A stretch of 64,000 nucleotides of DNA from Solwaraspora sp. WMMD406 (GTDB lineage Bacteria; Actinomycetota; Actinomycetes; Mycobacteriales; Micromonosporaceae), in contig NZ_JARUBF010000001.1 of the NCBI RefSeq assembly GCF_029626025.1, positions 2,666,001-2,730,000 of the forward strand, written 5' to 3'. Below, in pieces: positions 1 to 64,000 of this stretch. Made by a program: the position numbers and the translations under genes. How positions within the stretch are numbered: the stretch's first letter is position 1; every line of letters begins with the position of its first letter. Below the pieces are notes generated by a model. That model saw only the letters and a program-made list of their open reading frames with translations, ran no database searches and was not told where the DNA came from.

Positions 1-302
1 TGATCCGGGAGGCGGCGCTGGAAGGCGTCCGCGACGAACTGCCCCACTCGATCGCGGTCGTCGTCGAGGAGATGATCCCCGAGGACACGTTGATCCGGGT
101 GTTCGCCGACGTGTACGTCGAGCGGCCGAGTCAGAAGGCGATCGTGATCGGCGCCGGCGGTAGCCGACTGCGTGACGTCGGCACCCGGGCCCGCCGCGAG
201 ATCGAGGAACTACTCGGCAGCCGGATCTACCTCGACCTGCACGTACGGGTCGCGAAAGACTGGCAGCGCGACCCCCGACAGTTGCGCAAGCTGGGATTCT
301 GA
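1..302 (+). CDS. era: GTPase Era, C-terminal part (5' end outside window)
   Basis: Only the last 99 codons are present, reading from base 3 to the TGA at 300-302. The peptide carries the end of the GTPase-KH linker and the KH RNA-binding domain typical of Era: a VVVEEM strand, the VERPSQKAIVIG segment, the glycine-rich loop followed by RLRDVGTRARREIE, and the ending LHVRVAKDWQRDPRQLRKLGF. Era binds the 3' end of 16S rRNA and assists 30S subunit maturation; the KH domain is the rRNA-binding part. The gene lies directly upstream of recO, a very common actinobacterial order. The G domain is not visible, so nothing can be said about its nucleotide-binding motifs. Confidence 0.95.
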   Translation, partial: IREAALEGVRDELPHSIAVVVEEMIPEDTLIRVFADVYVERPSQKAIVIGAGGSRLRDVGTRARREIEELLGSRIYLDLHVRVAKDWQRDPRQLRKLGF

Positions 303-403
303 ACGGCCGAGCGGCACCATCGCCGAGCGATCCCGCATCGTGACCCCGAAAACGGACCAGGGTCGCCGTGTCCCGGCCCGCTCCCGCCCGCGACAATAGG
401 CGG

Positions 404-1174
404 GTGCCCGGATACCGCCGCCAGCTCTACCGCGACGACGCGGTGGTGCTGCGCGTACAGAAGCTGGGCGAATCCGACCGGATCATCACCCTGCTCACCC
501 GCCGGCACGGCCGACTGCGCGCGGTCGCCCGAGGGGTACGGCGGACCACGTCCCGCTTCGGCGCCCGGCTGGAGCCGTTCGGCCACGTCGATCTGCAGCT
601 CGCCGGCAACCCGGACGGTCCGGGTAGCTCGCTGCACACCGTCAGCCAGGTCGAAGGGCTGCAGCTGTACGGCAAGCGGTTCCTGGGCGACTACCCCCGC
701 TACACCGCCGCCAGCGCGATCGCCGAGACCGCCGAACGGCTCACCCCGGTGGAACGGGAGCCGTCGCTGCGGCTGTTCCAGCTCACCCTCGGCGCGGTGC
801 GGGCGCTCGCCGACGGCACCCACGCCCCGACGCTGGTCCTCGACGCCTACCTGCTGCGCGGCATGGCCCTGGCCGGGTGGGCGCCCGCGCTGGTCGAGTG
901 CGCCGTCTGCGGAACCCGGGGGCGGCACCGGGCGTTCTCCGTACCGGCGGGGGGGTGTGTCTGCCCGGACTGCCGACCACCCGGCGCGGCCCATCCGGCA
1001 CCCGCCACCATCGACCTGATGGCGGCGCTGACCACCGGCGACTGGCGGGTGGCCGACACGTCCGAGCCAGCGAGCCGCCGGGAGTGCAGCGGGCTGGTGG
1101 CGGCGCACCTGCAGTGGCATCTGGAACGCGCGCTACGCTCGCTGCCGCTGGTCGACCGTTCGGCAGGAGACTGA
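404..1174 (+). CDS. recO: DNA repair protein RecO
   Basis: RecO anneals complementary ssDNA and helps RecR load RecA on SSB-coated gaps (RecFOR pathway). The 256-residue product has the N-terminal OB fold (YRRQLYRDDAVVLRVQKLGE..DRIITLLTRRHG) and a helical C-terminal domain with a four-cysteine zinc site (CAVCG near residue 166 and CVCPDC about 20 residues later). I chose GTG 404 because the conserved family start (V/M)PGYRRQLYRDDAVVL begins there; the reading frame stays open to GTG 368 but adds only unconserved residues. A weak AATAGG lies just upstream. recO normally runs straight on to uppS; here a TnpB element has landed right behind its stop codon. Confidence 0.95.
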   Translation: MPGYRRQLYRDDAVVLRVQKLGESDRIITLLTRRHGRLRAVARGVRRTTSRFGARLEPFGHVDLQLAGNPDGPGSSLHTVSQVEGLQLYGKRFLGDYPRYTAASAIAETAERLTPVEREPSLRLFQLTLGAVRALADGTHAPTLVLDAYLLRGMALAGWAPALVECAVCGTRGRHRAFSVPAGGCVCPDCRPPGAAHPAPATIDLMAALTTGDWRVADTSEPASRRECSGLVAAHLQWHLERALRSLPLVDRSAGD

Positions 1175-1176
1175 TC

Positions 1177-1215
1177 TTGACAATCCTCCCCGCCCTAAAG
1201 GACGGGGATTCCCTG
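1177..1215 (-). mobile_element. Right end of the TnpB element, with omega-RNA hairpin
   Basis: Read on the minus strand, an 8-bp stem (one G.U pair) closed by TTTA occupies 1207-1188 and overlaps the tnpB stop codon (TAG, 1197-1195). It is followed by GGAGGATTGTCAA ending at 1177. This CCCCGTCC-TTTA-GGGCGGGG plus GTCAA ending is the conserved 3' terminus of IS605/IS1341-type solitary orfB elements. In characterised TnpB systems the same region forms the 3' scaffold of the guide (omega) RNA, and the flanking host DNA becomes the guide. The exact cleavage position (after TCAA, base 1177) is inferred by analogy with IS608-type ends. I could not define the left end, which should lie upstream of tnpB between about 2407 and 2545. 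Confidence 0.7.
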
Positions 1216-2406
1216 GGTCGCCCCAGGGGGTTCCTGCTTCACCGACGACCGCCCCGTCCGAGAGGAGGACTCCCGGTGAGGTCTTACACCGCCTCCACAG
1301 GCAATCACGGAGAGCCCCTCCGCGAGAAGGTTGCGGGCCGCGTTCACGTCCCGGTCATGGGCCTGCCCGCACCGGCAGGTCCACGACCGGACCGCCAACG
1401 GCATCCGCTCGGCCAAAGCACCGCAGGCCGAGCACCGTCGGGTCGACGGGAACCAGCGGTCCACGACCACCAGGTCCCGGCCGTACCAGTCCGCCTTGTA
1501 CTCCAGCATCGTCCGGAACTGCCGCCAGCCCGCGTCCGAGATGGCGCGGGCCAGACTGTGGTTGGCCATCATGTTGCGGACGGTCAGGTCCTCGATCACG
1601 ATCGTTTGGGTGTCACGAACGAGCCGAGTGGTCAGCTTGTGCGGGTGGTCGCGGCGGCGGTCGGCGATCCGGGCATGAATCCGGGCCACCGCCAGCCGGG
1701 CTTTGGCCCGGTTCGCCGAGCCCTTGGCCTTGCGGGCGAGGTTGCGTTGGGCGCGGGTCAGCCGCTGGTGGTCGCGGCGTTCGTGCCTCGGGTTGGCGAT
1801 CTTCTCCCCGGTGGACAGGGTGAACAGGCTGTCGAGGCCGGCGTCGACCCCCACCACAGCGGTGGAGGCCGGGGCCGGCGCGATCCGGCCGTCGCAGAGC
1901 AGGGACAGGAACCAGCGGCCCGCCGGGTCCTGCGACACGGTCACCGTCGACGGCGACACGCCCTCCGGCAGGGGCCGGGACCAGACGATGTCCAACGGTG
2001 CGGCCATTTTCGCCAGGGTGAGGCGGCCGTCACGCCACCGGAACGCGCTGGCGGTGTACTCCGCCGACCGCCGCGACCTTTTCCTCGACTTGAACGAAGG
2101 GTACCGGGCGCATTTCGCCCAGAAGTTGGTGAACGCGGTCTGCAGATGCCGCAGCGCCTGCTGCAGAGGGACGCAGGAGACGTCGTTGAGGAACGCCAAC
2201 TCGTCGGTCTTCTTCCACCCGGTCAGCATCGCCGACGTCGCGTTGTAGGTGATCCGTTCCTGGCGTTGCGTCCACGCCTGGGTGCGGGCGGCCAGGGCCT
2301 TGTTGTAGACCAGCCGGACACAGCCGAACGTCCGGGCGAGCTCGGCCGCCTGCCCGGGGGTCGGGTAGAAGCGGTACTTGAACGCACGCTTCACGGTCCT
2401 GGACAC
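1195..2406 (-). CDS. tnpB: TnpB (IS605 OrfB) RNA-guided nuclease, apparently intact
   Basis: 403-residue TnpB starting at GTG 2406 (VSRTVKRAFKYRFYPT, the usual family start); GTG 2394 is an alternative. It has the N-terminal helix-turn-helix/REC-like part, then a RuvC domain with all three acidic residues in place: D188 in GVDAG, E272 in IEDLTVRN and D353 in DRDVNAARN. A four-cysteine zinc ribbon (RRCSACG, then TCRCG) sits between the second and third. Length and spacing resemble ISDra2 TnpB, an omega-RNA-guided DNA endonuclease. No TnpA (Y1 transposase) is adjacent, so this is a solitary, IS1341-like copy. It lies antisense between recO and uppS. Nuclease activity is inferred from intact residues only. 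Confidence 0.9.
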   Translation of the reverse strand: MSRTVKRAFKYRFYPTPGQAAELARTFGCVRLVYNKALAARTQAWTQRQERITYNATSAMLTGWKKTDELAFLNDVSCVPLQQALRHLQTAFTNFWAKCARYPSFKSRKRSRRSAEYTASAFRWRDGRLTLAKMAAPLDIVWSRPLPEGVSPSTVTVSQDPAGRWFLSLLCDGRIAPAPASTAVVGVDAGLDSLFTLSTGEKIANPRHERRDHQRLTRAQRNLARKAKGSANRAKARLAVARIHARIADRRRDHPHKLTTRLVRDTQTIVIEDLTVRNMMANHSLARAISDAGWRQFRTMLEYKADWYGRDLVVVDRWFPSTRRCSACGALAERMPLAVRSWTCRCGQAHDRDVNAARNLLAEGLSVIACGGGVRPHRESSSRTGRSSVKQEPPGATQGIPVL

Positions 2407-2462
2407 AGTCCACAGTCTAACGATCCAGTCGGGAGCCGTGGGGTTGCGTGTGGGGTGGACGC

Positions 2463-2485
2463 CGATCCGCCTTGGCGGCGGATCG
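2463..2485 (+). repeat. 9-bp inverted repeat, possible left-end hairpin
   Basis: A perfect 9-bp stem (CGATCCGCC / GGCGGATCG) with a 5-base loop lies between the tnpB start and uppS. A second small stem (CCTGC..GCAGG) follows near 2497-2509. IS200/IS605 elements carry subterminal hairpins at the left end, so these are candidates for that end, but either could be a simple attenuator or terminator before uppS. I cannot separate these possibilities from this sequence alone. Confidence 0.35.
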
Positions 2486-2561
2486 ACTTGCCCTGTCCTG
2501 CTCCGCAGGGGTTCCGTTTCCTCCCCGGCCGCAACGCCGGAGTATCCACGGAAGGAATCCG

Positions 2562-3371
2562 ATGACCAAGGGCCGAGGCTCGCGTCCGCCGGTGGCACCG
2601 ACTCCGCACCCGTCCGGTGCCCGGCCGCCGGAGTTGCCGAAGCAGGCGCTGCCCGACCACGTGGCGATCGTGATGGACGGCAACGGCCGGTGGGCGAAGG
2701 AGCGGGGTCTGCCTCGGACCAAAGGTCACGAACATGGGGAGTTCTCGCTGTTCGACACCGTCGAAGGCGCGATCGAGCTGGGCATCCCGTACCTGTCGGC
2801 GTACGCCTTCTCGACGGAGAACTGGCGGCGCTCGCCGGACGAGGTCCGGTTCCTGATGGGCTTCAACCGCGACGTGATCCGCCGCCGCCGCGACCAGCTG
2901 GTCGACCTCGGCGTACGGGTGGTGTGGTCCGGCCGGGCCGGCAGACTGTGGAAGAGCGTGATCTCCGAGCTGCAGACCGCCGAGGAGATGTCCCGGCACA
3001 ACAGCACGCTCACCCTGCAGTTCTGCGTCAACTACGGCGGCCAGGCGGAGATCGCCGACGCGGCGGCGGCGATCGCCCGCGACGTCGCGGCCGGCAAGGT
3101 CGACCCGGCCCGGGTCAACGAGAAGATGCTGGCCCGCTACCTCTACCACCCGGAGGTGCCGGAGGTGGACTTGTTCCTGCGGCCGTCGGGGGAGCAGCGG
3201 ACGTCGAACTTCATGCTCTGGCAGTCGGCCTACGCCGAGCTGGTCTTCCTGGACACGCTCTGGCCCGATTTCGACCGCCGGCACCTGTGGTACGCCTGCG
3301 AGCTGTACGCGCAGCGGGACCGCCGGTTCGGTGGGGCGCTGCCCAACCCGGTCGCGCCGACGACAGCCTGA
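2562..3371 (+). CDS. uppS: Isoprenyl transferase (cis-prenyl diphosphate synthase)
   Basis: The 269-residue product belongs to the UPP synthase family, which extends farnesyl diphosphate with isopentenyl diphosphate in cis to make the lipid carrier for peptidoglycan and other cell-wall glycans. Diagnostic motifs: [13 protein letters not shown] with the catalytic aspartate (residue 39), the ..GH..G helix after RGLP.TKG, and the C-terminal [18 protein letters not shown] segment that binds IPP and Mg. ATG 2562 is preceded by GGAAGGA at proper distance; the frame is open further upstream without conservation. The chain length (C50 or C55) cannot be read from sequence by eye. It is separated from its usual neighbour recO by the TnpB element. 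Confidence 0.95.
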
Positions 3372-3396
3372 CCGGGCGCGGGTGCGGGTGCGCTGG

Positions 3397-4083
3397 ATGC
3401 TCGACAGCCTGATCGCGCGGGCCCGTCGGCTCGCCCAGACCGTCGGCCGGACTGACGGCCGGACTGACGGCCGGACTGACGGCCGGACGCTTCTTGGTAT
3501 CGCCGGCTGCCCGGCGGCGGGCAAGTCCACCCTGGCCGCGACGCTTGTCGACGAGCTGCGTCGGCTCGGCGAGCCGGCGACGCTGGTGCCGATGGACGGG
3601 TTCCACCTGTCCGACGCCGCGCTGGACCGGCTCGGCCGGCGGGACCGCAAGGGCGCCATCGACACCTTCGACGGCGAAGGTTACCTGGCCCTGCTCCGCC
3701 GGATCCGCGTCGACCGGCAGCGGACCATCTGGGCACCGGGATTCGAACGCGATCTGGAGCAGCCGATCGCCGGCACCATCCCGGTCGAGCCGGCGGCCCG
3801 GCTGGTCGTCACCGAAGGCAACTATCTGCTCGCTTCGGACGATCCGTGGCCGTTGGTCCGCGCCGAGCTGGCCGAGGTGTGGTACTGCCAGCTCGACGAC
3901 GCCGTACGCCGTGAGCGGCTGGTGCGCCGGCACGTCGAGTTCGGCAAGACCGAGGACGAGGCGCGACGGTGGGTGTCGGCGGTGGACGATCCCAACGCCC
4001 GGCTGATCGAAGCCGGTCGGGACCGGGCCGACCTGATCGTGGACATGGGTAATTGGGGTGCGCCAGGGGAACGCACCGGTTAG
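3397..4083 (+). CDS. P-loop nucleoside/fructose-type kinase (uridine kinase superfamily)
   Basis: 228 residues. A Walker A loop GIAGCPAAGKST lies at residues 34-45. It is followed by the VPMDGFHLSD motif and the DTFDGEGYLALLRRI and VVTEGNYLL segments of the uridine kinase / YggC / PanK-like family of small-molecule kinases, so it probably phosphorylates a nucleoside or sugar; the substrate is not determinable. The N-terminus before the P-loop is unusual: four Gly-Arg-Thr-Asp units encoded by a 12-bp tandem repeat. ATG 3397 is chosen; GTG 3388 and 3382 are in frame and equally possible, with no clear ribosome binding site. The gene starts 25 bases after uppS and may be co-transcribed with it. 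Confidence 0.8.
   Translation: MLDSLIARARRLAQTVGRTDGRTDGRTDGRTLLGIAGCPAAGKSTLAATLVDELRRLGEPATLVPMDGFHLSDAALDRLGRRDRKGAIDTFDGEGYLALLRRIRVDRQRTIWAPGFERDLEQPIAGTIPVEPAARLVVTEGNYLLASDDPWPLVRAELAEVWYCQLDDAVRRERLVRRHVEFGKTEDEARRWVSAVDDPNARLIEAGRDRADLIVDMGNWGAPGERTG
3445..3488 (+). repeat. 12-bp in-frame tandem repeat (3.7 copies)
   Basis: Unit GGCCGGACTGAC, perfect copies at 3445, 3457 and 3469 and a partial fourth. Because 12 is a multiple of three, copy-number change would add or remove the tetrapeptide TDGR without breaking the kinase frame. Confidence 0.95.
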
Positions 4084-4346
4084 CGTGACAGTCATGCGCT
4101 ACTGACGCCCTCTCGCAGTACCGCGGCCGCTCGGCGGTCGCCGTCGATCCGAGCCGTACGCGTATCCGCCGGCCGGGTCGGCTCTGCGGGCGTCACGGCG
4201 TACCGGTTGTCCGACCCTCGTGTCGGCACCGCCCCGACACCGCCTCGACCGTGGGCCGTTGTCGATGCCTTCGGCGCCCGCCTGCCGCATTCCATTCGTC
4301 ACCGCTGCGGTTGTCCGTGGCGGTTGCGCAGCCAGGAGGTTCTCAG

Positions 4347-4592
4347 ATGGCGGAACGACCAGAACGAGACATGACGACGCCCGGGTTCACCGTGCCCGAT
4401 CTTGCCCGGGGTGCACTCGACTCGGGTGAGCTCGCCCTGCCCGAGGTGGAGCTGCCGGCCGAGGTACGGCGTCCGGCCCGCCCCGTTGTGCCGGGTACCG
4501 GCCCTCAGCCGAAGGGTGCCCGGTCCGGCCGTGTGGCCGGTCGCGGTCAGCGGACCGGCACAGGCCGCAACTACCAGTTCCGGCGCAGCTGA
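4347..4592 (+). CDS. Small conserved-looking hypothetical protein
   Basis: 81 residues beginning MAERPERDMTTPGF, with a perfect AGGAGG (4334-4339) seven bases before ATG 4347. The protein is hydrophilic, proline- and arginine-rich, with an acidic middle (ALDSGELALPEVELPAEV) and a basic tail ending TGRNYQFRRS. There is no membrane segment, signal or recognisable motif. It resembles the short disordered proteins found next to transporters in Micromonosporaceae, but I do not recognise a family and assign no function. The strong ribosome binding site and GC-rich third positions support a real gene. The 263 bases upstream (4084-4346) hold no convincing ORF and presumably its promoter. Confidence 0.6.
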   Translation: MAERPERDMTTPGFTVPDLARGALDSGELALPEVELPAEVRRPARPVVPGTGPQPKGARSGRVAGRGQRTGTGRNYQFRRS

Positions 4593-4656
4593 ACACCGGT
4601 CCGCGCTGGTCGACAGGGAGGTGAACACTGACTCACCGCCTTCCGATCCCGTGATC

Positions 4657-4699
4657 TTGCTGCTAGTTTTTTGCCAGTCAATGGCAACAGCAATATCTG
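4657..4699 (+). promoter_or_regulatory. Nested inverted repeat, candidate Nur-type operator and promoter
   Basis: TTGCCA-N5-TGGCAA (4671-4687) is a perfect 6-5-6 inverted repeat. It is nested inside an outer pair TTGCTG (4657-4662) and CAGCAA (4688-4693). The left half TTGCCA can also serve as a -35 box, 17 bases before TATCTG (4694-4699), so a bound repressor would cover the promoter. The geometry matches my recollection of the nickel-responsive Nur box of streptomycetes (TTGC-type half sites, N5 spacer). That assignment is inference. Confidence 0.5.
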
Positions 4700-4718
4700 G
4701 GCGGTTGGGGGTGGGTCG

Positions 4719-5804
4719 GTGGCAGCCACCCTGCTGGCGACGGGAGCGGATCCGCTCGGCGTCGCCGCGCAGCGCCGCCGGACCGCCACCTGGCTGGTCG
4801 CGCTGACCCTGGGGCTGCTGGCGACCACGGTGGCAGCGGTCGGCTCCGGCGCCATCGGGATCGCCCCCACCACCGTCGCCAAAATCATCGGACATCAGCT
4901 CGTCGGGCTCCCCGCCGAAGTGACCTGGAGCCTCCCGGAACAGTCCATCGTCTGGCAGGTACGGCTGCCCCGGGTGCTGCTCGGCGTACTCGTCGGTGCC
5001 GGGCTGGCCGTGTGCGGCGTGGCGTTGCAGGCCATGGTCCGCAACGTGCTCGCCGACCCGTACCTGCTGGGCATCAACTCCGGAGCCTCCAGCGGCGCGG
5101 CGGCGGCCATCCTGTTCGGAGCCGGCGCCGGCTTCGGCCAGTACGCCCTGTCCACCAGCGCCTTCCTCGGCGCGCTCGCCGCGTCGTTGCTGGTCTTCCT
5201 GATCGCCCGCAGCGGCGGCCGGATCACCTCGATCCGGCTACTGCTGTCCGGCGTCGCCGTCGGCTACGCCCTGTACGCCACCACCAGCTTCCTGATCTTC
5301 GCCTCCGGGTCGGCTGAAGGCGCCCGGTCGGTGATGTTCTGGCTGCTCGGGTCGCTGGGGCTGGCCCGCTGGGACGCGCTGCTGGCGGTGGCCGCCGTCG
5401 TGCTGGTCGGGATGACCGGCTACCTGACGATCGTCGGTCGGCGACTGGACGTGCTCGCCATCGGCGACGAGACCGCGCAGACCCTCGGCGTTTCGCCCGA
5501 CCGGTTCCGGCTGCGCCTGCTGGTGCTCGTCTCGCTCAGCGTCGGCGTGCTGGTCTCCGCCGCCGGCAGCATCGGCTTCGTCGGCCTCGTCGTGCCCCAC
5601 CTGGCCCGGCGGATCGTCGGCGCCCCGCACGTACGGGTGGTGCCGGTCGCCGCGCTGCTCGGCGCGATCCTGCTGGTCTGGGCCGACGTGCTCGCCCGGG
5701 TCCTGCTGGCCCCGCAGGAGATCCCGATCGGCATCATCACCGCCCTGCTCGGCGCGCCGTTCCTGCTCGTACTCATCCGACGCCTGCACGCCACCACCGC
5801 CTGA
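4719..5804 (+). CDS. FecCD-family ABC transporter permease (metal chelate / siderophore / cobalamin type)
   Basis: 361 residues with about nine or ten membrane helices. FecCD hallmarks: RLPRVLLGVLVGAGLAVCGVALQ, the NVLADPYLLGI.SGAS loop, LLSGVAVGYAL and the coupling-helix region near SIGFVGLVVPHLARR.VG. It forms the inner-membrane channel of a type II importer for iron chelates, cobalamin, haem or nickel chelates; substrate cannot be read from it. GTG 4719 is chosen because a GGGGGTGGG ribosome binding site lies just upstream and the operator (4657-4693) would otherwise be inside the coding frame; the frame is open back to a TTG at 4671. It is the first gene of a four-gene operon with its binding protein, ATPase and a methyltransferase. 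Confidence 0.9.
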   Translation: MAATLLATGADPLGVAAQRRRTATWLVALTLGLLATTVAAVGSGAIGIAPTTVAKIIGHQLVGLPAEVTWSLPEQSIVWQVRLPRVLLGVLVGAGLAVCGVALQAMVRNVLADPYLLGINSGASSGAAAAILFGAGAGFGQYALSTSAFLGALAASLLVFLIARSGGRITSIRLLLSGVAVGYALYATTSFLIFASGSAEGARSVMFWLLGSLGLARWDALLAVAAVVLVGMTGYLTIVGRRLDVLAIGDETAQTLGVSPDRFRLRLLVLVSLSVGVLVSAAGSIGFVGLVVPHLARRIVGAPHVRVVPVAALLGAILLVWADVLARVLLAPQEIPIGIITALLGAPFLLVLIRRLHATTA

Positions 5805-5833
5805 CCACCCGCGCGAACGTCCGAGGAGTAACG

Positions 5834-6832
5834 ATGACGACCACCCGTACCGCCGCCCTCGCGGTGGCGGCCGCGACCGCCCTGCTCGTCGCCGGCTGCG
5901 GCGGTGCCAGCGCCGGCGGCGACAGCGCGACGACGGCCGCCGACGAGGGCTACCCGGTCACCGTCACCAACTGCGGCGTCGACGTCACCTTCGACGCCGC
6001 GCCGGAGCGGGTCGTGCTGCTCAAGAGCGCGGCCGTGCCGTACCTGCACGCGCTCGGCGTGCTGGACCGGGTGACCGCCCGCGCCGGGCAGTACCCGGCG
6101 GAGTATTACGACGAGGCGACCCTCGCCGAGCTGGACCGGATCCCGCTGCTGACCGACAAGACCGACACCAGCGGCCACCTGCAGATCTCCAAGGAAGTGG
6201 TGATCAGCCAACAGCCCGACCTGGTGCTCGGCGAGGTGGACAACCTGTCCCGGGACACCCTGTCTGCGGTGGACATCCCGCTGCTGGAGGAGCCGGCGAT
6301 GTGCCCCGGCACCACTGCGGTGCCGAGCTTCGACGACATCTACGCGCAGATGCGGACGTACGGCGAGGTGTTCGGCCGGCCGGACGAGGCCGAGGCGGCG
6401 GTCGCCGCGCTGGAAGAGCGGATGGCCCAGGTCGAGCAGCAGGCCGGCGTGGCGTCCGGGCGGACGGCGGCGGTGCTGTACCCGACCGTCGGCGGCGGCG
6501 TCACCTACGCGTACGGCACCGCCAGCATGGCGCACCCGCAGCTGGAGGCGGCCGGGTTCCGCAATGTCTTCGACGACGTACCGGAACGGGTCTTCGAAGT
6601 CACCGTGGAGGAACTCCTCGGCCGCGACCCCGACGTGCTGATCCTGCTCTACAGCGACGGCGACCCGGCGGCGGTGGAACAGGGCCTGACCGGTCTGCCC
6701 GGGGCGGAGAACCTGACCGCCGTACGCAACGGCGACGTGATGACCCAGCTGTTCAACTTCACCGAGCCGCCGACCCCACTGTCCATCGACGGGCTGGAGC
6801 GCATCGCGCAGCGCTTCGGGGCCACGTCGTGA
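5834..6832 (+). CDS. Lipoprotein substrate-binding protein of the FecCD importer
   Basis: 332 residues. A lipoprotein signal with lipobox LVAGC (Cys22) precedes a TonB-box-like linker and a class III (helical-hinge) binding fold: VTVTNCGVDVTFDAAPERVVLL is the usual first strand of FepB/BtuF-type proteins, and DLVLG and DPDVLILLY match the two lobes. It would be anchored outside the membrane and hand its ligand to the permease. Two extra cysteines (NCGVDV, and AMCPGT in the second lobe) could form a disulfide. ATG 5834 follows a GAGGAG site, 29 bases after the permease stop. Ligand unknown; iron chelate, cobalamin or nickel chelate are all possible. Confidence 0.9.
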   Translation: MTTTRTAALAVAAATALLVAGCGGASAGGDSATTAADEGYPVTVTNCGVDVTFDAAPERVVLLKSAAVPYLHALGVLDRVTARAGQYPAEYYDEATLAELDRIPLLTDKTDTSGHLQISKEVVISQQPDLVLGEVDNLSRDTLSAVDIPLLEEPAMCPGTTAVPSFDDIYAQMRTYGEVFGRPDEAEAAVAALEERMAQVEQQAGVASGRTAAVLYPTVGGGVTYAYGTASMAHPQLEAAGFRNVFDDVPERVFEVTVEELLGRDPDVLILLYSDGDPAAVEQGLTGLPGAENLTAVRNGDVMTQLFNFTEPPTPLSIDGLERIAQRFGATS

Positions 6833-7614
6833 TCGCCGCGACCGGGGTCTCCTGGCGCTACGGCGCCAACCCGGTCATCGACGGGGTCAGCGTGACCGCC
6901 CGGCCCGGTCGGGTCCTCGGGCTGATCGGCCCGAACGGCAGCGGCAAGACGACCTTGCTCCGGCTGCTCTACGGTGCGCTACGCGGCCGGACCGGTCAGG
7001 TCGTCGTGGACGGCGACGACCTGACCGGCCTGCCGGCGCGGGAGACCGCGCGACGGCTGGCCGTGGTGGTGCAGGAGGCCGGCGGCGACAACGCGTTGAC
7101 TGTGGCGGAACTGGTGCTGCTCGGGCGCGGACCGCACCTGTCGACGTTCCAGCGCACCGGCCGGGCCGACCACGACATCGCAGCCCGCTGCCTGGCCCGA
7201 GTCGGTGCCGCTCACCTGGGCGCGCGCAGCTTCGCCAGCCTGTCCGGCGGCGAACGTCAGCGGGTCCTGATCGCCCGCGCGCTGGCCCAGCAGGCCACCC
7301 ACCTGCTGCTCGACGAGCCCACCAACCACCTGGACATCCGCTACCAGCACGAGATCCTCCGGCTGGTCCGCGATCTCGGCACCTGCTCGATCGTCGTGCT
7401 GCACGACCTCAACCTCGCCGCCCGCTACTGCGACGACCTGGTGCTGCTCGGCCAGGGCGGGGTGGTCGCCGCCGGCAGCGTCGACGACGTGCTGCGACCG
7501 CCGGTCCTCGAACCCGTCTACGGCATCGGCATCCGGCGGGTGGAGCTCGACGGCACCATCCACCTGTTGTTCCACCCGATCGATCAACCCGCCGAGGAAA
7601 GGATCGCAGCATGA
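6829..7614 (+). CDS. ATP-binding protein of the FecCD importer
   Basis: 261 residues of a FecE/BtuD-type ATPase: Walker A GPNGSGKTT near residue 34, Q-loop at VVVQE, signature LSGGERQRVLIARALAQ, Walker B HLLLDEPTNHLD and the switch histidine in VVLHDLN. GTG 6829 overlaps the binding-protein stop by four bases (GTGA), so translation is probably coupled. The C-terminal 30 residues (GIRRVELDGTIHLLF) match the short family tail. It energises uptake through the FecCD permease, acting as a homodimer on the cytoplasmic face. Confidence 0.93.
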   Translation: MIAATGVSWRYGANPVIDGVSVTARPGRVLGLIGPNGSGKTTLLRLLYGALRGRTGQVVVDGDDLTGLPARETARRLAVVVQEAGGDNALTVAELVLLGRGPHLSTFQRTGRADHDIAARCLARVGAAHLGARSFASLSGGERQRVLIARALAQQATHLLLDEPTNHLDIRYQHEILRLVRDLGTCSIVVLHDLNLAARYCDDLVLLGQGGVVAAGSVDDVLRPPVLEPVYGIGIRRVELDGTIHLLFHPIDQPAEERIAA

Positions 7615-8309
7615 CGGACGTGCAGGAGCGCATCAACGACTACTGGACCGGGCGGGCACCCGGCTACGACGCTTATGTGCAGCGTCCGGAGCGGTTCGCC
7701 GCCGACCAGCAGGCCTGGTCACAGGTCTGGGCGGCGGCACTGCCGCCGGCACCGCTGGACGTGCTCGACGTCGGCACCGGCACCGGGCAGGCGGCGATGG
7801 TGCTGGCCGGCCTCGGCCATCGGGTCATCGGCATCGACCTGTCCGAGGGGATGCTGGAGCGGGCCCGGCACCACGCCGCCGCCATGCCCGACGGCCCGGT
7901 CATCCAGTACGGCGACGCCGTGTCCCCGGACTTCCCGGCGGCCAGCTTCGACGCGGTGACCAGCCGCTACCTGATGTGGACGCTGCGGGAGCCGCAGGTC
8001 GCCGTGGCCAACTGGGTACGCCTGCTGCGCCCTGGCGGCATCGTCGCCGTGGTCGACAGCACCTGGTTTCCCGACGGGCTGGACAACGCCTCGGAGAACT
8101 TCGCCGACCACTACGACGACGCGGTGCGGTCGGCGCTGCCGCTGGCCACCGCGAAGTCCATCGAACAGACCGTGGTGGTGCTGCAGGGGGCCGGACTGCG
8201 CGATGTCACGGCCGTACCGCTCACCTCGATCTACGAACTCGATCAACGGTTCGGCGTGGCACCCGACCACGAGCTCAAACTGCAGTACATCGTCACCGGC
8301 CGGCGCTGA
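7611..8309 (+). CDS. SAM-dependent methyltransferase
   Basis: 232 residues of a class I methyltransferase. Motif I is LDVGTGTGQ (near residue 45), the acidic ribose-binding residue is in GIDLSEGM, and motif IV lies around AVTSRYLMWTL followed by LRPGGIVAVVDS. The ATG overlaps the ATPase stop by ATGA, so it is the last gene of the transporter operon. Methyltransferases of this type often accompany nickel/cobalt or metallophore importers, where they may modify the chelator, but substrate is unknown. No signal peptide, so cytoplasmic. Confidence 0.85.
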   Translation: MTDVQERINDYWTGRAPGYDAYVQRPERFAADQQAWSQVWAAALPPAPLDVLDVGTGTGQAAMVLAGLGHRVIGIDLSEGMLERARHHAAAMPDGPVIQYGDAVSPDFPAASFDAVTSRYLMWTLREPQVAVANWVRLLRPGGIVAVVDSTWFPDGLDNASENFADHYDDAVRSALPLATAKSIEQTVVVLQGAGLRDVTAVPLTSIYELDQRFGVAPDHELKLQYIVTGRR

Positions 8310-8350
8310 CCGTAGCCACCCCGCCCGGGACCCTATGTCTTTTTCGCGGT

Positions 8351-8386
8351 GATCCCCTACGGGGATCATGATCCCGCAACGGGATC
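8351..8386. terminator. Twin GATC palindromes after the methyltransferase gene
   Basis: Two adjacent 7-bp hairpins with 3-base loops: GATCCCC-TAC-GGGGATC (8351-8367) and GATCCCG-CAA-CGGGATC (8370-8386). They lie 40 bases after the plus-strand operon and may terminate it, although no T-run follows. Each arm pair begins and ends with GATC. Confidence 0.5.
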
Positions 8387-8441
8387 GGGCCGGATCGGAG
8401 TATCGGTCGGCGGGGCGGTCAGTGGTCAGGGTAGTGAAAAC

Positions 8442-8482
8442 GCCTCCGGCGCTGGCCACCGGATGTGACCAGCGCCGGAGGC
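8442..8482 (-). terminator. Rho-independent-like terminator of the minus-strand gene
   Basis: A perfect 14-bp stem (GCCTCCGGCGCTGG and its complement) encloses a 13-base loop. On the minus strand it is followed by GTTTTCACT, a short T-run, so it should terminate the gene ending at 8502. Confidence 0.8.
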
Positions 8483-8501
8483 TGGATAGGCAGGTGTGCG
8501 A

Positions 8502-9014
8502 TCAGTGCTTGTCGGCGCAGCAGGGGGTCGGGTCAGGCAACTCGAACGGGGCGATCCGGCCGGCTCCGACCGGCGCGGCGATCAACGTCAGCACGCCGTT
8601 GATCCACACCGGTCGGACGAAGTCCCGGGTCAGCAGCCGGGTGTCCTCGTCCGGCTGCGCGCCGCCGAGCAGGGTGACCTGCTCGATCGCGCTGCGCTCC
8701 AGCAACTCGGCGACACTCAGCTCGCCGACCAACGACTCGACGCCGGGGTAGAGCACCGCCCGACCCGAGCGACGCTCCCGGTGCTCGGCCGCGGCCACCT
8801 CCGCCGCCGAGGCGAACTCGGCGGCGGAAGCGGCTAGGTTGTCGGGCAACCCGTCCGGGGCGGCCAGGCTGACCGCCACGTGTGGGCGCGGCGTCCGGAC
8901 CAGATGGGTGCAGGCGACGAGCCCGGGTACGCCCGCCGGCCGGACCACCTCGTGCAGCCAGTGTTCGGCGGTGCGGTCGTCGGCGTGCCCGAAGCTCACT
9001 CCAGTGACGATCAT
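8502..9014 (-). CDS. Hypothetical protein with C-terminal Cys/His tail
   Basis: 170 residues starting MIVTGVSFGHADD. No membrane helix or known motif is visible. The middle is a helical region rich in Ala and Glu (NLAASAAEFASAAEVAAAEHRERR), and the C-terminus ends PDPTPCCADKH, a small thiol/His cluster that could bind metal. ATG 9014 lies 12 bases after the stop of the PHP-domain gene, so the two are probably co-transcribed; no strong ribosome binding site. The frame stays open upstream into the PHP gene, but the chosen start avoids overlap. Function not recognised; its place next to a metal-dependent exported protein is the only clue. Confidence 0.6.
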   Translation of the reverse strand: MIVTGVSFGHADDRTAEHWLHEVVRPAGVPGLVACTHLVRTPRPHVAVSLAAPDGLPDNLAASAAEFASAAEVAAAEHRERRSGRAVLYPGVESLVGELSVAELLERSAIEQVTLLGGAQPDEDTRLLTRDFVRPVWINGVLTLIAAPVGAGRIAPFELPDPTPCCADKH

Positions 9015-9025
9015 GGCGGCGGCGG

Positions 9026-10738
9026 TCAGGACGGCAGAACCCAGATCGGGTTGCCGTAGAACCACAGGTCCAGCCACGGGTCGGCGTCGCCCATCACATC
9101 CATCGCCGGGCCGTACGGGTCGACCGCCGCACCCATCAGGCCGGGCGCGCCGCGGTTGCCGTCGGTACCCCGGACCCGCACGTACATCGGCCGGTCCACC
9201 CGACCCAGCGGGTAGCTGAACGACACCCGCTTGCGACCCGGCTGCACCTCGAACGACGCGGCGACCCGGGTGTTCTGGGCGGTGAAGGTGTCTCCGTCGG
9301 CGACCGGGCCGGTCACGTCGCCCACGATCAGGTCCACCCGGGCCAGCTGCGGCAGGAACTGCGCCCAGTTGGGGGTGGTGGCCAGGTCGATGTCGAGGGT
9401 CACCACGACCGACGTACCACTCTTGACCTTCAACGTCCCGCCCAGCGTGGCCCCGGTACCCGGCCGCTGGTCGTTGAGCCGGCGGACCCGCATGTCCAGG
9501 CCCCGGATCAGACCGCCGTGGTCCACCCAGACCCGGCCGGCCCGGATCGCGTCCATCACCGCGCGGTAGCCGAACGCCTGCGCGCCGACGTGGGTCCGGC
9601 TGTACTGGCCCGGCCAGAAGTCACCGGCGGTGGTGATCAGCGGCCCGTACACCGGGTCGTTGTACTTGCCGTTGGCGTTGAAGTCGCTGTTCGGCCCGCG
9701 CATCGACGTACCCAGGTAGTTGATGTGCGAGTCGGAGTTGGCGCTGATCCACCACGGCTTGCCCTCGGCGAGCAGGCTGTCCCACAGCCCGCCCACGGTG
9801 GCGGTCATCCAGTCGAAGCCACCCCAGGTGCGGTAGCTCTCCAGCGGGTAGCCGGGGAACGATGCCGCCGAGGGGCTGCCCTCGTAGTAGCCGCGACCTC
9901 GGCCGGGGCCGTTCGGCGCGGGCAGGCTGGACGCCTGGTGCCCGGGTGCGCCTTCCATACCGACCGCCACGGTCGGGTCGGCGTCGCGCCAGGCGCGGAT
10001 TTCGTGCGGCGAGTCGACGCCGCGCCGGGCCGGGTGGTTGGCCAGGAACAGCGCACCGCCGATACGGCGCCGGCGGACCTCCTCGCCGAGGAACTTGATG
10101 CCGGCGACGGCGAGCGCCTCGTTTTCCGGGCTCGGGCCGCTGGTTCCGGTCACCGAGCCGTCGTAGTCGGTCTCGAACTGCTTGAGTACGGCGACCTCGT
10201 TCGGTCCCGGCTGGACGAAGACGGTGCCGTGCTCCGCCGACGGGATGTTCCACTCCAGACCCTGGTAGATCAGCAGGTCCTTGATCTCCTGGCGGGTGGC
10301 GACGATGTCCGGGTTGACCTTTTCCACCCCGATCCGGGAGTGGGTGACGTTGCCGTGGTCGGTGATGACGATCCAGTCCAGGCCGTACGCGCGGGCGTGC
10401 TTGGCCTGGTCGACCACCCGGTACATGGCGTCGGAGCTGTACTGGGTGTGGATGTGGTGGTCGCCGGCCAGCCAGACGAACTCGCCGTCGTTGGCCTGGC
10501 CGCCGCCGGTGCCGGTGTCGGCGTGGTCGTCGGCCGGGGCCGCGTGCGCGGCGTGCCCGCCGGCTAGCACCGACGCGGCTGCGCCGGCACCGAGCAGACC
10601 GGCGCCGCGCAGGAAGGTACGCCGCGACGCCTCGGTCGGCGACAGTTCGGCGTCCGGCACCGACATGTCGAGCGCAGCCGGTACGTCGGCCCCGGCCACC
10701 GCGTGGTCATGGTCGTGATGGTGGTGGTGATGTCCCAT
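9026..10738 (-). CDS. TAT-exported PHP-domain metallohydrolase with N-terminal polyhistidine
   Basis: 570 residues. ATG 10738 has a GGGAGG site 8 bases upstream. The N-terminus is MGHHHHHHDHDH, then a twin-arginine signal (SRRTFLRGAGLLGAGAAASVLAGG) around residues 39-61, so the folded, metal-loaded enzyme is probably exported. The PHP fold starts at about residue 92 with GDHHIHTQYSSD, and later metal ligands appear in VITDHGN, GLEWN, FLANHP and SNSDSH. The C-terminal 170 residues (LGGTLKVKSGTSVVVTLDID onward) form a beta-rich extra domain. PHP proteins are Mn/Zn/Fe phosphoesterases; substrate unknown. The six consecutive histidines upstream of the signal are genuine in-frame sequence and may bind metal before export. 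Confidence 0.85.
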   Translation of the reverse strand: MGHHHHHHDHDHAVAGADVPAALDMSVPDAELSPTEASRRTFLRGAGLLGAGAAASVLAGGHAAHAAPADDHADTGTGGGQANDGEFVWLAGDHHIHTQYSSDAMYRVVDQAKHARAYGLDWIVITDHGNVTHSRIGVEKVNPDIVATRQEIKDLLIYQGLEWNIPSAEHGTVFVQPGPNEVAVLKQFETDYDGSVTGTSGPSPENEALAVAGIKFLGEEVRRRRIGGALFLANHPARRGVDSPHEIRAWRDADPTVAVGMEGAPGHQASSLPAPNGPGRGRGYYEGSPSAASFPGYPLESYRTWGGFDWMTATVGGLWDSLLAEGKPWWISANSDSHINYLGTSMRGPNSDFNANGKYNDPVYGPLITTAGDFWPGQYSRTHVGAQAFGYRAVMDAIRAGRVWVDHGGLIRGLDMRVRRLNDQRPGTGATLGGTLKVKSGTSVVVTLDIDLATTPNWAQFLPQLARVDLIVGDVTGPVADGDTFTAQNTRVAASFEVQPGRKRVSFSYPLGRVDRPMYVRVRGTDGNRGAPGLMGAAVDPYGPAMDVMGDADPWLDLWFYGNPIWVLPS

Positions 10739-10935
10739 CCCTGTTCCGCCTCCCAGATCAACTTTGTCGCGGTCAATCTCGTGGAGATCGGGAAACAACA
10801 GGCGACGTGCTGCCGTCGGGACGGCACACTCGACGTGAAAGCGTAGCCATGTGTGCATCTGTGACACCTAGCGTGACCTGCTGATCTTCTCTTCGAGCGG
10901 TGCACGGGCCAGAGCCGCGCGCCGGTGACGCCGAG

Positions 10936-11847
10936 TCAGCCGAGCACCGGGCGGAAGACGCCGGCCGCGACGCTCACCGCCAGCGACAGCGCAGCGGCCG
11001 CCGTGGCACCGGCGACCAACGCGGCGTCGGCCACCCCGAACCGCTGCCGCCGGGCGCTGCTGCGTCGGGCGTCGGAGTCGAACCCGCGCGCGTCCATCGC
11101 AGTGGCCAGCCGAGTGCCCCGCCGGATCGCCAGCACCAGCAGTCCGAAGCCGGTCGCCGCGAACAACCGGAGTCGTCGTACCGGATTGCGACCCGCGTCC
11201 ACCCCTCGGGCCCGGCGGGCCATCGCCAGCAGCTGCCACTCGGCGGCCAGCATCGGCACCAGCCGGAACGCGGCGAGTGCTCCGATCGCGAACCGAGGCG
11301 GGGCCTTGACGTTCTGGATCAACGCGTCGGCCAGGTCGGTCGGGTCGGTGGTGGCGAAGACCAGCACCCCAGGCAGCGCCACCGCCAACAGCCGCAACGC
11401 CAGCCCCAGCGCGGTGACCAGGACACCGCTGGTCACCACCAGCGGGCCGGCGGCCAGCAGCACCGTCCCGGTGCGTTCGGCGGCGAACAGCACCAGGGTG
11501 ACCAGCACCCCGGCGGCGCTGAGCAGCAGCGGCGCCGTCCGGCGCAGCAGCGTGCGGTAGCCCAGTCCGAACAGCGGCACGACGGCGAGTTCGACCGCGA
11601 TCGCGACGGCCGGTGCCACCGGGTCCAGGGTGGCCAGCAGCAGCACCGAGAAGATCAACGCGGCGGCGAGCTTCGCCACCGGGTTGCGGCGGGCCAGCGG
11701 CGCGGCTGCGACGGCGTCGTCGTCGGTCTGCGCGCCGACCGGCTCGCCGGCCAGACCGCCGACGGAGCCGACCGCGTCGTCGTCGGCCTGCCCGCTGGCT
11801 TGCTCGCTGGCTGGCCGGCCGGCCGAGTCGACCGCGTCGCCGGTCAC
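10936..11847 (-). CDS. ykoC: ECF transporter T component (YkoC-type)
   Basis: 303 residues, about six membrane helices after a 50-residue Ala/Asp/Val-rich leader. The coupling motifs of EcfT are present: ARRARGVDAGR and, near the end, TAMDARGFDSDARR (the two conserved A-R-G motifs that dock on the ATPases). It links the ATPase to the substrate-binding S component. Start ATG 11847 overlaps the ATPase stop (11844) by ATGA. The operon begins with a TPP riboswitch, so the substrate is thiamine or its pyrimidine precursor HMP. Confidence 0.88.
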   Translation of the reverse strand: MTGDAVDSAGRPASEQASGQADDDAVGSVGGLAGEPVGAQTDDDAVAAAPLARRNPVAKLAAALIFSVLLLATLDPVAPAVAIAVELAVVPLFGLGYRTLLRRTAPLLLSAAGVLVTLVLFAAERTGTVLLAAGPLVVTSGVLVTALGLALRLLAVALPGVLVFATTDPTDLADALIQNVKAPPRFAIGALAAFRLVPMLAAEWQLLAMARRARGVDAGRNPVRRLRLFAATGFGLLVLAIRRGTRLATAMDARGFDSDARRSSARRQRFGVADAALVAGATAAAALSLAVSVAAGVFRPVLG

Positions 11848-13286
11848 AGGGTCAACCGCCGGTCGGCGATGGCGTCGACGAAGTCGACGTCGTGCGTCAC
11901 CGCCACCACGCCGTGCCCGTCGTCACGCAACCCGGCGAGCAGACCGACCAGCTCGATCCAGGTCCGCCGGTCCTGGCCGAACGTCGGCTCGTCCAGCACC
12001 AGCAGGCGTGGCGCGGTGGCCAGGGCCGTCGCCACGCTGAGGCGCCGCGCCTCACCACCAGACAGGGTGTACGGGTTGGCCCGCGCCAACCGGTCCAGCC
12101 GCAACCGCCCGAGCAGGTCGTCGACCACCCGCCTGACCGCCGGCTCCGGCATGCCGCAGCGACGGGGACCGAGCGCCAACTCGTCGGCGACGGTGGCGGT
12201 GACGAACTGATGCTCCGGGTTCTGGAACACGGTGCCGATCCGCCGGACCAGCTCCGGCGCCCGCCATCGGTGCGGCACCGCCCCGACCCGTCCACCGGTC
12301 AGCGCGGAGGTGGCCCGCACCGTACCGGTGCCGGGCGCGACCAGCCCGCCGAGCAGCAACGCCAGGGTCGTCTTGCCGGCGCCGTTGGGGCCGAGCACTG
12401 CCACCGCCTCACCGGCGTTGATCGGGATCTCGTCGGGCAGCGCGGCCAGCCGGGGCGTCAGCCCGACCCGGTCGGCGTGCAGCAGCGTCGGTCCCGCCGC
12501 GCCGGTGCGGTGGCGCACCGGCAGCGGCTGGTCCGGCACCCAGACGCCCTCGGCGGCCAGCTGCTCGCCGTACCGATCGAAGACCTGCTGGGGCGGGCCG
12601 TCGGCCCGCACCCCGCCGCCGGGGGAGAGCACCACCACCCGGTCGACCAGCGGCAGTGCCTGCGCCACCCGGTGTTCGACGACGACCATCGTGGTCTGCC
12701 GGTCGTGGTCGAGGATCCCGTCACGGGTCCCGTCGAGGGCCCCCCTGAGGGCCGTGCGGACCAGCGTGGCACCGGCCGGGTCGAGGTTGGCGGTCGGTTC
12801 GTCGAGCAGCAGCAGGTCCGGTCGCAGCGCGAGCACCCCGGCCAGGGCCAGCCGCTGCTGTTCGCCGCCGGACAGCGCGGCGGTCGACCGTCGCCGGTCG
12901 TACCGGAAGCCGACCCGGGCCAGCGCAGCGTCCACCCGGGGCCAGATCTCGTCGGTCGGCACCCCCCAGTTTTCCAGCCCGAACGCCACGTCGTCGCCGC
13001 TGCGCGCCATCACCAGCTGGGTCTGCGGATCCTGGAAGACGATGCCGACTCGTTCCCTGGCCTTGCGCGGATCGAGCCCGTCGATCGTGATCGTGCCGGC
13101 CTGCTCACCGGAGTCGTCCGGTAGCAGGCCGGCCATCGCCGCCAGCAAGGTGCTCTTGCCGGCACCGGACGGACCCAGCAGCAGCACCCGTTCGCCGGCG
13201 TCGATCCGCAGGTCGACGTCGCGGACCGCCCAGGCGCGGCGGCCGGCGTGCCGCCAACCGAATCCGCGCAGCTGAAGCCGGCTCAC
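11844..13286 (-). CDS. ykoD: Fused double ATPase of the ECF transporter (YkoD-type)
   Basis: 480 residues with two complete ABC domains. Domain 1 has GPSGAGKST, VFQDPQTQ, LSGGEQQRLALA, LLLLDEPTANLD and VVVEHR. Domain 2 has GPNGAGKTT, VFQNPEHQ, LSGGEARRLSVA, LVLDEPTFGQD and AVTHD. Fused EcfA1-EcfA2 proteins of this kind are typical of ykoEDC-type HMP/thiamine transporters. The GTG start at 13286 is reached through two tiny overlapping reading frames created by a triplicated start region (see separate feature). Translation probably couples stepwise from the S-component gene. Confidence 0.92.
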   Translation of the reverse strand: MSRLQLRGFGWRHAGRRAWAVRDVDLRIDAGERVLLLGPSGAGKSTLLAAMAGLLPDDSGEQAGTITIDGLDPRKARERVGIVFQDPQTQLVMARSGDDVAFGLENWGVPTDEIWPRVDAALARVGFRYDRRRSTAALSGGEQQRLALAGVLALRPDLLLLDEPTANLDPAGATLVRTALRGALDGTRDGILDHDRQTTMVVVEHRVAQALPLVDRVVVLSPGGGVRADGPPQQVFDRYGEQLAAEGVWVPDQPLPVRHRTGAAGPTLLHADRVGLTPRLAALPDEIPINAGEAVAVLGPNGAGKTTLALLLGGLVAPGTGTVRATSALTGGRVGAVPHRWRAPELVRRIGTVFQNPEHQFVTATVADELALGPRRCGMPEPAVRRVVDDLLGRLRLDRLARANPYTLSGGEARRLSVATALATAPRLLVLDEPTFGQDRRTWIELVGLLAGLRDDGHGVVAVTHDVDFVDAIADRRLTL

Positions 13287-13338
13287 GACCGGGACGGCTT
13301 CAGTCGGCTCACGACGGCGACGGCTTCAACCGGCTCAT
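13283..13338 (-). repeat. Triplicated 26-bp start region making two overlapping 9-codon minicistrons
   Basis: On the minus strand, near-identical segments (A/G)TGAGCCG..TGAAGCCGTC begin at 13338 and 13312, and a third, partial copy begins at 13286. The first (ATG 13338, encoding MSRLKPSPS) overlaps the S-component stop by ATGA and ends at TGA 13311-13309. This overlaps GTG 13312 by GTGA; the second (VSRLKPSRS) ends at TGA 13285-13283, overlapping GTG 13286 of the ATPase. The repeat unit is not a multiple of three, yet every copy preserves the stop/start overlap. Confidence 0.85.
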
Positions 13339-13970
13339 ACCTCAGCGCGGTCCCGGCCGGCGGGGAACCGGTCGAGGACCCCGGTGCGGGCCAGGGCCCG
13401 GGTCAGCGCCAGGCTGCCGGCTCCGGCCAGCACGACGGCGCTGACCACGGTGACGATGAAGATCGGAATCCGGAAGGAGACCAGGTCGTACGGGGCGTAA
13501 TAGCGCACCTGGTCGAAGATCGCCGCCCCGAGCCCGGCGGCGGCAGCGGCGGCCAGCGCCACCGGCAGCCGGAACGAGCGGTACGCCACTGCCAGGAACA
13601 CCAGCTCGGCACCGATGCCCTGCGCCAGTCCCTGGACGATCACCACGGCACCCCACTGGCTGCCCAGCGCCGCCGAGACCAGTGCGGCGACCAGCTCGCA
13701 GAAGAGCGCGGCCCCGGGTTTGCGGATCACCAGCGCGCCGAGGACGGCCGGCACCAGCCACACGCCGTACAGCACCGCCTGGGCGGGTGGGAAGAAGGTG
13801 AACGCGGCCTCGGTGGCGGCCCAGATCAGCCCCCAGAGCCAGAAGATCACCCCGAAAGCGACCGCGATCACCGAGGCGACCACGATGTCGACGGTCCGCC
13901 AGCGGCGGTTGGCACCGGGGTTGCCGGTCGAGCCCGGGGTCGCGGACGGATCGATGGACGAATACGTCAT
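13335..13970 (-). CDS. ykoE: ECF transporter S component (YkoE-type, HMP/thiamine)
   Basis: 211 residues with five or six membrane helices and the YkoE signature: FGVIFWLWGLIWAATEAAF, the P-x-x-AxLYGVWL.P.vLG.LVIRKPGAAL segment, QWG..V..QGL..G.GAELVFL, and DQVRYYAPY. It is the membrane substrate-binding subunit, predicted for hydroxymethylpyrimidine or thiamine. ATG 13970 has GGAG seven bases upstream; a TTG at 13982 is in frame. The gene starts immediately downstream of a TPP riboswitch, which should switch off expression when thiamine pyrophosphate is plentiful. Confidence 0.9.
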   Translation of the reverse strand: MTYSSIDPSATPGSTGNPGANRRWRTVDIVVASVIAVAFGVIFWLWGLIWAATEAAFTFFPPAQAVLYGVWLVPAVLGALVIRKPGAALFCELVAALVSAALGSQWGAVVIVQGLAQGIGAELVFLAVAYRSFRLPVALAAAAAAGLGAAIFDQVRYYAPYDLVSFRIPIFIVTVVSAVVLAGAGSLALTRALARTGVLDRFPAGRDRAEV

Positions 13971-13982
13971 CTGTGTCTCCAA

Positions 13983-14064
<82 letters not shown>

Positions 14065-14147
14065 GACATGAGGTTGTCTCGTTGACGCTAGCACCGGCCA
14101 CCGGTGCGCGACAGTGGTCGAGGTTCAGGTATGGCGGTCGACACCCC

Positions 14148-15302
14148 ATGGCGGGTTATCGTGAACTGCCCACCTCATCCACCAGCGAAGGGTGCCAGCC
14201 TGTCGTGACCGCCGCCGACCGCACCACCACGCGTCCGGCCGGGCCGGGTACGGAGATCGACTGGAGCACACCGGCCGACGGCGAGCCGTCGCTACCAGCC
14301 GGACCTGCCGGTCCGCCCGACCCACCGCGTCCGCCTCGGCGGCGGCTGTTCGGCGACCGGGTCGGCTCGGTCGAAGTGCTCGCCTTCCTGCTCATCGGAT
14401 TGGTGATCTTCCGGGACCCGCTGGCCAACCTGATCTCCGATCCCCGGTTGCAGACCTGGACCACCGTGTTCGTCTCGGTGATGGTCCAGGCCATGCCGTT
14501 CCTCGTCTTCGGGGTCGTGCTCTCCGCCGTCATCGCCGTCTTCGTACCCCGGTCGTTCTGGGCCAAGGCGCTGCCGGAACATCCGGCGTTGGCGGTGCCG
14601 GTCGCCAGCGCCGCCGGCGTGGTGCTGCCCGGCTGCGAATGCGGCTCGGTGCCGATCGCCGGGTCGTTGATTCGGCGCGGGGTGGCGCCGGCCGCCGCCC
14701 TGGCGTTCCTGCTAGCCGCACCGGCGATCAACCCGATCGTGCTGGTCGCCACGGCGGTCGCCTTCCCCAACAACCCGGAGATGGTGCTGGGCCGGGGAGT
14801 CGCCAGCCTCGCCGTGGCGATGATCATGGGGTGGATGTGGCTGCGGCTCGGCCGGACCGACTGGATCCGACTGCCGCACCGGCCCGATCTCGACGACCTG
14901 TCCCGGGCCCGGGCGTTCTGGGCGGCCGTCCGGCACGACATCATGCACGCTGGCGGATTCCTGGTGATCGGGGCGATGGCCGCCGCAAGCATCAACGTGC
15001 TGGTGCCGGAGCGCTGGTTGCAGACCCTGGCCGACAATCCGGTGCTGTCGATCCTGGCTCTCGCCGTGCTCGCCGTACTGCTGTCGATCTGCTCGGAGGC
15101 GGACGCGTTCGTGGCGGCGTCGCTGTCGCAGTTCTCGCTGACCTCCCGGTTGGTGTTCCTGGTGGTCGGACCGATGGTCGACCTCAAACTGATCTCGATG
15201 CAGGCCGGTACGTTCGGACGCCGGTTCGCGGCCCGGTTCGCTCCGGCGACCTTTGTGATCGCCATCGTGGTGGCGGTAGCGGTGGGGACGGTGCTATGGT
15301 GA
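14148..15302 (+). CDS. DUF318 / YraQ-type membrane permease
   Basis: 384 residues: a 70-residue Pro/Thr-rich cytoplasmic leader, then eight or so helices. The family signature GCECGSVPIAG (two cysteines in the first core helix) is present, repeated in degenerate form at SICSEADAFVAASL, and P-A-I-N-P-I-V in the next helix. Related proteins include ArsP, which exports organoarsenicals, and YcgR-type permeases paired with a TIGR03943 partner that several genomes place under Zur control. Here the partner gene follows with an overlap, so zinc transport is plausible but unproven. ATG 14148 is chosen; GTG 14205 with GAAGGG upstream is a realistic alternative start. Confidence 0.8.
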   Translation: MAGYRELPTSSTSEGCQPVVTAADRTTTRPAGPGTEIDWSTPADGEPSLPAGPAGPPDPPRPPRRRLFGDRVGSVEVLAFLLIGLVIFRDPLANLISDPRLQTWTTVFVSVMVQAMPFLVFGVVLSAVIAVFVPRSFWAKALPEHPALAVPVASAAGVVLPGCECGSVPIAGSLIRRGVAPAAALAFLLAAPAINPIVLVATAVAFPNNPEMVLGRGVASLAVAMIMGWMWLRLGRTDWIRLPHRPDLDDLSRARAFWAAVRHDIMHAGGFLVIGAMAAASINVLVPERWLQTLADNPVLSILALAVLAVLLSICSEADAFVAASLSQFSLTSRLVFLVVGPMVDLKLISMQAGTFGRRFAARFAPATFVIAIVVAVAVGTVLW

Positions 15303-16105
15303 ACAAGCAGGCGCAAGGCGTCGTGTTGCTGTTGCTCGGTGGTGCGGTGGTCAAGGCCAGCGTCACCGACATGTATCTGCGCTACGTCAAGGAAGGCCTC
15401 CAGCCGTTCCTGATCACCGCCGGGTTGCTGTTGATCGCGGCGGCGGTGATGACGCTCTGGCACGATCTGCGGCGTCGGTCGACGGCGGCCCCGGCCGCTG
15501 TCTCGGCGGGCCATGTCGCCGGGGCGAGCCGCCGCCATGCCGCCAAGGACGGCCATGCCGCTGGGGACGGTGACAACCACGGACACGAAGGCGGCCACGC
15601 GCATCACGAGCCCCGGGTCGGCTGGCTGCTGATCCTGCCGGTACTCGGACTGCTGCTGGTCGCACCGCCGGCGCTCGGCTCGTACGCGGCAGGCCAAGCG
15701 GGTACGGCGTTGAGCAGCCAGCAGGCGTCCTCGGACTATCCGCCGCTGCCGGACGGCGACCCGGCCGAGATCAGCGTGCTCGACTACGCCTCGCGGGCGA
15801 TCTTCGACGAAGGGGAGTCGCTGCAGGGCCGCGACATCGCACTCACCGGGTTCATCACCGACGGCCCGGACGGCGAGCCGATGCTGGCCCGGATCGTGCT
15901 TTCCTGCTGCGCCGCCGACGGCCGCCCGATCAAGGTCGGTCTGGCCGGCAGCGTACCGAGCGGTCTGCCGGTGGACACCTGGGTGTCGGTGGTCGGTCGC
16001 TACTCGGAGCAGATCGGCACCGACCCGGTCAACGGCGCAAGCATTCCCTACCTGCAGGTGGAGAGCTGGCAGCAGATCGACCCGCCCCGGCAGCAGTACG
16101 AATAG
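15296..16105 (+). CDS. TIGR03943 family permease subunit (YcgQ-like)
   Basis: 269 residues. Two N-terminal helices (VVLLLLGGAVVKASVT; PFLITAGLLLIAAAVMTL) are followed by a His-rich cytoplasmic loop (HGHEGGHAHHEP), a third helix, then a soluble C-terminal domain with FITDGPDGEPMLARIVLSCCAADGRPI, whose paired cysteines are typical of the family. It always accompanies a DUF318 permease; ATG 15296 lies inside that gene's last codons, so the two are translationally coupled. The His loop and vicinal cysteines point to a soft or borderline metal such as zinc. Function of the pair remains experimentally unclear. Confidence 0.85.
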   Translation: MVNKQAQGVVLLLLGGAVVKASVTDMYLRYVKEGLQPFLITAGLLLIAAAVMTLWHDLRRRSTAAPAAVSAGHVAGASRRHAAKDGHAAGDGDNHGHEGGHAHHEPRVGWLLILPVLGLLLVAPPALGSYAAGQAGTALSSQQASSDYPPLPDGDPAEISVLDYASRAIFDEGESLQGRDIALTGFITDGPDGEPMLARIVLSCCAADGRPIKVGLAGSVPSGLPVDTWVSVVGRYSEQIGTDPVNGASIPYLQVESWQQIDPPRQQYE

Positions 16106-16120
16106 CCGCCCATCGACGCC

Positions 16121-16185
16121 GCGACCAGGTGAAGGCTCAGCCGCGACCAGGTGAAGGCTCAGCCGCGACCAGGTGAAGGTTTCAC
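16121..16185 (+). repeat. 22-bp tandem repeat, three copies
   Basis: Unit GCGACCAGGTGAAGGCTCAGCC at 16121 and 16143, with a third copy from 16165 diverging after 15 bases (AAGGTTTCAC). It lies in the 152-base space between the TIGR03943 gene and the next membrane-protein gene. No coding frame is implied. Confidence 0.9.
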
Positions 16186-16257
16186 GTTCGACGATCCAGG
16201 GCATCTTTCGGGCCGCCACATGACGTGGTGATCGTGGTCGCGGAAGGATGTTCGTCG

Positions 16258-16863
16258 ATGAGCCGGGAAACCGAGAAGGAACGCTGGCAGCGCAATTTCG
16301 CCGATCTGTTGCAGGAGTTGCGGGTCGCGCAGACTGGTGTGCAGATCCTGTTCGCCTTCCTGCTGACCTTGCCGTTCAGCAGTGGTTTTCCGGACACCAC
16401 CGCCTTCCAGCGGGACATCTACGTGGTGGCCTTGCTGGCGGCCGCCGCCGCAGCGGCGATGATCATCTCGCCGGTGGCGTTCCACCGCATGCTGTTTCGC
16501 CAGGGCCGCAAGCCGCAACTCGTCCGGTTCGCGCACCGGATGGCCAGCGGCGGCCTCGCCTTCATGCTTGTCGCCATGGTCAGCGCGGTGCTGCTGGTCA
16601 CCGACTTTATCCTGCCCAGGCCGGTCGCGTTCGTCCTCAGTGGTGTCACCGGGGTCTGGTTCCTGACCTTCTGGGCGGCACTGCCGATCGCCCACCGGAG
16701 CTGGCTCGACGACGACGAGGACGACGAGAACCGCGAGAAGGACGGCGACAAGCACAACGACGAGAACGACAAGCACCAGGTCCGGTCGACTCCGGCAGGC
16801 GCGATCAGCTCGGCGGGCGCAGACCCAGTGAGCGTAGCTCCAGGGCGGCCAACGCGGCCGTGA
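16258..16863 (+). CDS. DUF6328-like four-helix membrane protein
   Basis: 201 residues. A soluble N-terminus (MSRETEKERWQRNFADLLQELRVAQTGVQILFAFLLTLPF) leads into four helices, then an acidic/basic low-complexity tail (DDDEDDENREKDGDK). The ELRV.QTGVQILF.FLL..PF signature is common in actinobacterial DUF6328 proteins, of unknown function. ATG 16258 has GGAAGGA 10 bases upstream. The last 59 bases overlap the convergent gene ending at 16805, so either tail could be shorter in practice; both stop codons are clear. No operon partner on the plus strand. Confidence 0.75.
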   Translation: MSRETEKERWQRNFADLLQELRVAQTGVQILFAFLLTLPFSSGFPDTTAFQRDIYVVALLAAAAAAAMIISPVAFHRMLFRQGRKPQLVRFAHRMASGGLAFMLVAMVSAVLLVTDFILPRPVAFVLSGVTGVWFLTFWAALPIAHRSWLDDDEDDENREKDGDKHNDENDKHQVRSTPAGAISSAGADPVSVAPGRPTRP

Positions 16864-17410
16864 CCTGCGGATCACCGCGCCGCCATCCCTCGGCAACGTC
16901 CGTACCCAGCGCGGCCAGCGAGCCGATCGGGCGGGTGGCCAGAGCTCGTAGCGCCAGTAGATCCTGACCAGCCGGTGCCGTCCGGAGACGCCGTGCGGCG
17001 CTCGCCCGCCGAATCCAGCGCAGCCGCAACGGTAGCCAGCCGAAGATCACCAGGCCGATCGGGACGATCAGCATCGTGGCGGTGAGCGCCAGCGCCAGGT
17101 CGCCGACCAGCTCCTGCTGTTCCTGGCCGGCCTCGGCCACCGACCTGGCCGCGCCAGCCGCCTGTTCGAACGGGCTGGTCAGCTCGTCACCGACCAGGGG
17201 CACCCGGCCGACCCGACCACCGACGTCGGCGAGGTTGTCGGCTAGGCCGGTCCCGGCGTCCTGGAGGGTACGACCCGGCCCGGCGAGCCGGCTGACCAGA
17301 TCGTGCAGCCAGAGCGCCGCGCGGATCCAGAGGTAGACCCAGATCACGACGACGAGATCGGTGACGATTTGCCGTACGGCGGTAGGGAGGCGGTCTGCGT
17401 AGATCTGCAT
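16805..17410 (-). CDS. Hypothetical protein with two membrane segments
   Basis: 201 residues from ATG 17410 (GTG 17416 two codons earlier is also possible). A first helix (VTDLVVVIWVYLWIRAALWL) at about residues 16-36, an amphipathic central stretch (LQDAGTGLADNLADVGGRVGRVPLVGDEL), and a second helix (LALALTATMLIVPIGLVIFGWLPL) near 125-150. The C-terminus is helical with repeated A-L-R (LLALRALATRPIGSLAALG). It has the look of a conserved actinobacterial membrane protein, but I know no function. It converges on and overlaps the DUF6328-like gene by 59 bases. Confidence 0.7.
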   Translation of the reverse strand: MQIYADRLPTAVRQIVTDLVVVIWVYLWIRAALWLHDLVSRLAGPGRTLQDAGTGLADNLADVGGRVGRVPLVGDELTSPFEQAAGAARSVAEAGQEQQELVGDLALALTATMLIVPIGLVIFGWLPLRLRWIRRASAARRLRTAPAGQDLLALRALATRPIGSLAALGTDVAEGWRRGDPQVTAALAALELRSLGLRPPS

Positions 17411-17497
17411 GCGCACAGGGTGCCGTACCCGGCTCGGTCGTGCCGACCCGCGCGGCGGCCGACCCGACCGGTGGTCCGACCGGTGGTCAGTCGGTGG

Positions 17498-17968
17498 TCA
17501 GCCGGCCGTGGTGCGCCGGGCCGCGCACTTCGGGCAGGTGCCGAAGATCTCCATGGTGTGGCTGACGCCGACGTACCCGTGTTGGGCCGCCACCCGTTCC
17601 GCCCACGCCTCCACCGCCGGCCCTTCCACCTCGACGGCGCTGCCGCAGGACCGGCAGACCAGATGGTGGTGGTGACCCTGGCTGCAGCGCCGGTAGAGAT
17701 GCTCGCCCCCGGGCGGGCGCATCACATCCACCTCGCCGGAGTCGGCGAGCCCCTGAAGAGTCCGGTAGACGGTGGTCAGACCGACCCGGTCACCGCGTTC
17801 CCGCAGCATCGCGTGCAGTTCCTGGGCACTGTGAAAACCCGCCAGCTCATCCAGGATCGCGCTGACCGCGCTGCGCTGGCGGGTGTTGCGTACGGCGGCC
17901 GTCTCCGTGCCGCCGACCTTCGTGTCGTCTCCGACTTTCATCCTGGTGCCTCCGGACGGTGAGCTCAT
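17498..17968 (-). CDS. zur: Fur-family zinc uptake regulator
   Basis: 156 residues. Winged helix: NTRQRSAVSAILDEL, SAQELHAMLRERGDRVGLTTVYRTLQGLADSGEVDV. The dimerisation/metal part has the GHHHHLVCRSCGSAVEVEG segment and closing C-P-K-C (FGTCPKCA); two CxxC pairs form the structural zinc site, and the His cluster the regulatory site. With zinc bound, Zur represses uptake genes. ATG 17968 overlaps the upstream ArsR gene by ATGA, the same smtB-zur order known from mycobacteria, and both follow znuACB on the same strand. Zur rather than Fur is inferred from this context. Confidence 0.92.
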   Translation of the reverse strand: MSSPSGGTRMKVGDDTKVGGTETAAVRNTRQRSAVSAILDELAGFHSAQELHAMLRERGDRVGLTTVYRTLQGLADSGEVDVMRPPGGEHLYRRCSQGHHHHLVCRSCGSAVEVEGPAVEAWAERVAAQHGYVGVSHTMEIFGTCPKCAARRTTAG

Positions 17969-18264
17969 CGGATCTCCCGGGCATGACTGACCGCGTCCGC
18001 CACGATGTGCGCGACATGTTCGTCTACCAGCGCGTACGCGATCTCCCGACCCCGTCGGGAACCGTGGACGACGCCCGCGCCCCGCAGTACCCGCAGATGT
18101 TGGGACACCAGCGGCTGTGGGGCGCCGAGCTTCTCTACGAGCTCGTGGACACAACGTTCACCCTGGGCGAGTTCGGTCACGATGGCCACCCGGATCGGGG
18201 CGGAGAGCGCGCGCAGCAGTTCTCCGGCGCTCTCGTATCCCTCGTACCCGTTGGCCGTCGTCAC
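17965..18264 (-). CDS. smtB: ArsR/SmtB-family zinc-sensing repressor
   Basis: 99 residues of a winged-helix ArsR regulator: APIRVAIVTELAQGERCVHELVEKLGAPQPLVSQHLRVLRGAGVV, then the beta-wing RRGREIAYALVDEHV. The last helix contains D-x-H-x10-H-x2-E (from DEH to HARE), exactly the alpha-5 zinc site of SmtB/ZiaR/CzrA. No alpha-3 CxC site is seen (the Cys in GERCVHEL is isolated), so it should respond to Zn(II). GTG 18264 appears leaderless: TACCGT lies 6-11 bases upstream, overlapped by an inverted repeat. It is translationally coupled to zur. Confidence 0.9.
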   Translation of the reverse strand: MTTANGYEGYESAGELLRALSAPIRVAIVTELAQGERCVHELVEKLGAPQPLVSQHLRVLRGAGVVHGSRRGREIAYALVDEHVAHIVADAVSHAREIR

Positions 18265-18271
18265 CCCGCAA

Positions 18272-18286
18272 CGGTAACCAATACCG
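18272..18286 (-). promoter_or_regulatory. Inverted repeat at the arsR-zur promoter
   Basis: CGGTA-N5-TACCG (minus strand: CGGTATTGGTTACCG) lies 8-22 bases before the GTG start and covers the likely -10 element TACCGT. A candidate autoregulatory operator; shorter than the classic 12-2-12 ArsR operator, so only suggestive. Confidence 0.45.
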
Positions 18287-18350
18287 GGGGCGTGCCGGCA
18301 GCCAGGCAGGGCAGGACCGGCCGTTCAGCGCGTGTGGCGGGACCGGCCGT

Positions 18351-19238
18351 TCAGCGTTCGAGGACGACTTCGGGTGGCTCGACCTCCCGGACGGTCCGGG
18401 GCTGGACCGTCAGCCGGGCGGTGCGTCGGCGCAGCAGCCGCCAACCGCCGGCGCCCACCGAGGCGGCCAGGAACGTGGCGATCGCCAGCATCACGATGGT
18501 GGCGCCCAGCGCCGTGTTGGCGGTGCCGGCCAGCCACACCCCGCTGCCGGCGGCCGCGAAGCCGATGACCATCGCGGCGGCCATGGTGCTGCGGAAACCC
18601 CGGGTGAACTGCTGCGCCGTCGCCACCGGAATCACCATCAACGCGCTGACCAGGAGCAGGCCGACGGCGCGCATGGCGATCGTGACGGTCACCGCGGTGG
18701 TGACCGCGAGCAGCAGGTTGAGGGTACGCACCGGTAGGCCGGACACCCGGGCGTACTCCTCGTCGTGGCAGATCGCGAACAGCGCCGGGCGCAGCAGCAG
18801 CATCGCGGCGAGCACCGCCACCGCCAGTCCGACGATGATCCACAGATCCTCGACGGAGGTCGTGGTCAACGAGCCGAACAGGTACGCCATCAGGTTGGCG
18901 TTGCTGCGGTCGCTGGCCAGCCCGACCAGCAGCACACCGCCGGCGATCCCGCCGTAGAACAGCAATGCCAGTGCCATGTCGCCGGAGGTACGGCCACGTT
19001 CGCGGACCAACTCGATGGCGACGGCACCGATCGTGGCGACGACGACTGCGGTGAGTACCGGCGACTGGTCGAGCAGCAGGCCGACGCCGACCCCGGTGAG
19101 CGCGACGTGGCCGACCCCGTCGCCGATCAACGACATCCGCCGCTGCACCAGATAGATGCCGAGGGCGGGTGTGGCCAAGCCGATGACCAGCGCGCCGATC
19201 AGTGCGCGGATCATGAACTCGTACTGGAAGATGCTCAT
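18351..19238 (-). CDS. znuB: Zinc ABC transporter permease ZnuB
   Basis: 295 residues with eight or nine helices of the ABC-3 (ZnuB/MntB) family: MSIFQYEFMIRALIGALVIGLATPALGIYLVQRRMSLIGDGVGHVALTGVGVG at the N-terminus, the coupling loop HDEEYARVSGLPVRTLN and MRAVGLLLVSALMVIPVATAQ. The 30-residue hydrophilic C-terminus is ordinary. ATG 19238 overlaps the ATPase stop by ATGA. It moves Zn(II) across the membrane, powered by ZnuC and fed by ZnuA. Confidence 0.93.
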   Translation of the reverse strand: MSIFQYEFMIRALIGALVIGLATPALGIYLVQRRMSLIGDGVGHVALTGVGVGLLLDQSPVLTAVVVATIGAVAIELVRERGRTSGDMALALLFYGGIAGGVLLVGLASDRSNANLMAYLFGSLTTTSVEDLWIIVGLAVAVLAAMLLLRPALFAICHDEEYARVSGLPVRTLNLLLAVTTAVTVTIAMRAVGLLLVSALMVIPVATAQQFTRGFRSTMAAAMVIGFAAAGSGVWLAGTANTALGATIVMLAIATFLAASVGAGGWRLLRRRTARLTVQPRTVREVEPPEVVLER

Positions 19239-19993
19239 GCGCTCCACATCCGGGACAGCTCCACCGGCGCGTGCGGGTGTACGTGGTCGTGGCCCGGGTC
19301 CGCGTGGTGACCGGCCGGCGGCGGCACCGGACCAACATGCACGACCTCGCCGTGATGCAGCACGACAGCCCGGTTGATCAGCGGTTGCAGCGGTCCGAGC
19401 TCGTGGGCGACCAGCAGTACGGTGCCGCCACCGTCGACGAAGGTGCGCAGGGCGCCGGCGAAGGCCTCCTGACTGGCGGCGTCGACACCGGCCGTCGGCT
19501 CGTCGAGGATCAGCAGCTCGGGTTCGCCGGCCAGGGCTCGGGCGATCAGCGTCCGTTGTTGCTGTCCGCCGGAGAGCGTGGTGACCGGGTCGCCGGCCCG
19601 GTCGGCGAGCCCGACGGCGGACAGCGCGGCGGCGACGGCGGCCCGATCGGCCGCGCTCGCTGGGCGCAGGACGCCTCGGCGCGCGAGCCGACCGGAGTGC
19701 ACCACCTCACCGACGGTCGCGGGGACCCCACTGCCCGCGCCGAGACGCTGCGGTACGTAGCCGATCCGTTGCCATTGCCGGAAGCGCCGCACCGGCTGCC
19801 CGAAGAGGTGTACGGTGCCGTCACTGAGCGGCACCAGGCCGAGGACGGCCCGGATGAGCGTGGACTTGCCGGAGCCGTTGGCGCCGAGTAACGCGACGAC
19901 CTCACCATTGGTCACGGTGAGGTCGACGTCGCGCAGCACGGGGCGGCCGTCGTAGCCGGCCACCCCGTGCGTCACGTGGACGATCGTCGTCAC
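19235..19993 (-). CDS. znuC: Zinc ABC transporter ATP-binding protein ZnuC, His-rich tail
   Basis: 252 residues: Walker A GANGSGKST, YVPQRLG Q-loop, LSGGQQQRTLIARALAG, LLILDEPTAGVD, and the switch His in LLVAHE. After the ATPase core a 25-residue tail reads HHADPGHDHVHPHAP; its seven histidines could buffer or sense zinc at the membrane face. Start 19993 overlaps the znuA stop (19990) by ATGA, giving a fully coupled znuA-znuC-znuB operon. Confidence 0.93.
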   Translation of the reverse strand: MTTIVHVTHGVAGYDGRPVLRDVDLTVTNGEVVALLGANGSGKSTLIRAVLGLVPLSDGTVHLFGQPVRRFRQWQRIGYVPQRLGAGSGVPATVGEVVHSGRLARRGVLRPASAADRAAVAAALSAVGLADRAGDPVTTLSGGQQQRTLIARALAGEPELLILDEPTAGVDAASQEAFAGALRTFVDGGGTVLLVAHELGPLQPLINRAVVLHHGEVVHVGPVPPPAGHHADPGHDHVHPHAPVELSRMWSA

Positions 19994-21027
19994 GAACAGC
20001 CCAGCGCCGTGGTCAGTGCCTCGAGGTTGGCACGCATCACCGAGAAATAGTCGCCGTCGGCGTCGGGCTGCAGTCCCTCGATCGGATCGAGGACCGCGGT
20101 CTCGGCGCCGACCTCGTCGGCGATGGTCTCGGCGATGCTCGGGCTCACCAGGGTCTCGAAGAAGATCGTGGTGGCCTGGTGCTCCCGGGCCTCCTCGACG
20201 ACCTCGGCCAGCCGTTGGGGCGCCGGTTCGTCCTCCGGACTCAGCCCGGAGATGCCGATCTGCTCCAACTCGTAGCGGTTGGCCAGGTAGCCGAACGCGG
20301 CGTGGCTGGTGATGATCTCCCGCCGCTCGCAGGTCGCCAGCCCTTCGGTGTACTCGGTGTCGAGCGCCGTCAGTTCGGTACGTAGCTCCTCGGCCCTAGC
20401 GGTGTAGTCGGCTGCCCGGTCCGGATCGACCGCGCCCAGCCGTTGGGCCAGCTCGTCGCCGACGGCGGCGAACCGCTGCGGGTCCAGCCACAGGTGCGGG
20501 TCCTTCCCACCGGTCTCCTCGGCGTGTTCGTCCTCCTCGGCGTGTTCGTCCTCGCCCGCGTGTTCGTCCTCCTCGGCGTGTTCGTCCTCGCCCGCGTGCT
20601 CGTCCTCGTGGCCGTGGTCGTGGTCGTGGTCGCCGGTCGCGTCCAGCAGCGGCTCGACTGTGACGACGTCGAAGGCGTGCTCACCGCCTTCCTGCTCGAC
20701 CGCGGCGTCGACGGCGGGTTGGAAACCGCTGAGGTAGATCACCAGATCGGCATCGCTGATCTGGCCGACCTGCTGTGGGTTCAGCTCGAGGTCGTGCGGC
20801 TCGGCGCCGGGCGCGGCCAGGCCGGTGACCGTGACCGCGTCGCCGCCGACGCGTTCGGCCAGGAACTGCAGCGGATAGAAGGCAGCGACCACCCCGAGCG
20901 TCTCGGCGGGGGCAGCGGGATCATCGGAACCAGTGGAGCCCTCCTCGGCGCACGCCGCGATGCCGCCCAGGGCGAGCACCGCGCCGGCGGTGGAGGCGAG
21001 AGTGCGGCGCAAGAGGTGGTTGTGCAT
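19990..21027 (-). CDS. znuA: Zinc-binding lipoprotein ZnuA with repetitive Asp/Glu/His loop
   Basis: 345 residues. Lipoprotein signal with GGIAAC near residue 26, then the cluster A-I fold: VVAAFYPLQFLAERVGGD, the ligand PHDLEL (first His), HLWLDP (second), HAAFGYL (third) and an acidic ligand late in the chain near VLDPIEG. Between the first two lies an exceptionally long metal loop: DHDHDHGHEDEHAGEDEHAE.. built of repeated EDEHA(E/G) hexads. It captures Zn(II) outside the membrane and delivers it to ZnuB. ATG 21027 is chosen by its signal peptide; a candidate Zur box sits 21 bases upstream. Confidence 0.93.
   Translation of the reverse strand: MHNHLLRRTLASTAGAVLALGGIAACAEEGSTGSDDPAAPAETLGVVAAFYPLQFLAERVGGDAVTVTGLAAPGAEPHDLELNPQQVGQISDADLVIYLSGFQPAVDAAVEQEGGEHAFDVVTVEPLLDATGDHDHDHGHEDEHAGEDEHAEEDEHAGEDEHAEEDEHAEETGGKDPHLWLDPQRFAAVGDELAQRLGAVDPDRAADYTARAEELRTELTALDTEYTEGLATCERREIITSHAAFGYLANRYELEQIGISGLSPEDEPAPQRLAEVVEEAREHQATTIFFETLVSPSIAETIADEVGAETAVLDPIEGLQPDADGDYFSVMRANLEALTTALGCS
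20516..20605 (-). repeat. 18-bp coding tandem repeat in znuA (5 copies)
   Basis: Five 18-base units (20516, 20534, 20552, 20570, 20588) alternate TCCTCGGCGTGTTCGTCC with a TCGCCCGCG variant (plus-strand reading). They encode five six-residue units alternating DEHAEE and DEHAGE. In-frame expansion would lengthen the zinc-binding loop. Confidence 0.95.
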
Positions 21028-21047
21028 GTGGCCACTGTCCGCGCGGA

Positions 21048-21083
21048 CGACAACCATTGTCAAAAACGCATGGTTGCATGCGT
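21048..21083 (-). promoter_or_regulatory. Candidate Zur box and interlocking inverted repeats upstream of znuA
   Basis: On the minus strand TGACAATGGTTGTCG (21062-21048) matches the actinobacterial Zur consensus TGAAAATGATTTTCA at 11 of 15 positions and is itself an inverted repeat (GACAA-N3-TTGTC). It overlaps a TTGACA that could be the -35 box. A second perfect repeat ACGCATG-N4-CATGCGT occupies 21066-21083, and CAACCAT/ATGGTTG links the two sites. Confidence 0.65.
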
Positions 21084-21156
21084 GCGGCGGGTTGGGCTGC
21101 GAAAACGGGGACCGGACCGGACGGGACCGGACCGGTTCGCCGGCGCGGGACCGGCT

Positions 21157-21214
21157 GAAGATCTCGGCGCGCGCGGGAATGGCTAGAAGATCTCGGCGCG
21201 CGCGGGAATGGCTA
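21157..21214. repeat. 29-bp perfect direct duplication at a gene end
   Basis: Two identical 29-base copies (21157-21185, 21186-21214). The second contains the last codons and the stop of the minus-strand DUF6703 gene; the first lies just downstream of it and repeats the ATCTTCTAG end. It is a recent tandem duplication by appearance. Confidence 0.95.
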
Positions 21215-21469
21215 GAAGATTTTGGCCAGCGCGACCGCCACCAGCAACGTGAGAACCAGTAGCCGCACCAGCCGGCCGCCGGCCGGCAGCACCGGCCAGG
21301 TGAGCCGCAGCAACCAGACCAGCCCTGCCGCCAACAGCAGTAGGAGCGCCCCGCCGACGATCCCCGGGGCGAACAACCCCACCACCATCAGTCCGAGAGC
21401 GACCAGGAACGCGGCGGTCGGACTGATCCGCCGGAGTCGGGCCGTCCCGGACGGCTGCGTAGGCTGCAT
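21212..21469 (-). CDS. DUF6703-like small membrane protein
   Basis: 85 residues: a basic N-terminus (MQPTQPSGTARLRRISPT), then two or three closely packed hydrophobic helices (AAFLVALGLMVVGLFAPGIVGGALLLLLAAGLVWLL and LVLTLLVAVALAKIF). Small two-helix proteins of this layout are widespread in actinomycetes and often annotated DUF6703; function unknown. It is divergent from the monooxygenase gene with a very short spacer, so promoters must overlap the coding regions. Confidence 0.75.
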   Translation of the reverse strand: MQPTQPSGTARLRRISPTAAFLVALGLMVVGLFAPGIVGGALLLLLAAGLVWLLRLTWPVLPAGGRLVRLLVLTLLVAVALAKIF

Positions 21470-21513
21470 CCGACAGACTCTAGCCAGTGGACTCCGACCA
21501 GGAGGCTGAGATC

Positions 21514-21855
21514 GTGCGGGTGATCAATCGGTTCGCCGTACCGTCGGCAGACGCCACGGACTTCCGCGAACGCGCCCACGCCGCGCTGGGTGCTCTGGCC
21601 AGCTGCCCCGGCTACCTGCGCGGTGAACTGATTCGCGCTCTGGACGACGAGCACGAGTGGTGCCTGGTGACCGAGTGGGAGTCCGTCGGCACCTATCGAC
21701 GGGCGCTCGGCTCCTTCGATGTGAAGATCAACGCCACGCCGCTGCTGGCGCAGTCGCGTGACGAGCCGTCCGCCTTCGAGACCCTCGCCGTGGTCGGGTC
21801 CGGCGGTGAACTCGAGTCGCGTCCGAGCGACCGGGCCACGGACCCCGGCCGGTGA
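21514..21855 (+). CDS. Antibiotic biosynthesis monooxygenase (ABM)-domain protein
   Basis: 113 residues with a ferredoxin-like ABM fold: VRVINRFAVPSADATDFRERAHAALGALASCPGY, then the L-V-T-E-W-E-S strand and YRRALGSFDVK helix. Such small dimeric proteins include quinol-type monooxygenases and haem-degrading enzymes, but many have no known activity. GTG 21514 is chosen because GGAGG (21501-21505) stands 8 bases before it; the frame is open from GTG 21487, which lacks a site. The C-terminal 25 residues are low-complexity (GELESRPSDRATDPGR). Confidence 0.75.
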   Translation: MRVINRFAVPSADATDFRERAHAALGALASCPGYLRGELIRALDDEHEWCLVTEWESVGTYRRALGSFDVKINATPLLAQSRDEPSAFETLAVVGSGGELESRPSDRATDPGR

Positions 21856-21880
21856 TCCGGCGGGCACTAGTCTTCTCCCC

Positions 21881-22600
21881 ATGACCGATTCCGGACCGGT
21901 GCAACCGCCCCCGACGCATGCCGTACCCGCCGGCCCGTCGCCGTGGCAGCCGCCGTCGCCGTGGGCACCGCCCGGTCGCCAACAACCGCCGGAAACGACC
22001 GGGTCGACCACCGACACCCCAGCCGACCTCGGTACGGAGTCGGCCGGAACCCACCGGACACCGGCCGAGGCTGGTTCGCTCGCCGAGACACCACCGCCGG
22101 CTGGTCCGCCACCGGCCGGTGCTCAACCGGTGCCGCCCGGCCCCGGTGCCGTACCACCCTTCGCCGCACCGCCGGTCGAGGGCCGTACCGCCCGGGTCTG
22201 GATCGGGCTCGGGGTCGCCGCGCTGGCGCTCGTGCTCTGTTGCGGCGGCGGCACCGTCGCGCTGGTCGGGTTGATCGTCACCGGCTCGGAGGCGGTCAAC
22301 GAGCAGGCCCGCGTCGCGGTCGGCGACTACTTCGACGCGCTCAGCGATCAGGACTTCGACGCGGCGTACGGACAGCTGTGCGCGGAGGCGCGGCGGCGCG
22401 AATCACCGGACGAGTACGCCCGCCGGCTGTCCGCCGAACCGGAGATCGAGTCCTACGACATCGGGCAGGTCTCGTTGACCAGTCGGATCGTCGTACCCGT
22501 CGACGTCACCTATGCCGGCGGCGGCGGGGACAGCCTGCGGGTCGCGCTCAACCAGGACACCGGCACCGGTGAGCTAGAGGTCTGTGACATCGAACGGTAA
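21881..22600 (+). CDS. Proline-rich single-pass membrane protein with DUF4878-like domain
   Basis: 239 residues. The first ~105 are Pro/Ala/Gly-rich and disordered (cytoplasmic); one strong helix follows (VWIGLGVAALALVLCCGGGTVALVGLIVTG); the remaining ~100 residues form a small extracytoplasmic alpha+beta domain (VAVGDYFDALSDQDFDAAYGQLC..ARRR) resembling the DUF4878/NTF2-like lumazine-binding fold. Two cysteines (QLC and ELEVCDIE) may pair outside the cell. TAGTCT at 21868-21873 is seven bases before the ATG, with no ribosome binding site, suggesting a leaderless transcript. Function unknown. Confidence 0.75.
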   Translation: MTDSGPVQPPPTHAVPAGPSPWQPPSPWAPPGRQQPPETTGSTTDTPADLGTESAGTHRTPAEAGSLAETPPPAGPPPAGAQPVPPGPGAVPPFAAPPVEGRTARVWIGLGVAALALVLCCGGGTVALVGLIVTGSEAVNEQARVAVGDYFDALSDQDFDAAYGQLCAEARRRESPDEYARRLSAEPEIESYDIGQVSLTSRIVVPVDVTYAGGGGDSLRVALNQDTGTGELEVCDIER

Positions 22601-22669
22601 CCTCCGAGCATCTGGAAATCGACCGTGGAGAACATCCCCGCTGGCCGCCAGCCAGCGTAGGAGCAGCGC

Positions 22670-24064
22670 ATGTCAGCCGACCGTATCGACGCCGTGATGA
22701 GCCTCGCCCGCCGGCGGGGCTTCGCGTTCCCGTCCGGCGAGATCTACGGTGGTGAACCGCTCGCCTGGGACTACGGTCCACTCGGGGTCGAGCTCAAGGA
22801 CAACCTGCGGCGTCAGTGGTGGACGTCGATCGTCCAGCAGCGCGACGACGTCGTCGGCCTCGACGCCGCGGCGATCCAGCCCCGGGAGGTGTTTGCCGCC
22901 GGCGGCCACCTCGACACTCACAGCGAGACCCGGACCCGCTGCCGATCGTGCGGGCTGAGCCGACGGGTCGACCCGGCCGCCACCGGACTGGCCGCACCCG
23001 ACCTGACCGCCGGACGGAGCCCGGCGGCGGTGACGATCGCCGAGCGGAGTTGCCCCCGCTGCGGCACCCGGGGAAGCTTCACCGACCCGGAGACCGTCAG
23101 CGGTCTGCTCGGCGTTCAACCGGACCGGGCCGACGGCGAGACCGGCCGGCACTACCTGCGTCCCGAGGCGGCGCCTGGCACCTTCGTCAACTTCGCCAAC
23201 GTGATGATCGCCGCCCGCAAGAAGCCGCCGTTCGGCATCGCTCAGGTCGGCCGGGTGTTTCGCAATATCAACGACCCGGGTGAGTTCCTGCTGCGCAGTC
23301 GAGAGTTCGAGCGCATGGAGCTGGAGTACTTCGTCGAGCCGGGTTCCGACGACGAGTGGCTGGAACACTGGGTACGGCAGCGCTGGGACTGGTACGTCGA
23401 TCTCGGCCTTGCCCCGGGCAATCTACGGCTGGCCGAACATCCGCTCACCGAGCTTCCGCCGTACGCCAAACGAATCGTCGACATCGAATACAGGTTCCTC
23501 GCCGACGGCCAGGAATACCTCGGTCTGGAAGGCATCACCAACCGGGCTGATCACGATCTCACCGCACACGCCAAGCACTCCGGTGCCGATCTGTCGTTCT
23601 TCGACCAGGAGCGCGGAAAACGCTGGGTCCCGTACGCGATCGAGCCGGCCGCGAACCTGACCGCCACCGTCCTGGCGATCCTGCTGGAGGCCCACGACTG
23701 TGACGAGGCGCCGAACACGAAAGGCGGAGTCGACAAGCGTACGGTGTTGCGGTTCGACCCCCGCCTCGCCCCGGTCAAGGTGGCAGTGCTGCCGCTGTCG
23801 CGCAATCCCGAGTTGTCGCCGAAGGCTCGCGATCTGAGTGCGGCGCTACGCCGCCGATGGGTGGTCGAGTTCGACGACTCGCAGGCCATCGGCCGCCGCT
23901 ACCGGCGTCAGGATGAGATCGGCACTCCGTACTGCGTGACCGTCGATTTCGAGACCTTGGTCGACGACGCGGTCACCGTACGGGACCGGGACACGATGGC
24001 GCAGCAACGGGTCTCCCTGGATCAGGTGGAGCGATACCTGCTGGAACGGCTGCCGACCGGCTGA
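22670..24064 (+). CDS. glyS: Glycyl-tRNA synthetase
   Basis: 464 residues of the homodimeric (eukaryotic-like) class II GlyRS. Motif 1 is around WDYGPLGVELKDNLRRQWW, motif 2 around GRVFRNINDPGEFLLRSREFERMELEYFV, motif 3 near the Y-A-I-E-P-A-A-N-L-T segment, and the C-terminal anticodon domain is VKVAVLPLSRN. An insertion has two CxxC pairs (CRSCGLSRRV and CPRCGTRGSF) that probably bind zinc. It charges tRNA-Gly with glycine. AGGAGC precedes ATG 22670. The dus gene follows after a short repeat-filled gap. Confidence 0.96.
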   Translation: MSADRIDAVMSLARRRGFAFPSGEIYGGEPLAWDYGPLGVELKDNLRRQWWTSIVQQRDDVVGLDAAAIQPREVFAAGGHLDTHSETRTRCRSCGLSRRVDPAATGLAAPDLTAGRSPAAVTIAERSCPRCGTRGSFTDPETVSGLLGVQPDRADGETGRHYLRPEAAPGTFVNFANVMIAARKKPPFGIAQVGRVFRNINDPGEFLLRSREFERMELEYFVEPGSDDEWLEHWVRQRWDWYVDLGLAPGNLRLAEHPLTELPPYAKRIVDIEYRFLADGQEYLGLEGITNRADHDLTAHAKHSGADLSFFDQERGKRWVPYAIEPAANLTATVLAILLEAHDCDEAPNTKGGVDKRTVLRFDPRLAPVKVAVLPLSRNPELSPKARDLSAALRRRWVVEFDDSQAIGRRYRRQDEIGTPYCVTVDFETLVDDAVTVRDRDTMAQQRVSLDQVERYLLERLPTG

Positions 24065-24065
24065 C

Positions 24066-24097
24066 CGGCAACCCGGCAACCCGGCAACCCGGCAACC
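24066..24097 (+). repeat. 8-bp tandem repeat after glyS (4 copies)
   Basis: CGGCAACC repeated four times perfectly, starting two bases after the glyS stop, followed by degenerate CGGC-AG-CC-rich sequence to about 24140. It fills most of the glyS-dus gap. Confidence 0.95.
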
Positions 24098-24193
24098 CGG
24101 CTGACCCGCCGACCTGCTGTCCGGCAGCCTGGCAGCCCGGCGGTCGACGGGCCGGTGACCGTCGACCGGGCCGACCGTGGAATCCTGGTGGGT

Positions 24194-25369
24194 GTGTCCG
24201 TGACGCAGGCCGTACCCGCTCTCCGGCCGCTGCCGCTCGGTCCGCACCAGGTGTGGCCGCCGGTGGTGCTGGCGCCGATGGCGGGGATCACCAACATTGC
24301 CTTCCGCCGGCTCTGCCGTGAACAGGGTGGCGGGCTGTACGTCTGCGAGATGATCACGACCCGGGCGCTGGTCGAACGGAACCCCAAGACGCTGCGGATG
24401 GTCACCTTCGCCGCCGGCGAGCGGCCCCGGAGCCTGCAGCTCTACGGCGTCGATCCGGAGATCACCGCGGCGGCGGTACGGATCGTCGTCGACAACGACC
24501 TGGCCGACCACATCGATCTCAACTTCGGCTGTCCCGTACCCAAGGTGACCCGTAAGGGCGGTGGGGCGGCGCTGCCCTGGCGGCATCGGCTGTTCAGCCG
24601 GATCGTGCGGGCCGCCGTGCGGGCGGCCGCGCCGGCCGGGGTGCCGGTGACGGTCAAGATGCGCAAGGGCATCGACGACGACCACCTGACGTACGTGGCG
24701 GCGGGGCTCGCCGCCCAGGAAGCCGGGGTGGCCGCCGTCGCGCTGCACGGTCGGACCGCGGCGCAGCGCTACTCGGGTACGGCGGACTGGGACGCGATCG
24801 GCCGGCTCAAGCAGGCCCTGACCGTGCCGGTGTTGGGCAACGGCGACATCTGGGAGGCCGACGACGCGGTGCGGATGATCGCGCACACCGGTGTCGACGG
24901 CGTGGTGGTGGGCCGAGGCTGCCTGGGGCGGCCGTGGTTGTTCGCCGACCTGTCAGCGGCCCTCGCCGGCAGCTCACAGCGGGTGCTGCCGTCCCTGGAC
25001 GTGGTGGCCGCGACGATGTACCGGCACGCGCAGCTGCTGGTGGAGTGGTTTTCGGCCGGTCGCGTGGACCGGACGGCGGCCGAGCGGGACGGCTGCACCG
25101 ACTTCCGCAAGCACGTCGCCTGGTACCTCAAGGGTTTCCCGGTCGGTGGTGAACTCCGTCGGTCCCTGGCGATGGTCTCCACCCTGGCCGAGTTGGCGGC
25201 GCTGCTGGATCAACTCGATCAGCGTCAGCCGTTTCCGGTGCACACTCTCGGCCAGCCACGAGGTCGGACCACCGCCCCGGGCAAAGTGTTTCTGCCGGAC
25301 GGCTGGTTGGCCGACCGGGACGACGACTCAGTGCCGTACGAGGCGGAACTGTCCGATTCCGGCGGCTGA
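24194..25369 (+). CDS. dusB: tRNA-dihydrouridine synthase
   Basis: 391 residues of an FMN TIM-barrel: VVLAPMAGITNIAFRRLCREQGGGLYVCEM (FMN-binding start), DHIDLNFGCPVPKVTRKGGGAALPWR with the catalytic Cys in GCP, VTVKMRKG, ALHGRTAAQRYSGTADW, VLGNGDIW and VVVGRGCLGRPWLF, then a helical C-terminal RNA-binding part (CTDFRKHVAWYLKGFPVGGELR). It reduces specific uridines in tRNA D-loops using NADPH. GTG 24194 (VSVTQ) fits the usual family start; GTG 24188 or 24200 and an upstream GTG 24155 are in frame. Confidence 0.94.
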   Translation: MSVTQAVPALRPLPLGPHQVWPPVVLAPMAGITNIAFRRLCREQGGGLYVCEMITTRALVERNPKTLRMVTFAAGERPRSLQLYGVDPEITAAAVRIVVDNDLADHIDLNFGCPVPKVTRKGGGAALPWRHRLFSRIVRAAVRAAAPAGVPVTVKMRKGIDDDHLTYVAAGLAAQEAGVAAVALHGRTAAQRYSGTADWDAIGRLKQALTVPVLGNGDIWEADDAVRMIAHTGVDGVVVGRGCLGRPWLFADLSAALAGSSQRVLPSLDVVAATMYRHAQLLVEWFSAGRVDRTAAERDGCTDFRKHVAWYLKGFPVGGELRRSLAMVSTLAELAALLDQLDQRQPFPVHTLGQPRGRTTAPGKVFLPDGWLADRDDDSVPYEAELSDSGG

Positions 25370-25530
25370 TCCGGCGGTCGTCGGCACCGTGACCAAAGGC
25401 ACAGATCAATGTTCGCTTCTGCGCATGGAAGCGTTCCCAGAAACCACTTCGAACGTGTCGTGTTCGCGCGTTTGTGCGACTGGTCACCAGCCCCTGCCGA
25501 TATCCCGTACCGGTCGCTTAACCTGCGCGA

Positions 25531-25546
25531 ACCAATAGCCATTGGT
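25531..25546 (+). promoter_or_regulatory. Perfect 16-bp palindrome upstream of PPDK
   Basis: ACCAAT-AGCC-ATTGGT ends 39 bases before the PPDK start codon in a comparatively AT-rich stretch. The surrounding 25370-25585 interval has no gene. Candidate operator; no known regulator consensus recognised. Confidence 0.5.
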
Positions 25547-25585
25547 GAACCATCGTTCAGCGCGGAACGGCACATGGAGGCCACA

Positions 25586-28321
25586 ATGGCACCAGCAGAC
25601 CTGACGCACCCCGCCAACCGGATCGCACCAGATCATCCCAAGTACGTGTACGACTTCACCGAAGGCAACCGCCAGCTGCGGGACCTGCTCGGTGGCAAGG
25701 GAGCGAACCTGGCCGAGATGACCAACCTCGGCCTGCCAGTTCCTCCCGGCTTCACCATCACGACCGAGGCGTGCCGGGCCTACCTGGCCGAGGGCGCGCT
25801 ACCCGATGGACTGGCCGGGCAGATCGCGACCGCGCTGACCGACCTGGAGCGGCGCCGGGGCAAACGTCTCGGTGATCCGGCCGACCCGCTGCTGGTGTCG
25901 GTCCGCTCCGGCGCCGCGTTCTCCATGCCGGGCATGATGGAGACGGTCCTCAACGTCGGCCTCAACGACGCCGGGGTGCCGGGGTTGGCCGCGCGGTCCG
26001 GCGGCGACCACCGGTTCGCCTGGGATTCCTACCGGCGGTTGATCCAAATGTTCGGCAAGACGGTCTGCGGCGTACCGGGGGAGGAGTTCGAGCAGGCACT
26101 GGAGGCGGCCAAGCGGACCCGAGGGACCGACCTCGATCTCGAGCTCGACGCCGACGACCTGCGCGCGCTGGTGCGGACGTACCAGAAGATCTTCTTCGCG
26201 CATACCGGTCGGGACTTCCCGCAGGATCCCCGGGAGCAGCTCGACCTGGCGATCCGGGCGGTCTTCGATTCCTGGAACGCCGACCGGGCGATGATCTACC
26301 GGCGTCAGGAGCGTATCCCGGCTGATCTGGGCACCGCCGTCAACGTGGTGGCGATGGTCTTCGGCAACCTGGGTCCGGACTCCGGCACCGGGGTCGCCTT
26401 CACCCGTGACCCGGCCACCGGCGCTCAAGGCGTCTACGGCGACTACCTGGCCAACGCGCAGGGCGAGGACGTGGTGGCCGGGATCCGCAACACGTTGCCG
26501 CTGCAGCGACTGGAACGGATCGACAGGCGCTCCTACGACGAACTGTTGGCGATCATGGCCCGGCTGGAGAACCACTACCGGGACCTGTGTGACATCGAGT
26601 TCACCATCGAACGCGGCCGGCTGTGGATGCTGCAGACCCGGGTCGGCAAGCGGACCGCGGCGGCGGCGTTCGTCATCGCCTGCCAGCTCGTCGACGAGGG
26701 CATCATCGACCTGGACGAGGCGCTGCACCGAGTCACCGGCAGCCAGTTGGCGCAGCTGATGTTCCCCCGGTTCGACCTGTCCGGGTCGCCGCGGGCGATC
26801 GCGACCGGAGTGGGTGCCTCACCCGGAGCCGCCGTCGGGCAGGTCGTCTTCGACTCGGCGCGGGCGGTGGAACTGGCCGGTCAGGGCGAGTCAGTGATCT
26901 TGGTCCGCCGGGAGACCACCCCGGACGACCTGCCCGGCATGATCGCCGCGCGAGGCATCCTGACCAGTCGGGGCGGCAAGACCAGCCACGCCGCAGTGGT
27001 GGCCCGGGGGATGGGCAAGACGTGTCTGTGTGGGGCGGAAGCGCTCGACGTCGACCCGCGTGGCGGCCGGTTCATCGTCGGCGAGCATACCGTGTCCGAA
27101 GGTGACGTCGTCTCCATCGACGGCACCACCGGGCATCTCTACCTCGGCGCGGTGCCGGTCCGTCCGTCCGAGGTGGTGCGGTACTTCGAGGGCGAGGTCG
27201 ATCACGCGACCTCGTCCGATCCGCTGGTGCGCGCCGTACATCGGATCCTGTCGCACGCCGATGCCCGACGGCGGCTGGCGGTGCGGACCAACGCCGACAC
27301 CGGGGTGGACGCGGCCCGGGCCCGGCGCTTCGGCGCGGAGGGGATCGGGTTGTGCCGCACCGAACACATGTTCCTCGGCGATCGGCGGGAGCTGGTGGAA
27401 CGGCTGATCCTGGCCCACGACGAGACCGAACGCTCGGACGCGCTGGCCGACCTGCTGCCGCTGCAACGGGCCGACTTCGTGGAGCTGTTCCGGCAGATGG
27501 ACGGGCTGCCGGTCACCGTACGGTTGATCGATCCGCCGCTGCACGAGTTCCTGCCGTCGTTGGAGGAACTGGCGGTCACCGTCGCGCTGGCCCACGCCCG
27601 GGGTCAGCAGGCCGGGCGCGACGAAGCCCTGCTGGCGGCGGTACGCCGGATGCACGAGCACAACCCGATGCTGGGGCTGCGCGGCGTCCGGCTGGGCCTG
27701 GTGATCCCCGGCCTGTTCGCCATGCAGGTGCGGGCGATCGCCGAGGCCGCCGTGCAGTTGTCCGCCGCCGGGCTGCGGCCGCGTCCGGAGATCATGGTGC
27801 CGCTGGTCGGCGCGGTCCAAGAGCTCGAGACGGTACGGGCGGAAGCCGAACGGATCATCGCCGACGTGCGGGGCGACGCGCCCGTGGACATCCTGATCGG
27901 CACGATGATCGAGGTACCTCGGGCGGCGCTGACAGCGGGACAGCTCGCCGAGGCGGCGCAGTTCTTTTCGTTCGGCACCAACGATCTGACCCAGATGGGC
28001 TGGGGCTTCTCCCGTGACGACGTCGAGGGCGCGTTCTTCTGGCGCTACCTGGAACTCGGCATCTTCGGCATCTCCCCGTTCGAGTCAATCGATCGCGACG
28101 GGGTCGGCCGGCTGGTCCAGATCGCGGTGCGAGAAGGTCGGGCCGCGCGTCCGGATCTCAAGATCGGTGTGTGCGGTGAGCACGGCGGTGATCCCGATTC
28201 GGTGCACTTCTTCCACCAGTCCGGCCTGGACTACGTGTCGTGTTCGCCGTTCCGAGTGCCGATCGCCCGGCTCGAAGCCGGTCGCGCGACGGTCGAGTCG
28301 GCTGGTTCGGACAGCCGCTGA
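25586..28321 (+). CDS. ppdK: Pyruvate, phosphate dikinase
   Basis: 911 residues. Order: ATP-grasp domain (VYDFTEGNRQLRDLLGGKGANLAEM.NLGLPVPPGFTIT..), the phosphohistidine swivel domain with GGKTSHAAVVARGMGK (catalytic His in TSHAA), and the PEP/pyruvate TIM barrel with EGIGLCRTEHMF, FGTNDLTQMGWGFSRDD and VCGEHGGDP (catalytic Cys). It interconverts pyruvate + ATP + Pi and PEP + AMP + PPi, giving gluconeogenic or PPi-linked glycolytic flexibility. ATG 25586 is six bases after GGAGG; ATG 25574 and upstream frame are less likely. No regulatory protein (PDRP) gene is adjacent. Confidence 0.96.
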   Translation: MAPADLTHPANRIAPDHPKYVYDFTEGNRQLRDLLGGKGANLAEMTNLGLPVPPGFTITTEACRAYLAEGALPDGLAGQIATALTDLERRRGKRLGDPADPLLVSVRSGAAFSMPGMMETVLNVGLNDAGVPGLAARSGGDHRFAWDSYRRLIQMFGKTVCGVPGEEFEQALEAAKRTRGTDLDLELDADDLRALVRTYQKIFFAHTGRDFPQDPREQLDLAIRAVFDSWNADRAMIYRRQERIPADLGTAVNVVAMVFGNLGPDSGTGVAFTRDPATGAQGVYGDYLANAQGEDVVAGIRNTLPLQRLERIDRRSYDELLAIMARLENHYRDLCDIEFTIERGRLWMLQTRVGKRTAAAAFVIACQLVDEGIIDLDEALHRVTGSQLAQLMFPRFDLSGSPRAIATGVGASPGAAVGQVVFDSARAVELAGQGESVILVRRETTPDDLPGMIAARGILTSRGGKTSHAAVVARGMGKTCLCGAEALDVDPRGGRFIVGEHTVSEGDVVSIDGTTGHLYLGAVPVRPSEVVRYFEGEVDHATSSDPLVRAVHRILSHADARRRLAVRTNADTGVDAARARRFGAEGIGLCRTEHMFLGDRRELVERLILAHDETERSDALADLLPLQRADFVELFRQMDGLPVTVRLIDPPLHEFLPSLEELAVTVALAHARGQQAGRDEALLAAVRRMHEHNPMLGLRGVRLGLVIPGLFAMQVRAIAEAAVQLSAAGLRPRPEIMVPLVGAVQELETVRAEAERIIADVRGDAPVDILIGTMIEVPRAALTAGQLAEAAQFFSFGTNDLTQMGWGFSRDDVEGAFFWRYLELGIFGISPFESIDRDGVGRLVQIAVREGRAARPDLKIGVCGEHGGDPDSVHFFHQSGLDYVSCSPFRVPIARLEAGRATVESAGSDSR

Positions 28322-28340
28322 TCCCTGCCGGAGTGGTGAG

Positions 28341-28380
28341 CGGCCGGTCGCCCCCTGGGGGCGGGAGGGGCGGCCGGCCG
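28341..28380. terminator. GC-rich palindromes between convergent ppdK and roadblock genes
   Basis: CGCCCCC-T-GGGGGCG (28349-28363) lies inside an outer pair CGGCCGG (28341) and CCGGCCG (28374-28380). It sits between convergent genes and could terminate both. No T-run follows. Confidence 0.5.
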
Positions 28381-28395
28381 CGGATCGGGGTCTGA

Positions 28396-28887
28396 TCAGA
28401 GGTGCCGGCGCGGGATCGCCGGGTTGTACGGCAGGGTGGCCATCGGGGTGCGGACCGCCAGCGGTGCCCGGTTGTCCAGGAAGCCGGGGGGCGAGCTGGG
28501 CACGTTCGTCGCCGGTGGGGTGGCCCGGAGCAGGTCGCTCAGTAGCCGGGCGACCCGTCGGGCCTCCATGTGGAGCAGCCCGAGGTTGGTCTCCGCGCCG
28601 GACAGGACGGTGAGCAGTGCGTGACTGCCTGCGGCGTAGATGGCCACGTAGCCACGAACACCTTGGATGACGGTCTCCTGAAGTTCGCCGTGACCGGCGG
28701 TGAGCGCGAACCGGCGGCCCAGCCCGAGGCTCGCCGCGGCCAGCGCGGCGATGCTGTCCGCGTCGGCCCCGGGCAGGTCGGCGGTGATCAGTAGCCCGTC
28801 CACGCCGGCCAGGGCCGAGCCGGTCACCTCGGGCATTCGGCGACGCAGGCCGTGTAGTTCGGCGATGATGGCGGTGTCAGTGTCCAC
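28396..28887 (-). CDS. Roadblock/LC7-domain protein
   Basis: 163 residues; residues 1-115 form a roadblock/LC7 fold: AIIAELHGLRRRMPEVTGSALAGVDGLLITADLPGADADSIAALAAASLGLG, then the ETVIQGVRGYVAIYAAG and LLTVLSGAETNLGLLHMEARRVARLLSDLL segments. Actinobacterial roadblock proteins regulate small Ras-like GTPases (conservon/MglB-type). No GTPase or histidine-kinase partner is next to it here, which is unusual. The tail of 45 residues is Pro-rich. GTG 28887 has GAAGGAG about 8-9 bases upstream. Confidence 0.85.
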   Translation of the reverse strand: MDTDTAIIAELHGLRRRMPEVTGSALAGVDGLLITADLPGADADSIAALAAASLGLGRRFALTAGHGELQETVIQGVRGYVAIYAAGSHALLTVLSGAETNLGLLHMEARRVARLLSDLLRATPPATNVPSSPPGFLDNRAPLAVRTPMATLPYNPAIPRRHL

Positions 28888-29360
28888 CGGCGGTCTCCTT
28901 CACTCGATCGTCCGGGCGGCCGGCCGCGATGTGGTCCCGAACGATCGGGTGCCGCCCGGTGGCGGCTCGGGATGCGATCGGGTGGGGTGTGGGCGACCGG
29001 ATGTCTGGCCATGGCTCGACGTCGATGCGTGCGTCGCGGCGGCGGGGCGCGGCGGCGAGGCGCGGATCGTCACTGTCGGGCCGGCGAAACGCTTGTGGTC
29101 TCGACCTGTCGATGCTCGACATGCAGAGCGGTCCATTCGTTTCGGTCGAGGCTGACAGTGACGTAGTGCTCCTGGCACGCTACCCGATGCGATTTGTCTG
29201 CGCAGGCCCGTAACCATCGGCAATCGGACAGCAACTGATAGCTGATCGGCTATTGCGAATCGTGCTCACCGTTGCTTGACGTGTTTGGACTGTCACCCCG
29301 AGGTCGGCCGCCGTGCCCCGTACGGTAGGTCTGAGCTCGTGTTTCGCAAGGAGCAGGGAG
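28888..29360. other. Intergenic region without a convincing gene
   Basis: 473 bases between two divergent genes. Short ORFs exist on both strands but are low-complexity and lack a plausible ribosome binding site or codon pattern. Near the right side an imperfectly AT-rich stretch holds the inverted repeat ATAGC-N6-GCTAT (29238-29253) and a TTGACG, which may belong to the promoter of the following VOC-domain gene. Confidence 0.6.
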
Positions 29361-29729
29361 GTGGCCCCGGTGGCCAGTCGGTGGGAGAACCTGGTGGTGG
29401 ACGCCCACGATCCGGCGCGACTCGCCCGTTGGTGGGCGGAGGTGCTCGATTATCAGATCGTGCACGAAGTCACCGACGAGGTGGAGATTCGGCGGTCTCC
29501 CGACGAGCTTCCCGGGCTGATCTTCGTGTCCGTACCGGAGACCAAGCAACTCAAGAACCGGCTGCACGTCGACCTGCGTCCGGTCGATCAGATGGCGGAA
29601 GTCGAGCGGCTGGTCGACATGGGTGCCCGGCGGGTCGACATCGACCAAGGTGAGGCTTCCTGGATGGTGCTGGCCGACCCGGAGGGCAACGAGTTCTGCG
29701 TGCTGAGCGGGACGGGGTTGGTCGGCTGA
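29361..29729 (+). CDS. VOC-family (glyoxalase-like) protein
   Basis: 122 residues: RWENLVVDAHDPARLARWWAEVLDYQI, then FVSVPETKQLKNRLHVDLRPVDQMAEVERLVDMGARRVDI and WMVLADPEGNEFCVL. This is a single VOC module pair of the glyoxalase/bleomycin-resistance superfamily (glyoxalase_6 type). Metal ligands of the superfamily are H/E/Q; H in LHVDL and E in GNEFCVL are present, the others uncertain, so it may be a binding protein or enzyme. GTG 29361 follows AAGGAG with 7-base spacing. Confidence 0.8.
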   Translation: MAPVASRWENLVVDAHDPARLARWWAEVLDYQIVHEVTDEVEIRRSPDELPGLIFVSVPETKQLKNRLHVDLRPVDQMAEVERLVDMGARRVDIDQGEASWMVLADPEGNEFCVLSGTGLVG

Positions 29730-29783
29730 GTCGGCCACGGTCGGGGTCGGTCGGCGTGGCCCGCCGCCGGTGGTGGTGGTGCG

Positions 29784-29829
29784 GATGGCGTACGCCGGGT
29801 ATCGGGTGATGGCGTACGCCGGGTATCGG
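29784..29829 (+). repeat. 22-bp direct repeat, two copies
   Basis: GATGGCGTACGCCGGGTATCGG occurs at 29784 and 29808, separated by GT, between the VOC gene and the convergent hypothetical gene, ending exactly at the latter's stop codon. Each copy contains GGCGTACGCC, a 10-base palindrome. Confidence 0.9.
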
Positions 29830-30342
29830 TCAGGCCGGGCAGTTCGGCCGCAGGGCCGAAGCGTGGCCAGGCGGGTCCGCGGTCGCCTGGGTCAGGCGCC
29901 GTACGGCTGAGCGGAGCAGCGATACGAAGGCGCGAGCCTCGGCCTCGGCGCCGAAGCCCAGCCAGCAGGATTCGGCCAGTCGGTGCGCGCTCCAGCGCGC
30001 GGTGACGAGAACTCCGATGTCGTCGCCGTGATCGCCGGTGTGTTCCGCCGGGGCGAGGGTGAGGTCGGCCAGTCGCGCGGAGCGGGCGTAGCCGCCGGGC
30101 CAGCCGTCTCCGGCGATGACCAGATGCCGTGCGAAGAGGATGTCGACCCGGTCGTGTCTGGCGGCGATCGCCCCGTCGGCCCAGGGGACCGGTCCGGACG
30201 ACCGGGTCAGGCAGCAGGCACTGGCGCCGGCCAACTCGCCCATGAGTTGGCCGGCGCAGTGCTCCTCGACGGCGTAGCGCATCGGCTCGGCTATCTCGGC
30301 GACGCCGACGAGCCGGCTGGTACGAGTCCACCCCTGGGTCAC
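29830..30342 (-). CDS. Hypothetical protein
   Basis: 170 residues from GTG 30342. There is no membrane helix. Segments such as MRYAVEEHCAGQLMGELAGASACCLTRSSGPVPW and HDRVDILFARHLVIAGDGWPGGYARSARLADLTLAP look like a small alpha/beta domain; the Cys pair ASACC could bind a cofactor or metal. The ending ADPPGHASALRPNCPA is low-complexity. AGGAGG abuts GTG 30342 with no spacing, which is odd; ATG 30282 is an alternative start. I do not recognise a family. It is divergent from dgt. Confidence 0.55.
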   Translation of the reverse strand: MTQGWTRTSRLVGVAEIAEPMRYAVEEHCAGQLMGELAGASACCLTRSSGPVPWADGAIAARHDRVDILFARHLVIAGDGWPGGYARSARLADLTLAPAEHTGDHGDDIGVLVTARWSAHRLAESCWLGFGAEAEARAFVSLLRSAVRRLTQATADPPGHASALRPNCPA

Positions 30343-30470
30343 CTCCTGATTGTGTGCCGTACGGATGACGGCCGAAGGGCTCCGGTCAGGATTGCGACAC
30401 AAACCGGTAATCTCACCGAAACATTCGGGCGTGGGGTCGATGCTCGTTCCGGTCCCGCCGGTGGTGGCGA

Positions 30471-30534
30471 CTCGTCGGGTGGCGTGCTCGTTGGATGGTG
30501 TGCTCGTCGGGTGGCGTGCTCGTCGGGTGGCGCG
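30471..30534. repeat. 16-bp tandem repeat in the dgt divergent promoter region (4 copies)
   Basis: Units of CTCGTCGGGTGGCGTG begin at 30471, 30487 (three mismatches), 30503 and 30519. They lie between the -10 element of dgt (30567) and the start of the divergent gene (30342). Copy-number change would alter promoter spacing without touching a coding frame. Confidence 0.93.
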
Positions 30535-30566
30535 GCCGGCCGGCGGACCGGCGGACCGGGTCGGGA

Positions 30567-30572
30567 TAGGCT
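30567..30572 (+). promoter_or_regulatory. -10 element giving a probable leaderless dgt transcript
   Basis: TAGGCT is seven bases before GTG 30580 and no ribosome binding site intervenes, so transcription should start at the start codon itself. Confidence 0.55.
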
Positions 30573-30579
30573 CTCCAGG

Positions 30580-31899
30580 GTGAACTCGACCACCGGTCGG
30601 TCGACGCCTGCTGCCGCCGATGTCGATCCGGACGCCGACACCCGACGCTGGGTGCCCGAGCCGTCCAAGGACACCGGTCACGGTCGAAGCCCGTACGAGC
30701 GGGACCGGGCGCGGGTGCTGCACTCCGCCGGATTTCGCCGGCTGGCCGCCAAGACCCAGGTGCACACCGCCGACATCGCCGCCGACGATGGCGCCGACCT
30801 GGTGCCACGGACCCGACTCACCCACTCCCTGGAGGTGGCGCAGATCGCCCGGGAGATGGGTGCCCGGCTCGGTTGCGACCCGGACGTGGTGGACGTCGCC
30901 GGGCTCGCGCACGACCTGGGACACCCGCCGTTCGGGCACAACGGCGAGCAGGCACTCGACGAGCTGATGGTCGACCACGGCGGATTCGAGGGCAACGCGC
31001 AGACGCTGCGGGTGCTCACCCGGCTGGAGGCCAAGGTGCTCGGTCCGGACGGCTCGTCGGCCGGGCTCAACCTGACCCGGGCCTCGCTCGACGCGGTCTG
31101 CAAGTATCCCTGGCGGCGTCGGCCGGGGCAGCGCAAGTTCGGGGTGTACGCCGACGACCTACCGGTCTTCACCTGGCTGCGGCAGGGCGCACCCGGCGAT
31201 GAGCGGCGCTGCCTGGAAGCGCAGGTCATGGACTGGGCGGACGATGTCGCCTATTCGGTGCACGATCTCGAAGACGGCATCCACGGCGGCTTCATCGATC
31301 TGAGCCGGCTTGGCGCCGACGCCGACGAGCAGGCCGCCCTCGCCGCCGACGTGGCCGAGGTCTACTCCACGGAGTCGGCCGACGAGCTGGCCGCCACGTT
31401 GGCGGAACTGCTGGCCCATCCGGCCCTGCGTCCGCTCGCCCGCTACGACGGCAGCCACCCGGCGCAGGCCGCGTTGAAGGGCACCACCAGTCGGTTGACC
31501 GGCGCGTTCGTCGCCGCGGCGGTGGCCGCGACCCGGGAGTGTTCGGCCGGTACGCCGGTCCGCCGGTACGCCGCCGACCTGGTGGTGCCTCGGGTGGTCC
31601 GCGCCAGGTGTGCGCTGCTGAAAGGGCTGGCGCTGCGCTACGTCATGCGCCGGCCCGGAGCGGCCGCCGGCTACCTGCGGCAACGGGAGGTTCTCGCCGA
31701 ACTGGTCGCTGCGTTGACGGTACGCGCGCCAGCGGGGCTCGACGCGGTCTTCGCGCCCTTGTGGTCGGCGGCACCGGACGACAGCGCCCGCGCCCGGGTG
31801 ATCATCGATCAGGTGGCGTCGTTGACCGACCCGGCGGCGGTGTCCTGGCATCGCCGCCTCACCGCGTCACCGCGTCGGGCGTACCCGACCTTGCGCTGA
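30580..31899 (+). CDS. dgt: Deoxyguanosinetriphosphate triphosphohydrolase-like protein
   Basis: 439 residues of an HD-domain dNTPase: SPYERDRARVLHSAGFRRLAAKTQV, TRLTHSLEVAQIAREMG (His), DVAGLAHDLGHPPFGHNGE (HD pair), and VMDWADDVAYSVHDLEDG (distal Asp). It hydrolyses dNTPs to deoxynucleosides and triphosphate, and sits next to dnaG as in many actinobacteria. GTG 30580 is supported by the TAGGCT element (30567) that makes a leaderless start likely, and by family conservation from about residue 25 on; the frame continues upstream through repeats without conservation. Confidence 0.93.
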   Translation: MNSTTGRSTPAAADVDPDADTRRWVPEPSKDTGHGRSPYERDRARVLHSAGFRRLAAKTQVHTADIAADDGADLVPRTRLTHSLEVAQIAREMGARLGCDPDVVDVAGLAHDLGHPPFGHNGEQALDELMVDHGGFEGNAQTLRVLTRLEAKVLGPDGSSAGLNLTRASLDAVCKYPWRRRPGQRKFGVYADDLPVFTWLRQGAPGDERRCLEAQVMDWADDVAYSVHDLEDGIHGGFIDLSRLGADADEQAALAADVAEVYSTESADELAATLAELLAHPALRPLARYDGSHPAQAALKGTTSRLTGAFVAAAVAATRECSAGTPVRRYAADLVVPRVVRARCALLKGLALRYVMRRPGAAAGYLRQREVLAELVAALTVRAPAGLDAVFAPLWSAAPDDSARARVIIDQVASLTDPAAVSWHRRLTASPRRAYPTLR

Positions 31900-31954
31900 C
31901 CGGGTCCGACGCCGCGGGGATCGCGGTCGCGTCCGGAGGGTAGCGCCTCACCGC

Positions 31955-32251
31955 TCAGCCGCTGGTCGGCTGCTGCACCGCCACCAGGTCGGCGGCGAGT
32001 AGGGCGGACCACCAGCTTTCGACGTTGGACAGCGACCCGGAGATGATGCGTGGCTGCTCGCCCTCGGTGAGCAGAGTGAGGGCTGACCCGTCCGGCCAGG
32101 CGAGGACCCAGCCGGCGATGTCCGGCAGATCCTCCTCGGTGGCGAACTCGGCGTCGTGCGTGCGGTAGAGCGCGCACAGGCGGGGAGCACCGTCGAGCGC
32201 GATCACGTCCAGGTGATCGGTGGCGCTGGTCTCGGGCAGCAGCTGGGGCAT
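31955..32251 (-). CDS. Small hypothetical protein
   Basis: 98 residues from ATG 32251, which has a textbook AGGAGG 8 bases upstream. Sequence such as LDVIALDGAPRLCALYRTHDAEFATEEDLPDIAGWVLAWPDGSALTLLTEGEQPRIISGS.. is compact and hydrophilic with an acidic centre; the ending SWWSALLAADLVAVQQ is amphipathic. It looks like a small soluble single-domain protein, perhaps immunity- or anti-factor-like, but I recognise no family. The frame extends upstream without a site. Confidence 0.65.
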   Translation of the reverse strand: MPQLLPETSATDHLDVIALDGAPRLCALYRTHDAEFATEEDLPDIAGWVLAWPDGSALTLLTEGEQPRIISGSLSNVESWWSALLAADLVAVQQPTSG

Positions 32252-32637
32252 GGGGTGCCTCCTCCTTCGAACGTCGAGCTGAATGACCGGCAATGTAGAC
32301 AAGACACAGTGATTCGTGAAGAAAGAGAAACAAGCCAGCGAACGGTTCACTAGGTGCGACACAGACAGTATTGCTGTGGTTACAGGGAAGGACAAGGTCT
32401 GTTCTGCGGCGAGGCGTGGAAAGTGCGTATTGACAGCCGCCGCCCTGGTCGTCGCCGGTCTGGGGCCTCGCTGGCGCCGCCGCGCCTCCTCGACGGCGGT
32501 CACGGCGCGTCCTCGCGGCCGTCACAACGCGTCCCGGTGGTGGTCGCGACGAGCCCGGGAGCGGGTCTTCGCCACCCCCGCCCGTCATGATCGCCGAGGC
32601 AGGGCAGGATGTACGCGAGAGGGGGTGTCGCCACGGC
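32252..32637. other. AT-richer divergent promoter region between hypothetical gene and dnaG
   Basis: 386 bases without a convincing gene. From about 32281 to 32440 base composition is visibly less GC-rich than the surroundings (for example the GAAGAAAGAGAAACAAG stretch). The minus-strand sequence contains TACATT, a possible -10 box for the small gene ending at 31955. A TTGACA near 32427 on the plus strand may serve dnaG. Confidence 0.55.
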
Positions 32638-34515
32638 ATGGCTGGTCGGATCCGGGACGAGGACATCTCGCTCGTACGCGAGCGGACGTCGATCGTCGAC
32701 ATCATCTCGGAAAGCGTCACGCTCAAGTCGGCCGGCGGCGGAAACCTCAAGGGGCTCTGCCCGTTCCACGACGAAAAGACCCCGTCGTTCACGGTGGCGC
32801 CAGGCCGTAATGTCTATTTCTGTCATGGTTGTGGCAAGGGCGGTGACGCGATCACCTTCCTGATGGAGGCGGAGCACCTCACCTTCGTCGAGTCGGTGGA
32901 ACGGCTCGCCGGCCGGGCCGGCATCCAACTGCGCTACATCGAGGCCGGTCCGGCACCGGTGCGTCAGCAGACCGGACAGCGGCAGCGACTGGTCGCCGCG
33001 CACGCCGCCGCCATGGAGTTCTACGCCGACCAGTTGACCAGCCCCGGCGCCCGTGCGGCCCGGGAGTTCCTGGCCCGTCGCGGCTTCGACCGGGAATCGG
33101 CCCAGCGGTACGGATGCGGGTTCGCCCCGGACGCCTGGGACGAACTCACCCGCCATCTGCGCCAGCGCGGCTACACCGCGCAGGAACTGGTCAGCGCGGG
33201 CCTGGCCCGACAGGCGCGGTCCGGGTCGCTGATCGACCGGTTCCGCCGGCGCCTGCTCTGGCCGATCCGCGAGCTCAGCGGCGACGTGATCGGATTCGGT
33301 GCCCGTAAGCTGTTCGACGACGACGACGGCCCGAAATACCTCAACACCCCGGAAACCCCGATCTACAAGAAATCCCACGTGCTGTACGGGATCGACCAGG
33401 CCAAACGGGAGATCGCCCGGCAGGGCCGGGCGGTGATCGTCGAGGGTTACACCGACGTCATGGCATGTCATCTGGCGGGTGTGCCGACCGCCGTGGCGAC
33501 CTGCGGCACGGCCTTCGGCGCCGACCACATCGGAGTGTTGCGCCGGCTGCTGATGGACACCGACGCCGTCGCGGGCGAGATCATCTTCACCTTCGACGGT
33601 GACGCAGCCGGGCAGAAGGCGGCACTGCGCGCGTTCGAAGAGGACCAGCGGTTCGTCGGCCGGACCTTCATCGCCGTCAGCCCGGACAACATGGACCCGT
33701 GCGATCTGCGGCTGGCAAAGGGCGATCTGGCCGTACGCGACCTGGTTGCCCGCCGCGAGCCGCTTGTCGACTTCGCGTTGCGCCAGGTCATCAACCGGTT
33801 CGACCTGGACACCGTCGACGGCCGGGTGGAAGCGATGCGCCGGGCGGCGCCGCTGGTGGCCAAGCTCAAGGACCGGGAGAAAAAACCGGAGTACGTCCGC
33901 AAACTCGCCGGCGACCTCGGCATGGAGATCGAACCGGTCCAACGCGCCGTACTGGCCGCTGCCGCCGCCCCGACCAGGTCGACGACCGGCGGCCGGCCCG
34001 AGTCGGCGGATCGACCACCGACGCCGCGCCGCCCCGAACCCGACGATCCACAGACGCTGGTGGAACGCGAAGCGCTGAAACTCGGTCTGCAGGTGCCGGT
34101 CCTGGCCGGGCCGATGTTCGACACGCTCGGGCCGGAGGTCTACCAACATCCGCTACACGCGGTGGTGCGTGACGCCATCACCCGGGCCGGCGGAGTCGCC
34201 ACCGCCGTCGGCGGGGCGGTCTGGATCGAACAGGTCCGCGACGGCTGTGCCGACGTGGCCGCCAACGCCCTGGTGGCCGAGCTCGCCGTCGAACCACTGC
34301 GGCTCGATCGTGAGGCGGACCCGCACTACGTCTCGGTCACGCTGGCCCGCCTGCAATGGGGAGCGGTCACCGCCCGGATCCGGGACCTGAAGTCGAAGGT
34401 ACAGCGGATCAACCCGGTGGCGAACAAGGACGAGTACCTGACGCTCGCCGGGGAACTCTTCTCGCTGGAACAGCACGCGCGGGCGCTGCGCGAACAAGCG
34501 GTGGGAGGACTGTGA
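32638..34515 (+). CDS. dnaG: DNA primase
   Basis: 625 residues. N-terminal CHC2 zinc finger (LCPFHDEKTPSFTV..YFCHGCGKGGDAITFLM), catalytic core with RFRRRLLWPIRELSGDVIGFGARKL and the TOPRIM signature VIVEGYTDVMACHLAG with acidic metal ligands in TFDGDAAG, and a C-terminal DnaB-helicase-interacting domain. It lays RNA primers on the lagging strand. ATG 32638 (MAGRIRDEDISLVRERT) is the usual family start; the upstream GGGGG is rather far. The next gene starts around its stop codon. Confidence 0.96.
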   Translation: MAGRIRDEDISLVRERTSIVDIISESVTLKSAGGGNLKGLCPFHDEKTPSFTVAPGRNVYFCHGCGKGGDAITFLMEAEHLTFVESVERLAGRAGIQLRYIEAGPAPVRQQTGQRQRLVAAHAAAMEFYADQLTSPGARAAREFLARRGFDRESAQRYGCGFAPDAWDELTRHLRQRGYTAQELVSAGLARQARSGSLIDRFRRRLLWPIRELSGDVIGFGARKLFDDDDGPKYLNTPETPIYKKSHVLYGIDQAKREIARQGRAVIVEGYTDVMACHLAGVPTAVATCGTAFGADHIGVLRRLLMDTDAVAGEIIFTFDGDAAGQKAALRAFEEDQRFVGRTFIAVSPDNMDPCDLRLAKGDLAVRDLVARREPLVDFALRQVINRFDLDTVDGRVEAMRRAAPLVAKLKDREKKPEYVRKLAGDLGMEIEPVQRAVLAAAAAPTRSTTGGRPESADRPPTPRRPEPDDPQTLVEREALKLGLQVPVLAGPMFDTLGPEVYQHPLHAVVRDAITRAGGVATAVGGAVWIEQVRDGCADVAANALVAELAVEPLRLDREADPHYVSVTLARLQWGAVTARIRDLKSKVQRINPVANKDEYLTLAGELFSLEQHARALREQAVGGL

Positions 34516-34517
34516 CG

Positions 34518-35105
34518 ATGTGGGGGTTGCTGCGACGCGCGCCGCGACTACCGGCCGCGAAGCGGCCGCCGCTGGACCGCGACGAACGGGTGCTGGCCTG
34601 GAGTCGGGCTGCCGCGGCTGGCGAGCCGACCGCCGACTCGTCAGCCACGGCGGATGCCGGCCCGGCGGGCGACGACGACGCCGTACTGGTGGTGACCAAT
34701 CGCGGCTTGTGGCTGCCCGGCCACCCGTCCCGGCTGGGCTGGCACGAGGTACACAAGGCAGTCTGGTCGGGGGCCGATTTGACGATCGTCCCGGCCGAGG
34801 TGACCGAGGAGCGCGACGGGTACACCGTCGTCGCGGACGGGTCACCGTACACGCTCGTCCTGCCCGATCCGGCCGAGGTCCCGCACCAGATCCGGGCCCG
34901 GGTGACCGGGTCGGTCGGTTACAGCGTGCATCATGGCGGCGATTTCGGCGGGGTACGGGTGGTCGGCCGCCGGGTCCCCGGAATCGACGGCGTGCGCTGG
35001 ACCGTCCGCTACGATCCCGACGCCGATCTCGAATCGCCCGAATCGCGGGCGCTCACCGACGCGTTGGTGGCCACCGCACGGGCTTCGGTGGGTCAGGAAC
35101 AATGA
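34518..35105 (+). CDS. Conserved hypothetical protein downstream of dnaG
   Basis: 195 residues from ATG 34518; GGGAGGA (34503-34509) is eight bases upstream. GTG 34512, overlapping the dnaG stop by GTGA, is an alternative. The chain begins MWGLLRRAPRLPAAKRPPLDRDERVLAWSRAA, then repeated beta strands (DAVLVVTNRGLWLPG, LGWHEVHKAVWSGADLTIVPAEVTEERDGYTVV) and a second lobe ending DALVATARASVGQ. It looks like a PH-like or YcgN-type beta domain as found after dnaG in several Micromonosporaceae; function unknown. Confidence 0.7.
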   Translation: MWGLLRRAPRLPAAKRPPLDRDERVLAWSRAAAAGEPTADSSATADAGPAGDDDAVLVVTNRGLWLPGHPSRLGWHEVHKAVWSGADLTIVPAEVTEERDGYTVVADGSPYTLVLPDPAEVPHQIRARVTGSVGYSVHHGGDFGGVRVVGRRVPGIDGVRWTVRYDPDADLESPESRALTDALVATARASVGQEQ

Positions 35106-35156
35106 TTGAGGTTGCGGTCGCCGCCGGATGTCCGGCCGGCTGTGTTCGGTACGGGC

Positions 35157-36347
35157 TCAGCCGGTGGTGAAGACGTGGTCGCTGACCATTCGGGTGGCCC
35201 CGATCAGGCCGGCCTGGTCGCCCAGTTCGGACAGGACGATCGGCATGTCGCCGGTGGCCAGCGGGAGCGAGCTGCGGTAGACCACCGCGCGGATCTCGGC
35301 GAGCAGAGCGTGCCCGATGCCGGCCAACCCGCCACCGATGACGACCATGCCGGGGTTGAAAAAGCTCACCAGCCGGGCGAGTACCTGGCCTACCCGGCGG
35401 CCACCGTCACGGACCAGACCGATCGCGGTGTGGTCACCGGCCGCCGCGGCCGCTGTGACGTCGAGCGCGGTCAGCGTACCGGCGCGGGCGAGCTGCTCGG
35501 CGAGCTGGTCGGAACGGCCCGCGCGGGCGGCGGCTATCGCGTCGCGGGTCAGCGCGGCCCCGCCGAAGTAGGCCTCCAGACAGCCGACGTTGCCGCAGAG
35601 GCACTGCGGACCGAACTCGTCGACCGCCGTGTGGCCGATGTCGCCGGCGCAACCGTTCGCGCCACGGTAGACATCGCCGCCCACCACGATCCCGGCGCCG
35701 ATGCCGACGCCGATCTTGACGAACAGGAAGTCGTCGAAGGCTTTCGCTATCCCGGCGTGTTTCTCGCCGAGGGCCATGATGTTGACGTCGTTGTCGACCA
35801 GGACCGGGCAGCCGAGCTCGGTGCTGAACACCTCCCGCACCGGGAAGCGGTGCCAGCCTGGCATGAACGGCGGTGAGACCGGGACGCCCTCGTGGAAGCT
35901 GACCGGGCCGGGAACGCCGATGCCGGCGCCGGTGAACCGCGTGGTGCCGGATTCCGCGCTCAACTTGGTCACCAGCTCGAGGGCCTGGGTGATCACAGCG
36001 GTCGGCCCTTGCCGGAGCTCGGTGGTCTCGGTGATCCGGTCGACCACCGCGAGCTCGCCGTCGGTGATCGCGACCTCCAGGGTGTTGACGCCGATGTCGA
36101 TGCTGAGGAACCGGGTGGCGGCCGCGATCCGGATGATGGCCGACGGTCGGCCGCCTCGGGACGCCGCCGACCCGGCGGTCTCGACCAGCCCTCGGCCGAG
36201 TAGTCGGTCGAGTTCGGTGGCCACCTTGGAGCGGGACAGACCGACCGCGTCGCCCAGTTCGGCGCGCGACCGGGACCCGTCGCGAAGCAGGCGCAGGATC
36301 TGTGCCTGATGCGGGTTCTCCGGCCACACTCCTAGCACGTCTGTCAT
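35157..36347 (-). CDS. ROK-family transcriptional regulator (first of two paralogs)
   Basis: 396 residues. N-terminal winged helix (QILRLLRDGSRSRAELGDAVGLSRSKVATELDRLLGRGLVE..GGRPS), then the ROK sugar-binding domain: FLSIDIGVNTLEVAITDG, GIGVPGPVSF, PGWHRFPVREV, VDNDVNIMALGE and the zinc motif CLCGNVGCLEAY. Similar over nearly full length to the ROK protein at 42404 (same PGW.RFPVRE, VDNDVNIMA(L/I)GE, DDFLFVK segments). It should repress a sugar operon and release DNA on binding a ligand. ATG 36347 has AAGGA upstream. Divergent from the ABC exporter; candidate operator at 36481-36525. Confidence 0.93.
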   Translation of the reverse strand: MTDVLGVWPENPHQAQILRLLRDGSRSRAELGDAVGLSRSKVATELDRLLGRGLVETAGSAASRGGRPSAIIRIAAATRFLSIDIGVNTLEVAITDGELAVVDRITETTELRQGPTAVITQALELVTKLSAESGTTRFTGAGIGVPGPVSFHEGVPVSPPFMPGWHRFPVREVFSTELGCPVLVDNDVNIMALGEKHAGIAKAFDDFLFVKIGVGIGAGIVVGGDVYRGANGCAGDIGHTAVDEFGPQCLCGNVGCLEAYFGGAALTRDAIAAARAGRSDQLAEQLARAGTLTALDVTAAAAAGDHTAIGLVRDGGRRVGQVLARLVSFFNPGMVVIGGGLAGIGHALLAEIRAVVYRSSLPLATGDMPIVLSELGDQAGLIGATRMVSDHVFTTG

Positions 36348-36642
36348 GTCCTTTACCTGGGAGCCGGCGCGGGACACATCCGGCGTGGACGGCCGGCGGA
36401 CACGCGGGCGAGGCGAACCGACGGGGACGGAACCGTGTGGGGCATCGGCTCTACACGCTGACGCGCGGGGGTCGCCGTCAGGATCGCAAACTTAGTGCAT
36501 TGAAGCGCCAACTTCAAGGTGCATTTCCCGTACTTTGTCCTCGATCCGACAAAAGCTGGCTGGTGATTCCGCGCGCCCGCTGGCCGGCCCCACGACGCAA
36601 AACGAGTGCGCCGATGTCGGGGTCGCGCGGTAGCGTCGCCGA
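36348..36642. promoter_or_regulatory. Divergent promoter region between ROK regulator and ABC exporter
   Basis: 295 non-coding bases. It contains CAAACTTAG near 36487-36495, then the perfect inverted repeat TTGAAG-N6-CTTCAA (36500-36517), and a GTGCATT direct repeat on either side. These AT-rich elements are candidate operators for the ROK protein. Near the right end TAGCGT (36631-36636), six bases before GTG 36643, suggests a leaderless transcript for the ATPase gene. Confidence 0.5.
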
Positions 36643-37581
36643 GTGACTGAACGAAGCCGGCCACCACTGATTCACGCCCGCGGGTTGATCAAGCGCTTCG
36701 GTAGCTTCACCGCGGTCGATGGCATCGACGTCGACGTCGCCCAGGGTGAGGCGTTCGGATTTCTCGGCCCGAACGGCGCGGGGAAGAGTTCCACCATGCG
36801 GATGGTGGGCTGCGTCTCCCCGCCGTCGGAAGGGACCCTGCGCATCCTCGGACTGGATCCGGGCCGCGACGGTCCGGCGATCCGGGCACGGCTCGGCGTG
36901 TGCCCGCAACAGGACAATCTAGACCAGGAGTTGACGGTTCGGGAAAACTTGACCACCTATGCCCGCTACTTCCGGATCCCGCGAGCGGTCGCCCGGCGAC
37001 GCGCCGATGACCTGCTCGACTTCGTCCAGCTGCGGGAGCGGGCCAACAGCAAGGTGGAGCCGCTGTCCGGCGGGATGAAGCGCCGACTCACGATCGCCCG
37101 TGCCCTGGTCAACGAGCCGGACATCGTGCTGCTCGACGAACCCACCACCGGTCTCGACCCGCAGGCTCGCCACCTGGTGTGGGAACGGCTGTTCCGGCTC
37201 AAGCAGCGCGGCGTCACTCTGGTGCTGACGACGCACTACATGGACGAGGCCGAGCAGCTGTGCGACCGCCTGGTCGTGATGGACGGCGGTCGGATCGTGG
37301 CGGAGGGTTCACCTCGGGACCTGATCAGCCGCTACTCCACCCGGGAAGTCGTCGAGCTGCGCTTTCCCGCCGACGACCAGAGCGGGTTCGCCGGCAAGCT
37401 CGCTGGCGTCGCCGACCGGATCGAGGTGCTGCCCGACCGGATCCTGCTGTACACCGGCGACGGCGACGCCGCGTTGAACGAGGTACACAGCCGGGCGCTG
37501 GCACCGGCCAGCGCCTTGATCAGGCGTAGCGGTCTGGAGGACGTCTTTCTGCGGCTGACCGGCCGGACGCTCGTCGACTAG
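36643..37581 (+). CDS. ABC-2 exporter ATP-binding protein (DrrA/NodI-like)
   Basis: 312 residues: GPNGAGKSS, VCPQQDNLDQELTVRENL, LSGGMKRRLTIARALVNEPDIVLLDEPTTGLDPQARHLVWERL and VLTTHYMDEAEQLCDRLVVMDGG, followed by the ~90-residue C-terminal regulatory domain ending FLRLTGRTLVD. Such ATPases pair with two small permeases to export drugs, lipids or lipo-oligosaccharides. The permeases here are 1.3 kb downstream, separated by two unrelated genes. TAGCGT 6 bases before GTG 36643 suggests leaderless transcription. Confidence 0.9.
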   Translation: MTERSRPPLIHARGLIKRFGSFTAVDGIDVDVAQGEAFGFLGPNGAGKSSTMRMVGCVSPPSEGTLRILGLDPGRDGPAIRARLGVCPQQDNLDQELTVRENLTTYARYFRIPRAVARRRADDLLDFVQLRERANSKVEPLSGGMKRRLTIARALVNEPDIVLLDEPTTGLDPQARHLVWERLFRLKQRGVTLVLTTHYMDEAEQLCDRLVVMDGGRIVAEGSPRDLISRYSTREVVELRFPADDQSGFAGKLAGVADRIEVLPDRILLYTGDGDAALNEVHSRALAPASALIRRSGLEDVFLRLTGRTLVD

Positions 37582-37593
37582 ACTGGTCCGGGC

Positions 37594-38199
37594 ATGATCG
37601 CACAGACCAACCGGCTGCTCCTGCGCCGATTCACCGCCGACGACCTGTCCTTGCTCGTCGAATTGGACAGCGATCCCGAGGTGATGCGTTACCTCACCGG
37701 GGGCCGTCCGACCCCGCAGGAGCGGATCCGCCGGGACGTGCTGCCCGCGATTCTGCGCGACTACCTGCGGTTTCCTGGCTTCGGCAAGTGGGCGGCGATC
37801 GAGCGGTCCAGTGGCACCTTCGTCGGCTGGTTCGCGCTCAAGCCGGCCGTCGCCGATGGCCCGGACGCGGGCACCGACCCTGCTGGCCCGGTCGCGCGTG
37901 GCGGCCAGATCACCGACGTCGAGCTCGGCTACCGACTCCGCCGGGTGTTCTGGGGGTACGGCTACGCGTCCGAAGGTGCCCGGGAACTGATCCGGTTGGC
38001 CTTCTCCCATCCCACCGTCGACCGGGTCTTCGCCGAGACGATGGCGGTCAACGTCGCCTCGCGCCGGGTCATGGAGGCTGTCGGTCTGCGTCTCGTCCGG
38101 GTCTTCCACCTGCTCTGGGACGATCCGATCGAGGGTGTCGAGCACGGCGAGGTCGAGTACGAACTGCGTCGGGCCGACTGGTCGGTCCGGGTCCGCTGA
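37594..38199 (+). CDS. GNAT-family N-acetyltransferase (RimJ/RimL-like)
   Basis: 201 residues: TNRLLLRRFTADDLSLLVELDSDPEVMRYLTGGRPT, the acetyl-CoA loop ..ELGYRLRRVFWGYGYASEGARELIRLAF, and DRVFAETMAVNVASRRVMEAVGLRLVR. Proteins of this group acetylate N-termini, aminoglycosides or small amines; substrate not assignable. TAGACT (37579-37584) is nine bases before ATG 37594 with no ribosome binding site, suggesting its own promoter, although it follows the ABC ATPase by 12 bases. It interrupts an otherwise typical ATPase-permease-permease operon. Confidence 0.85.
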   Translation: MIAQTNRLLLRRFTADDLSLLVELDSDPEVMRYLTGGRPTPQERIRRDVLPAILRDYLRFPGFGKWAAIERSSGTFVGWFALKPAVADGPDAGTDPAGPVARGGQITDVELGYRLRRVFWGYGYASEGARELIRLAFSHPTVDRVFAETMAVNVASRRVMEAVGLRLVRVFHLLWDDPIEGVEHGEVEYELRRADWSVRVR

Positions 38200-38240
38200 C
38201 TCCGCCGGTCGGCCGTCGCCGATGGTCCGCCCGTACGGGC

Positions 38241-38582
38241 ATGAAGCCGTTGCGTGACGTCGGCCTGGCCACGCCGCGACGTGTACGGTCGACCGAACGG
38301 TTCGAGCCGTTTCCGACGATTCTGGTGCTCACCACTCGTGGCGGCACCGAGCGGCATTGGGTTGCCGCCGGTCAGGCGTTGCAGCGGGTGCTGCTGCTGG
38401 CCACCGTGCACCACCTCGCGACCACCCCGATCAGCCAGCCGTTGGAGATCCCCGCCATCCGGCGGATGCTCGCGAACCCGGAACGTGGTGTCGAGGCGCA
38501 GATGATCATCCGGGTGGGATGCGGCCCGCCGGCGGCCGCCCCCCGCCGGCCACTCGCCGAGGTCCTGGTCACCGACGACTGA
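38241..38582 (+). pseudogene. Remnant of an Acg-type FMN nitroreductase (C-terminal part)
   Basis: Only the C-terminal third of an Acg/Rv3131-type nitroreductase is recognisable: FEPFPTILVLTTRGGTERHWVAAGQALQRVLLLATVHHLATTPISQPLEIPAIRRML.., then QMIIRVGCGPPAAAPRRPLAEVLV. The FMN-binding N-terminal two thirds are absent, the frame upstream is GNAT-related out-of-frame sequence, and no start signal is evident. I read it as a decayed gene. It might still be translated as a short protein from ATG 38241. Confidence 0.7.
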
Positions 38583-38836
38583 GGCCGTACCCCCGGAGCC
38601 GCCCCGCGTCCGGGCCGAGCGAGCCCGCGACGGTCGTCGGTCGGCCGTCGTCGGACGGGTCGGCCGGCCGTCCCGTAATCGAGGTGAACGTCGCAACGTC
38701 ACGTCGTATCGTGCTGGCGAGCGCGGCGTACCCGGTCTTGTCGTACTCGGGCGGTAGGAATGTGTCGCCGCACCCGACCGGAGATCGGGACGAGATCGGC
38801 ACGAGGGACGAGATCGGCACGAGGGAAAGGCCACGG
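38583..38836. other. Intergenic space with an 18-bp direct repeat
   Basis: 254 non-coding bases. GACGAGATCGGCACGAGG occurs twice in tandem (38787-38804 and 38805-38822), the second overlapping the spacing just before the ribosome binding site of the first permease gene. Nothing else is recognised. Confidence 0.6.
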
Positions 38837-39673
38837 ATGTCGCTGACCAGTGCCGATCGACCTGGCGCGGGCACTCCGCAGTCGGATCCGCCGAGCGCAG
38901 GGGGGCCACGCGGGGTAGGGCCGATACTGGGTGTGTTCGAGTACTACCTGACCGGTTACCGGAGGACCTGGCGGGCGAGCGTCTTCTCGTCGTTCCTGCT
39001 GCCGCTGCTGACCGTGCTCAGCTTCGGTGTCGGTGTCGGCGCCTACGTCGACGGCGGGATCGGCGGCGTGCCCTACCTCGACTGGATCGTTCCCGGTCTG
39101 ATCGCGTCCACCGCGATGCAGGTGGCGATCGGTGAATCGTCCTGGCCGGTGCTGGGCGGCTTCAGCTGGCAGCGGACCTACTACTCGCAGATCGCCGCAC
39201 CGTTACGGATCATCGACATCGTCGGTGGGCTGCTGGCGTTCGTGCTGGTGCGGGTGCTGGCCAGCGCCGTCGCCTTCGTCGTGGTCGCGGCGGCCTTCGG
39301 GGCGCTGCGTTCCGGCCGGGCGATGCTCACCCTGCCGGTGGCCTTGCTGCTGGCCGCGTCCGTCGCGCTGCCGGTGGCCGCCTTCGCCGCCACCATCCGC
39401 AGCGACAGTTACATGGTCATCGTGTTCCGGTTCGCGGTCATTCCGATGACGCTGTTCGCCGGGGTGTTCTTCCCGGTCGAGTCGTTGCCGCCGGTAGTAC
39501 GGCCGCTGGCGTACCTGTCGCCGCTGTGGCACGGGGTGGATCTGTGCCGGGCGGCGGCGTTGGGCCTCGCCCCTGCCTGGTCGGTGCCCGGACACCTGGT
39601 CTACCTGGGGCTGTGGGTGGTCGGGGGGTGGCTGCTGGCAGTCTCCCGGTTCCGTAGCCGTCTCGTTCACTAG
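38837..39673 (+). CDS. ABC-2 exporter permease 1
   Basis: 278 residues, six helices: VFEYYLTGYRRTWRASVFSSFLLPLLTVLSFGVGVGAYV, then a re-entrant segment (VPYLDWIVPGLIASTAMQVAIGESSWPVLGGF), the GALRSGRAMLTLPVALLLAASVALPVAA helices and FFPVESLPPVVRPLAYLSPLWHGVDL, the ABC-2 signature near the end. The layout is that of NodJ-type permeases. ATG 38837 follows GGGAAAGG. It works with the neighbouring permease and the ATPase at 36643; substrate unknown. Confidence 0.85.
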   Translation: MSLTSADRPGAGTPQSDPPSAGGPRGVGPILGVFEYYLTGYRRTWRASVFSSFLLPLLTVLSFGVGVGAYVDGGIGGVPYLDWIVPGLIASTAMQVAIGESSWPVLGGFSWQRTYYSQIAAPLRIIDIVGGLLAFVLVRVLASAVAFVVVAAAFGALRSGRAMLTLPVALLLAASVALPVAAFAATIRSDSYMVIVFRFAVIPMTLFAGVFFPVESLPPVVRPLAYLSPLWHGVDLCRAAALGLAPAWSVPGHLVYLGLWVVGGWLLAVSRFRSRLVH

Positions 39674-39694
39674 CCGGCCCGTGAGGAGAACGTG

Positions 39695-40504
39695 ATGGTG
39701 ACCCTCGTCCTGCCCCGGATGCTCGGACTGGGCGCGTCTGTGGATCGGGCCGCGTCGGTGGTGGAGCGCAACGCGGCGGCTCTCAAATCGGCGTACTGGG
39801 TGGTGCTGATCTCCGGGGTGGTCGAGCCGGTGCTCTACCTGTTCTCGATCGGAGTCGGCGTGGGACGGCTCATCGGCGACATCGCCCTGCCCAGCGGCAC
39901 GTCGGTGGCGTACGCGGCGTTCGTCGCGCCGGCCATGCTCGCTGCCTCGGCGATGACCGGGGCGCTGTCGGAGACCACGTTCAACTTCTTCGCCAAGATG
40001 AAGTTCGTCAAGCTCTACGACGGGATCCTGGCGACGCCGGTCCGGCCGACCGAGCTGGCCTTCGGCGAACTCGGGTGGGCGATGGCCCGGGGGAGTGTCT
40101 ACTCGGCGGCCTTCCTGGTGGTCATGGTTGCCATGGGACTGACCACCGTCCCCCGGGCCCTGCTGGCGTTTCCGGCTGCCGTGCTGACCGGTTTCGCGTT
40201 CGGCGGGCTCGGCATGGCGCTGTCCACCTACATGCGCAGCTGGCAGGACTTCGACCTGATGGGCTCGGCACAGTTCGCCGTCTTCCTGTTCTCCGGCACG
40301 TTCGTGCCGCCGCGGGACTATCCCTCGGTGCTGCGGTGGCTGGTCGAGGTGACGCCGTTGTACCGCGCGGTCGACCTGATCCGGGCGATCGCCGTCGACA
40401 CGGTTGGCTGGATCCAGGTGTTCGATGTCTGTTATCTGCTCGGGGTCGCCGCGCTCGGCCTGGTGATCGCCGGCCGCCGGGTCGGTAGGCTGCTCTGCGC
40501 GTGA
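39695..40504 (+). CDS. ABC-2 exporter permease 2
   Basis: 269 residues, six helices. Starts RMLGLGASVDRAASVVERNAAALKSAYWVVLISGVVEPVLYLFSIGVGVGRLIG; the central part (FVAPAMLAASAMTGALSETTFNFFAKMKFVKLYDGILATPVRPTELAFGEL) and the terminal VPPRDYPSVLRWLVEVTPLYRAVDLIRA match the NodJ-like family. ATG 39695 has GAGGAG at 6 bases; GTG 39692 is adjacent. It pairs with permease 1. Confidence 0.87.
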   Translation: MVTLVLPRMLGLGASVDRAASVVERNAAALKSAYWVVLISGVVEPVLYLFSIGVGVGRLIGDIALPSGTSVAYAAFVAPAMLAASAMTGALSETTFNFFAKMKFVKLYDGILATPVRPTELAFGELGWAMARGSVYSAAFLVVMVAMGLTTVPRALLAFPAAVLTGFAFGGLGMALSTYMRSWQDFDLMGSAQFAVFLFSGTFVPPRDYPSVLRWLVEVTPLYRAVDLIRAIAVDTVGWIQVFDVCYLLGVAALGLVIAGRRVGRLLCA

Positions 40505-40918
40505 TCTGGTCGAGGCGCTGCGACCATCATCGATCAATCTGGACAACCCCCGCCATACTTCTGCCCGGTGGAGGACAAAGCCATCGGCGGTTCACCAGAA
40601 AGTTTGGTTCTTCAGGGTCTTTCTTTCCCCAGGTCTCCGGGGTTACTGTCTGCCCCAGACGTAACACCAGCGACACAGCGCCGTAAACGCCGGGTCGCGA
40701 TCACGGGTCCACGTGGGCCCAGGCTGCACCGCCAGGGGCGTGGCGGGAGCAGCCGTGGTGGTGGTCGGCCCCGCGTCAGCGGGGCCGACCACCACCACAA
40801 CCCCAACCCAACCCGCCCCGGAGTCACGCGTTTCGGCGGCGTGCGGCTCCGTACACCCCGATCCCCTCCTCACTCGTCATCCGACGGCTCACGAGCCGTC
40901 CTAGAAAGGTGGACAAGA
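40505..40918. promoter_or_regulatory. Leader region of the TAT isomerase gene with candidate ROK operators
   Basis: 414 non-coding bases. An AT-rich stretch near 40591-40630 holds GAAAG-N16-CTTTC (40598-40623) and AAAGTTTGG (40600-40607), similar to the AAGTTTCG at 42291 upstream of the second ROK gene. Downstream come a 20-bp perfect hairpin (40755-40798) and a 7-bp repeat GACGGCT-N4-AGCCGTC (40883-40900) just before the ribosome binding site AAAGGTGG. Elements are visible; their roles are inference. Confidence 0.5.
40755..40798 (+). terminator. Perfect 20-bp GC hairpin in the leader
   Basis: A 20-bp stem without mismatch and a GTCA loop. No T-run follows on either strand. It is 250 bases after the upstream permease gene and 121 bases before the isomerase gene, so it may be an I-shaped terminator of the former or an attenuator/stabiliser in the latter's leader. 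Confidence 0.6.
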
Positions 40919-42037
40919 ATGGACGAGGTGCTACGCCGTAACGGTCAGCTCACTCCGCCCAACCCCGCGCTCACGCGCCGCAAGATCCTGGCGGCCTCGG
41001 CAGGTGCGGCCGCCGTACTCGGCGCTGCCGGCCTGCCGGTCCTGCAGACCAACCGTCCGGCGCGGGCCGCCGGCGGATGGTCCGTCGACCCGCTGATCCC
41101 CGAGCAGAACCGGGGCATCATCCTGTACGCGGTGCGGGACCGGATCGGCGCCGCCCCGGACGACAGTGGCGTGCCGTACGGCTTCGAGCGGGTTCTGGCC
41201 CGCCTCGCCGAGATGGGCTACAAGGAGATCGAGTTCGCCGGCTACAACCAGCACACCTCGATCCTCGGCCGGCAGATCACGCCGACCGAGATCCGCAAGA
41301 TCCTGGACGACAACGGGCTGGTCGCCAACGGCTGCCACGTGTCGATCCGGGCGGACACGTTCCAGCAGCAGCTGGACATCGCCGAAGAGCTCGGCATGAA
41401 GAACATCGGCACCGGAAGCGACCCGACCAACAGCCCGTACCAGGCGGACTGGGACGCGGCCGCCGACCTGTGGAACGAGCTCGGCCGGCAGGCCAAGGAA
41501 CGCAAGATGCGGCTGTACACGCACAACCACGACTCCGCGTACAACTTCCTGCTCGACGCCGGGCCGTTGGACGAGCAGGGACGGCCGACCCGTTCCTCGG
41601 GTACCCGCAAGCTCGAGTACTTCATGGCGAAGACCGACGCCCAGTACGTCTACTTCGAGATGGACATCTACTGGGGCTACGTCGCCCGGCACAAGCACCA
41701 CACCTTCACCAACTCGGCCGGTCAGCAGCGCACCCGGGTCTTCGACCCGCTGCTGACCGTCGCCCGCCGGACGCGTCGCTTCCCGCTGTTCCACGCCAAG
41801 GACGGCAACAAGAACGTGGACCTGTCCAACGGCTACGAGATGACTCCGCTGGGTGACGGTGACATCAACTTCCAGCAGTTCTTCCAGACCATCGGGCACT
41901 ACGACTTCCACCACGCCAACTGGGAGCAGGACACCGCTCCCGGTGGCGCGGCCAACCCCGGCCAGTCGCTGGCGTTCGCCGAGCGCAGCTACCAGCACAT
42001 GGCCGAGCTGACCGTCTACAGCCAGACAGCGGAGTGA
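40919..42037 (+). CDS. TAT-exported sugar phosphate isomerase/epimerase-like TIM-barrel protein
   Basis: 372 residues. A twin-arginine signal (LTRRKILAASAGAAAVLGAAGLPVLQ) at about residues 18-45 is followed by an AP-endonuclease-2-type TIM barrel: FERVLARLAEMGYKEIEFAGYNQHT, RKILDDNGLVANGCHVS, LYTHNHDSAYNF, YVYFEMDIYWGYVARHKH, FPLFHAKDGNKNVDL and ending with the family's gDGDINFQQFF motif. In this family residues such as E, D, H and E bind a divalent metal. Exported members are unlikely to act on phosphosugars; an isomerase or lyase acting on oxidised sugars is more plausible. ATG 40919 has AAAGGTGG. Monocistronic between hairpins at 40755 and 42114. Confidence 0.85.
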   Translation: MDEVLRRNGQLTPPNPALTRRKILAASAGAAAVLGAAGLPVLQTNRPARAAGGWSVDPLIPEQNRGIILYAVRDRIGAAPDDSGVPYGFERVLARLAEMGYKEIEFAGYNQHTSILGRQITPTEIRKILDDNGLVANGCHVSIRADTFQQQLDIAEELGMKNIGTGSDPTNSPYQADWDAAADLWNELGRQAKERKMRLYTHNHDSAYNFLLDAGPLDEQGRPTRSSGTRKLEYFMAKTDAQYVYFEMDIYWGYVARHKHHTFTNSAGQQRTRVFDPLLTVARRTRRFPLFHAKDGNKNVDLSNGYEMTPLGDGDINFQQFFQTIGHYDFHHANWEQDTAPGGAANPGQSLAFAERSYQHMAELTVYSQTAE

Positions 42038-42113
42038 TTCGCCGTCGCCGGCGGTGGTCCGTCCGGACCGCCGTCGGCGACGTACGGGTCACCTGCCCTT
42101 CCTGAGGTGGCAT

Positions 42114-42158
42114 GGTCGGATGGCTCGGTCACGCGACGCGTGACCGAGCCATCCGACC
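42114..42158 (+). terminator. Perfect 21-bp GC hairpin after the isomerase gene
   Basis: Arms 42114-42134 and 42138-42158 pair without mismatch around a 3-base loop, 77 bases after the isomerase stop. No T-run follows; an I-shaped terminator is likely. Confidence 0.7.
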
Positions 42159-42403
42159 GCTCGGCACCGCTCGTGAGTTCGACGACCGCCACGGCGGTTC
42201 GCTCGGCCGCTCGCGCCCACACCGGGCCCGGCTGTCCTGGTCAGACCAGGTTTCTCAGTCTCAGACAAATCTTCTGTCACGGAATGAAAAAGTTTCGAGT
42301 CTGAAGATCAAAGCTCTGGACACAGAGTGAGAAGGCTCCTACTGTTTCGAGCACGACACGTCGATGTCGCGTCGACGTTAACCAACTGTCGGAGGTGGAC
42401 TCC
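42159..42403 (+). promoter_or_regulatory. Promoter/operator region of the second ROK gene
   Basis: Non-coding, AT-rich around 42250-42340. It has TCAGAC (42261-42266) pairing with GTCTGA (42299-42304), ATCTTC (42269-42274) with GAAGAT (42303-42308), and GTTTCGAG as a direct repeat (42292 and near 42343). AAGTTTCG recalls the AAGTTTGG of the 40.6-kb leader. Good candidates for operators bound by the ROK proteins. Confidence 0.5.
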
Positions 42404-43582
42404 ATGCGTACGGCGGACCCGTTGCACCTGCAGCTGCTGCGCCTGCTGCGCGACCGCGGCTCGGTCTCCCGCGCCGAGCTGGCCGACCACCTGGAGATCC
42501 CCCGGCCTCGCCTGCTGTCCGAGCTGGAGCGGCTGGTCGCCGCCGGGTTCGTGACCGAGGCGGGGATGGCCGCCTCGCGGGGCGGCCGTCGCTCGACCTT
42601 GGTCGAGCTCAACCCCAATCTGCGGTTCGCCGCGGTGGACCTCGGGGCCAGCTCGGTCGACGTCGAGATCACCAACGGCCGGCTCGAACCCGTCGCGGCG
42701 TTCACCGAGGCCGCCGACATCCGACAGGGACCCAAGGTGATCCTGCACCGGATCAACGAACTCCTCGCCAAGGCGCGGGTGGAGGGCGTCCACGAGCGAC
42801 TCGACGCGATCGGCATCGGTGTTCCCGGCCCGGTCAGCTACCGCGACGGCGTTCCGGTCTCTCCGCCGATCATGCCGGGCTGGGACCGCTTTCCGGTCCG
42901 CGAGCTGCTCACCCGGGAGCACGGCTGCCCGGCGGTGGTGGACAACGACGTGAACATCATGGCGATCGGCGAGCGGCACGGCGGCGTGGCCCACTCGGTC
43001 GACGACTTCCTCTTCGTCAAGCTCGGCACCGGGGTCGGCTGTGGAATCTACCTCTCCGGTGAGGTCTACCGGGGAATCGACGGGTGCGCCGGCGACATCG
43101 GCCACATCCAGGTCGACCCCCAGGGGTCGATGTGCTCGTGCGGCAACGTCGGTTGCCTGGAAGCGCTGTTCAGCGGCGCGGCCCTGGCGAAGGAGGCCAT
43201 CGCTGCGGCCCGCTCCGGCACCTCACCCGCGCTGGCCGAACGACTGGCCCAAGGCTCCGAGATCACCGCCCGCGACGTGGCGGCATGCGCGATGGAGGGC
43301 GACGTGACCTGTATCCGGCTGATCCGCGACGGCGGTCGGCGACTCGGGGGGGTGCTCGCCGGCCTGGTCAGCTTCGCCAATCCCTCGATGATCGTGATCG
43401 GTGGTGGACTGGCCCACCTCGGCCATATCCTGCTCGCCGAGATCCGCAGCGTCGTGTACCGGCGGTCACTGCCGCTGGCCACCGGCAATCTGCCGGTCGT
43501 CCTGTCCGAGCTGGGCTCGCGCGCCGGAGTCACCGGTGCCGCCGTGCTCGCCAGCGACGTCGCCTTCGAGCAGGCGTCGTGA
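42404..43582 (+). CDS. ROK-family transcriptional regulator (second of two paralogs)
   Basis: 392 residues: winged helix (LLRLLRDRGSVSRAELADHLEIPRPRLLSELERLVAAGFV..ASRGGRRS) and ROK domain with VDLGASSVDVEITNG, GIGVPGPVSYRDGVPVSPPIMPGWDRFPVREL, VDNDVNIMAIGERHGG and the zinc motif CSCGNVGCLEAL. Its stop codon overlaps the GTG of the sugar ABC ATPase, so it is the first gene of the importer operon and presumably its regulator. ATG 42404 has GGAGG at 42391-42395. A second ROK paralog lies at 35157-36347 on the other strand. Confidence 0.93.
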   Translation: MRTADPLHLQLLRLLRDRGSVSRAELADHLEIPRPRLLSELERLVAAGFVTEAGMAASRGGRRSTLVELNPNLRFAAVDLGASSVDVEITNGRLEPVAAFTEAADIRQGPKVILHRINELLAKARVEGVHERLDAIGIGVPGPVSYRDGVPVSPPIMPGWDRFPVRELLTREHGCPAVVDNDVNIMAIGERHGGVAHSVDDFLFVKLGTGVGCGIYLSGEVYRGIDGCAGDIGHIQVDPQGSMCSCGNVGCLEALFSGAALAKEAIAAARSGTSPALAERLAQGSEITARDVAACAMEGDVTCIRLIRDGGRRLGGVLAGLVSFANPSMIVIGGGLAHLGHILLAEIRSVVYRRSLPLATGNLPVVLSELGSRAGVTGAAVLASDVAFEQAS

Positions 43583-45186
43583 GCGCCGTCGAGCCCGTCG
43601 ACGGGCAGCCGACCGGCGCGCCGGCGGACACGGTGGACGCCACCACCGCCGCCCCGCAGGTCGAGGCCGGCGGCCAGGTGGTCCTGCGGCTCACCGACGT
43701 CGTCAAGACCTTCCCCGGCGTCCGCGCCCTCGACGGGGTCCAGCTGGAGGTCCGGGCCGGCGAGGTGCACTGCCTGCTCGGCCAGAACGGCGCCGGCAAG
43801 TCCACCCTGATCAAGGTGTTGGCCGGGGTGCACCGCCCCGATTCCGGCCGTGTCGAGTGGCAGGGCCGGCCGGTCCGGTTCGCCAACCCGCAGGCGGCGA
43901 TGAGGTCCGGAATCGCCACCATCTACCAGGAACTCGACCTGGTCGACGACCTCTCGGTGGCGGAGAACGTCTTCCTCGGCCACGAGCCGCGTACCGCCGG
44001 GTTCGTCCGCCGTGGCCAGATGGTCCGGCGTACCCGCGACATCCTCGCCCGGCTCGGGCACGACGAGATCCCGGCCCGGCGGCTGGTCCGGTCGCTGCCG
44101 GCCGCCGGCAAGCAGGTGGTCAGCATGGCCCGGGCACTGTCCCACGAGGCCAAGCTGATCATTATGGACGAGCCGAGCGCGGTGCTGGCCCACGACGAGG
44201 TCGACAACCTGTTCCGGATCATCCGGGAGCTCACCGCCCAGGGAATCGCGGTCATCTACATCTCACACCGCCTCGAGGAGATCCGCGAGATCGGCGACCG
44301 GGTCACCGTCCTCAAGGACGGCCGGACCACCGCGCAGAACCTGCCGGCGCAGAGCACCCCGACCCGCGAGCTGGTCAGCCGGATGACCGGTCGGTCGATC
44401 GAGTACGTCTTCCCCCAGCGTGAGCCCAACCCACACGGCGAGCAACTGCTGGAGGTCACCGGCCTGAGCCGGGCGGACGAGTTCCACGACGTGTCGCTGA
44501 CCGTACGGCGCGGCGAGATCGTCGGCATCGCGGGACTGGTCGGCTCCGGTCGATCCGAACTACTCGAAACGATCTTCGGTGCCCGTACCGCGCAGTCCGG
44601 CACCGTCCGGATGGCCGGCCGGGCGATTCGGCCCGGCAGTGTCGGCGCGGCCGTACGGGCCGGCATGGGCATGGCCCCGGAGGAGCGCAAGAGCCAGGCG
44701 CTGCTGCTCGGCGAACCGATCTTCCGCAACATGACGCTGGCGACGTTCGCCCAGCTGTCCCGGGTCGGCTTCACTCAGGCCGGGCGCGAGGTCGCCGAGG
44801 CCGAACGGGTCGCCAGCTCGCTGGAACTGCGGCCCCGGGGGGTGCACCGGCCGGTGCGGCAGCTCTCCGGCGGCAACCAGCAGAAGGTGGTCGTCGGCCG
44901 GTGGCTGCTCGGCGACACCCGGCTGCTGCTGCTCGACGAACCGACCCGAGGCGTCGACGTCGGTGCCCGCGCCGAGCTGTACCAGGTCATTCACGACCTG
45001 GCCGCGCGAGGCGTCGGGGTACTGCTGGTCTCCAGTGAGGTACCGGAAGTGCTCGGGCTGGCCGACCGGGTGCTGGTGATGCGGGAAGGCCGCGTCATCC
45101 GCGAGGCCCCGGCCGGTGAGATCGACGAAGAGACCGTGCTCGACCTCGTCATGGCGGGGTCGTCGATGGAAGGCGCCGCGGCGTGA
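43579..45186 (+). CDS. Ribose-type sugar ABC importer ATP-binding protein (two NBDs)
   Basis: 535 residues; two tandem ATPase domains as in RbsA/XylG. First: GQNGAGKST, IYQELDLVDDLSVAENVFLGHEP, LIIMDEPSAVL. Second: degenerate GLVGSGRSELLETIFGA, LSGGNQQKVVVGRWL, LLLLDEPTRGVDVGARAELYQ. The second site lacks a normal Walker A Lys, as usual in this family. It powers the permease encoded next. GTG 43579 overlaps the ROK stop by GTGA. N-terminal 35 residues are an unconserved linker. Confidence 0.94.
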   Translation: MSAVEPVDGQPTGAPADTVDATTAAPQVEAGGQVVLRLTDVVKTFPGVRALDGVQLEVRAGEVHCLLGQNGAGKSTLIKVLAGVHRPDSGRVEWQGRPVRFANPQAAMRSGIATIYQELDLVDDLSVAENVFLGHEPRTAGFVRRGQMVRRTRDILARLGHDEIPARRLVRSLPAAGKQVVSMARALSHEAKLIIMDEPSAVLAHDEVDNLFRIIRELTAQGIAVIYISHRLEEIREIGDRVTVLKDGRTTAQNLPAQSTPTRELVSRMTGRSIEYVFPQREPNPHGEQLLEVTGLSRADEFHDVSLTVRRGEIVGIAGLVGSGRSELLETIFGARTAQSGTVRMAGRAIRPGSVGAAVRAGMGMAPEERKSQALLLGEPIFRNMTLATFAQLSRVGFTQAGREVAEAERVASSLELRPRGVHRPVRQLSGGNQQKVVVGRWLLGDTRLLLLDEPTRGVDVGARAELYQVIHDLAARGVGVLLVSSEVPEVLGLADRVLVMREGRVIREAPAGEIDEETVLDLVMAGSSMEGAAA

Positions 45187-45241
45187 CCGGGCGATCCGAC
45201 CAGTTGGCCAGCGGCCAGCCGGTGAGCGAAGGAGTAGGACT

Positions 45242-46321
45242 GTGACCGCGGACGAGGCCACGGCAACCGTACCCGGTAAGGAGCAGCCGGCAGCGTCGCC
45301 GGCGCACGGCACGGACGCACCACCCCGGCAGAGCTGGTGGCGCTCGGACGCCAGCGAGTACGCCCGACGCAACCTTTGGCTGGTCGGAGTCCTCGTCGTG
45401 CTGGTCGTCATCGGTGCCGTCACCCGACCTGACCTTTACAGCGACCCGACCTGGGTCCGTAACAACGTCTTCACCATCCTGCAGCAGGCGTCCGCGATCG
45501 GCGTGGTCACCGTCGGCATGACATTCGTCATCATCTCCGGCGGTATCGACCTGTCGGTCGGGGCGATCATGGCGCTGGCCGGTGTGTGGGCCACCACCTT
45601 GGCCACCCAGAGCTACGGACCCGGCGGGATGATATTCACCGCCGTGACCGTCGGACTCTGCGTCGGCCTGGTCAACGGAATCCTGATCTCGTACGGCCGG
45701 CTGGTGGCCTTCATCGCCACCCTGGCCATGATGGTCGCCGCCCGAGGTCTGGCCGCACTCATCTCCGGCAAGCAGACGCAGGTCTCCACCTCGACGGTGA
45801 TCAACGGCATGGCCACCGAGCGGATTCTCGGCATCCCCCTGCTGGTGATCATCCTCGCAGCGGTGGTCGCCGCCGGCTGGGTGCTGCTCAACCGCACCAC
45901 CTTCGGCCGCCGTACGGTGGCCGTCGGCGGCAACCCCGAAGCGGCGCGGCTCGCCGGCATCAACGTCCGCCTGCACACGCTGATGATCTACGGGCTGTCC
46001 GGGTTGTGCTGCGGCATCGGGGCGATCATGCTGACCGCCCAGGCCAACTCGGCCCAGGCCGCCATGGCCAACCTGTACGAACTTGACGCGATCGCCGCGG
46101 CGATCATCGGCGGCACGCTGCTCAGCGGTGGCCGCGGCACCATCATCGGCGCCCTGTTCGGGGTGCTGGTCTTCTCCACCATCACCAACCTGTTCGCCAT
46201 CAACGGCCTCTCCACCGAATCCCAGAACATGATCAAGGGCGGGATCATCGTGGCGGCCGTGCTCATCCAGCAGTTCCGGTTCAACTCGCTCAGCCAGCTG
46301 TTGACCCGAAAACCGGCCTGA
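45242..46321 (+). CDS. Ribose-type sugar ABC importer permease
   Basis: 359 residues with about ten helices: LWLVGVLVVLVVIGAVT, the SGGIDLSVGAIMALAGVWATTL signature of RbsC/XylH permeases, VALVNGILISYGRLVAFIATLAMMVAARGLAALI-like helices, NRTTFGRRTVAVGGNPEAARLAGINV coupling loop and GGTLLSGGRGTIIGALFGVLVFSTI. GTG 45242 has GAAGGAG 7 bases upstream. Substrate is probably a monosaccharide or cyclitol. Confidence 0.94.
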   Translation: MTADEATATVPGKEQPAASPAHGTDAPPRQSWWRSDASEYARRNLWLVGVLVVLVVIGAVTRPDLYSDPTWVRNNVFTILQQASAIGVVTVGMTFVIISGGIDLSVGAIMALAGVWATTLATQSYGPGGMIFTAVTVGLCVGLVNGILISYGRLVAFIATLAMMVAARGLAALISGKQTQVSTSTVINGMATERILGIPLLVIILAAVVAAGWVLLNRTTFGRRTVAVGGNPEAARLAGINVRLHTLMIYGLSGLCCGIGAIMLTAQANSAQAAMANLYELDAIAAAIIGGTLLSGGRGTIIGALFGVLVFSTITNLFAINGLSTESQNMIKGGIIVAAVLIQQFRFNSLSQLLTRKPA

Positions 46322-46456
46322 CCTGGTTGGCCTGACCCGGCCGGGTAAGGCCACCCTGATCGCACCACGCACGCACCACGGTGACCGTCGACTGTGACGG
46401 CCGCCGGGATCCGCACACCCCGATAACCCCTTCACCTTCCGATCCAGGAGGTCGTC

Positions 46457-47542
46457 ATGACCGCACTTTCCCGCCGGGCCCTGTTCGGTGCCCGCGGCGC
46501 CGCCGACGCGTCACGTCGTCGGCTGCTCGTCGGCGGCGCCGCCGTCGGTGCTGGTGTACTGCTGACCGCGTGCACCAGCAACGAGGCCGCGCCGACCAAC
46601 ACCCAGACCCAGGCAGCCAACCAGGGCAACGCCAACTCCGAGCCCGGTGAGACGGTCACCATCGGCTTCTCGGCACCGGCGGCGGACCACGGCTGGCTCG
46701 CGGCGATCACCAACAACGCCCGCGCCCAGGCCGAGGCGTACTCCGACGTGGAGTTCCTCACCGTCGAGGCCGGTGCCGACGCGGCCGCGCAGCGGGCCGC
46801 GCTGGACACCCTGATCTCGCAGAGCCCGGACGTCATCGTGATGCTGCCGCACGACGGCGCCGAACTCACCGCGAGCGGGCTGCAGGCCATGGAGGCCGGC
46901 ATCCCGGTGGTCAACCTGGACCGGGCGTTCAACCAGGCGCTGGCCTACCGCACCCAGATCAAGGGTGACAACTACGGCATGGGCGTCTCGGCGGGCAATT
47001 ACATCGCCGCCCAGATGCAGGCCAAGGGAATCGCGAACCCGGTGATCGCGGAGATCGCCGGCATCGACGCGCTGGAGTTGACCCAGGAGCGCTCGAACGG
47101 CTTCCGGGAGGCTCTGGAGGTGCACGGCTTCACCATCGCCAACCGGCGGGCGGCGGAATTCACCGCTGACTCCGGCCAACGCGAGGCGGCCAACCTGCTG
47201 CAGGCGCTGCCGCAAATCGACGCGCTCTGGAACCACGACGACGACCAGGGCATCGGCGTGCTGGCCGCGATCAACCAGGCCAACCGGTCGGAGTTCATCA
47301 TGGTCGGTGGCGCCGGCTCGCGGGCGGCGATGGAGGCGATCCAGGCCGACAACACGGTGCTGAAGGCGACCGTCACCTACAGCCCGTCGATGGCCTCCTC
47401 GGCGATCTCACTGGCCCGCCTGATCGCCCAGGGCAAGGGCATGTCCGACCTGGTCGAGCTGCAGGTGCCCAAGGAGATCATCCTGGCCTCGGAAACCATC
47501 ACCAAGGAGAACGCGAGCGAGTACCTGCCGCTCGGGTTCTGA
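46457..47542 (+). CDS. Sugar-binding lipoprotein of the ribose-type importer
   Basis: 361 residues. A twin-arginine-like signal with lipobox (ASRRRLLVGGAAVGAGVLLTAC) is followed by a type I periplasmic binding fold: TIGFSAPAADHGWLAAITNNARAQAE, VDTL-type repeat DTLISQSPDVIVMLPHDGAELTASGLQAMEAGIPVVNLDRAF, then RSNGFREALEVHGF and IDALWNHDDDQGIGVLAAI. Ligand not determinable; close family members bind ribose, xylose, galactose or inositol. ATG 46457 has AGGAGG at 7 bases. Confidence 0.93.
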   Translation: MTALSRRALFGARGAADASRRRLLVGGAAVGAGVLLTACTSNEAAPTNTQTQAANQGNANSEPGETVTIGFSAPAADHGWLAAITNNARAQAEAYSDVEFLTVEAGADAAAQRAALDTLISQSPDVIVMLPHDGAELTASGLQAMEAGIPVVNLDRAFNQALAYRTQIKGDNYGMGVSAGNYIAAQMQAKGIANPVIAEIAGIDALELTQERSNGFREALEVHGFTIANRRAAEFTADSGQREAANLLQALPQIDALWNHDDDQGIGVLAAINQANRSEFIMVGGAGSRAAMEAIQADNTVLKATVTYSPSMASSAISLARLIAQGKGMSDLVELQVPKEIILASETITKENASEYLPLGF

Positions 47543-47562
47543 TCCTCACGGGGAGGCTTACC

Positions 47563-48783
47563 TTGTCCGCTCAACACAACGAACTGCGGGTCGGCATGAT
47601 CGGCTACGCGTTCATGGGTGCCGCGCATTCCCAGGCCTGGCGCACCGTGAACCGCGTCTACGACCTGCCGTCGCGGGTCCGGATGGCCGCGGTGTGCGGC
47701 CGAGACGAGGCGCAGGTGGCGCAAGCCGCCGACCGGCTCGGCTGGGAGTCGCACACCACGGACTGGCGCGCGCTGGTCGCCCGGGACGACATCGACGTGA
47801 TCGACATCTGCACCCCGGGCGACAGCCACGCCGAGATCGCGATCGCGGCGCTGGCCGCCGGCAAGCACGTACTGTGCGAAAAGCCGTTGGCCAACACCGT
47901 GGCCGAGGCCGAACAGATGACCGCGGCCGCGGAGTCGGCCCGGGCCAGCGGGGTCCGGTCGATGTGCGGGTTCAACTACCGGCGGGTGCCGGCGGTGACG
48001 CTGATGCGTCAGCTCGTCGACGCCGGCCGGATCGGAACCATCCGCCACATCCGCGCCGTGTACCTGCAGGACTGGATCGTCGACCCGGAGTTCCCGCTGG
48101 TCTGGCGGTTGCAGAAGGACAAGGCGGGTTCTGGGTCGCTCGGTGACATCGGCGCGCACATCATCGACGCCACTCAGTACGTCACCGGTCAGCGGATCAC
48201 CACGGTGAGCGGGCTTACCGAGACGTTCGTCACGCACCGACCGTTGCCGGCCGGCTCCAGCGGTCTGACCGCCGCGGCCGGTGGCGGCGGTGCCGACGGC
48301 GGCGAGCCGGCCACCGGCGAGGTCACCGTCGACGACGCCGCGCTGTTCATGGCCCGGCTCGACGGCGGCGCGATCGCCAACTACGAGGCGACGCGGTTCG
48401 CCACCGGACGCAAGAACGGGCTGCGGATCGAGATCAACGGCTCGCTCGGGTCGGTCGCGTTCGACTTCGAGCGGATGAACGAGCTGGAGTTCTACGACGC
48501 CACCCGGCCCGGCGTCGAGCAGGGCTTCAGCCGGATCATCGTCACCGAACCCGACCATCCGTACCTGTCGGCCTGGTGGCCGCCCGGTCACGGCATCGGG
48601 TACGAGCACTCGTTCACCCACGAGGTCCGTGACTTCGTCGAAGCGGTGGCGACCGGAATCGACCCCACACCGTCGTTCGCCGACGCGTTGCAGGTCCAAC
48701 GGGTGCTGGACGCGGTCGAACGCTCGGCCGGTGTGGGGCAGTGGACCACCGTGGAATCGGCTCTCACCACGGACCAGGTCTGA
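47563..48783 (+). CDS. Gfo/Idh/MocA-family sugar oxidoreductase
   Basis: 406 residues. Rossmann start VGMIGYAFMGAAHSQAW, the NAD-binding DVIDICTPGDSHAEIAIAALAAGKHVLCEKPLANT with EKP lysine, and substrate domain GFNYRRVPAV, GSGSLGDIGAHIIDATQYVTG. It oxidises a sugar or cyclitol hydroxyl with NAD(P). It starts from TTG 47563 with GGGAGG 8 bases ahead, an uncommon start; no ATG is near. Immediately follows the binding protein, so it probably processes the imported compound. Two hairpins after its stop end the operon. Confidence 0.92.
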   Translation: MSAQHNELRVGMIGYAFMGAAHSQAWRTVNRVYDLPSRVRMAAVCGRDEAQVAQAADRLGWESHTTDWRALVARDDIDVIDICTPGDSHAEIAIAALAAGKHVLCEKPLANTVAEAEQMTAAAESARASGVRSMCGFNYRRVPAVTLMRQLVDAGRIGTIRHIRAVYLQDWIVDPEFPLVWRLQKDKAGSGSLGDIGAHIIDATQYVTGQRITTVSGLTETFVTHRPLPAGSSGLTAAAGGGGADGGEPATGEVTVDDAALFMARLDGGAIANYEATRFATGRKNGLRIEINGSLGSVAFDFERMNELEFYDATRPGVEQGFSRIIVTEPDHPYLSAWWPPGHGIGYEHSFTHEVRDFVEAVATGIDPTPSFADALQVQRVLDAVERSAGVGQWTTVESALTTDQV

Positions 48784-48810
48784 CCAAGACACCTCGTCCC
48801 CGTGGGCGAG

Positions 48811-48847
48811 GATCACCCGGCGCGGTTGCGCCCCGCGCCGGGTGATC
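48811..48847 (+). terminator. 15-bp perfect hairpin after the oxidoreductase gene
   Basis: GATCACCCGGCGCGG (48811-48825) and its complement (48833-48847) with a 7-base loop, 27 bases after the stop codon. No T-run. Confidence 0.75.
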
Positions 48848-48866
48848 CGCGGGGCACGAGGACGGT

Positions 48867-48911
48867 CCGTCCGGCGTGACCGGATCGGGATTCCCCGGTC
48901 ACGCCGGACGG
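48867..48911 (+). terminator. 17-bp perfect hairpin
   Basis: CCGTCCGGCGTGACCGG (48867-48883) pairs perfectly with 48895-48911 across an 11-base loop, 20 bases after the previous hairpin. Probably a tandem terminator. Confidence 0.7.
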
Positions 48912-49050
48912 CCAGTACGGCGTAAGCACAACCTTGGCGGCTGTGGCACCGCGCCAGGGGTGAGGCACCAACCGCAACTGTCCGTACCCAACGGACTCAG
49001 TGCCCACGGTGAGGCTTCGCGGCCTTCCCGAACCCCCGGAGGAACGACTG

Positions 49051-52000
49051 ATGACAAGAACCGCCCGGCGATGGCTCGCCATCGCCGCGGGCGCGACACT
49101 CGTCACGCCCATGATCGCCACCGCGCCAGTGGCCGCCCACCCCGGACACGACCACGACGAGAGCTACCAGGTGCTGGTGTTCACCCGCACCGAGGGAGTG
49201 GCCCACCCGTCGACGGCCAAGGCCGTCAACGCCATCCGCACCCTCGGCAACAACAACGGATTCACCATCGACGTCTCCCGTAACGGCACCGTGTTCACCC
49301 CGGAGAACCTGGCCAACTACAGCGCCGTGGTCTTCCTGAACAACACCGGTGACGTGCTCAACGACGTCCAGCAGGAGGCCTTCGAGGACTACGTCCAGGC
49401 CGGCGGCGGCTACCTCGGCGTACACGCCGCCGTCGACGCGGAGCCGGACTGGGCGTTCTACCGCGACCTGGTCGGCACCACCTCGACCGGCACCACCGCC
49501 AGCGGTGCCGGCGTGATCGACGTCGCGGACCGCTACCACCCGTCGACCAGCACCATCTCCCGCGAGCTGACCATCGACGAAAACTACCTGAACTTCACCG
49601 AGAACGTTCGGGGCATCCAGCACGTGCTCGCCACCGTGGACACCGACACGATCAGCGGCAGCAGCATGGGCTACGACCACCCGGTCTCCTGGTGTCAGGA
49701 CTACCAGGGCGGCCGGTCCTGGTACACCGGTCTCGGTTCGTCCCCGGACACCTTCACCGTCGGTGCCGTCCGCAAGCACCTGCTCGGCGGCATCCAGTGG
49801 GCCGCCGGCGCGGCCGAAGGCGACTGCGGTGCGACCGTCGAATCCAACTACGAGCGGGTCGTCCTCAACGACCAGCCCGGTGAGCCGATGAGCCTCGCTG
49901 TGCTGCCCGACGGCCGGGTGCTGCACAACACCCGCGCCGGCGAGATCCGCCTCTACGACCCGGCCTCCGGCGCCAGCCCGGTGATTACCAGCGTGCCGGT
50001 CTACCAGCACGACGAGGACGGCCTGCAGTCGGTCACCCTCGACCCGAACTTCGCCGAGAACAAGTGGGTCTACCTCTACTACGCGCCGCCGCTGGACACC
50101 CCGGTCGACGACCCGGCCACGCCGGGCGTCAACGAGGGTGACGCGCCGGCCAACAGTGACGACCCGAGCGTGTGGGAGGCCTTCAAGGGCTACAACCTGC
50201 TGTCGCGGGTCAAGTTCGTCGAAGAGCCCACGCCGCACCTGGACCTGTCGACCGAGCAGGAAATCCTCAAGGTCGACACCGACCGGGGTGCCTGCTGCCA
50301 CGTCGCCGGCGAGGTCAAGTTCGACGGCAAGGGTCTGCTCTACCTGGTCACCGGCGACGACACCAACGCCAGCGGCTCGGACGGCTACACGCCGATCAAC
50401 CGGTCGCTGACCCGCGGTCCGGCGTACGACGCCGCCCGGTCCTCGGCCAACACCAACGACCTGCGTGGCAAGCTGCTGCGGATCAAGCTGAAAGAAGATG
50501 GCAGCTACAGCATCCCGGCCGGCAACCTGTTCCCCGAATCGCAGGACCTCGACGACCAGACCCGCCCGGAGATCTTCCTGATGGGTCTGCGCAACCCGTT
50601 CCGCTTCGACGTTGACGAGCGCGGCTTCGTCTACATCGGTGACTACTCGCCGGACTCGCGTAACCCGAGTGCCACCCGTGGCCCGGAGGGCACCGGCCGA
50701 TGGTTCGCCACCAACAAGGCGGGCAACTACGGCTGGCCGTACTGCTACTCGCCGACCCTGCCGTACATCGACTACGACTTCACCACCCAGACGTCGGGCG
50801 AGCCGTTCAACTGCGCGGCCCCGATCAACGACTCCCCCCGCAACACCGGCCGTAGCCTGCTGCCGCCGGTCGAGCAGCCACAGTTCTGGTACACCTTCAA
50901 CGCGACCACGACCTGTCGGGACAGCTACCTGGTCGACCCGGCCGGCACCTGCGACTTCCAGTGGCCGGCGATCGGCACCGGTGGCGTCGGCCCGATGGGC
51001 GGCCCGATCTACAAGTTCGACGAGTCGCTGGAGTCGGACTACAAGCTGCCGGAGTATTACCACGACGCCGTGTTCTTCGGCGAGTTCAGCCGGGACCGGA
51101 TGTTCACCATGCGGACCAACGGCAGTGGCAAGTTCTTCGGCGTCGAGCGGTTCCTGCCCAGCACGTTCGTCTTCGACAACCCGATGGACATGGAGATCGG
51201 CCCGGACGGCACCCTGTACGTGCTGGACTACGGTGACGGCTTCTTCCGGGCCAACCCGGACGCGTCGCTTTACCAGATCCGCTACGTCAAGGGCACCCGT
51301 GGCCCGGTCGCCGAACTCGCCGCGTCTCCGACGTCCGGCCAGGCCCCGCTGACCGTGCAGTTCTCCAGCGAGGGCTCGCGTACTCCGGAGGTCGGCGCGA
51401 CCATCAGCATCGCCTGGGACTTCGACGGAGACGGCACCACCGACTCCACCGACCCGGACGCGTCGTACACCTACACCAGCAACGGCGTGTACTACGCCCA
51501 GCTGACGGTGACCGACTCCAACGGCAAGCAGGCGACGTTGAGCCGCACCATCACGGTCGGCAACACCGCGCCGACGGTCGAGGTCGCCACCCCGCTGTCC
51601 GGTTCCTTCTTCAACTGGGGCGACACGGTGCCGTACACGGTCACCGTGACCGACCCCGAAGACGGCACCATCGACTGCGACCGGGTGGAGGTCACCTTCG
51701 TGCTCGGCCACGACGAGCACGGACACCCGCAGACCACCACCACCGGCTGCACCGGCAACCTGCCGACCCCGGCCGACGGTGCCGACCACGCGGGTAGCTA
51801 CCTGTTCGGCGGTATCAGCGCCAGCTACACCGACCTGGGCGGCGGCGGACAGCCGGCGCTGACCACGGTCGGCCAGGCCACCATCCAGCTCTACCAGCAG
51901 CAGGCCGAGTTCGCCCAGGTCAAGCAGGGCGTGTCGGTATCCAACACCTCCGACACCGGTGGCGGTCAGCACGTCTCCGGGATCACCAACGGCGGCTACA

Positions 52001-52308
52001 TCGCGTTCGACCCGATCAACCTGGGCGGGATCGACACGGTGACGCTGCGCCACGCCGGTGGCTCGTCGTCGACCGTGGGCAACCCACGGGCGGTCGTCGA
52101 ACTGCGGGCCGACGCGCCGGACGGACCGCTGGTGGCCAGCACCACGCTCGCCGCCACCGCCGGCTCCAGCGCCTGGACCAGCACCGACGTGGCGGTCGAC
52201 CACCCGGCCGGGACACACCAGCTCTACCTGGTGTTCCGCTCGGTCGAGGGTGGACCAACCTCCAACATGTTCAACCTCAACTGGGTGCAGTTCGGTCCCG
52301 CGAGCTGA
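49051..52308 (+). CDS. Secreted ThuA / PQQ-type sugar dehydrogenase / PKD / CBM multidomain protein
   Basis: 1085 residues. Sec signal (RRWLAIAAGATLVTPMIATAPVAA); ThuA-like domain about 35-250 (VLVFTRTEGVAHPSTAKAVNAIRTLG, GGGYLGVHAAVDAEPDW, WCQDYQGGRSWYTGLG); beta-propeller sugar dehydrogenase about 265-740 (SLAVLPDGRVLHNTRAGEIRLYDP, GEVKFDGKGLLYLVTGDD, MGLRNPFRFDVDERGFVYIGDYS); PKD domain about 760-840 (SIAWDFDGDGTTDSTDPDASYTYTSNGVYYAQLTV); an extra beta domain, then a CBM6-like C-terminus (GGYIAFDPINLGGIDTVTLRHAGG). It probably binds polysaccharide and oxidises or remodels sugars extracellularly. ThuA proteins take part in 3-keto-sugar metabolism. ATG 49051 has GGAGGAACG. Confidence 0.9.
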   Translation: MTRTARRWLAIAAGATLVTPMIATAPVAAHPGHDHDESYQVLVFTRTEGVAHPSTAKAVNAIRTLGNNNGFTIDVSRNGTVFTPENLANYSAVVFLNNTGDVLNDVQQEAFEDYVQAGGGYLGVHAAVDAEPDWAFYRDLVGTTSTGTTASGAGVIDVADRYHPSTSTISRELTIDENYLNFTENVRGIQHVLATVDTDTISGSSMGYDHPVSWCQDYQGGRSWYTGLGSSPDTFTVGAVRKHLLGGIQWAAGAAEGDCGATVESNYERVVLNDQPGEPMSLAVLPDGRVLHNTRAGEIRLYDPASGASPVITSVPVYQHDEDGLQSVTLDPNFAENKWVYLYYAPPLDTPVDDPATPGVNEGDAPANSDDPSVWEAFKGYNLLSRVKFVEEPTPHLDLSTEQEILKVDTDRGACCHVAGEVKFDGKGLLYLVTGDDTNASGSDGYTPINRSLTRGPAYDAARSSANTNDLRGKLLRIKLKEDGSYSIPAGNLFPESQDLDDQTRPEIFLMGLRNPFRFDVDERGFVYIGDYSPDSRNPSATRGPEGTGRWFATNKAGNYGWPYCYSPTLPYIDYDFTTQTSGEPFNCAAPINDSPRNTGRSLLPPVEQPQFWYTFNATTTCRDSYLVDPAGTCDFQWPAIGTGGVGPMGGPIYKFDESLESDYKLPEYYHDAVFFGEFSRDRMFTMRTNGSGKFFGVERFLPSTFVFDNPMDMEIGPDGTLYVLDYGDGFFRANPDASLYQIRYVKGTRGPVAELAASPTSGQAPLTVQFSSEGSRTPEVGATISIAWDFDGDGTTDSTDPDASYTYTSNGVYYAQLTVTDSNGKQATLSRTITVGNTAPTVEVATPLSGSFFNWGDTVPYTVTVTDPEDGTIDCDRVEVTFVLGHDEHGHPQTTTTGCTGNLPTPADGADHAGSYLFGGISASYTDLGGGGQPALTTVGQATIQLYQQQAEFAQVKQGVSVSNTSDTGGGQHVSGITNGGYIAFDPINLGGIDTVTLRHAGGSSSTVGNPRAVVELRADAPDGPLVASTTLAATAGSSAWTSTDVAVDHPAGTHQLYLVFRSVEGGPTSNMFNLNWVQFGPAS

Positions 52309-52314
52309 CCCGAC

Positions 52315-52347
52315 CCGGTGCCGGTGACCGCTGGTCACCGGCACCGG
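52315..52347 (+). terminator. 15-bp perfect hairpin after the ThuA gene
   Basis: CCGGTGCCGGTGACC (52315-52329), loop GCT, complement 52333-52347; six bases after the stop. Probable terminator. Confidence 0.75.
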
Positions 52348-52366
52348 AAGCAGCAATCCGGTAACG

Positions 52367-52395
52367 CCGGGGGCGGGCGCACCACCCGCCCCCGG
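52367..52395 (+). terminator. 11-bp hairpin
   Basis: CCGGGGGCGGG and CCCGCCCCCGG pair perfectly across a 7-base loop, 20 bases downstream of the previous hairpin. Confidence 0.65.
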
Positions 52396-52601
52396 TCAGG
52401 AAGGAAGAAAACAACGCGGGGGAGGCAGGGCCAGTACGCCGAACGTCCCTGCCTGCCACAGCCCCGTCCGTCCGGTCGACCGGGCCCGGCGACGGCATCG
52501 TTGACGCCGACTTCGGCGCCGTCGGCGGTGGTGCCACCCTGGCGCGCCCGGGTGGACGGGGCCCTTCAACACCACATCAGTTGTCGGAAGGTAGGCACGA
52601 C

Positions 52602-53822
52602 ATGCGTACGGGAATCTGGCTCATCGGAGCCCGTGGTTCGGTCGCGGTCACCAGCATCACCGGTGCGCTGGCGCTGCGTGCCAGCCTGGCCGAGGCCACC
52701 GGTTGCGTGACCGAACTTCCCGAACTGCGCGGACCGGCCCTACCTGGCTTCTCCGACCTGGTCTTCGGTGGCCACGACATCGCGACCACGCCGCTGGTCA
52801 AGAAGGCCGACGCGCTCGCGTCGGCCGGGGTCGTGCCCGGCCGGCTCGTCGCCGCCCTGCACGACGACCTCGCCGGCGTCGAGGCGGAGATCCGTCCGCT
52901 GCCAACGGCCGCCACCCAGGCCGAGACAGCCGCGGCGATCGCGGCGGACCTGACCGCCTTCCGCGACCGGCACGCCTTGCGGCGGGTGGTGGTGGTCAAC
53001 GTCTCCACCACCGAACCGGCACCGCCACCGCATCCGGCACACCAGAGCCTCGCCGCGCTCACCGCCGCGCTGGCCGGCCCGGAACCGGTCCTGCCACCCA
53101 GCGCACTGGTCGCGTACGCGGCACTCGGCGCCGGACACGCGTACATCGACTTCACCCCGTCGACCGGCGCCCGGCTACCGGCGCTCGACGAGTTGGCCCG
53201 CCGTGAGCGGGCGCCGTACGCCGGCCACGACGGCAAGACCGGGGAGACGCTTGTCAAGGCGGTACTGGCACCGATGTTCGCGCTGCGCAACCTGCGGGTC
53301 CGCAGCTGGTCGGGCACCAATCTGCTGGGTGGGGGCGACGGCGCCAACCTGGCCGAACCAGCGGCGAACGCGGCCAAGGCGGCCAGCAAACAGCGGGTCC
53401 TCGCCGAGACGCTCGGCTACCAGCCGCAGGGGCACACCCGCATCGAGTACGTCGACGACATCGGCGACTTCAAGACGGCCTGGGATCTGATCACCTTCTC
53501 GGGGTTCCTCGGCACCGGCATGCGGATGGAGTTCACCTGGCACGGCTGCGATTCGGCGTTGGCCGCGCCGCTGGTGCTCGACCTCGCCCGGCTCACCGCC
53601 GCCGCGCAGCACTCCGGTCGCAGCGGCCCGCTGCCCGAACTCGCCTTCTTCTTCAAGGATTCGCTCGGCACCGGGTCGCACTCCCTGTCCGATCAGTGGC
53701 GTGTGCTGGTCGAATTCACCCACGGACTCCACGCCCGGTACGAGTCCGGCGGCGCGGGAGGGTCCTCGGCCGGATCGGGCATCCCGGGGGAGTCCTTGGC
53801 CGAGCCGGGCAGGGCCGCGTGA
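52602..53822 (+). CDS. ino1: Inositol-3-phosphate-synthase-like cyclase, first gene of the ebo operon
   Basis: 406 residues. NAD-binding start GIWLIGARGSVAVTSITGAL, the ANCHOR segment SWSGTNLLGGGDGANLAEPAANAAKAASK, then EYVDDIGDFKTAWDLITFSGFLGTGMRMEFTWHGCDSALAAPLVLDLARL and FFFKDSLG: the catalytic lysines of inositol-phosphate synthase are kept. The family cyclises glucose-6-phosphate to inositol-1/3-phosphate using internal NAD redox. The last 40 residues are Gly/Ser/Ala-rich and variable. It replaces the EboD cyclase of classical ebo operons. Its substrate and product here are untested. ATG 52602 has GGAAGG 11 bases upstream. Confidence 0.85.
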   Translation: MRTGIWLIGARGSVAVTSITGALALRASLAEATGCVTELPELRGPALPGFSDLVFGGHDIATTPLVKKADALASAGVVPGRLVAALHDDLAGVEAEIRPLPTAATQAETAAAIAADLTAFRDRHALRRVVVVNVSTTEPAPPPHPAHQSLAALTAALAGPEPVLPPSALVAYAALGAGHAYIDFTPSTGARLPALDELARRERAPYAGHDGKTGETLVKAVLAPMFALRNLRVRSWSGTNLLGGGDGANLAEPAANAAKAASKQRVLAETLGYQPQGHTRIEYVDDIGDFKTAWDLITFSGFLGTGMRMEFTWHGCDSALAAPLVLDLARLTAAAQHSGRSGPLPELAFFFKDSLGTGSHSLSDQWRVLVEFTHGLHARYESGGAGGSSAGSGIPGESLAEPGRAA

Positions 53823-54835
53823 TGCCCGGCCGATCGCCGAGGCGCGGGAACTGGCGAGCCCGGCTCGGCGACGTGGCACAGCTGGTACGGGCACCGGCGG
53901 CGCTGTCCGTACCCGGTGACGTGGTCGCCGGAGCCGCCGCCAGCGGTGGGCTCGGGCCGCGTACCGTCGGACTGGCCGGCGCGTCCGTCTGCCTGTACTG
54001 GGCCGGGATGGCCGCCAACGACTGGGCCGACCAGGACCTGGACGCCGTCGAGCGGCCGGAGCGCCCGATCCCGTCCGGCCGGATCAGCTCCTCGGCGGCG
54101 TTCGCCGTCGCCGCCGGGCTCACCACCGCCAGCCTGGCCTTGGCCGCCGCGACCGGCGGCCGTCGCGCGCTGGCGGTCGCCGTACCGCTGACCACCGCGG
54201 TGTGGACCTACGATCTGTGGGCCAAGAACACCGCCGCCGGGCCGGCCGTGATGGCCACCTGTCGTGGCCTGGACGTGCTGCTCGGCGCGACCGCGACCGG
54301 CCGACTGCGGTCCGCCGTACCGGCGGCGCTCGCCGTGGCCGCCCACACGTACACCGTCACCGAGCTGTCGCGCAGCGAGGTCAGCGGCGCCGACCGACGG
54401 CTGCCGGTGGCGACCCTCGCCGGTACGGCCGCGATCGCACTGGCGGCCGCCGCCCCTGCCGGGTCCGGCGGCACGGATCGCGTCGCCGCCAGGAACGGCG
54501 GCACGCACGCCAGGAACGGCGGCACGGACTCCGACGCTGCGGCCGTGGGCACTGGTCGGACCGGCCGCCGGTGGCGTGCGGTCGCCGCCGCCGGGCTCGC
54601 CGTCTGGTACGCCGCCCGGTACGGCGCCGCCCAGGCCAAGGTGTACCGCGACCCCGGGCCCGGTCCGGTGCGCGCCGCCGTCGGTGCCGGGATCGTCGGC
54701 CTGCCCGCCCTGCAGGGCGCCCTCACCGCCCGGTCCGGGGCCACCCCCGCCGGCGTGGCCACCGCCGTCGGGCTGGCCGTCTCCGCCGCCGCGCCGCTCG
54801 GCCGCCGGCTTGCCCGCAAGGTGTCCCCGACATGA
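53822..54835 (+). CDS. eboC: UbiA-family prenyltransferase EboC
   Basis: 337 residues, eight helices. The first aspartate motif is NDWADQDLDAVERPERPIPSGRIS (N-D-x-x-D-x-x-x-D); the second is reduced to WTYDLWAKNTAAGPAVMATCRGLDVLLGA. It should attach a polyprenyl group to a small hydroxylated acceptor within the membrane. ATG 53822 overlaps the preceding stop by one base (TGATG), so translation is coupled. A Gly/Thr/Ala-rich cytoplasmic loop between helices 6 and 7 contains repeated RNGGT units. It acts with the cyclase before it and the polyprenyl synthase at the operon end. Confidence 0.9.
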   Translation: MPGRSPRRGNWRARLGDVAQLVRAPAALSVPGDVVAGAAASGGLGPRTVGLAGASVCLYWAGMAANDWADQDLDAVERPERPIPSGRISSSAAFAVAAGLTTASLALAAATGGRRALAVAVPLTTAVWTYDLWAKNTAAGPAVMATCRGLDVLLGATATGRLRSAVPAALAVAAHTYTVTELSRSEVSGADRRLPVATLAGTAAIALAAAAPAGSGGTDRVAARNGGTHARNGGTDSDAAAVGTGRTGRRWRAVAAAGLAVWYAARYGAAQAKVYRDPGPGPVRAAVGAGIVGLPALQGALTARSGATPAGVATAVGLAVSAAAPLGRRLARKVSPT

Positions 54836-55758
54836 GTACCGGCACCGCCGGCCGGGCTCCCGGGCTGCGGTACGGATACGGTACGAACGGCTTCGCCAAC
54901 CATCGGCTGGCCGACGCGCTGCGGGTGCTGGTCGACCTGGGCTACCAGGGTGTGGCGCTCACCCTGGACCACGACCATCTCGACCCGTACGCCGCCGGCC
55001 TGCCGCGCAAGGTGGCCCGGATCGCCGACCAGTTGCGCGATCTCGGCCTCGCCGTGGTCGTCGAAACCGGTGCGCGTTACCTGCTCGACCCGTGGCACAA
55101 GCACGCCCCGACGTTGCTGCACGACGACGCCGAACGCCGGATCGACTTCCTGACCCGGGCCGTGGCAATCGGCGCGGACCTGGGTGCCGAGGCGGTGTCG
55201 TTCTGGTCCGGGGTGTGCCCCGACGGCATCGACGAGGCGACCGCGTGGGACCGGCTCGTCGCGGGCTGCGCCCGGGTGGTGGACGCGGCGGCCGCCGCCG
55301 GCGTCACCCTCGGCTTCGAACCGGAGCCCGGCATGCTGGTCGCCGACATCGCCGACTGGTGGCGGCTGCGGGCCGCGCTCGGCGCGCCGAGCCTGTTCGG
55401 CATCACCCTCGACATCGGCCACTGTCGGTGTCTGGAGCCGAAGTCGGTCCCCGACTGCGTGACCGAGGTCGCCGCGCACCTGGTCAACGTGCAGATCGAC
55501 GACATGCGGCGGGGGGTGCACGAGCACCTCGAATTTGGCACCGGCGAGATCGACTTTCCGCCGGTGCTGGCCGCGCTGCGGGCCGCCGGTTACCCGGGGC
55601 TGGTCGCGGTGGAACTGCCCCGGCACTCGCACGCGGCTCCGGCGATTGCCGCCCGATCCATCGATTTTCTCCGTACCGCCGAACGTGTCGCCGCTACGCC
55701 GGCCGGGCGTCCGATCGCGCCGACCGGTGCCGACGTACCAGAGGGAGGCCAGTCGTGA
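54832..55758 (+). CDS. TIM-barrel sugar phosphate isomerase/epimerase-like protein of the ebo operon
   Basis: 308 residues of the AP-endonuclease-2 fold: YGYGTNGFANHRLADALRVLVDLGYQGVALTLDHDHLDPY, then metal-type ligands in GFEPEPGM (E), LDIGHCRCL (D/H), VNVQIDDMRRGVHEHLEFGTGEIDFPPVL (H/E) and VAVELPRHSH (E). It should isomerise or epimerise the sugar or cyclitol precursor. It is a different protein from EboE further on. ATG 54832 overlaps the EboC stop by ATGA. Not in every described ebo operon; exact reaction unknown. Confidence 0.88.
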   Translation: MSTGTAGRAPGLRYGYGTNGFANHRLADALRVLVDLGYQGVALTLDHDHLDPYAAGLPRKVARIADQLRDLGLAVVVETGARYLLDPWHKHAPTLLHDDAERRIDFLTRAVAIGADLGAEAVSFWSGVCPDGIDEATAWDRLVAGCARVVDAAAAAGVTLGFEPEPGMLVADIADWWRLRAALGAPSLFGITLDIGHCRCLEPKSVPDCVTEVAAHLVNVQIDDMRRGVHEHLEFGTGEIDFPPVLAALRAAGYPGLVAVELPRHSHAAPAIAARSIDFLRTAERVAATPAGRPIAPTGADVPEGGQS

Positions 55759-56462
55759 ACCTGCCCGTCCCGTCCGACTCCGACCACCCGGACCCGTCCC
55801 CCGTCATCGATCAGCTGGTGGCGGCCCTGCGTGCCCGATCCGATCGCGGCGCGTCCGCTCTGGACTGGCTGGCTGACGCCCGCGCCCGGGTGCGCGCCGA
55901 CCCGGAGGCGTTGCCGGCGCTGTTCGCCGCCGTCGGCCGCCGGTGTGGCCGCACCGACCTGCCGGACCTTCCCGGCTGGACCGCCGACGAGGCCGCCCGG
56001 ACCCTGCTGCTGCTGGACCTCAGCTCGGCGACCAGTGGACAGGACGACCTCGCCGACCGGATCGCCGACTGCTACGACCACGGCGACGGTGCCGAGCGAC
56101 GGGCGGTGCTCAAGGCGCTGCCACTGCTGCCGGTCGGCGACCGCGCGGTCCCGCTGCTGCACGACGCGATCCGTACCAACGACACCCGGCTCCTGTCCGC
56201 CGCGCTCGGCCGCTATGCCCGGCACCTGGACCAGCCGATGTGGCGGCAGGCGGTGCTCAAGTGCGTGTTCACCGGGGTGCCGCTGTCCGCCGTACACGAT
56301 CTCGACGCCCGGGCCGACGACGAGCTGCGGATCATGCTGGCCGGGTTGTCCGACGAGCGCACCGCTGCGGGTCGGACCCTGCCGGCGGACGCGGTGGCGC
56401 TGCTGGACCGGCTTCGGGCCGCCGCTGATTCGTCGCACCACGTGCTCAGACAGGAGGGATGA
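55755..56462 (+). CDS. eboA: EboA-domain protein
   Basis: 235 residues, all-helical, matching the EboA domain: RTLLLLDLSSATSGQDDLADRIADCYDHGDGAERRAVLKALPLLPVGDRAVPLLHDAIRTNDTRLLSAALGRYARHLDQPMWRQAVLKCVFTGVPLSAVHDLDARADDELRIMLAGLSDERTAAGRTLPADA. EboA is the hallmark of ebo clusters but has no known activity; it may be a scaffold or an atypical enzyme. The N-terminal 45 residues are unconserved and Pro/Asp-rich. GTG 55755 overlaps the preceding stop by GTGA, tying it to the operon. Confidence 0.93.
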   Translation: MNLPVPSDSDHPDPSPVIDQLVAALRARSDRGASALDWLADARARVRADPEALPALFAAVGRRCGRTDLPDLPGWTADEAARTLLLLDLSSATSGQDDLADRIADCYDHGDGAERRAVLKALPLLPVGDRAVPLLHDAIRTNDTRLLSAALGRYARHLDQPMWRQAVLKCVFTGVPLSAVHDLDARADDELRIMLAGLSDERTAAGRTLPADAVALLDRLRAAADSSHHVLRQEG

Positions 56463-57314
56463 ATGCGCATCTTCGATCCGCACATCCACATGACCTCGCG
56501 GACCACCGACGACTACCAGGCAATGGCCGACGCCGGGGTGCGTGCCCTGGTCGAACCGGCGTTCTGGCTCGGTCAACCGCGCACCAACGTCGGATCGTTC
56601 GTCGACTACTTCGATTCGCTGCTCGGCTGGGAACCGTACCGGGCGAGCCAGTTCGGCATCCGCCACCACGCCACGATCGCCCTGAACCCGAAAGAGGCCA
56701 ACGACCCGCGCTGCGTCGGCGTGCTCGACGTGCTACCCCGTTACCTGGCCAAGGATGGCGTGGTCGCGGTGGGGGAAATCGGCTACGACTCGATGACCCC
56801 GGCCGAGGACGAGGCGTTCGCCGCCCAGCTGGCGTTGGCCCGCGAGTACGAGCTCCCCGCCTTGGTGCACACCCCGCACCGGGACAAGGCGCGGGGCACC
56901 GAACGGACCCTGGCGGTGGTCGCCGAGTCCGGCGTCGAACCGGGCCACGTCGTGGTCGACCACCTCAACGAGGTGACGGTCGGCCTGGTCAAGGAGTCCG
57001 GCTGCTGGATGGGCTTCTCCATCTACCCGGAGACCAAGATGTCGCCGCCGCGCATGGTCGAGATCCTCAAGCAGTACGGTCCCGAGCGGATCCTGGTCAA
57101 CTCGGCGGCCGACTGGGGCCGCTCCGACCCGCTGCTCACCCGCACCACCGGGGAGGCGATGCTCGCCGCCGGCTTCAGCGACGACGACGTCGAACGGGTG
57201 CTGTGGCGCAATCCGGTGGAGTTCTACGGCCAGTCCGGGCGGCTGGACCTCAGCGATCTGGACGCCCCCGCGCCGACGTTCGAGGGCAGTTCGATCATGC
57301 GCGGCGGTGGCTGA
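56463..57314 (+). CDS. eboB: TatD-like metal-dependent hydrolase EboB
   Basis: 283 residues: metal-site start FDPHIHMTSRTTDDYQ (HxH), then ALVEPAFWLGQPRTNVGSFVDYF, GEIGYDSM (Glu), VHTPHRDK (His), VVDHLNEVTV (His) and NSAADWGRSDPL (Asp). TatD-family proteins are phosphodiesterases/deoxyribonucleases, but EboB homologs are thought to be small-molecule hydrolases. The ATG directly follows the EboA stop (TGAATG) with AGGAGGG in front, so it is coupled. Cytoplasmic; function in prenylated-cyclitol synthesis unknown. Confidence 0.93.
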   Translation: MRIFDPHIHMTSRTTDDYQAMADAGVRALVEPAFWLGQPRTNVGSFVDYFDSLLGWEPYRASQFGIRHHATIALNPKEANDPRCVGVLDVLPRYLAKDGVVAVGEIGYDSMTPAEDEAFAAQLALAREYELPALVHTPHRDKARGTERTLAVVAESGVEPGHVVVDHLNEVTVGLVKESGCWMGFSIYPETKMSPPRMVEILKQYGPERILVNSAADWGRSDPLLTRTTGEAMLAAGFSDDDVERVLWRNPVEFYGQSGRLDLSDLDAPAPTFEGSSIMRGGG

Positions 57315-58513
57315 TGCGCCTGTCCGACCAGCGGCGGTGCACCGTCCATCTCAGCTACTGCACCAACGTGCACCCGGCCGAGGACCTCGCCGGGGTGCTG
57401 GACCAGCTCGACACGTACGCCGTGCCGGTGCGGGACCGGCTCGACGCCGACCCGCTCGGCCTGGGCCTGTGGCTGGCCGCGCCGGCCGCCGCCGCGCTCG
57501 CTGCCGACCCGGCCGCCCGTCGCCGGCTGCGGGCCGCGCTCACCGACCGGGGCCTGGAAGTGGTCACTCTCAACGGGTTCCCGTACGAGGCGTTCCAGGC
57601 ACCGGTGGTCAAACACGCCGTCTACCACCCGGACTGGGCCGACCCGCGCCGGCTCGACTACACCCTGGCGCTGGCCGGTATCCTCGCCGACCTGCTGCCC
57701 GACGACGCCCAGCGCGGCTCCATCTCCACCCTGCCGCTGGCTTGGCGCGAGCCGTGGGACACCGACCGGGCCGACGCCTGCGCGCGGATGCTGGACCGGC
57801 TCGCCGCCGGGCTGGCCGACGTCGAACGCGACACCGGCCGAACCATCCGGGTCGGCTTCGAACCCGAACCGGGTTGCGTCGTGGAGACCACCGCCCAGGC
57901 CGCCGAACAGCTGGCCGACGTCGACACCGAACGGCTCGGCGTCTGCGTCGACCTGGCCCACCTGGCCTGCGCGTGGGAGGAGCCGGTCGCCGCGCTCGGC
58001 CGGCTGCGGGCCGCCGGCCTACCGGTGGTCAAGGTCCAGGTGTCGGCCGCGCTGGAGGTCACCGACCCGGTCCGGGACCGGTCCGCGATCGCCGGGTATG
58101 TCGAACCACGGTTCCTGCACCAGACCCGGTCGGACACCGGCGGGGCGACCGACGACCTTGACGCGGCCCTCGGCTCCGGGTTGCCCGGCCCGTGGCGGGT
58201 GCACTACCACATACCGCTGCACGCCGCGCCGGTCGCGCCGCTGGCCGCGACGATGCCGCACCTCCGGGACGGCCTCGCCGCGGTCGTCGACGGCACCGAC
58301 TGTGACCACTTCGACGTGGAGACCTACACCTGGGGGGTACTGCCGGCAGACGTTCGCCCGACCGGGCCGGCGCAGCTCGCCGCCGGGATCGCCGCCGAGC
58401 TGGCCCAGGCCCGCGACGAACTGATCGCGCTGGGCCTGAGCACCACCACCCGTACCGCCACCACCCGTACCACCGCCACCCGTACCGCCGCCGGATCGGA
58501 GGCCGCCGCATGA
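57314..58513 (+). CDS. eboE: EboE, xylose-isomerase-like TIM-barrel protein
   Basis: 399 residues: CTVHLSYCTNVHPAEDLAGVLDQLDTYAVPVRDRLDADPLGLGLWLAAPAA, LEVVTLNGFPYEAFQAPVVKHAVYHPDWADPRRLDYTLALAGILADLL, GFEPEPGCVVETT, VDLAHLACAWEEPV, HYHIPLHAAPVAPLAAT and DHFDVETYTW. It is the EboE signature protein, a metal-dependent isomerase-like enzyme with two glutamates and histidines placed for metal binding. The C-terminus is low-complexity with Arg-Thr repeats. ATG 57314 overlaps the preceding stop by one base. Distinct from the other TIM barrel at 54832. Confidence 0.93.
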   Translation: MRLSDQRRCTVHLSYCTNVHPAEDLAGVLDQLDTYAVPVRDRLDADPLGLGLWLAAPAAAALAADPAARRRLRAALTDRGLEVVTLNGFPYEAFQAPVVKHAVYHPDWADPRRLDYTLALAGILADLLPDDAQRGSISTLPLAWREPWDTDRADACARMLDRLAAGLADVERDTGRTIRVGFEPEPGCVVETTAQAAEQLADVDTERLGVCVDLAHLACAWEEPVAALGRLRAAGLPVVKVQVSAALEVTDPVRDRSAIAGYVEPRFLHQTRSDTGGATDDLDAALGSGLPGPWRVHYHIPLHAAPVAPLAATMPHLRDGLAAVVDGTDCDHFDVETYTWGVLPADVRPTGPAQLAAGIAAELAQARDELIALGLSTTTRTATTRTTATRTAAGSEAAA

Positions 58514-59925
58514 ATCCGCTGCTCGTGCTCGACGTGGTCGGGCTGACCCCCCGGCTGCTGCGCCACATGCCCCGGCTGGCGGCGCTGGCCGACACCGGAT
58601 TCCAGGCCGAACTCGGCACCGTGCTGCCGGCGGTGACCTGCTCGGTGCAGTCGACGTTCCTCACCGGCGAGACGCCGGCCGGGCACGGCATCGTCGGCAA
58701 CGGCTGGTACTTCCGGGACCTCGGCGAGGTGTTCCTGTGGCGTCAGCACAACGCGCTGGTCGGCGGCGAGAAGCTGTGGCACACGGCCCGCCGGCTTCGC
58801 CCCGACTACACGGTGGCGAACGTCTGCTGGTGGTACGCGATGGGTGCCGACGTCAACTGGACGGTGACCCCCCGGCCGATCTACCACGCCGACGGACGCA
58901 AGGACCCGGACTGCTACACCGACCCGCCGCAGCTGCACGACCAGTTGACCAACCGGCTCGGCACGTTCCCGCTGTTCAACTACTGGGGGGCGGGGGCGGG
59001 GCTGGTGTCGTCGGAGTGGATCGCGAAGGCCACGAGGCAGATCATGACCGACCACTCGCCGGACCTGACCCTGGCGTACCTGCCGCATCTCGACTACGAC
59101 CTGCAACGCTACGGCGGCGACGGTCCGCACGCGCGGCGGGCGGCGGCCGAACTCGACGCGGTGCTGGCCCCGCTGCTGGACGCGGCGGCGGCGCGCGGCA
59201 CGACCGTGGTGGCGTTGTCCGAGTACGGCATCACCGACGTGTCGCAGCCGGTGCACGTCAACCGGCTGCTGCGGGCCGAAGGGCTGCTGCGGGTCTACAC
59301 CCAGGCCGGCATGGAGTACCTCGACCCGTGGACCTCGCGGGCGTTCGCCGTCGCCGACCATCAGATCGCCCACGTGTACGTGCGGGATCCGGCCGACGTG
59401 CCGGCGGTGGCCGCGCTCTGCGCCGAGCTGCCCGGGGTGGCCGAGGTCCTCGACGCGGACGGCAAGGCGGCGGCCGGGTTGGATCATCCGCGCTCCGGTG
59501 AGCTGGTGCTGGTCGCCGAGCCGCAGGCCTGGTTCACCTACTACTACTGGCGCGACGACGCGGCGGCACCGGACTTCGCCCGGCTGGTGGAGATCCACCG
59601 TAAACCCGGCTACGACCCGGCGGAGCTGCTGTTCGACCCGGCGAATCCGGGCGCGGCGAAGGCCCGGGCGGCGATCGCCCTGGCCCGCAAGAAGGTCGGC
59701 CTGCGCTACACGATGAACGTGGTCGGGCTGGACGCCGGCGCGCGAGCGGTCCGTGGCTCGCACGGCCGGCTGCCGGCGGATCCCGCTGACGGCCCGGTGC
59801 TGCTCTGCTCGTCCCTGGCGGCGGCCCGGGACCGTGTCGCCGCCACCGAGGTCAAGTCGTTGCTGCTGGAACTGGCCGGCCTCGGCGACGCGGCGCGCGC
59901 CCCGGTGGGGGAGGTGACCCGGTGA
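58510..59925 (+). CDS. eboF: EboF, nucleotide-pyrophosphatase/alkaline-phosphatase-superfamily protein
   Basis: 471 residues of the alkaline phosphatase superfamily: LVLDVVGLTPRLLRHMPRLAALADTGFQAELGTVLPAVTCSVQSTFLTGETPAGHGIVGNGW, with D8 as metal ligand and the catalytic Thr in AVTCSVQ. The late site reads LAYLPHLDYDLQRYG and VVALSEYGITDV, where usual NPPs have a SDHG; the metal Asp-His is changed to Glu-Tyr. So substrate or metal use may differ. It might remove phosphate or pyrophosphate in prenylated-cyclitol synthesis. ATG 58510 overlaps the EboE stop by ATGA. Confidence 0.9.
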   Translation: MNPLLVLDVVGLTPRLLRHMPRLAALADTGFQAELGTVLPAVTCSVQSTFLTGETPAGHGIVGNGWYFRDLGEVFLWRQHNALVGGEKLWHTARRLRPDYTVANVCWWYAMGADVNWTVTPRPIYHADGRKDPDCYTDPPQLHDQLTNRLGTFPLFNYWGAGAGLVSSEWIAKATRQIMTDHSPDLTLAYLPHLDYDLQRYGGDGPHARRAAAELDAVLAPLLDAAAARGTTVVALSEYGITDVSQPVHVNRLLRAEGLLRVYTQAGMEYLDPWTSRAFAVADHQIAHVYVRDPADVPAVAALCAELPGVAEVLDADGKAAAGLDHPRSGELVLVAEPQAWFTYYYWRDDAAAPDFARLVEIHRKPGYDPAELLFDPANPGAAKARAAIALARKKVGLRYTMNVVGLDAGARAVRGSHGRLPADPADGPVLLCSSLAAARDRVAATEVKSLLLELAGLGDAARAPVGEVTR

Positions 59926-61007
59926 CCGTGGCACCGGCCCGGCCCGGCGCACCCGGATCCGGCACCGGTGAATCCCTGCGGAGCCGCTGCGACGCCGAAC
60001 TGGCCGCCTTCCTCGACCGGCAGGATCCGCACTGGCCGGACGGGGCGCCGCGCGGGGTGTACGACACGCTGCGCCGATTCGTGCTGGCCGGGGGGAAACG
60101 GATGCGGCCGGTCTTCTGCTATTGGGGTTGGCGTGGCGCGGGTGGGGCCGACTGCCACGAGATCGTCGCCGCCGCGGCGGCGTTGGAGATATTCCACGCG
60201 TTCGCGCTGATCCACGACGACATCATGGACGGCAGTGACCGACGCCGGGGCGAGCCGTCGGTGCACCGGATCTTCGCCGACCTGCACACCCGGTCCGCCT
60301 GGCGCGGCGACGCCGGCCGGTACGGGCACAGCGCCGCGCTGCTCTGCGGGGATCTCTGCGCGGCCTGGGCGGATCAGATGTTCCACGAGTGCGGGCTGGC
60401 GCCGGAGCGGATCCGGCGCGGCTACGCGGTCTTCGCCAACATGCGGACGGAGGTGATCGCCGGGCAGTACCTCGACCTGGTTTCCGGCGTCGGTGACGGT
60501 TCGGTGGCCAGTGCGCTGACGGTAATCCGGATGAAAGCCGCCAGATACACGGTTACCCGACCATTGCAGATCGGTGCGGCCCTGGCTGGGGCTGGACCTG
60601 AGCTGCTGGCCGCGTACGCTGCCTTCGGTGATCCACTGGGTGACGCCTTCCAGCTCCGGGACGACGTGCTCGGGGTGTTCGGCGATCCGGCGGTCACCGG
60701 TAAGTCGGTGCTCGATGATCTGCGAGAGGGCAAGTCGACGGTGATGATGGCGCTGGCCCGCAACATGGCGGACCGTGGCCAGGCGGCCCGGCTGCGCGAG
60801 TTGTTCGGCAACCCGCAGTTGGACGCCGCTGGCGCCGAGGAGCTGCGGACGATCATCGTCGACACCGGCGCGCGCGAGTCGATCGAGCAGATGATCCGGA
60901 TTCGTACCCAGGAAGCGGTCACCGTTCTCGTCGATGCGTCGTTGACCCCCGAGACGCGTACGGAATTGACCGCCCTGGCTGAATCGGTGGCCGAGCGGCA
61001 GCGCTGA
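59922..61007 (+). CDS. Polyprenyl diphosphate synthase (trans) of the ebo operon
   Basis: 361 residues. First aspartate-rich motif LIHDDIMDGSDRRRGEPSVH (DDxxD), second region FQLRDDVLGVFGD where DDxxD is DDVLG, and ..GGKRMRPVFCYWGW as the typical lead-in. It condenses IPP with allylic diphosphates to a trans-prenyl chain, of C15 to C40 length not assignable. It would feed EboC with prenyl donor. GTG 59922 overlaps the EboF stop by GTGA, so it belongs to the operon. Canonical ebo operons do not all include such a gene. Confidence 0.92.
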   Translation: MTVAPARPGAPGSGTGESLRSRCDAELAAFLDRQDPHWPDGAPRGVYDTLRRFVLAGGKRMRPVFCYWGWRGAGGADCHEIVAAAAALEIFHAFALIHDDIMDGSDRRRGEPSVHRIFADLHTRSAWRGDAGRYGHSAALLCGDLCAAWADQMFHECGLAPERIRRGYAVFANMRTEVIAGQYLDLVSGVGDGSVASALTVIRMKAARYTVTRPLQIGAALAGAGPELLAAYAAFGDPLGDAFQLRDDVLGVFGDPAVTGKSVLDDLREGKSTVMMALARNMADRGQAARLRELFGNPQLDAAGAEELRTIIVDTGARESIEQMIRIRTQEAVTVLVDASLTPETRTELTALAESVAERQR

Positions 61008-61031
61008 ACCGCAGACCCCCAAGGAGGCATC

Positions 61032-62429
61032 GTGGCCATACCCCACCAGGTGACTGGAGATTCGCACCATGTCGACCGGCGTCCCGCCGGTGGCGACGCG
61101 GGGTATCGGCCGCTGCGGGTCGCCATGATCGGGCAGAAGGGGATGCCCGCCACCTACGGTGGGATCGAACGGCACGTCGAGGAACTGGCAAGCCGGTTGG
61201 TCGCCCGGGGGCACGAGGTCACCGTCTACTGCCGGCCCAGCTACGGCTCGGTGCCAATGGACCGCTACCGGGGCGTACGGCTGCGTCAGGTGCGGACCGT
61301 GGCCAGCAAGCACCTCGACGCGATCGTGCACTCCACCACCTCCACCATGGCCGCCATGCGGGAACGGCCCGACATCGTGCACTACCACGGTCTCGGGCCC
61401 GGTCTGGTCGCCCCGCTGCCGCGCTACCTGGCCCGCAGCAAGGTCGTACTCACCGTGCACGGCCTGGACCACCAGCGGGCCAAATGGAGCCGGATGGCCC
61501 GGACCGTGCTCGGCGCCGCGCACCTGTTCAGCGGCCACGTCCCGAACGCCCGGGTCGCGGTCTCCCGCGCCCTGGCCAACCACTACGAGACCCGCTTCGG
61601 CAGCCCGGCGAGCTACATCCCCAACGGAGTCAGCGCCCCCCGGCAGGTTCCGGCCCGGCACATCGGTCCCCGCTTCGGGCTGACCCCCGGCGGCTATCTG
61701 CTGATGGTCGGCCGACTCGTCCCGGAGAAGTCCGCCGATCTGCTGGTCCGCGCGTTCCGCCAGGTCGACACCGATCTGCGGCTGGCGATCGTCGGTGGCT
61801 CGTCGTTCAGCGACGAGTTCGTCGCCCGGGTCCGCGCCGAAGCGGTCGACGACCCACGGATCGTGTTCACCGGGTTCGCCTACGGCGACCAGCTCGCCGA
61901 ACTGTATTCGCACGCGGCTGCCTTCGTGCAGCCGTCCCGACTGGAAGGGCTGCCGCTGACCCTGCTGGAGGCCGCCTCGTACGGCCTGCCGGTCGTGGCC
62001 AGCGACATCACCCCCCACGTGGAGGTGCTGACCGCCGACGCTCCGGGTCGCCGGCTGTTCGCCGACGGCGACCTCGACGATCTGGTCCGCGCCCTGCGGC
62101 AGGTGGTCGCCGACCCCGACGGCGAACGGGCCGGAGCGCGCGGACTGCGCGACCGGGTCGCCACCGAATACACCTGGGACGCCGCGGCCCGGGAACTGGA
62201 GGCGCTCTACCTGGATCTGCTCGCGCCCCGCCGTCCGCAGCCGGAACGCCCCCGTCCGCAGCTGATCCGCCCTCGTCGGCTGCGATCTGACTCGGCCGTC
62301 GGCGCCGACGCCGGCCGTCCCACCGGCTCCACCGGCTCCACCGGCTCCACCGGCTCCACCGATTCCACTGTTCTCACCGACGCCCCCGGACCTGCCGACG
62401 AGCGGGCCCGGACGGAGCCGGACGGCTGA
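61032..62429 (+). CDS. GT4-family glycosyltransferase
   Basis: 465 residues. GT-B fold: VAMIGQKGMPATYGGIERHVEELASRLVARGHEVTVYCRP, KVVLTVHGLDHQRAKWSRM, PNGVSAPRQ, LMVGRLVPEKSADLLVRAFRQVD, FVQPSRLEGLPLTLLEAASYGLPVVASDITPHVEVL with the E-x7-E pair typical of GT4. It transfers a sugar from a nucleotide donor to a lipid or saccharide. GTG 61032 has AAGGAGG ten bases upstream and follows the polyprenyl synthase by 24 bases. The C-terminus carries a (GST)4 repeat. Confidence 0.9.
   Translation: MAIPHQVTGDSHHVDRRPAGGDAGYRPLRVAMIGQKGMPATYGGIERHVEELASRLVARGHEVTVYCRPSYGSVPMDRYRGVRLRQVRTVASKHLDAIVHSTTSTMAAMRERPDIVHYHGLGPGLVAPLPRYLARSKVVLTVHGLDHQRAKWSRMARTVLGAAHLFSGHVPNARVAVSRALANHYETRFGSPASYIPNGVSAPRQVPARHIGPRFGLTPGGYLLMVGRLVPEKSADLLVRAFRQVDTDLRLAIVGGSSFSDEFVARVRAEAVDDPRIVFTGFAYGDQLAELYSHAAAFVQPSRLEGLPLTLLEAASYGLPVVASDITPHVEVLTADAPGRRLFADGDLDDLVRALRQVVADPDGERAGARGLRDRVATEYTWDAAARELEALYLDLLAPRRPQPERPRPQLIRPRRLRSDSAVGADAGRPTGSTGSTGSTGSTDSTVLTDAPGPADERARTEPDG
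62326..62360 (+). repeat. 9-bp coding repeat in the glycosyltransferase C-terminus
   Basis: GGCTCCACC repeats four times, encoding Gly-Ser-Thr units in a disordered tail; expansion would stay in frame. Confidence 0.9.
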
Positions 62430-62551
62430 TGCGCATGGCCGGCGGGTCGGCAGATACTGCCTGATCAGGGACCCGGCTGAGAGCGTAGATTGGGCCGTCC
62501 GCACCGGTGGACGCCAACAGCAGGTGGAGCGAGACAGCGGATCGGCGTGCG

Positions 62552-64000
62552 GTGACGACAACGCGACGGGATGTCTGGCCGGATGGCCGGGAGCGGGACG
62601 GTGCCATGCCGTCCGGCGGCTTCGGCGTGCCCACGCACACCCGGCCCCGCCGGCTCACCGGGTCCGGCCGGCTCACCGGGTCCGACCGGCCCGACCGGCC
62701 TCGCCGGACCGGCGGGCAGGTGCTGAGCGTTCTCGCCGCCGTCGCCGCCGCCGCGGTGGCACTCAGCGCCGGGCTCGCGCTCGCCGCCGGCGACCGACGG
62801 GGGGTGGTCCTCCCGCTGGCCCTCGCGGCGGGTATCGCCGTCGGGGTGCTGGCCATGACCCGGTTCTCCGGGTACGTGATCCTGATGCTCGCCGTACGGC
62901 CCCTGCTCGACGTGGTCAAACTGTCCGGGCCGACCGCCGGACGCGCCGACACCGAGCAGGCGTCCCGGCTGACCGACCCGTCGACGATGGTCGCGGTGCT
63001 GTTCCTGTTGGCCGCCGGGCTGTGGCTGGCGGCCCAACTGCGCCGCGAAGGGCGGCTGCGCGGATCCCCGCTGGGCTGGGCGATGCTGCTGGTCGGGGCG
63101 ACCGCGATGGTCAGCGCGCTCGGTGCGGACCGGCCCACGCCGAGCCTGCTGGAGGCGCTGCGGATCCTCACCGTCGTGGTGATGTTCGTCGTGCTGGAAC
63201 AGCTGATGCCGGATCGTGCCGCGATCCGCCGGATCCTGCTGGCCTGCTACGCCTCGCTCGCGTTGGCGCTGGCCTACACCGTACTGACCAGCCTCTTCGG
63301 CCAGGTCCCTTCCGAAGTCAAGGGGCAGTTCATCCGGGTCAGCGGCCCGTTCAGCCAGTCCACCACCTTCGGCCGCTACCTGATGTTCCTGGTCATTTTC
63401 GGCTTCGCCGTCTACCGGTTCCTCAGCCGCCGGGCCCGGCTGGTCCTCGGTGTGCTGCTCGCCACGTCACTGATCTTCCTGATGCTCACCAACACCCGGT
63501 CGGCGATCCTCGGCGCGGCGATCGGCCTGGTCGTCGTCGCCGTCCTGCACCGCAGCGGCCGGATGCTGGTCACCCTGCTCGTCGTCGCGGTCGCCGGGGC
63601 CAGTCTGCTGCCGTCGGTGGCCGACCGGTTCGCCCAGCTCGGCCAGGACCGCTCGGTCGGCGGCGGACCGACCGGCAACACCCTGCAGTGGCGGGTCGGC
63701 TACTGGACCGACATTGTTCCGTTGGCCAACCGCAACCCGGTCACCGGGATCGGGCCCAACATGACCCAGCACGCGACGCCGCAGGCCAAGAAGCCGCACA
63801 ACGACCTGCTGCGGGCGTACGTCGAGACCGGGGTCGCCGGATTGCTGGCGTACCTGGCCATGCTGGTGTTGCTCGTGCACACCGGGCGGACCGCGCTCCG
63901 CCGCGCCCCGCCGGGCACCCTGGAACGGGGCGTCGCCGTCGGCTTCGCCGGCTGCGCGGTCGCGTTCATCGCGGTCAGCCTGGCCTCCAACGTCATCTCC
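62552..64000 (+). CDS. O-antigen ligase-like membrane protein (3' end outside window)
   Basis: The frame is open from GTG 62552 to the window end (483 codons). After a 50-residue Arg/Pro/Gly-rich leader come many helices (VLSVLAAVAAAAVALSAGLALAAGDRRGVVLPLALAAGIAVGVLA..., LVFVVLEQLMP-like stretch). The ligase signature appears near 63721-63840: NPVTGIGPNMTQHATPQAKKPHNDLLRAYVETGVAGLLAYLA, as in WaaL/Wzy-type polymerases and ligases (H-N-x-x-L..E-x-G). It would join lipid-linked saccharides to an acceptor or polymerise them. TAGATT near 62491 may be its -10 box; ATG 62606 is an alternative start. Confidence 0.85.
   Translation, partial: MTTTRRDVWPDGRERDGAMPSGGFGVPTHTRPRRLTGSGRLTGSDRPDRPRRTGGQVLSVLAAVAAAAVALSAGLALAAGDRRGVVLPLALAAGIAVGVLAMTRFSGYVILMLAVRPLLDVVKLSGPTAGRADTEQASRLTDPSTMVAVLFLLAAGLWLAAQLRREGRLRGSPLGWAMLLVGATAMVSALGADRPTPSLLEALRILTVVVMFVVLEQLMPDRAAIRRILLACYASLALALAYTVLTSLFGQVPSEVKGQFIRVSGPFSQSTTFGRYLMFLVIFGFAVYRFLSRRARLVLGVLLATSLIFLMLTNTRSAILGAAIGLVVVAVLHRSGRMLVTLLVVAVAGASLLPSVADRFAQLGQDRSVGGGPTGNTLQWRVGYWTDIVPLANRNPVTGIGPNMTQHATPQAKKPHNDLLRAYVETGVAGLLAYLAMLVLLVHTGRTALRRAPPGTLERGVAVGFAGCAVAFIAVSLASNVIS

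What the first reader, a model, noticed from the sequence alone, without database searches (positions are those of the whole stretch)
52602..61007. Ebo-type operon with an inositol-phosphate-synthase-like cyclase instead of EboD
EboA, EboB, EboC, EboE and EboF are all present in one strand and order, yet the dehydroquinate-synthase-like EboD known from classical ebo operons (as recalled from cyanobacterial and algal clusters) is missing. An inositol-3-phosphate-synthase-like enzyme stands as first gene instead. Both enzyme classes form carbocycles from a sugar phosphate, so this could be an analogous replacement giving a different cyclitol head. With a UbiA prenyltransferase the inferred product is a prenylated, inositol-like cyclitol. 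This is the best candidate for an undescribed system in the window.
Basis: partly seen in the sequence, partly recalled or inferred. Interest (0 to 1): 0.93.

Follow-up and report, generated by a model that had tools for sequence, protein, structure and literature searches.

The report
Inositol-synthase version of ebo operon
A soil actinobacterium carries a known but unexplained set of pathway genes in which the usual ring-making enzyme is replaced by an inositol-phosphate-synthase relative; the same arrangement recurs in other bacteria and, in reduced form, in salt-loving archaea, so the unknown product may be an inositol-like molecule with a prenyl tail.

Summary
Window 52602-61007 is one tightly coupled operon: inositol-phosphate synthase (IPS), UbiA prenyltransferase, a PF01261 TIM-barrel, EboA, EboB, EboE, EboF and a prenyl-diphosphate synthase, without EboD. 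It is a conserved variant: of 396 Actinomycetota genomes, 18 carry EboE over cut-off; 17 of these carry this IPS clade beside it, and the 18th has EboD. EboD was found in 1 of 396 genomes and in 0 of 150 of the family. Similar clusters occur in Rokubacteria, Gemmatimonadota and, without EboA, in haloarchaea, Nitrospira and Deltaproteobacteria. IPS keeps the catalytic lysines and phosphate loop of A. fulgidus mIPS, so an inositol phosphate is its likeliest product. An EboB tree rejects one EboD-type clade (p-AU 4e-12): cyclases were exchanged on a shared chassis. Against strict need for IPS: 6 of 60 fetched loci have ebo genes but no IPS nearby without being cut at a contig end. Substrate, acceptor and product are inferred. 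No description turned up in my open-access searches, though SCO3242/SCO3243 of S. coelicolor are listed as CDA genes. New variant of a known kind.

The parts
52602..53822 (+). IPS-like cyclase (archaeal-type inositol-phosphate synthase), first gene of the operon
   Evidence: PF07994 4e-43, PF01658 8.5e-31; TIGR03450 mycothiol INO1 only 17.5 bits against cut-off 638; predicted fold nearest to A. fulgidus mIPS; K259, K263, K291, K352 invariant in 35 aligned proteins
53819..54835 (+). UbiA-family prenyltransferase, SCO3242 family (EboC counterpart)
   Evidence: NF045897 362 bits, cut-off 260; NF035940 (EboC) 129.5, cut-off 250; PF01040; NDxxDxxxD motif kept
54832..55758 (+). Companion TIM-barrel (xylose-isomerase-like, PF01261)
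   Evidence: PF01261 1.1e-36; nearest solved structures are ketose/ribulose 3-epimerases, E about 1e-8; fused to EboA in 8 of 51 loci as flagged by script
55755..56462 (+). EboA
   Evidence: NF035938 157.7 bits, cut-off 50; confident all-helical model, pLDDT 93.6, no PDB match at E <= 0.001
56463..57314 (+). EboB, TatD-like metal-dependent hydrolase
   Evidence: PF01026 6.5e-13; 3guw (A. fulgidus AF_1765) 2.9e-28
57314..58513 (+). EboE, TIM-barrel protein
   Evidence: NF035939 412.7 bits, cut-off 250
58510..59925 (+). EboF, phosphodiesterase/nucleotide-pyrophosphatase family
   Evidence: PF01663 2.2e-63
59922..61007 (+). Short-chain prenyl-diphosphate synthase; found in part of the family's loci, in few loci outside it
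   Evidence: PF00348 6.6e-48; NF042416 325.6 bits, below its cut-off of 600; presence per locus
61032..62429 (+). GT4 glycosyltransferase, flanking; of the survey loci matched only in the six same-genus ones
   Evidence: PF00534 3.1e-27
49000..52308 (+). Upstream neighbour: ThuA-GSDH-PKD-CBM6 protein; a ThuA/GSDH gene lies within 5 kb upstream of IPS in 21 of 42 complete survey loci
   Evidence: PF06283, PF07995, PF18911, PF03422; count
45116..48783 (+). Upstream neighbours: ABC permease, periplasmic binding protein, Gfo/Idh oxidoreductase; Gfo/Idh within 5 kb upstream of IPS in 10 of 42 complete survey loci
   Evidence: PF02653, PF13407, PF01408; count

Best explanation
An ebo-type pathway whose ring is made by a dedicated archaeal-type inositol-phosphate synthase instead of EboD. 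Shown: gene content, conservation, mutual exclusion with EboD in the samples, MIPS fold and catalytic residues. Inferred: IPS turns glucose-6-phosphate into an inositol phosphate (NAD-dependent oxidation, aldol closure, reduction); EboF removes or hydrolyses a phosphate; the companion TIM-barrel and EboE isomerise or epimerise the ring; the membrane UbiA protein joins it to a prenyl chain supplied by the adjacent prenyl-diphosphate synthase; EboB is a metal-dependent hydrolase at an unknown step; EboA is a helical adaptor. The product would be a prenylated inositol-like lipid made or used at the membrane.
For: 17 of 18 EboE-positive genomes among 396 have IPS at 500 bits or more next to EboE, and 0 of the other 378 reach 500 bits (7 of the 17 contributed a row to the profile). 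EboD profile: 1 of 396, 0 of 150. Same seven-gene order in 42 of 60 loci. A separate INO1, close to the mycobacterial enzyme (1gr0, 1e-176), lies 2 Mb away, so the operon copy is not the housekeeping one. Four lysines invariant in 35 of 35 rows, aligned with those of A. fulgidus mIPS; GxDGKTGETL loop shared with it. Model nearest to 1u1i/3qw2, TM 0.86-0.90. EboB tree rejects an EboD-type clade, p-AU 4e-12. EboC, IPS and TIM are consecutive on one strand in Gemmatirosa, whose EboB, EboE and EboF group with EboD-type rows. IPS and the TIM-barrel also occur together in a non-ebo Roseomonas cluster.
Against: Six of 60 loci have ebo genes, no IPS in the fetched stretch and are not cut at a contig end (L032, L049, L071, L078, L080, L081); two such genomes, G563 and G615, have no match to the IPS profile at E <= 1e-8. 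No substrate or product was tested. With Aureibacter included, the EboC tree does not put all EboD-type EboC together (best tree 2 changes; monophyly not rejected, p-AU 0.093), so EboC following the cyclase is unproven. ThuA/GSDH and ABC-Gfo/Idh neighbours hint at carbohydrate processing. The one biochemical study of an EboC homologue reports farnesylation of aromatic quinoline substrates (PMC9235831, passages). The IPS clade also occurs outside ebo contexts.
Confidence: 0.5

Rival explanations
1. IPS is the ring former but does not make inositol phosphate: it uses another sugar phosphate (as Ari2 makes a five-membered cyclitol) or releases a keto-cyclitol that the companion TIM-barrel reworks.
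For: Ari2 (6k96, five-membered-cyclitol-phosphate synthase) is a member of the same fold family. EboD is thought to use a C7 sugar phosphate (PMC5133447, passage). The TIM-barrel resembles ketose epimerases and accompanies IPS also outside ebo.
Against: IPS is nearest to mIPS of A. fulgidus (E 3e-66), far from Ari2 (E 8e-10), and keeps the lysines and the GxDGKTGETL loop.
Confidence: 0.2
2. The operon belongs to carbohydrate or keto-sugar processing together with the upstream ThuA-GSDH protein, sugar ABC transporter and Gfo/Idh; any prenylated molecule is a carrier, not the end product.
For: ThuA/GSDH or Gfo/Idh within 5 kb upstream of IPS in 25 of 42 complete survey loci and 9 of 19 complete genome-contig loci; a ThuA or GSDH-like gene also near the haloarchaeal clusters; solo EboE-like genes follow the same ABC-Gfo/Idh set in L070 and L089.
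Against: 17 of 42 complete survey loci show neither neighbour within 5 kb upstream, although some had little upstream sequence. A UbiA enzyme and a prenyl synthase are unexpected in a purely catabolic operon (recalled family knowledge).
Confidence: 0.15
3. The IPS merely supplies the general inositol pool (mycothiol, phosphatidylinositol) and is next to ebo genes by chance or co-regulation.
For: Fold and catalytic residues are those of ordinary MIPS.
Against: The genome has its own INO1 2 Mb away; IPS of this clade at 500 bits or more is absent from the 378 sample genomes without EboE over cut-off; the order is kept in 42 of 60 loci.
Confidence: 0.07

Closest known systems
Classical ebo/EDB operon (eboA-F; PMC5133447, PMC6282210, passages)
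   Same: EboA, EboB, EboE and EboF families, a UbiA-family prenyltransferase, clustering on one strand; a ring-forming enzyme acting on a sugar phosphate
   Different: EboD absent; IPS plus an extra TIM-barrel present; UbiA is below the EboC model cut-off and in NCBI's SCO3242 family
Archaeal-type myo-inositol-1-phosphate synthase (A. fulgidus Ino1, 1u1i)
   Same: Fold, four lysines, GxDGKTGETL loop, 36-37% identity in the structural match
   Different: Sits in an ebo operon in a genome with a separate INO1; activity untested
Ari2, five-membered-cyclitol-phosphate synthase of aristeromycin (6k96)
   Same: MIPS homologue recruited to specialised metabolism (PMC11348189, passages)
   Different: Distant (E 8e-10 by sequence, 3e-17 by fold); no ebo genes known to me there
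BE-40644 pathway (EEVS plus UbiA)
   Same: A sugar-phosphate-derived ring is prenylated by a UbiA-superfamily enzyme, as told in PMC5133447 (passage)
   Different: The cyclase there is of the DHQS-like superfamily; product known there, unknown here
S. coelicolor SCO3242/SCO3243, listed in the CDA cluster
   Same: Names and annotation (putative transferase; myo-inositol phosphate synthase) fit the first two genes here (PMC3610822, passages); SCO3242 is the namesake of NF045897 (inferred from the name)
   Different: The S. coelicolor record was not examined here

Membership tests
ebo operon (eboA-F) | EboA, EboB, EboE, EboF families clustered on one strand | tested here: met
ebo operon (eboA-F) | EboD (DHQS-like sugar phosphate cyclase) | tested here: not met
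   No PF01761 in the operon; EboD profile silent in this genome (4 and 12 of 34 first-look candidates were scored)
ebo operon (eboA-F) | EboC by the NCBI model NF035940 | tested here: not met
   129.5 bits, cut-off 250
SCO3242-family prenyltransferase (NF045897) | Score over the curated cut-off | tested here: met
   362 bits, cut-off 260
myo-inositol-phosphate synthase | PF07994 and PF01658 over cut-off; the four catalytic lysines | tested here: met
   role of such lysines from PMC11348189 passages
myo-inositol-phosphate synthase | Conversion of glucose-6-phosphate to inositol phosphate | not testable with these tools
   needs an enzyme assay
mycothiol-type INO1 (TIGR03450) | Score over the curated cut-off | tested here: not met
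   17.5 bits, cut-off 638
sugar phosphate cyclase superfamily (DHQS/EEVS/EboD) | PF01761 in the operon cyclase | tested here: not met
   no match

The most novel reading that the evidence does not exclude
IPS-type ebo is an old, cross-domain pathway (Actinomycetota, Rokubacteria, Gemmatimonadota, Nitrospirota, Deltaproteobacteria/Myxococcota, haloarchaea) that makes a prenylated inositol-type lipid; an IPS + TIM-barrel + matching UbiA module has been exchanged for EboD on a shared EboB/EboF chassis, so that one core pathway builds different cyclitol heads in different lineages.
Probability: 0.35. Interest if true: 0.85.

Novelty: new variant of a known kind. Interest (0 to 1): 0.62.

Why it matters
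What the ebo genes make is an open question, although they matter for scytonemin precursor export and for resistance of a Pseudomonas to nematode grazing (PMC6282210, passages) and sit in some algal plastids (PMC5133447). A sister pathway whose first enzyme belongs to a family with a well-studied reaction gives a concrete guess at the head group, and it is frequent in Streptomyces, where genetics is routine. If right, it would add a kind of prenylated cyclitol lipid shared by bacteria and archaea and show a pathway swapping its ring-forming module.

Tried and rejected
EboD elsewhere in the genome: not found (PF01761 hits are an AroB-like gene and a frame with two such domains, each over 1 Mb away). 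IPS as mycothiol INO1: rejected. EboC as a strict marker of cyclase type: left open because of Aureibacter. EboA fold: no PDB match at E <= 0.001. Promoter/terminator scan of 52200-62700: 0 and 0 found. ThuA counts in 20 genomes are not used: I chose the genomes by hand, many after seeing ThuA in their loci; one search is used instead. Literature searches: open-licence PMC only; searches returned no paper. I first mis-assigned the A. fulgidus lysines and corrected this from their spacing and the mutant entries K278A and K367A; the numbers K274 and K306 are recalled.

Rows and choices: the 60 survey loci were hand-picked. IPS was checked in fetched loci and in the genomes, not in all 99 family or 84 genus genomes with EboE. 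The IPS profile A1 (12 rows) contains sequences from 7 of the 17 genomes that it found at 500 bits or more; the EboD profile A2 (3 rows) contains G399's own EboD. One search scored at most 4 first-look candidates a genome, one search likewise; one search came back empty, but the same query had matched G399. IPS tree: 115 rows, hand-picked survey loci plus all of L116-L128 and L130-L209. EboB/C/E/F trees: hand-picked subsets; L213 was left out and put back. In extracted genes the frame was cut at its first stop.
Full report
WHAT IS THERE. Window 52602-61007 holds eight genes on the + strand with gaps of -4, -4, -4, 0, -1, -4 and -4 nt: IPS, UbiA, a PF01261 TIM-barrel, EboA, EboB, EboE, EboF and a prenyl-diphosphate synthase. 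A GT4 gene starts 24 nt later; among the survey loci it was matched only in the six of the same genus. Upstream lie a ThuA-GSDH-PKD-CBM6 protein and an ABC permease, binding protein and Gfo/Idh. The genome has 7.16 Mb in 3 contigs. Its family is most likely Micromonosporaceae: contig G536:C44 of a same-family genome has the same length, 475,790 bases, as a Catellatospora tritici contig.

IS EBOD REALLY MISSING? PF01761 matches three places in the genome, all over 1 Mb from the operon: one AroB-like gene and two domains in one long frame. An EboD profile of three ebo-linked sequences matched 1 of 396 phylum-sample genomes and 0 of 150 family genomes. The one genome, G399, is the EboE-positive genome without this IPS; its locus reads EboD-EboB-EboE-EboC-EboF. 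G399's EboD is one of the three profile rows; the other two are from Deinococcus and Ketogulonicigenium.

IS THE IPS LINK REAL? EboE is over cut-off in 18 of 396 phylum-sample genomes, 99 of 150 family genomes and 84 of 121 genomes of genus g20 (Streptomyces by its neighbours in the tree, an inference). In the same 396 genomes the IPS profile reaches 500 bits in exactly 17, all of them EboE-positive, and in all 17 IPS lies in the same fetched locus as EboE. Seven of the 17 contributed a row to that profile; ten did not. A further genome, G297, has only EboE fragments below cut-off, with a more distant IPS (425.8 bits) on another contig. Of 60 hand-picked loci, 42 have the full order on one strand, 6 have EboE alone, 4 have EboC-TIM-EboA-EboB-EboE-EboF, and 8 are otherwise partial, cut at a contig end or EboD-type. 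In named plasmid records the picture repeats: of 47 with EboE, 29 have the IPS, 15 have EboD at 48% identity or more and 3 Streptomyces records have neither; none of the 15 is among the 40 listed of 44 IPS records. NCBI's own names for the operon can be read in Streptomyces camelliae.

BEYOND ACTINOMYCETOTA. A scan of named genomes kept the best 80 of 578 relatives. Of these 80 loci, 19 hold all seven genes, 18 from Actinomycetota and one from a Rokubacterium, L193. Six more hold at least two of EboB/C/E/F without a detected EboA: L130 (Gemmatimonadota), L137 (Proteobacteria), L146 (Deltaproteobacteria/Myxococcota), L154 and L196 (haloarchaea) and L185 (Nitrospira). Plasmids add Halocatena, Natronococcus and Gemmatirosa. 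In the haloarchaeal, Nitrospira and proteobacterial clusters a second TIM-barrel stands in place of a recognisable EboE. Most planctomycete IPS loci show no Ebo neighbour; three (L144, L152, L181) show TIM and EboC. So the IPS clade at large is not ebo-specific.

HOW THE PIECES EVOLVED. In the IPS tree 44 actinobacterial rows form one group (SH-aLRT 96): 38 with EboA-type context, 3 partial and 3 without ebo context; the Rokubacterium joins at 90. In the EboB tree EboD-type rows do not form a clade (p-AU 4e-12): Gemmatimonadota with IPS group with Deinococcus and G399, which have EboD (100/100). EboE also puts Gemmatirosa with the nine EboD-type rows (100/100; EboD-type monophyly p-AU 0.042). 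In Gemmatirosa EboB, EboF, EboC, IPS and TIM run on one strand and EboE on the other. EboC unites 8 EboD-type rows at 100/100 when Aureibacter is left out; with it the best tree needs two changes and one clade is not rejected (p-AU 0.093), and Aureibacter's EboC shares sequence features with IPS-type EboC. Whether EboC follows the cyclase is therefore open; it matters because UbiA enzymes are reported to cluster by acceptor (PMC9385802, passages).

CHEMISTRY. IPS is nearest to A. fulgidus mIPS by sequence (E 3e-66), by profile (2e-117) and by predicted fold (model pLDDT 91.9; TM 0.86-0.90). Its four catalytic lysines are invariant in 35 of 35 aligned proteins; PMC11348189 (passages) describes four such lysines coordinating glucose-6-phosphate. 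The TIM-barrel resembles ketose epimerases, is flagged as fused to EboA in 8 of 51 loci (in one, L071, the extracted frame held an internal stop), a fusion type also noted in PMC5133447 (passage), and occurs with IPS in a non-ebo Roseomonas cluster. The UbiA protein keeps the first Asp-rich motif; the stretch aligned with the later one reads LSRSE, without the aspartates described for DGGGP synthase (the correspondence of the stretches is my reading). All steps after IPS are inference.

WHAT SPEAKS AGAINST. Six of 60 loci have ebo genes but no IPS in the fetched stretch and are not cut at a contig end: L032, L071, L078, L081, L080 and the degenerate L049. G147, G651 and G611 have an IPS elsewhere, beside another ebo copy in the first two; G563 and G615 have no match to the IPS profile at E <= 1e-8. 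Such operons may draw on the general inositol pool; in L032 and L078 a gene that I read as inositol-monophosphatase-like lies nearby (no family search made). Recurrent ThuA/GSDH or Gfo/Idh neighbours (25 of 42 complete survey loci, 9 of 19 others) leave room for a carbohydrate-processing role. The one biochemical study of an EboC homologue found farnesylation of aromatic quinolines (PMC9235831, passages).

PRINT STATUS. The word 'inositol' does not occur in the main texts of PMC5133447, PMC6282210, PMC9235831 and PMC6092422 (passages read, and for the first also part 1 of one section). Searches, which joined ebo, UbiA or prenyltransferase terms with inositol terms, returned no paper. PMC5133447 notes an ebo operon without eboD in Leeuwenhoekiella and missing eboD in two Planctomycetes, without naming a substitute. 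PMC3610822 lists SCO3242 and SCO3243 as CDA genes. Subscription journals and preprints were not searchable, so an earlier description cannot be excluded.

Noticed in passing
L002/L003 (own genome, C1:3780103-3781545): Two PF01761 sugar-phosphate-cyclase domains in one 1026-aa frame, with a kinase-like ORF nearby: looks like a separate C7-cyclitol cluster (naming from reading the sequence).
   Followed up: no
L096:7977-17080 (Roseomonas haemaphysalidis plasmid NZ_CP061179.1): IPS (37% identity) and TIM-barrel (49%) occur together in a non-ebo cluster with YcaO, MBL-fold, Gfo/Idh, methyltransferase, GT4 and PIG-L genes.
   Followed up: partly
L200 (Micromonospora tulbaghiae); L203 (M. marina): IPS of this clade without ebo genes; in L200 it lies beside a condensation-domain, a DegT-family, an MFS and an AMP-binding gene. 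L203 groups with it in the tree.
   Followed up: partly
L070 and L089: EboE-like genes without other ebo genes directly after an ABC permease-binding protein-Gfo/Idh set 72-82% identical to that upstream of the window operon.
   Followed up: partly
L032, L071, L078, L081 (Streptomyces-like genomes): Operons EboC-TIM-EboA-EboB-EboE-EboF without IPS; L032, L078 and L081 lie beside a phytoene-desaturase-like gene and a gamma-glutamyltransferase-like gene (read from sequence).
   Followed up: partly
L212, L213, L216: A 'ferritin-like protein' gene beside EboD-type ebo genes in Mycetohabitans, Aureibacter and Gloeothece.
   Followed up: no
L091:2254-3456: A 'ScyD/ScyE family protein' lies directly upstream of the IPS-ebo operon in Streptomyces camelliae; ebo clusters are associated with the scytonemin operon in cyanobacteria (PMC6282210).
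   Followed up: no
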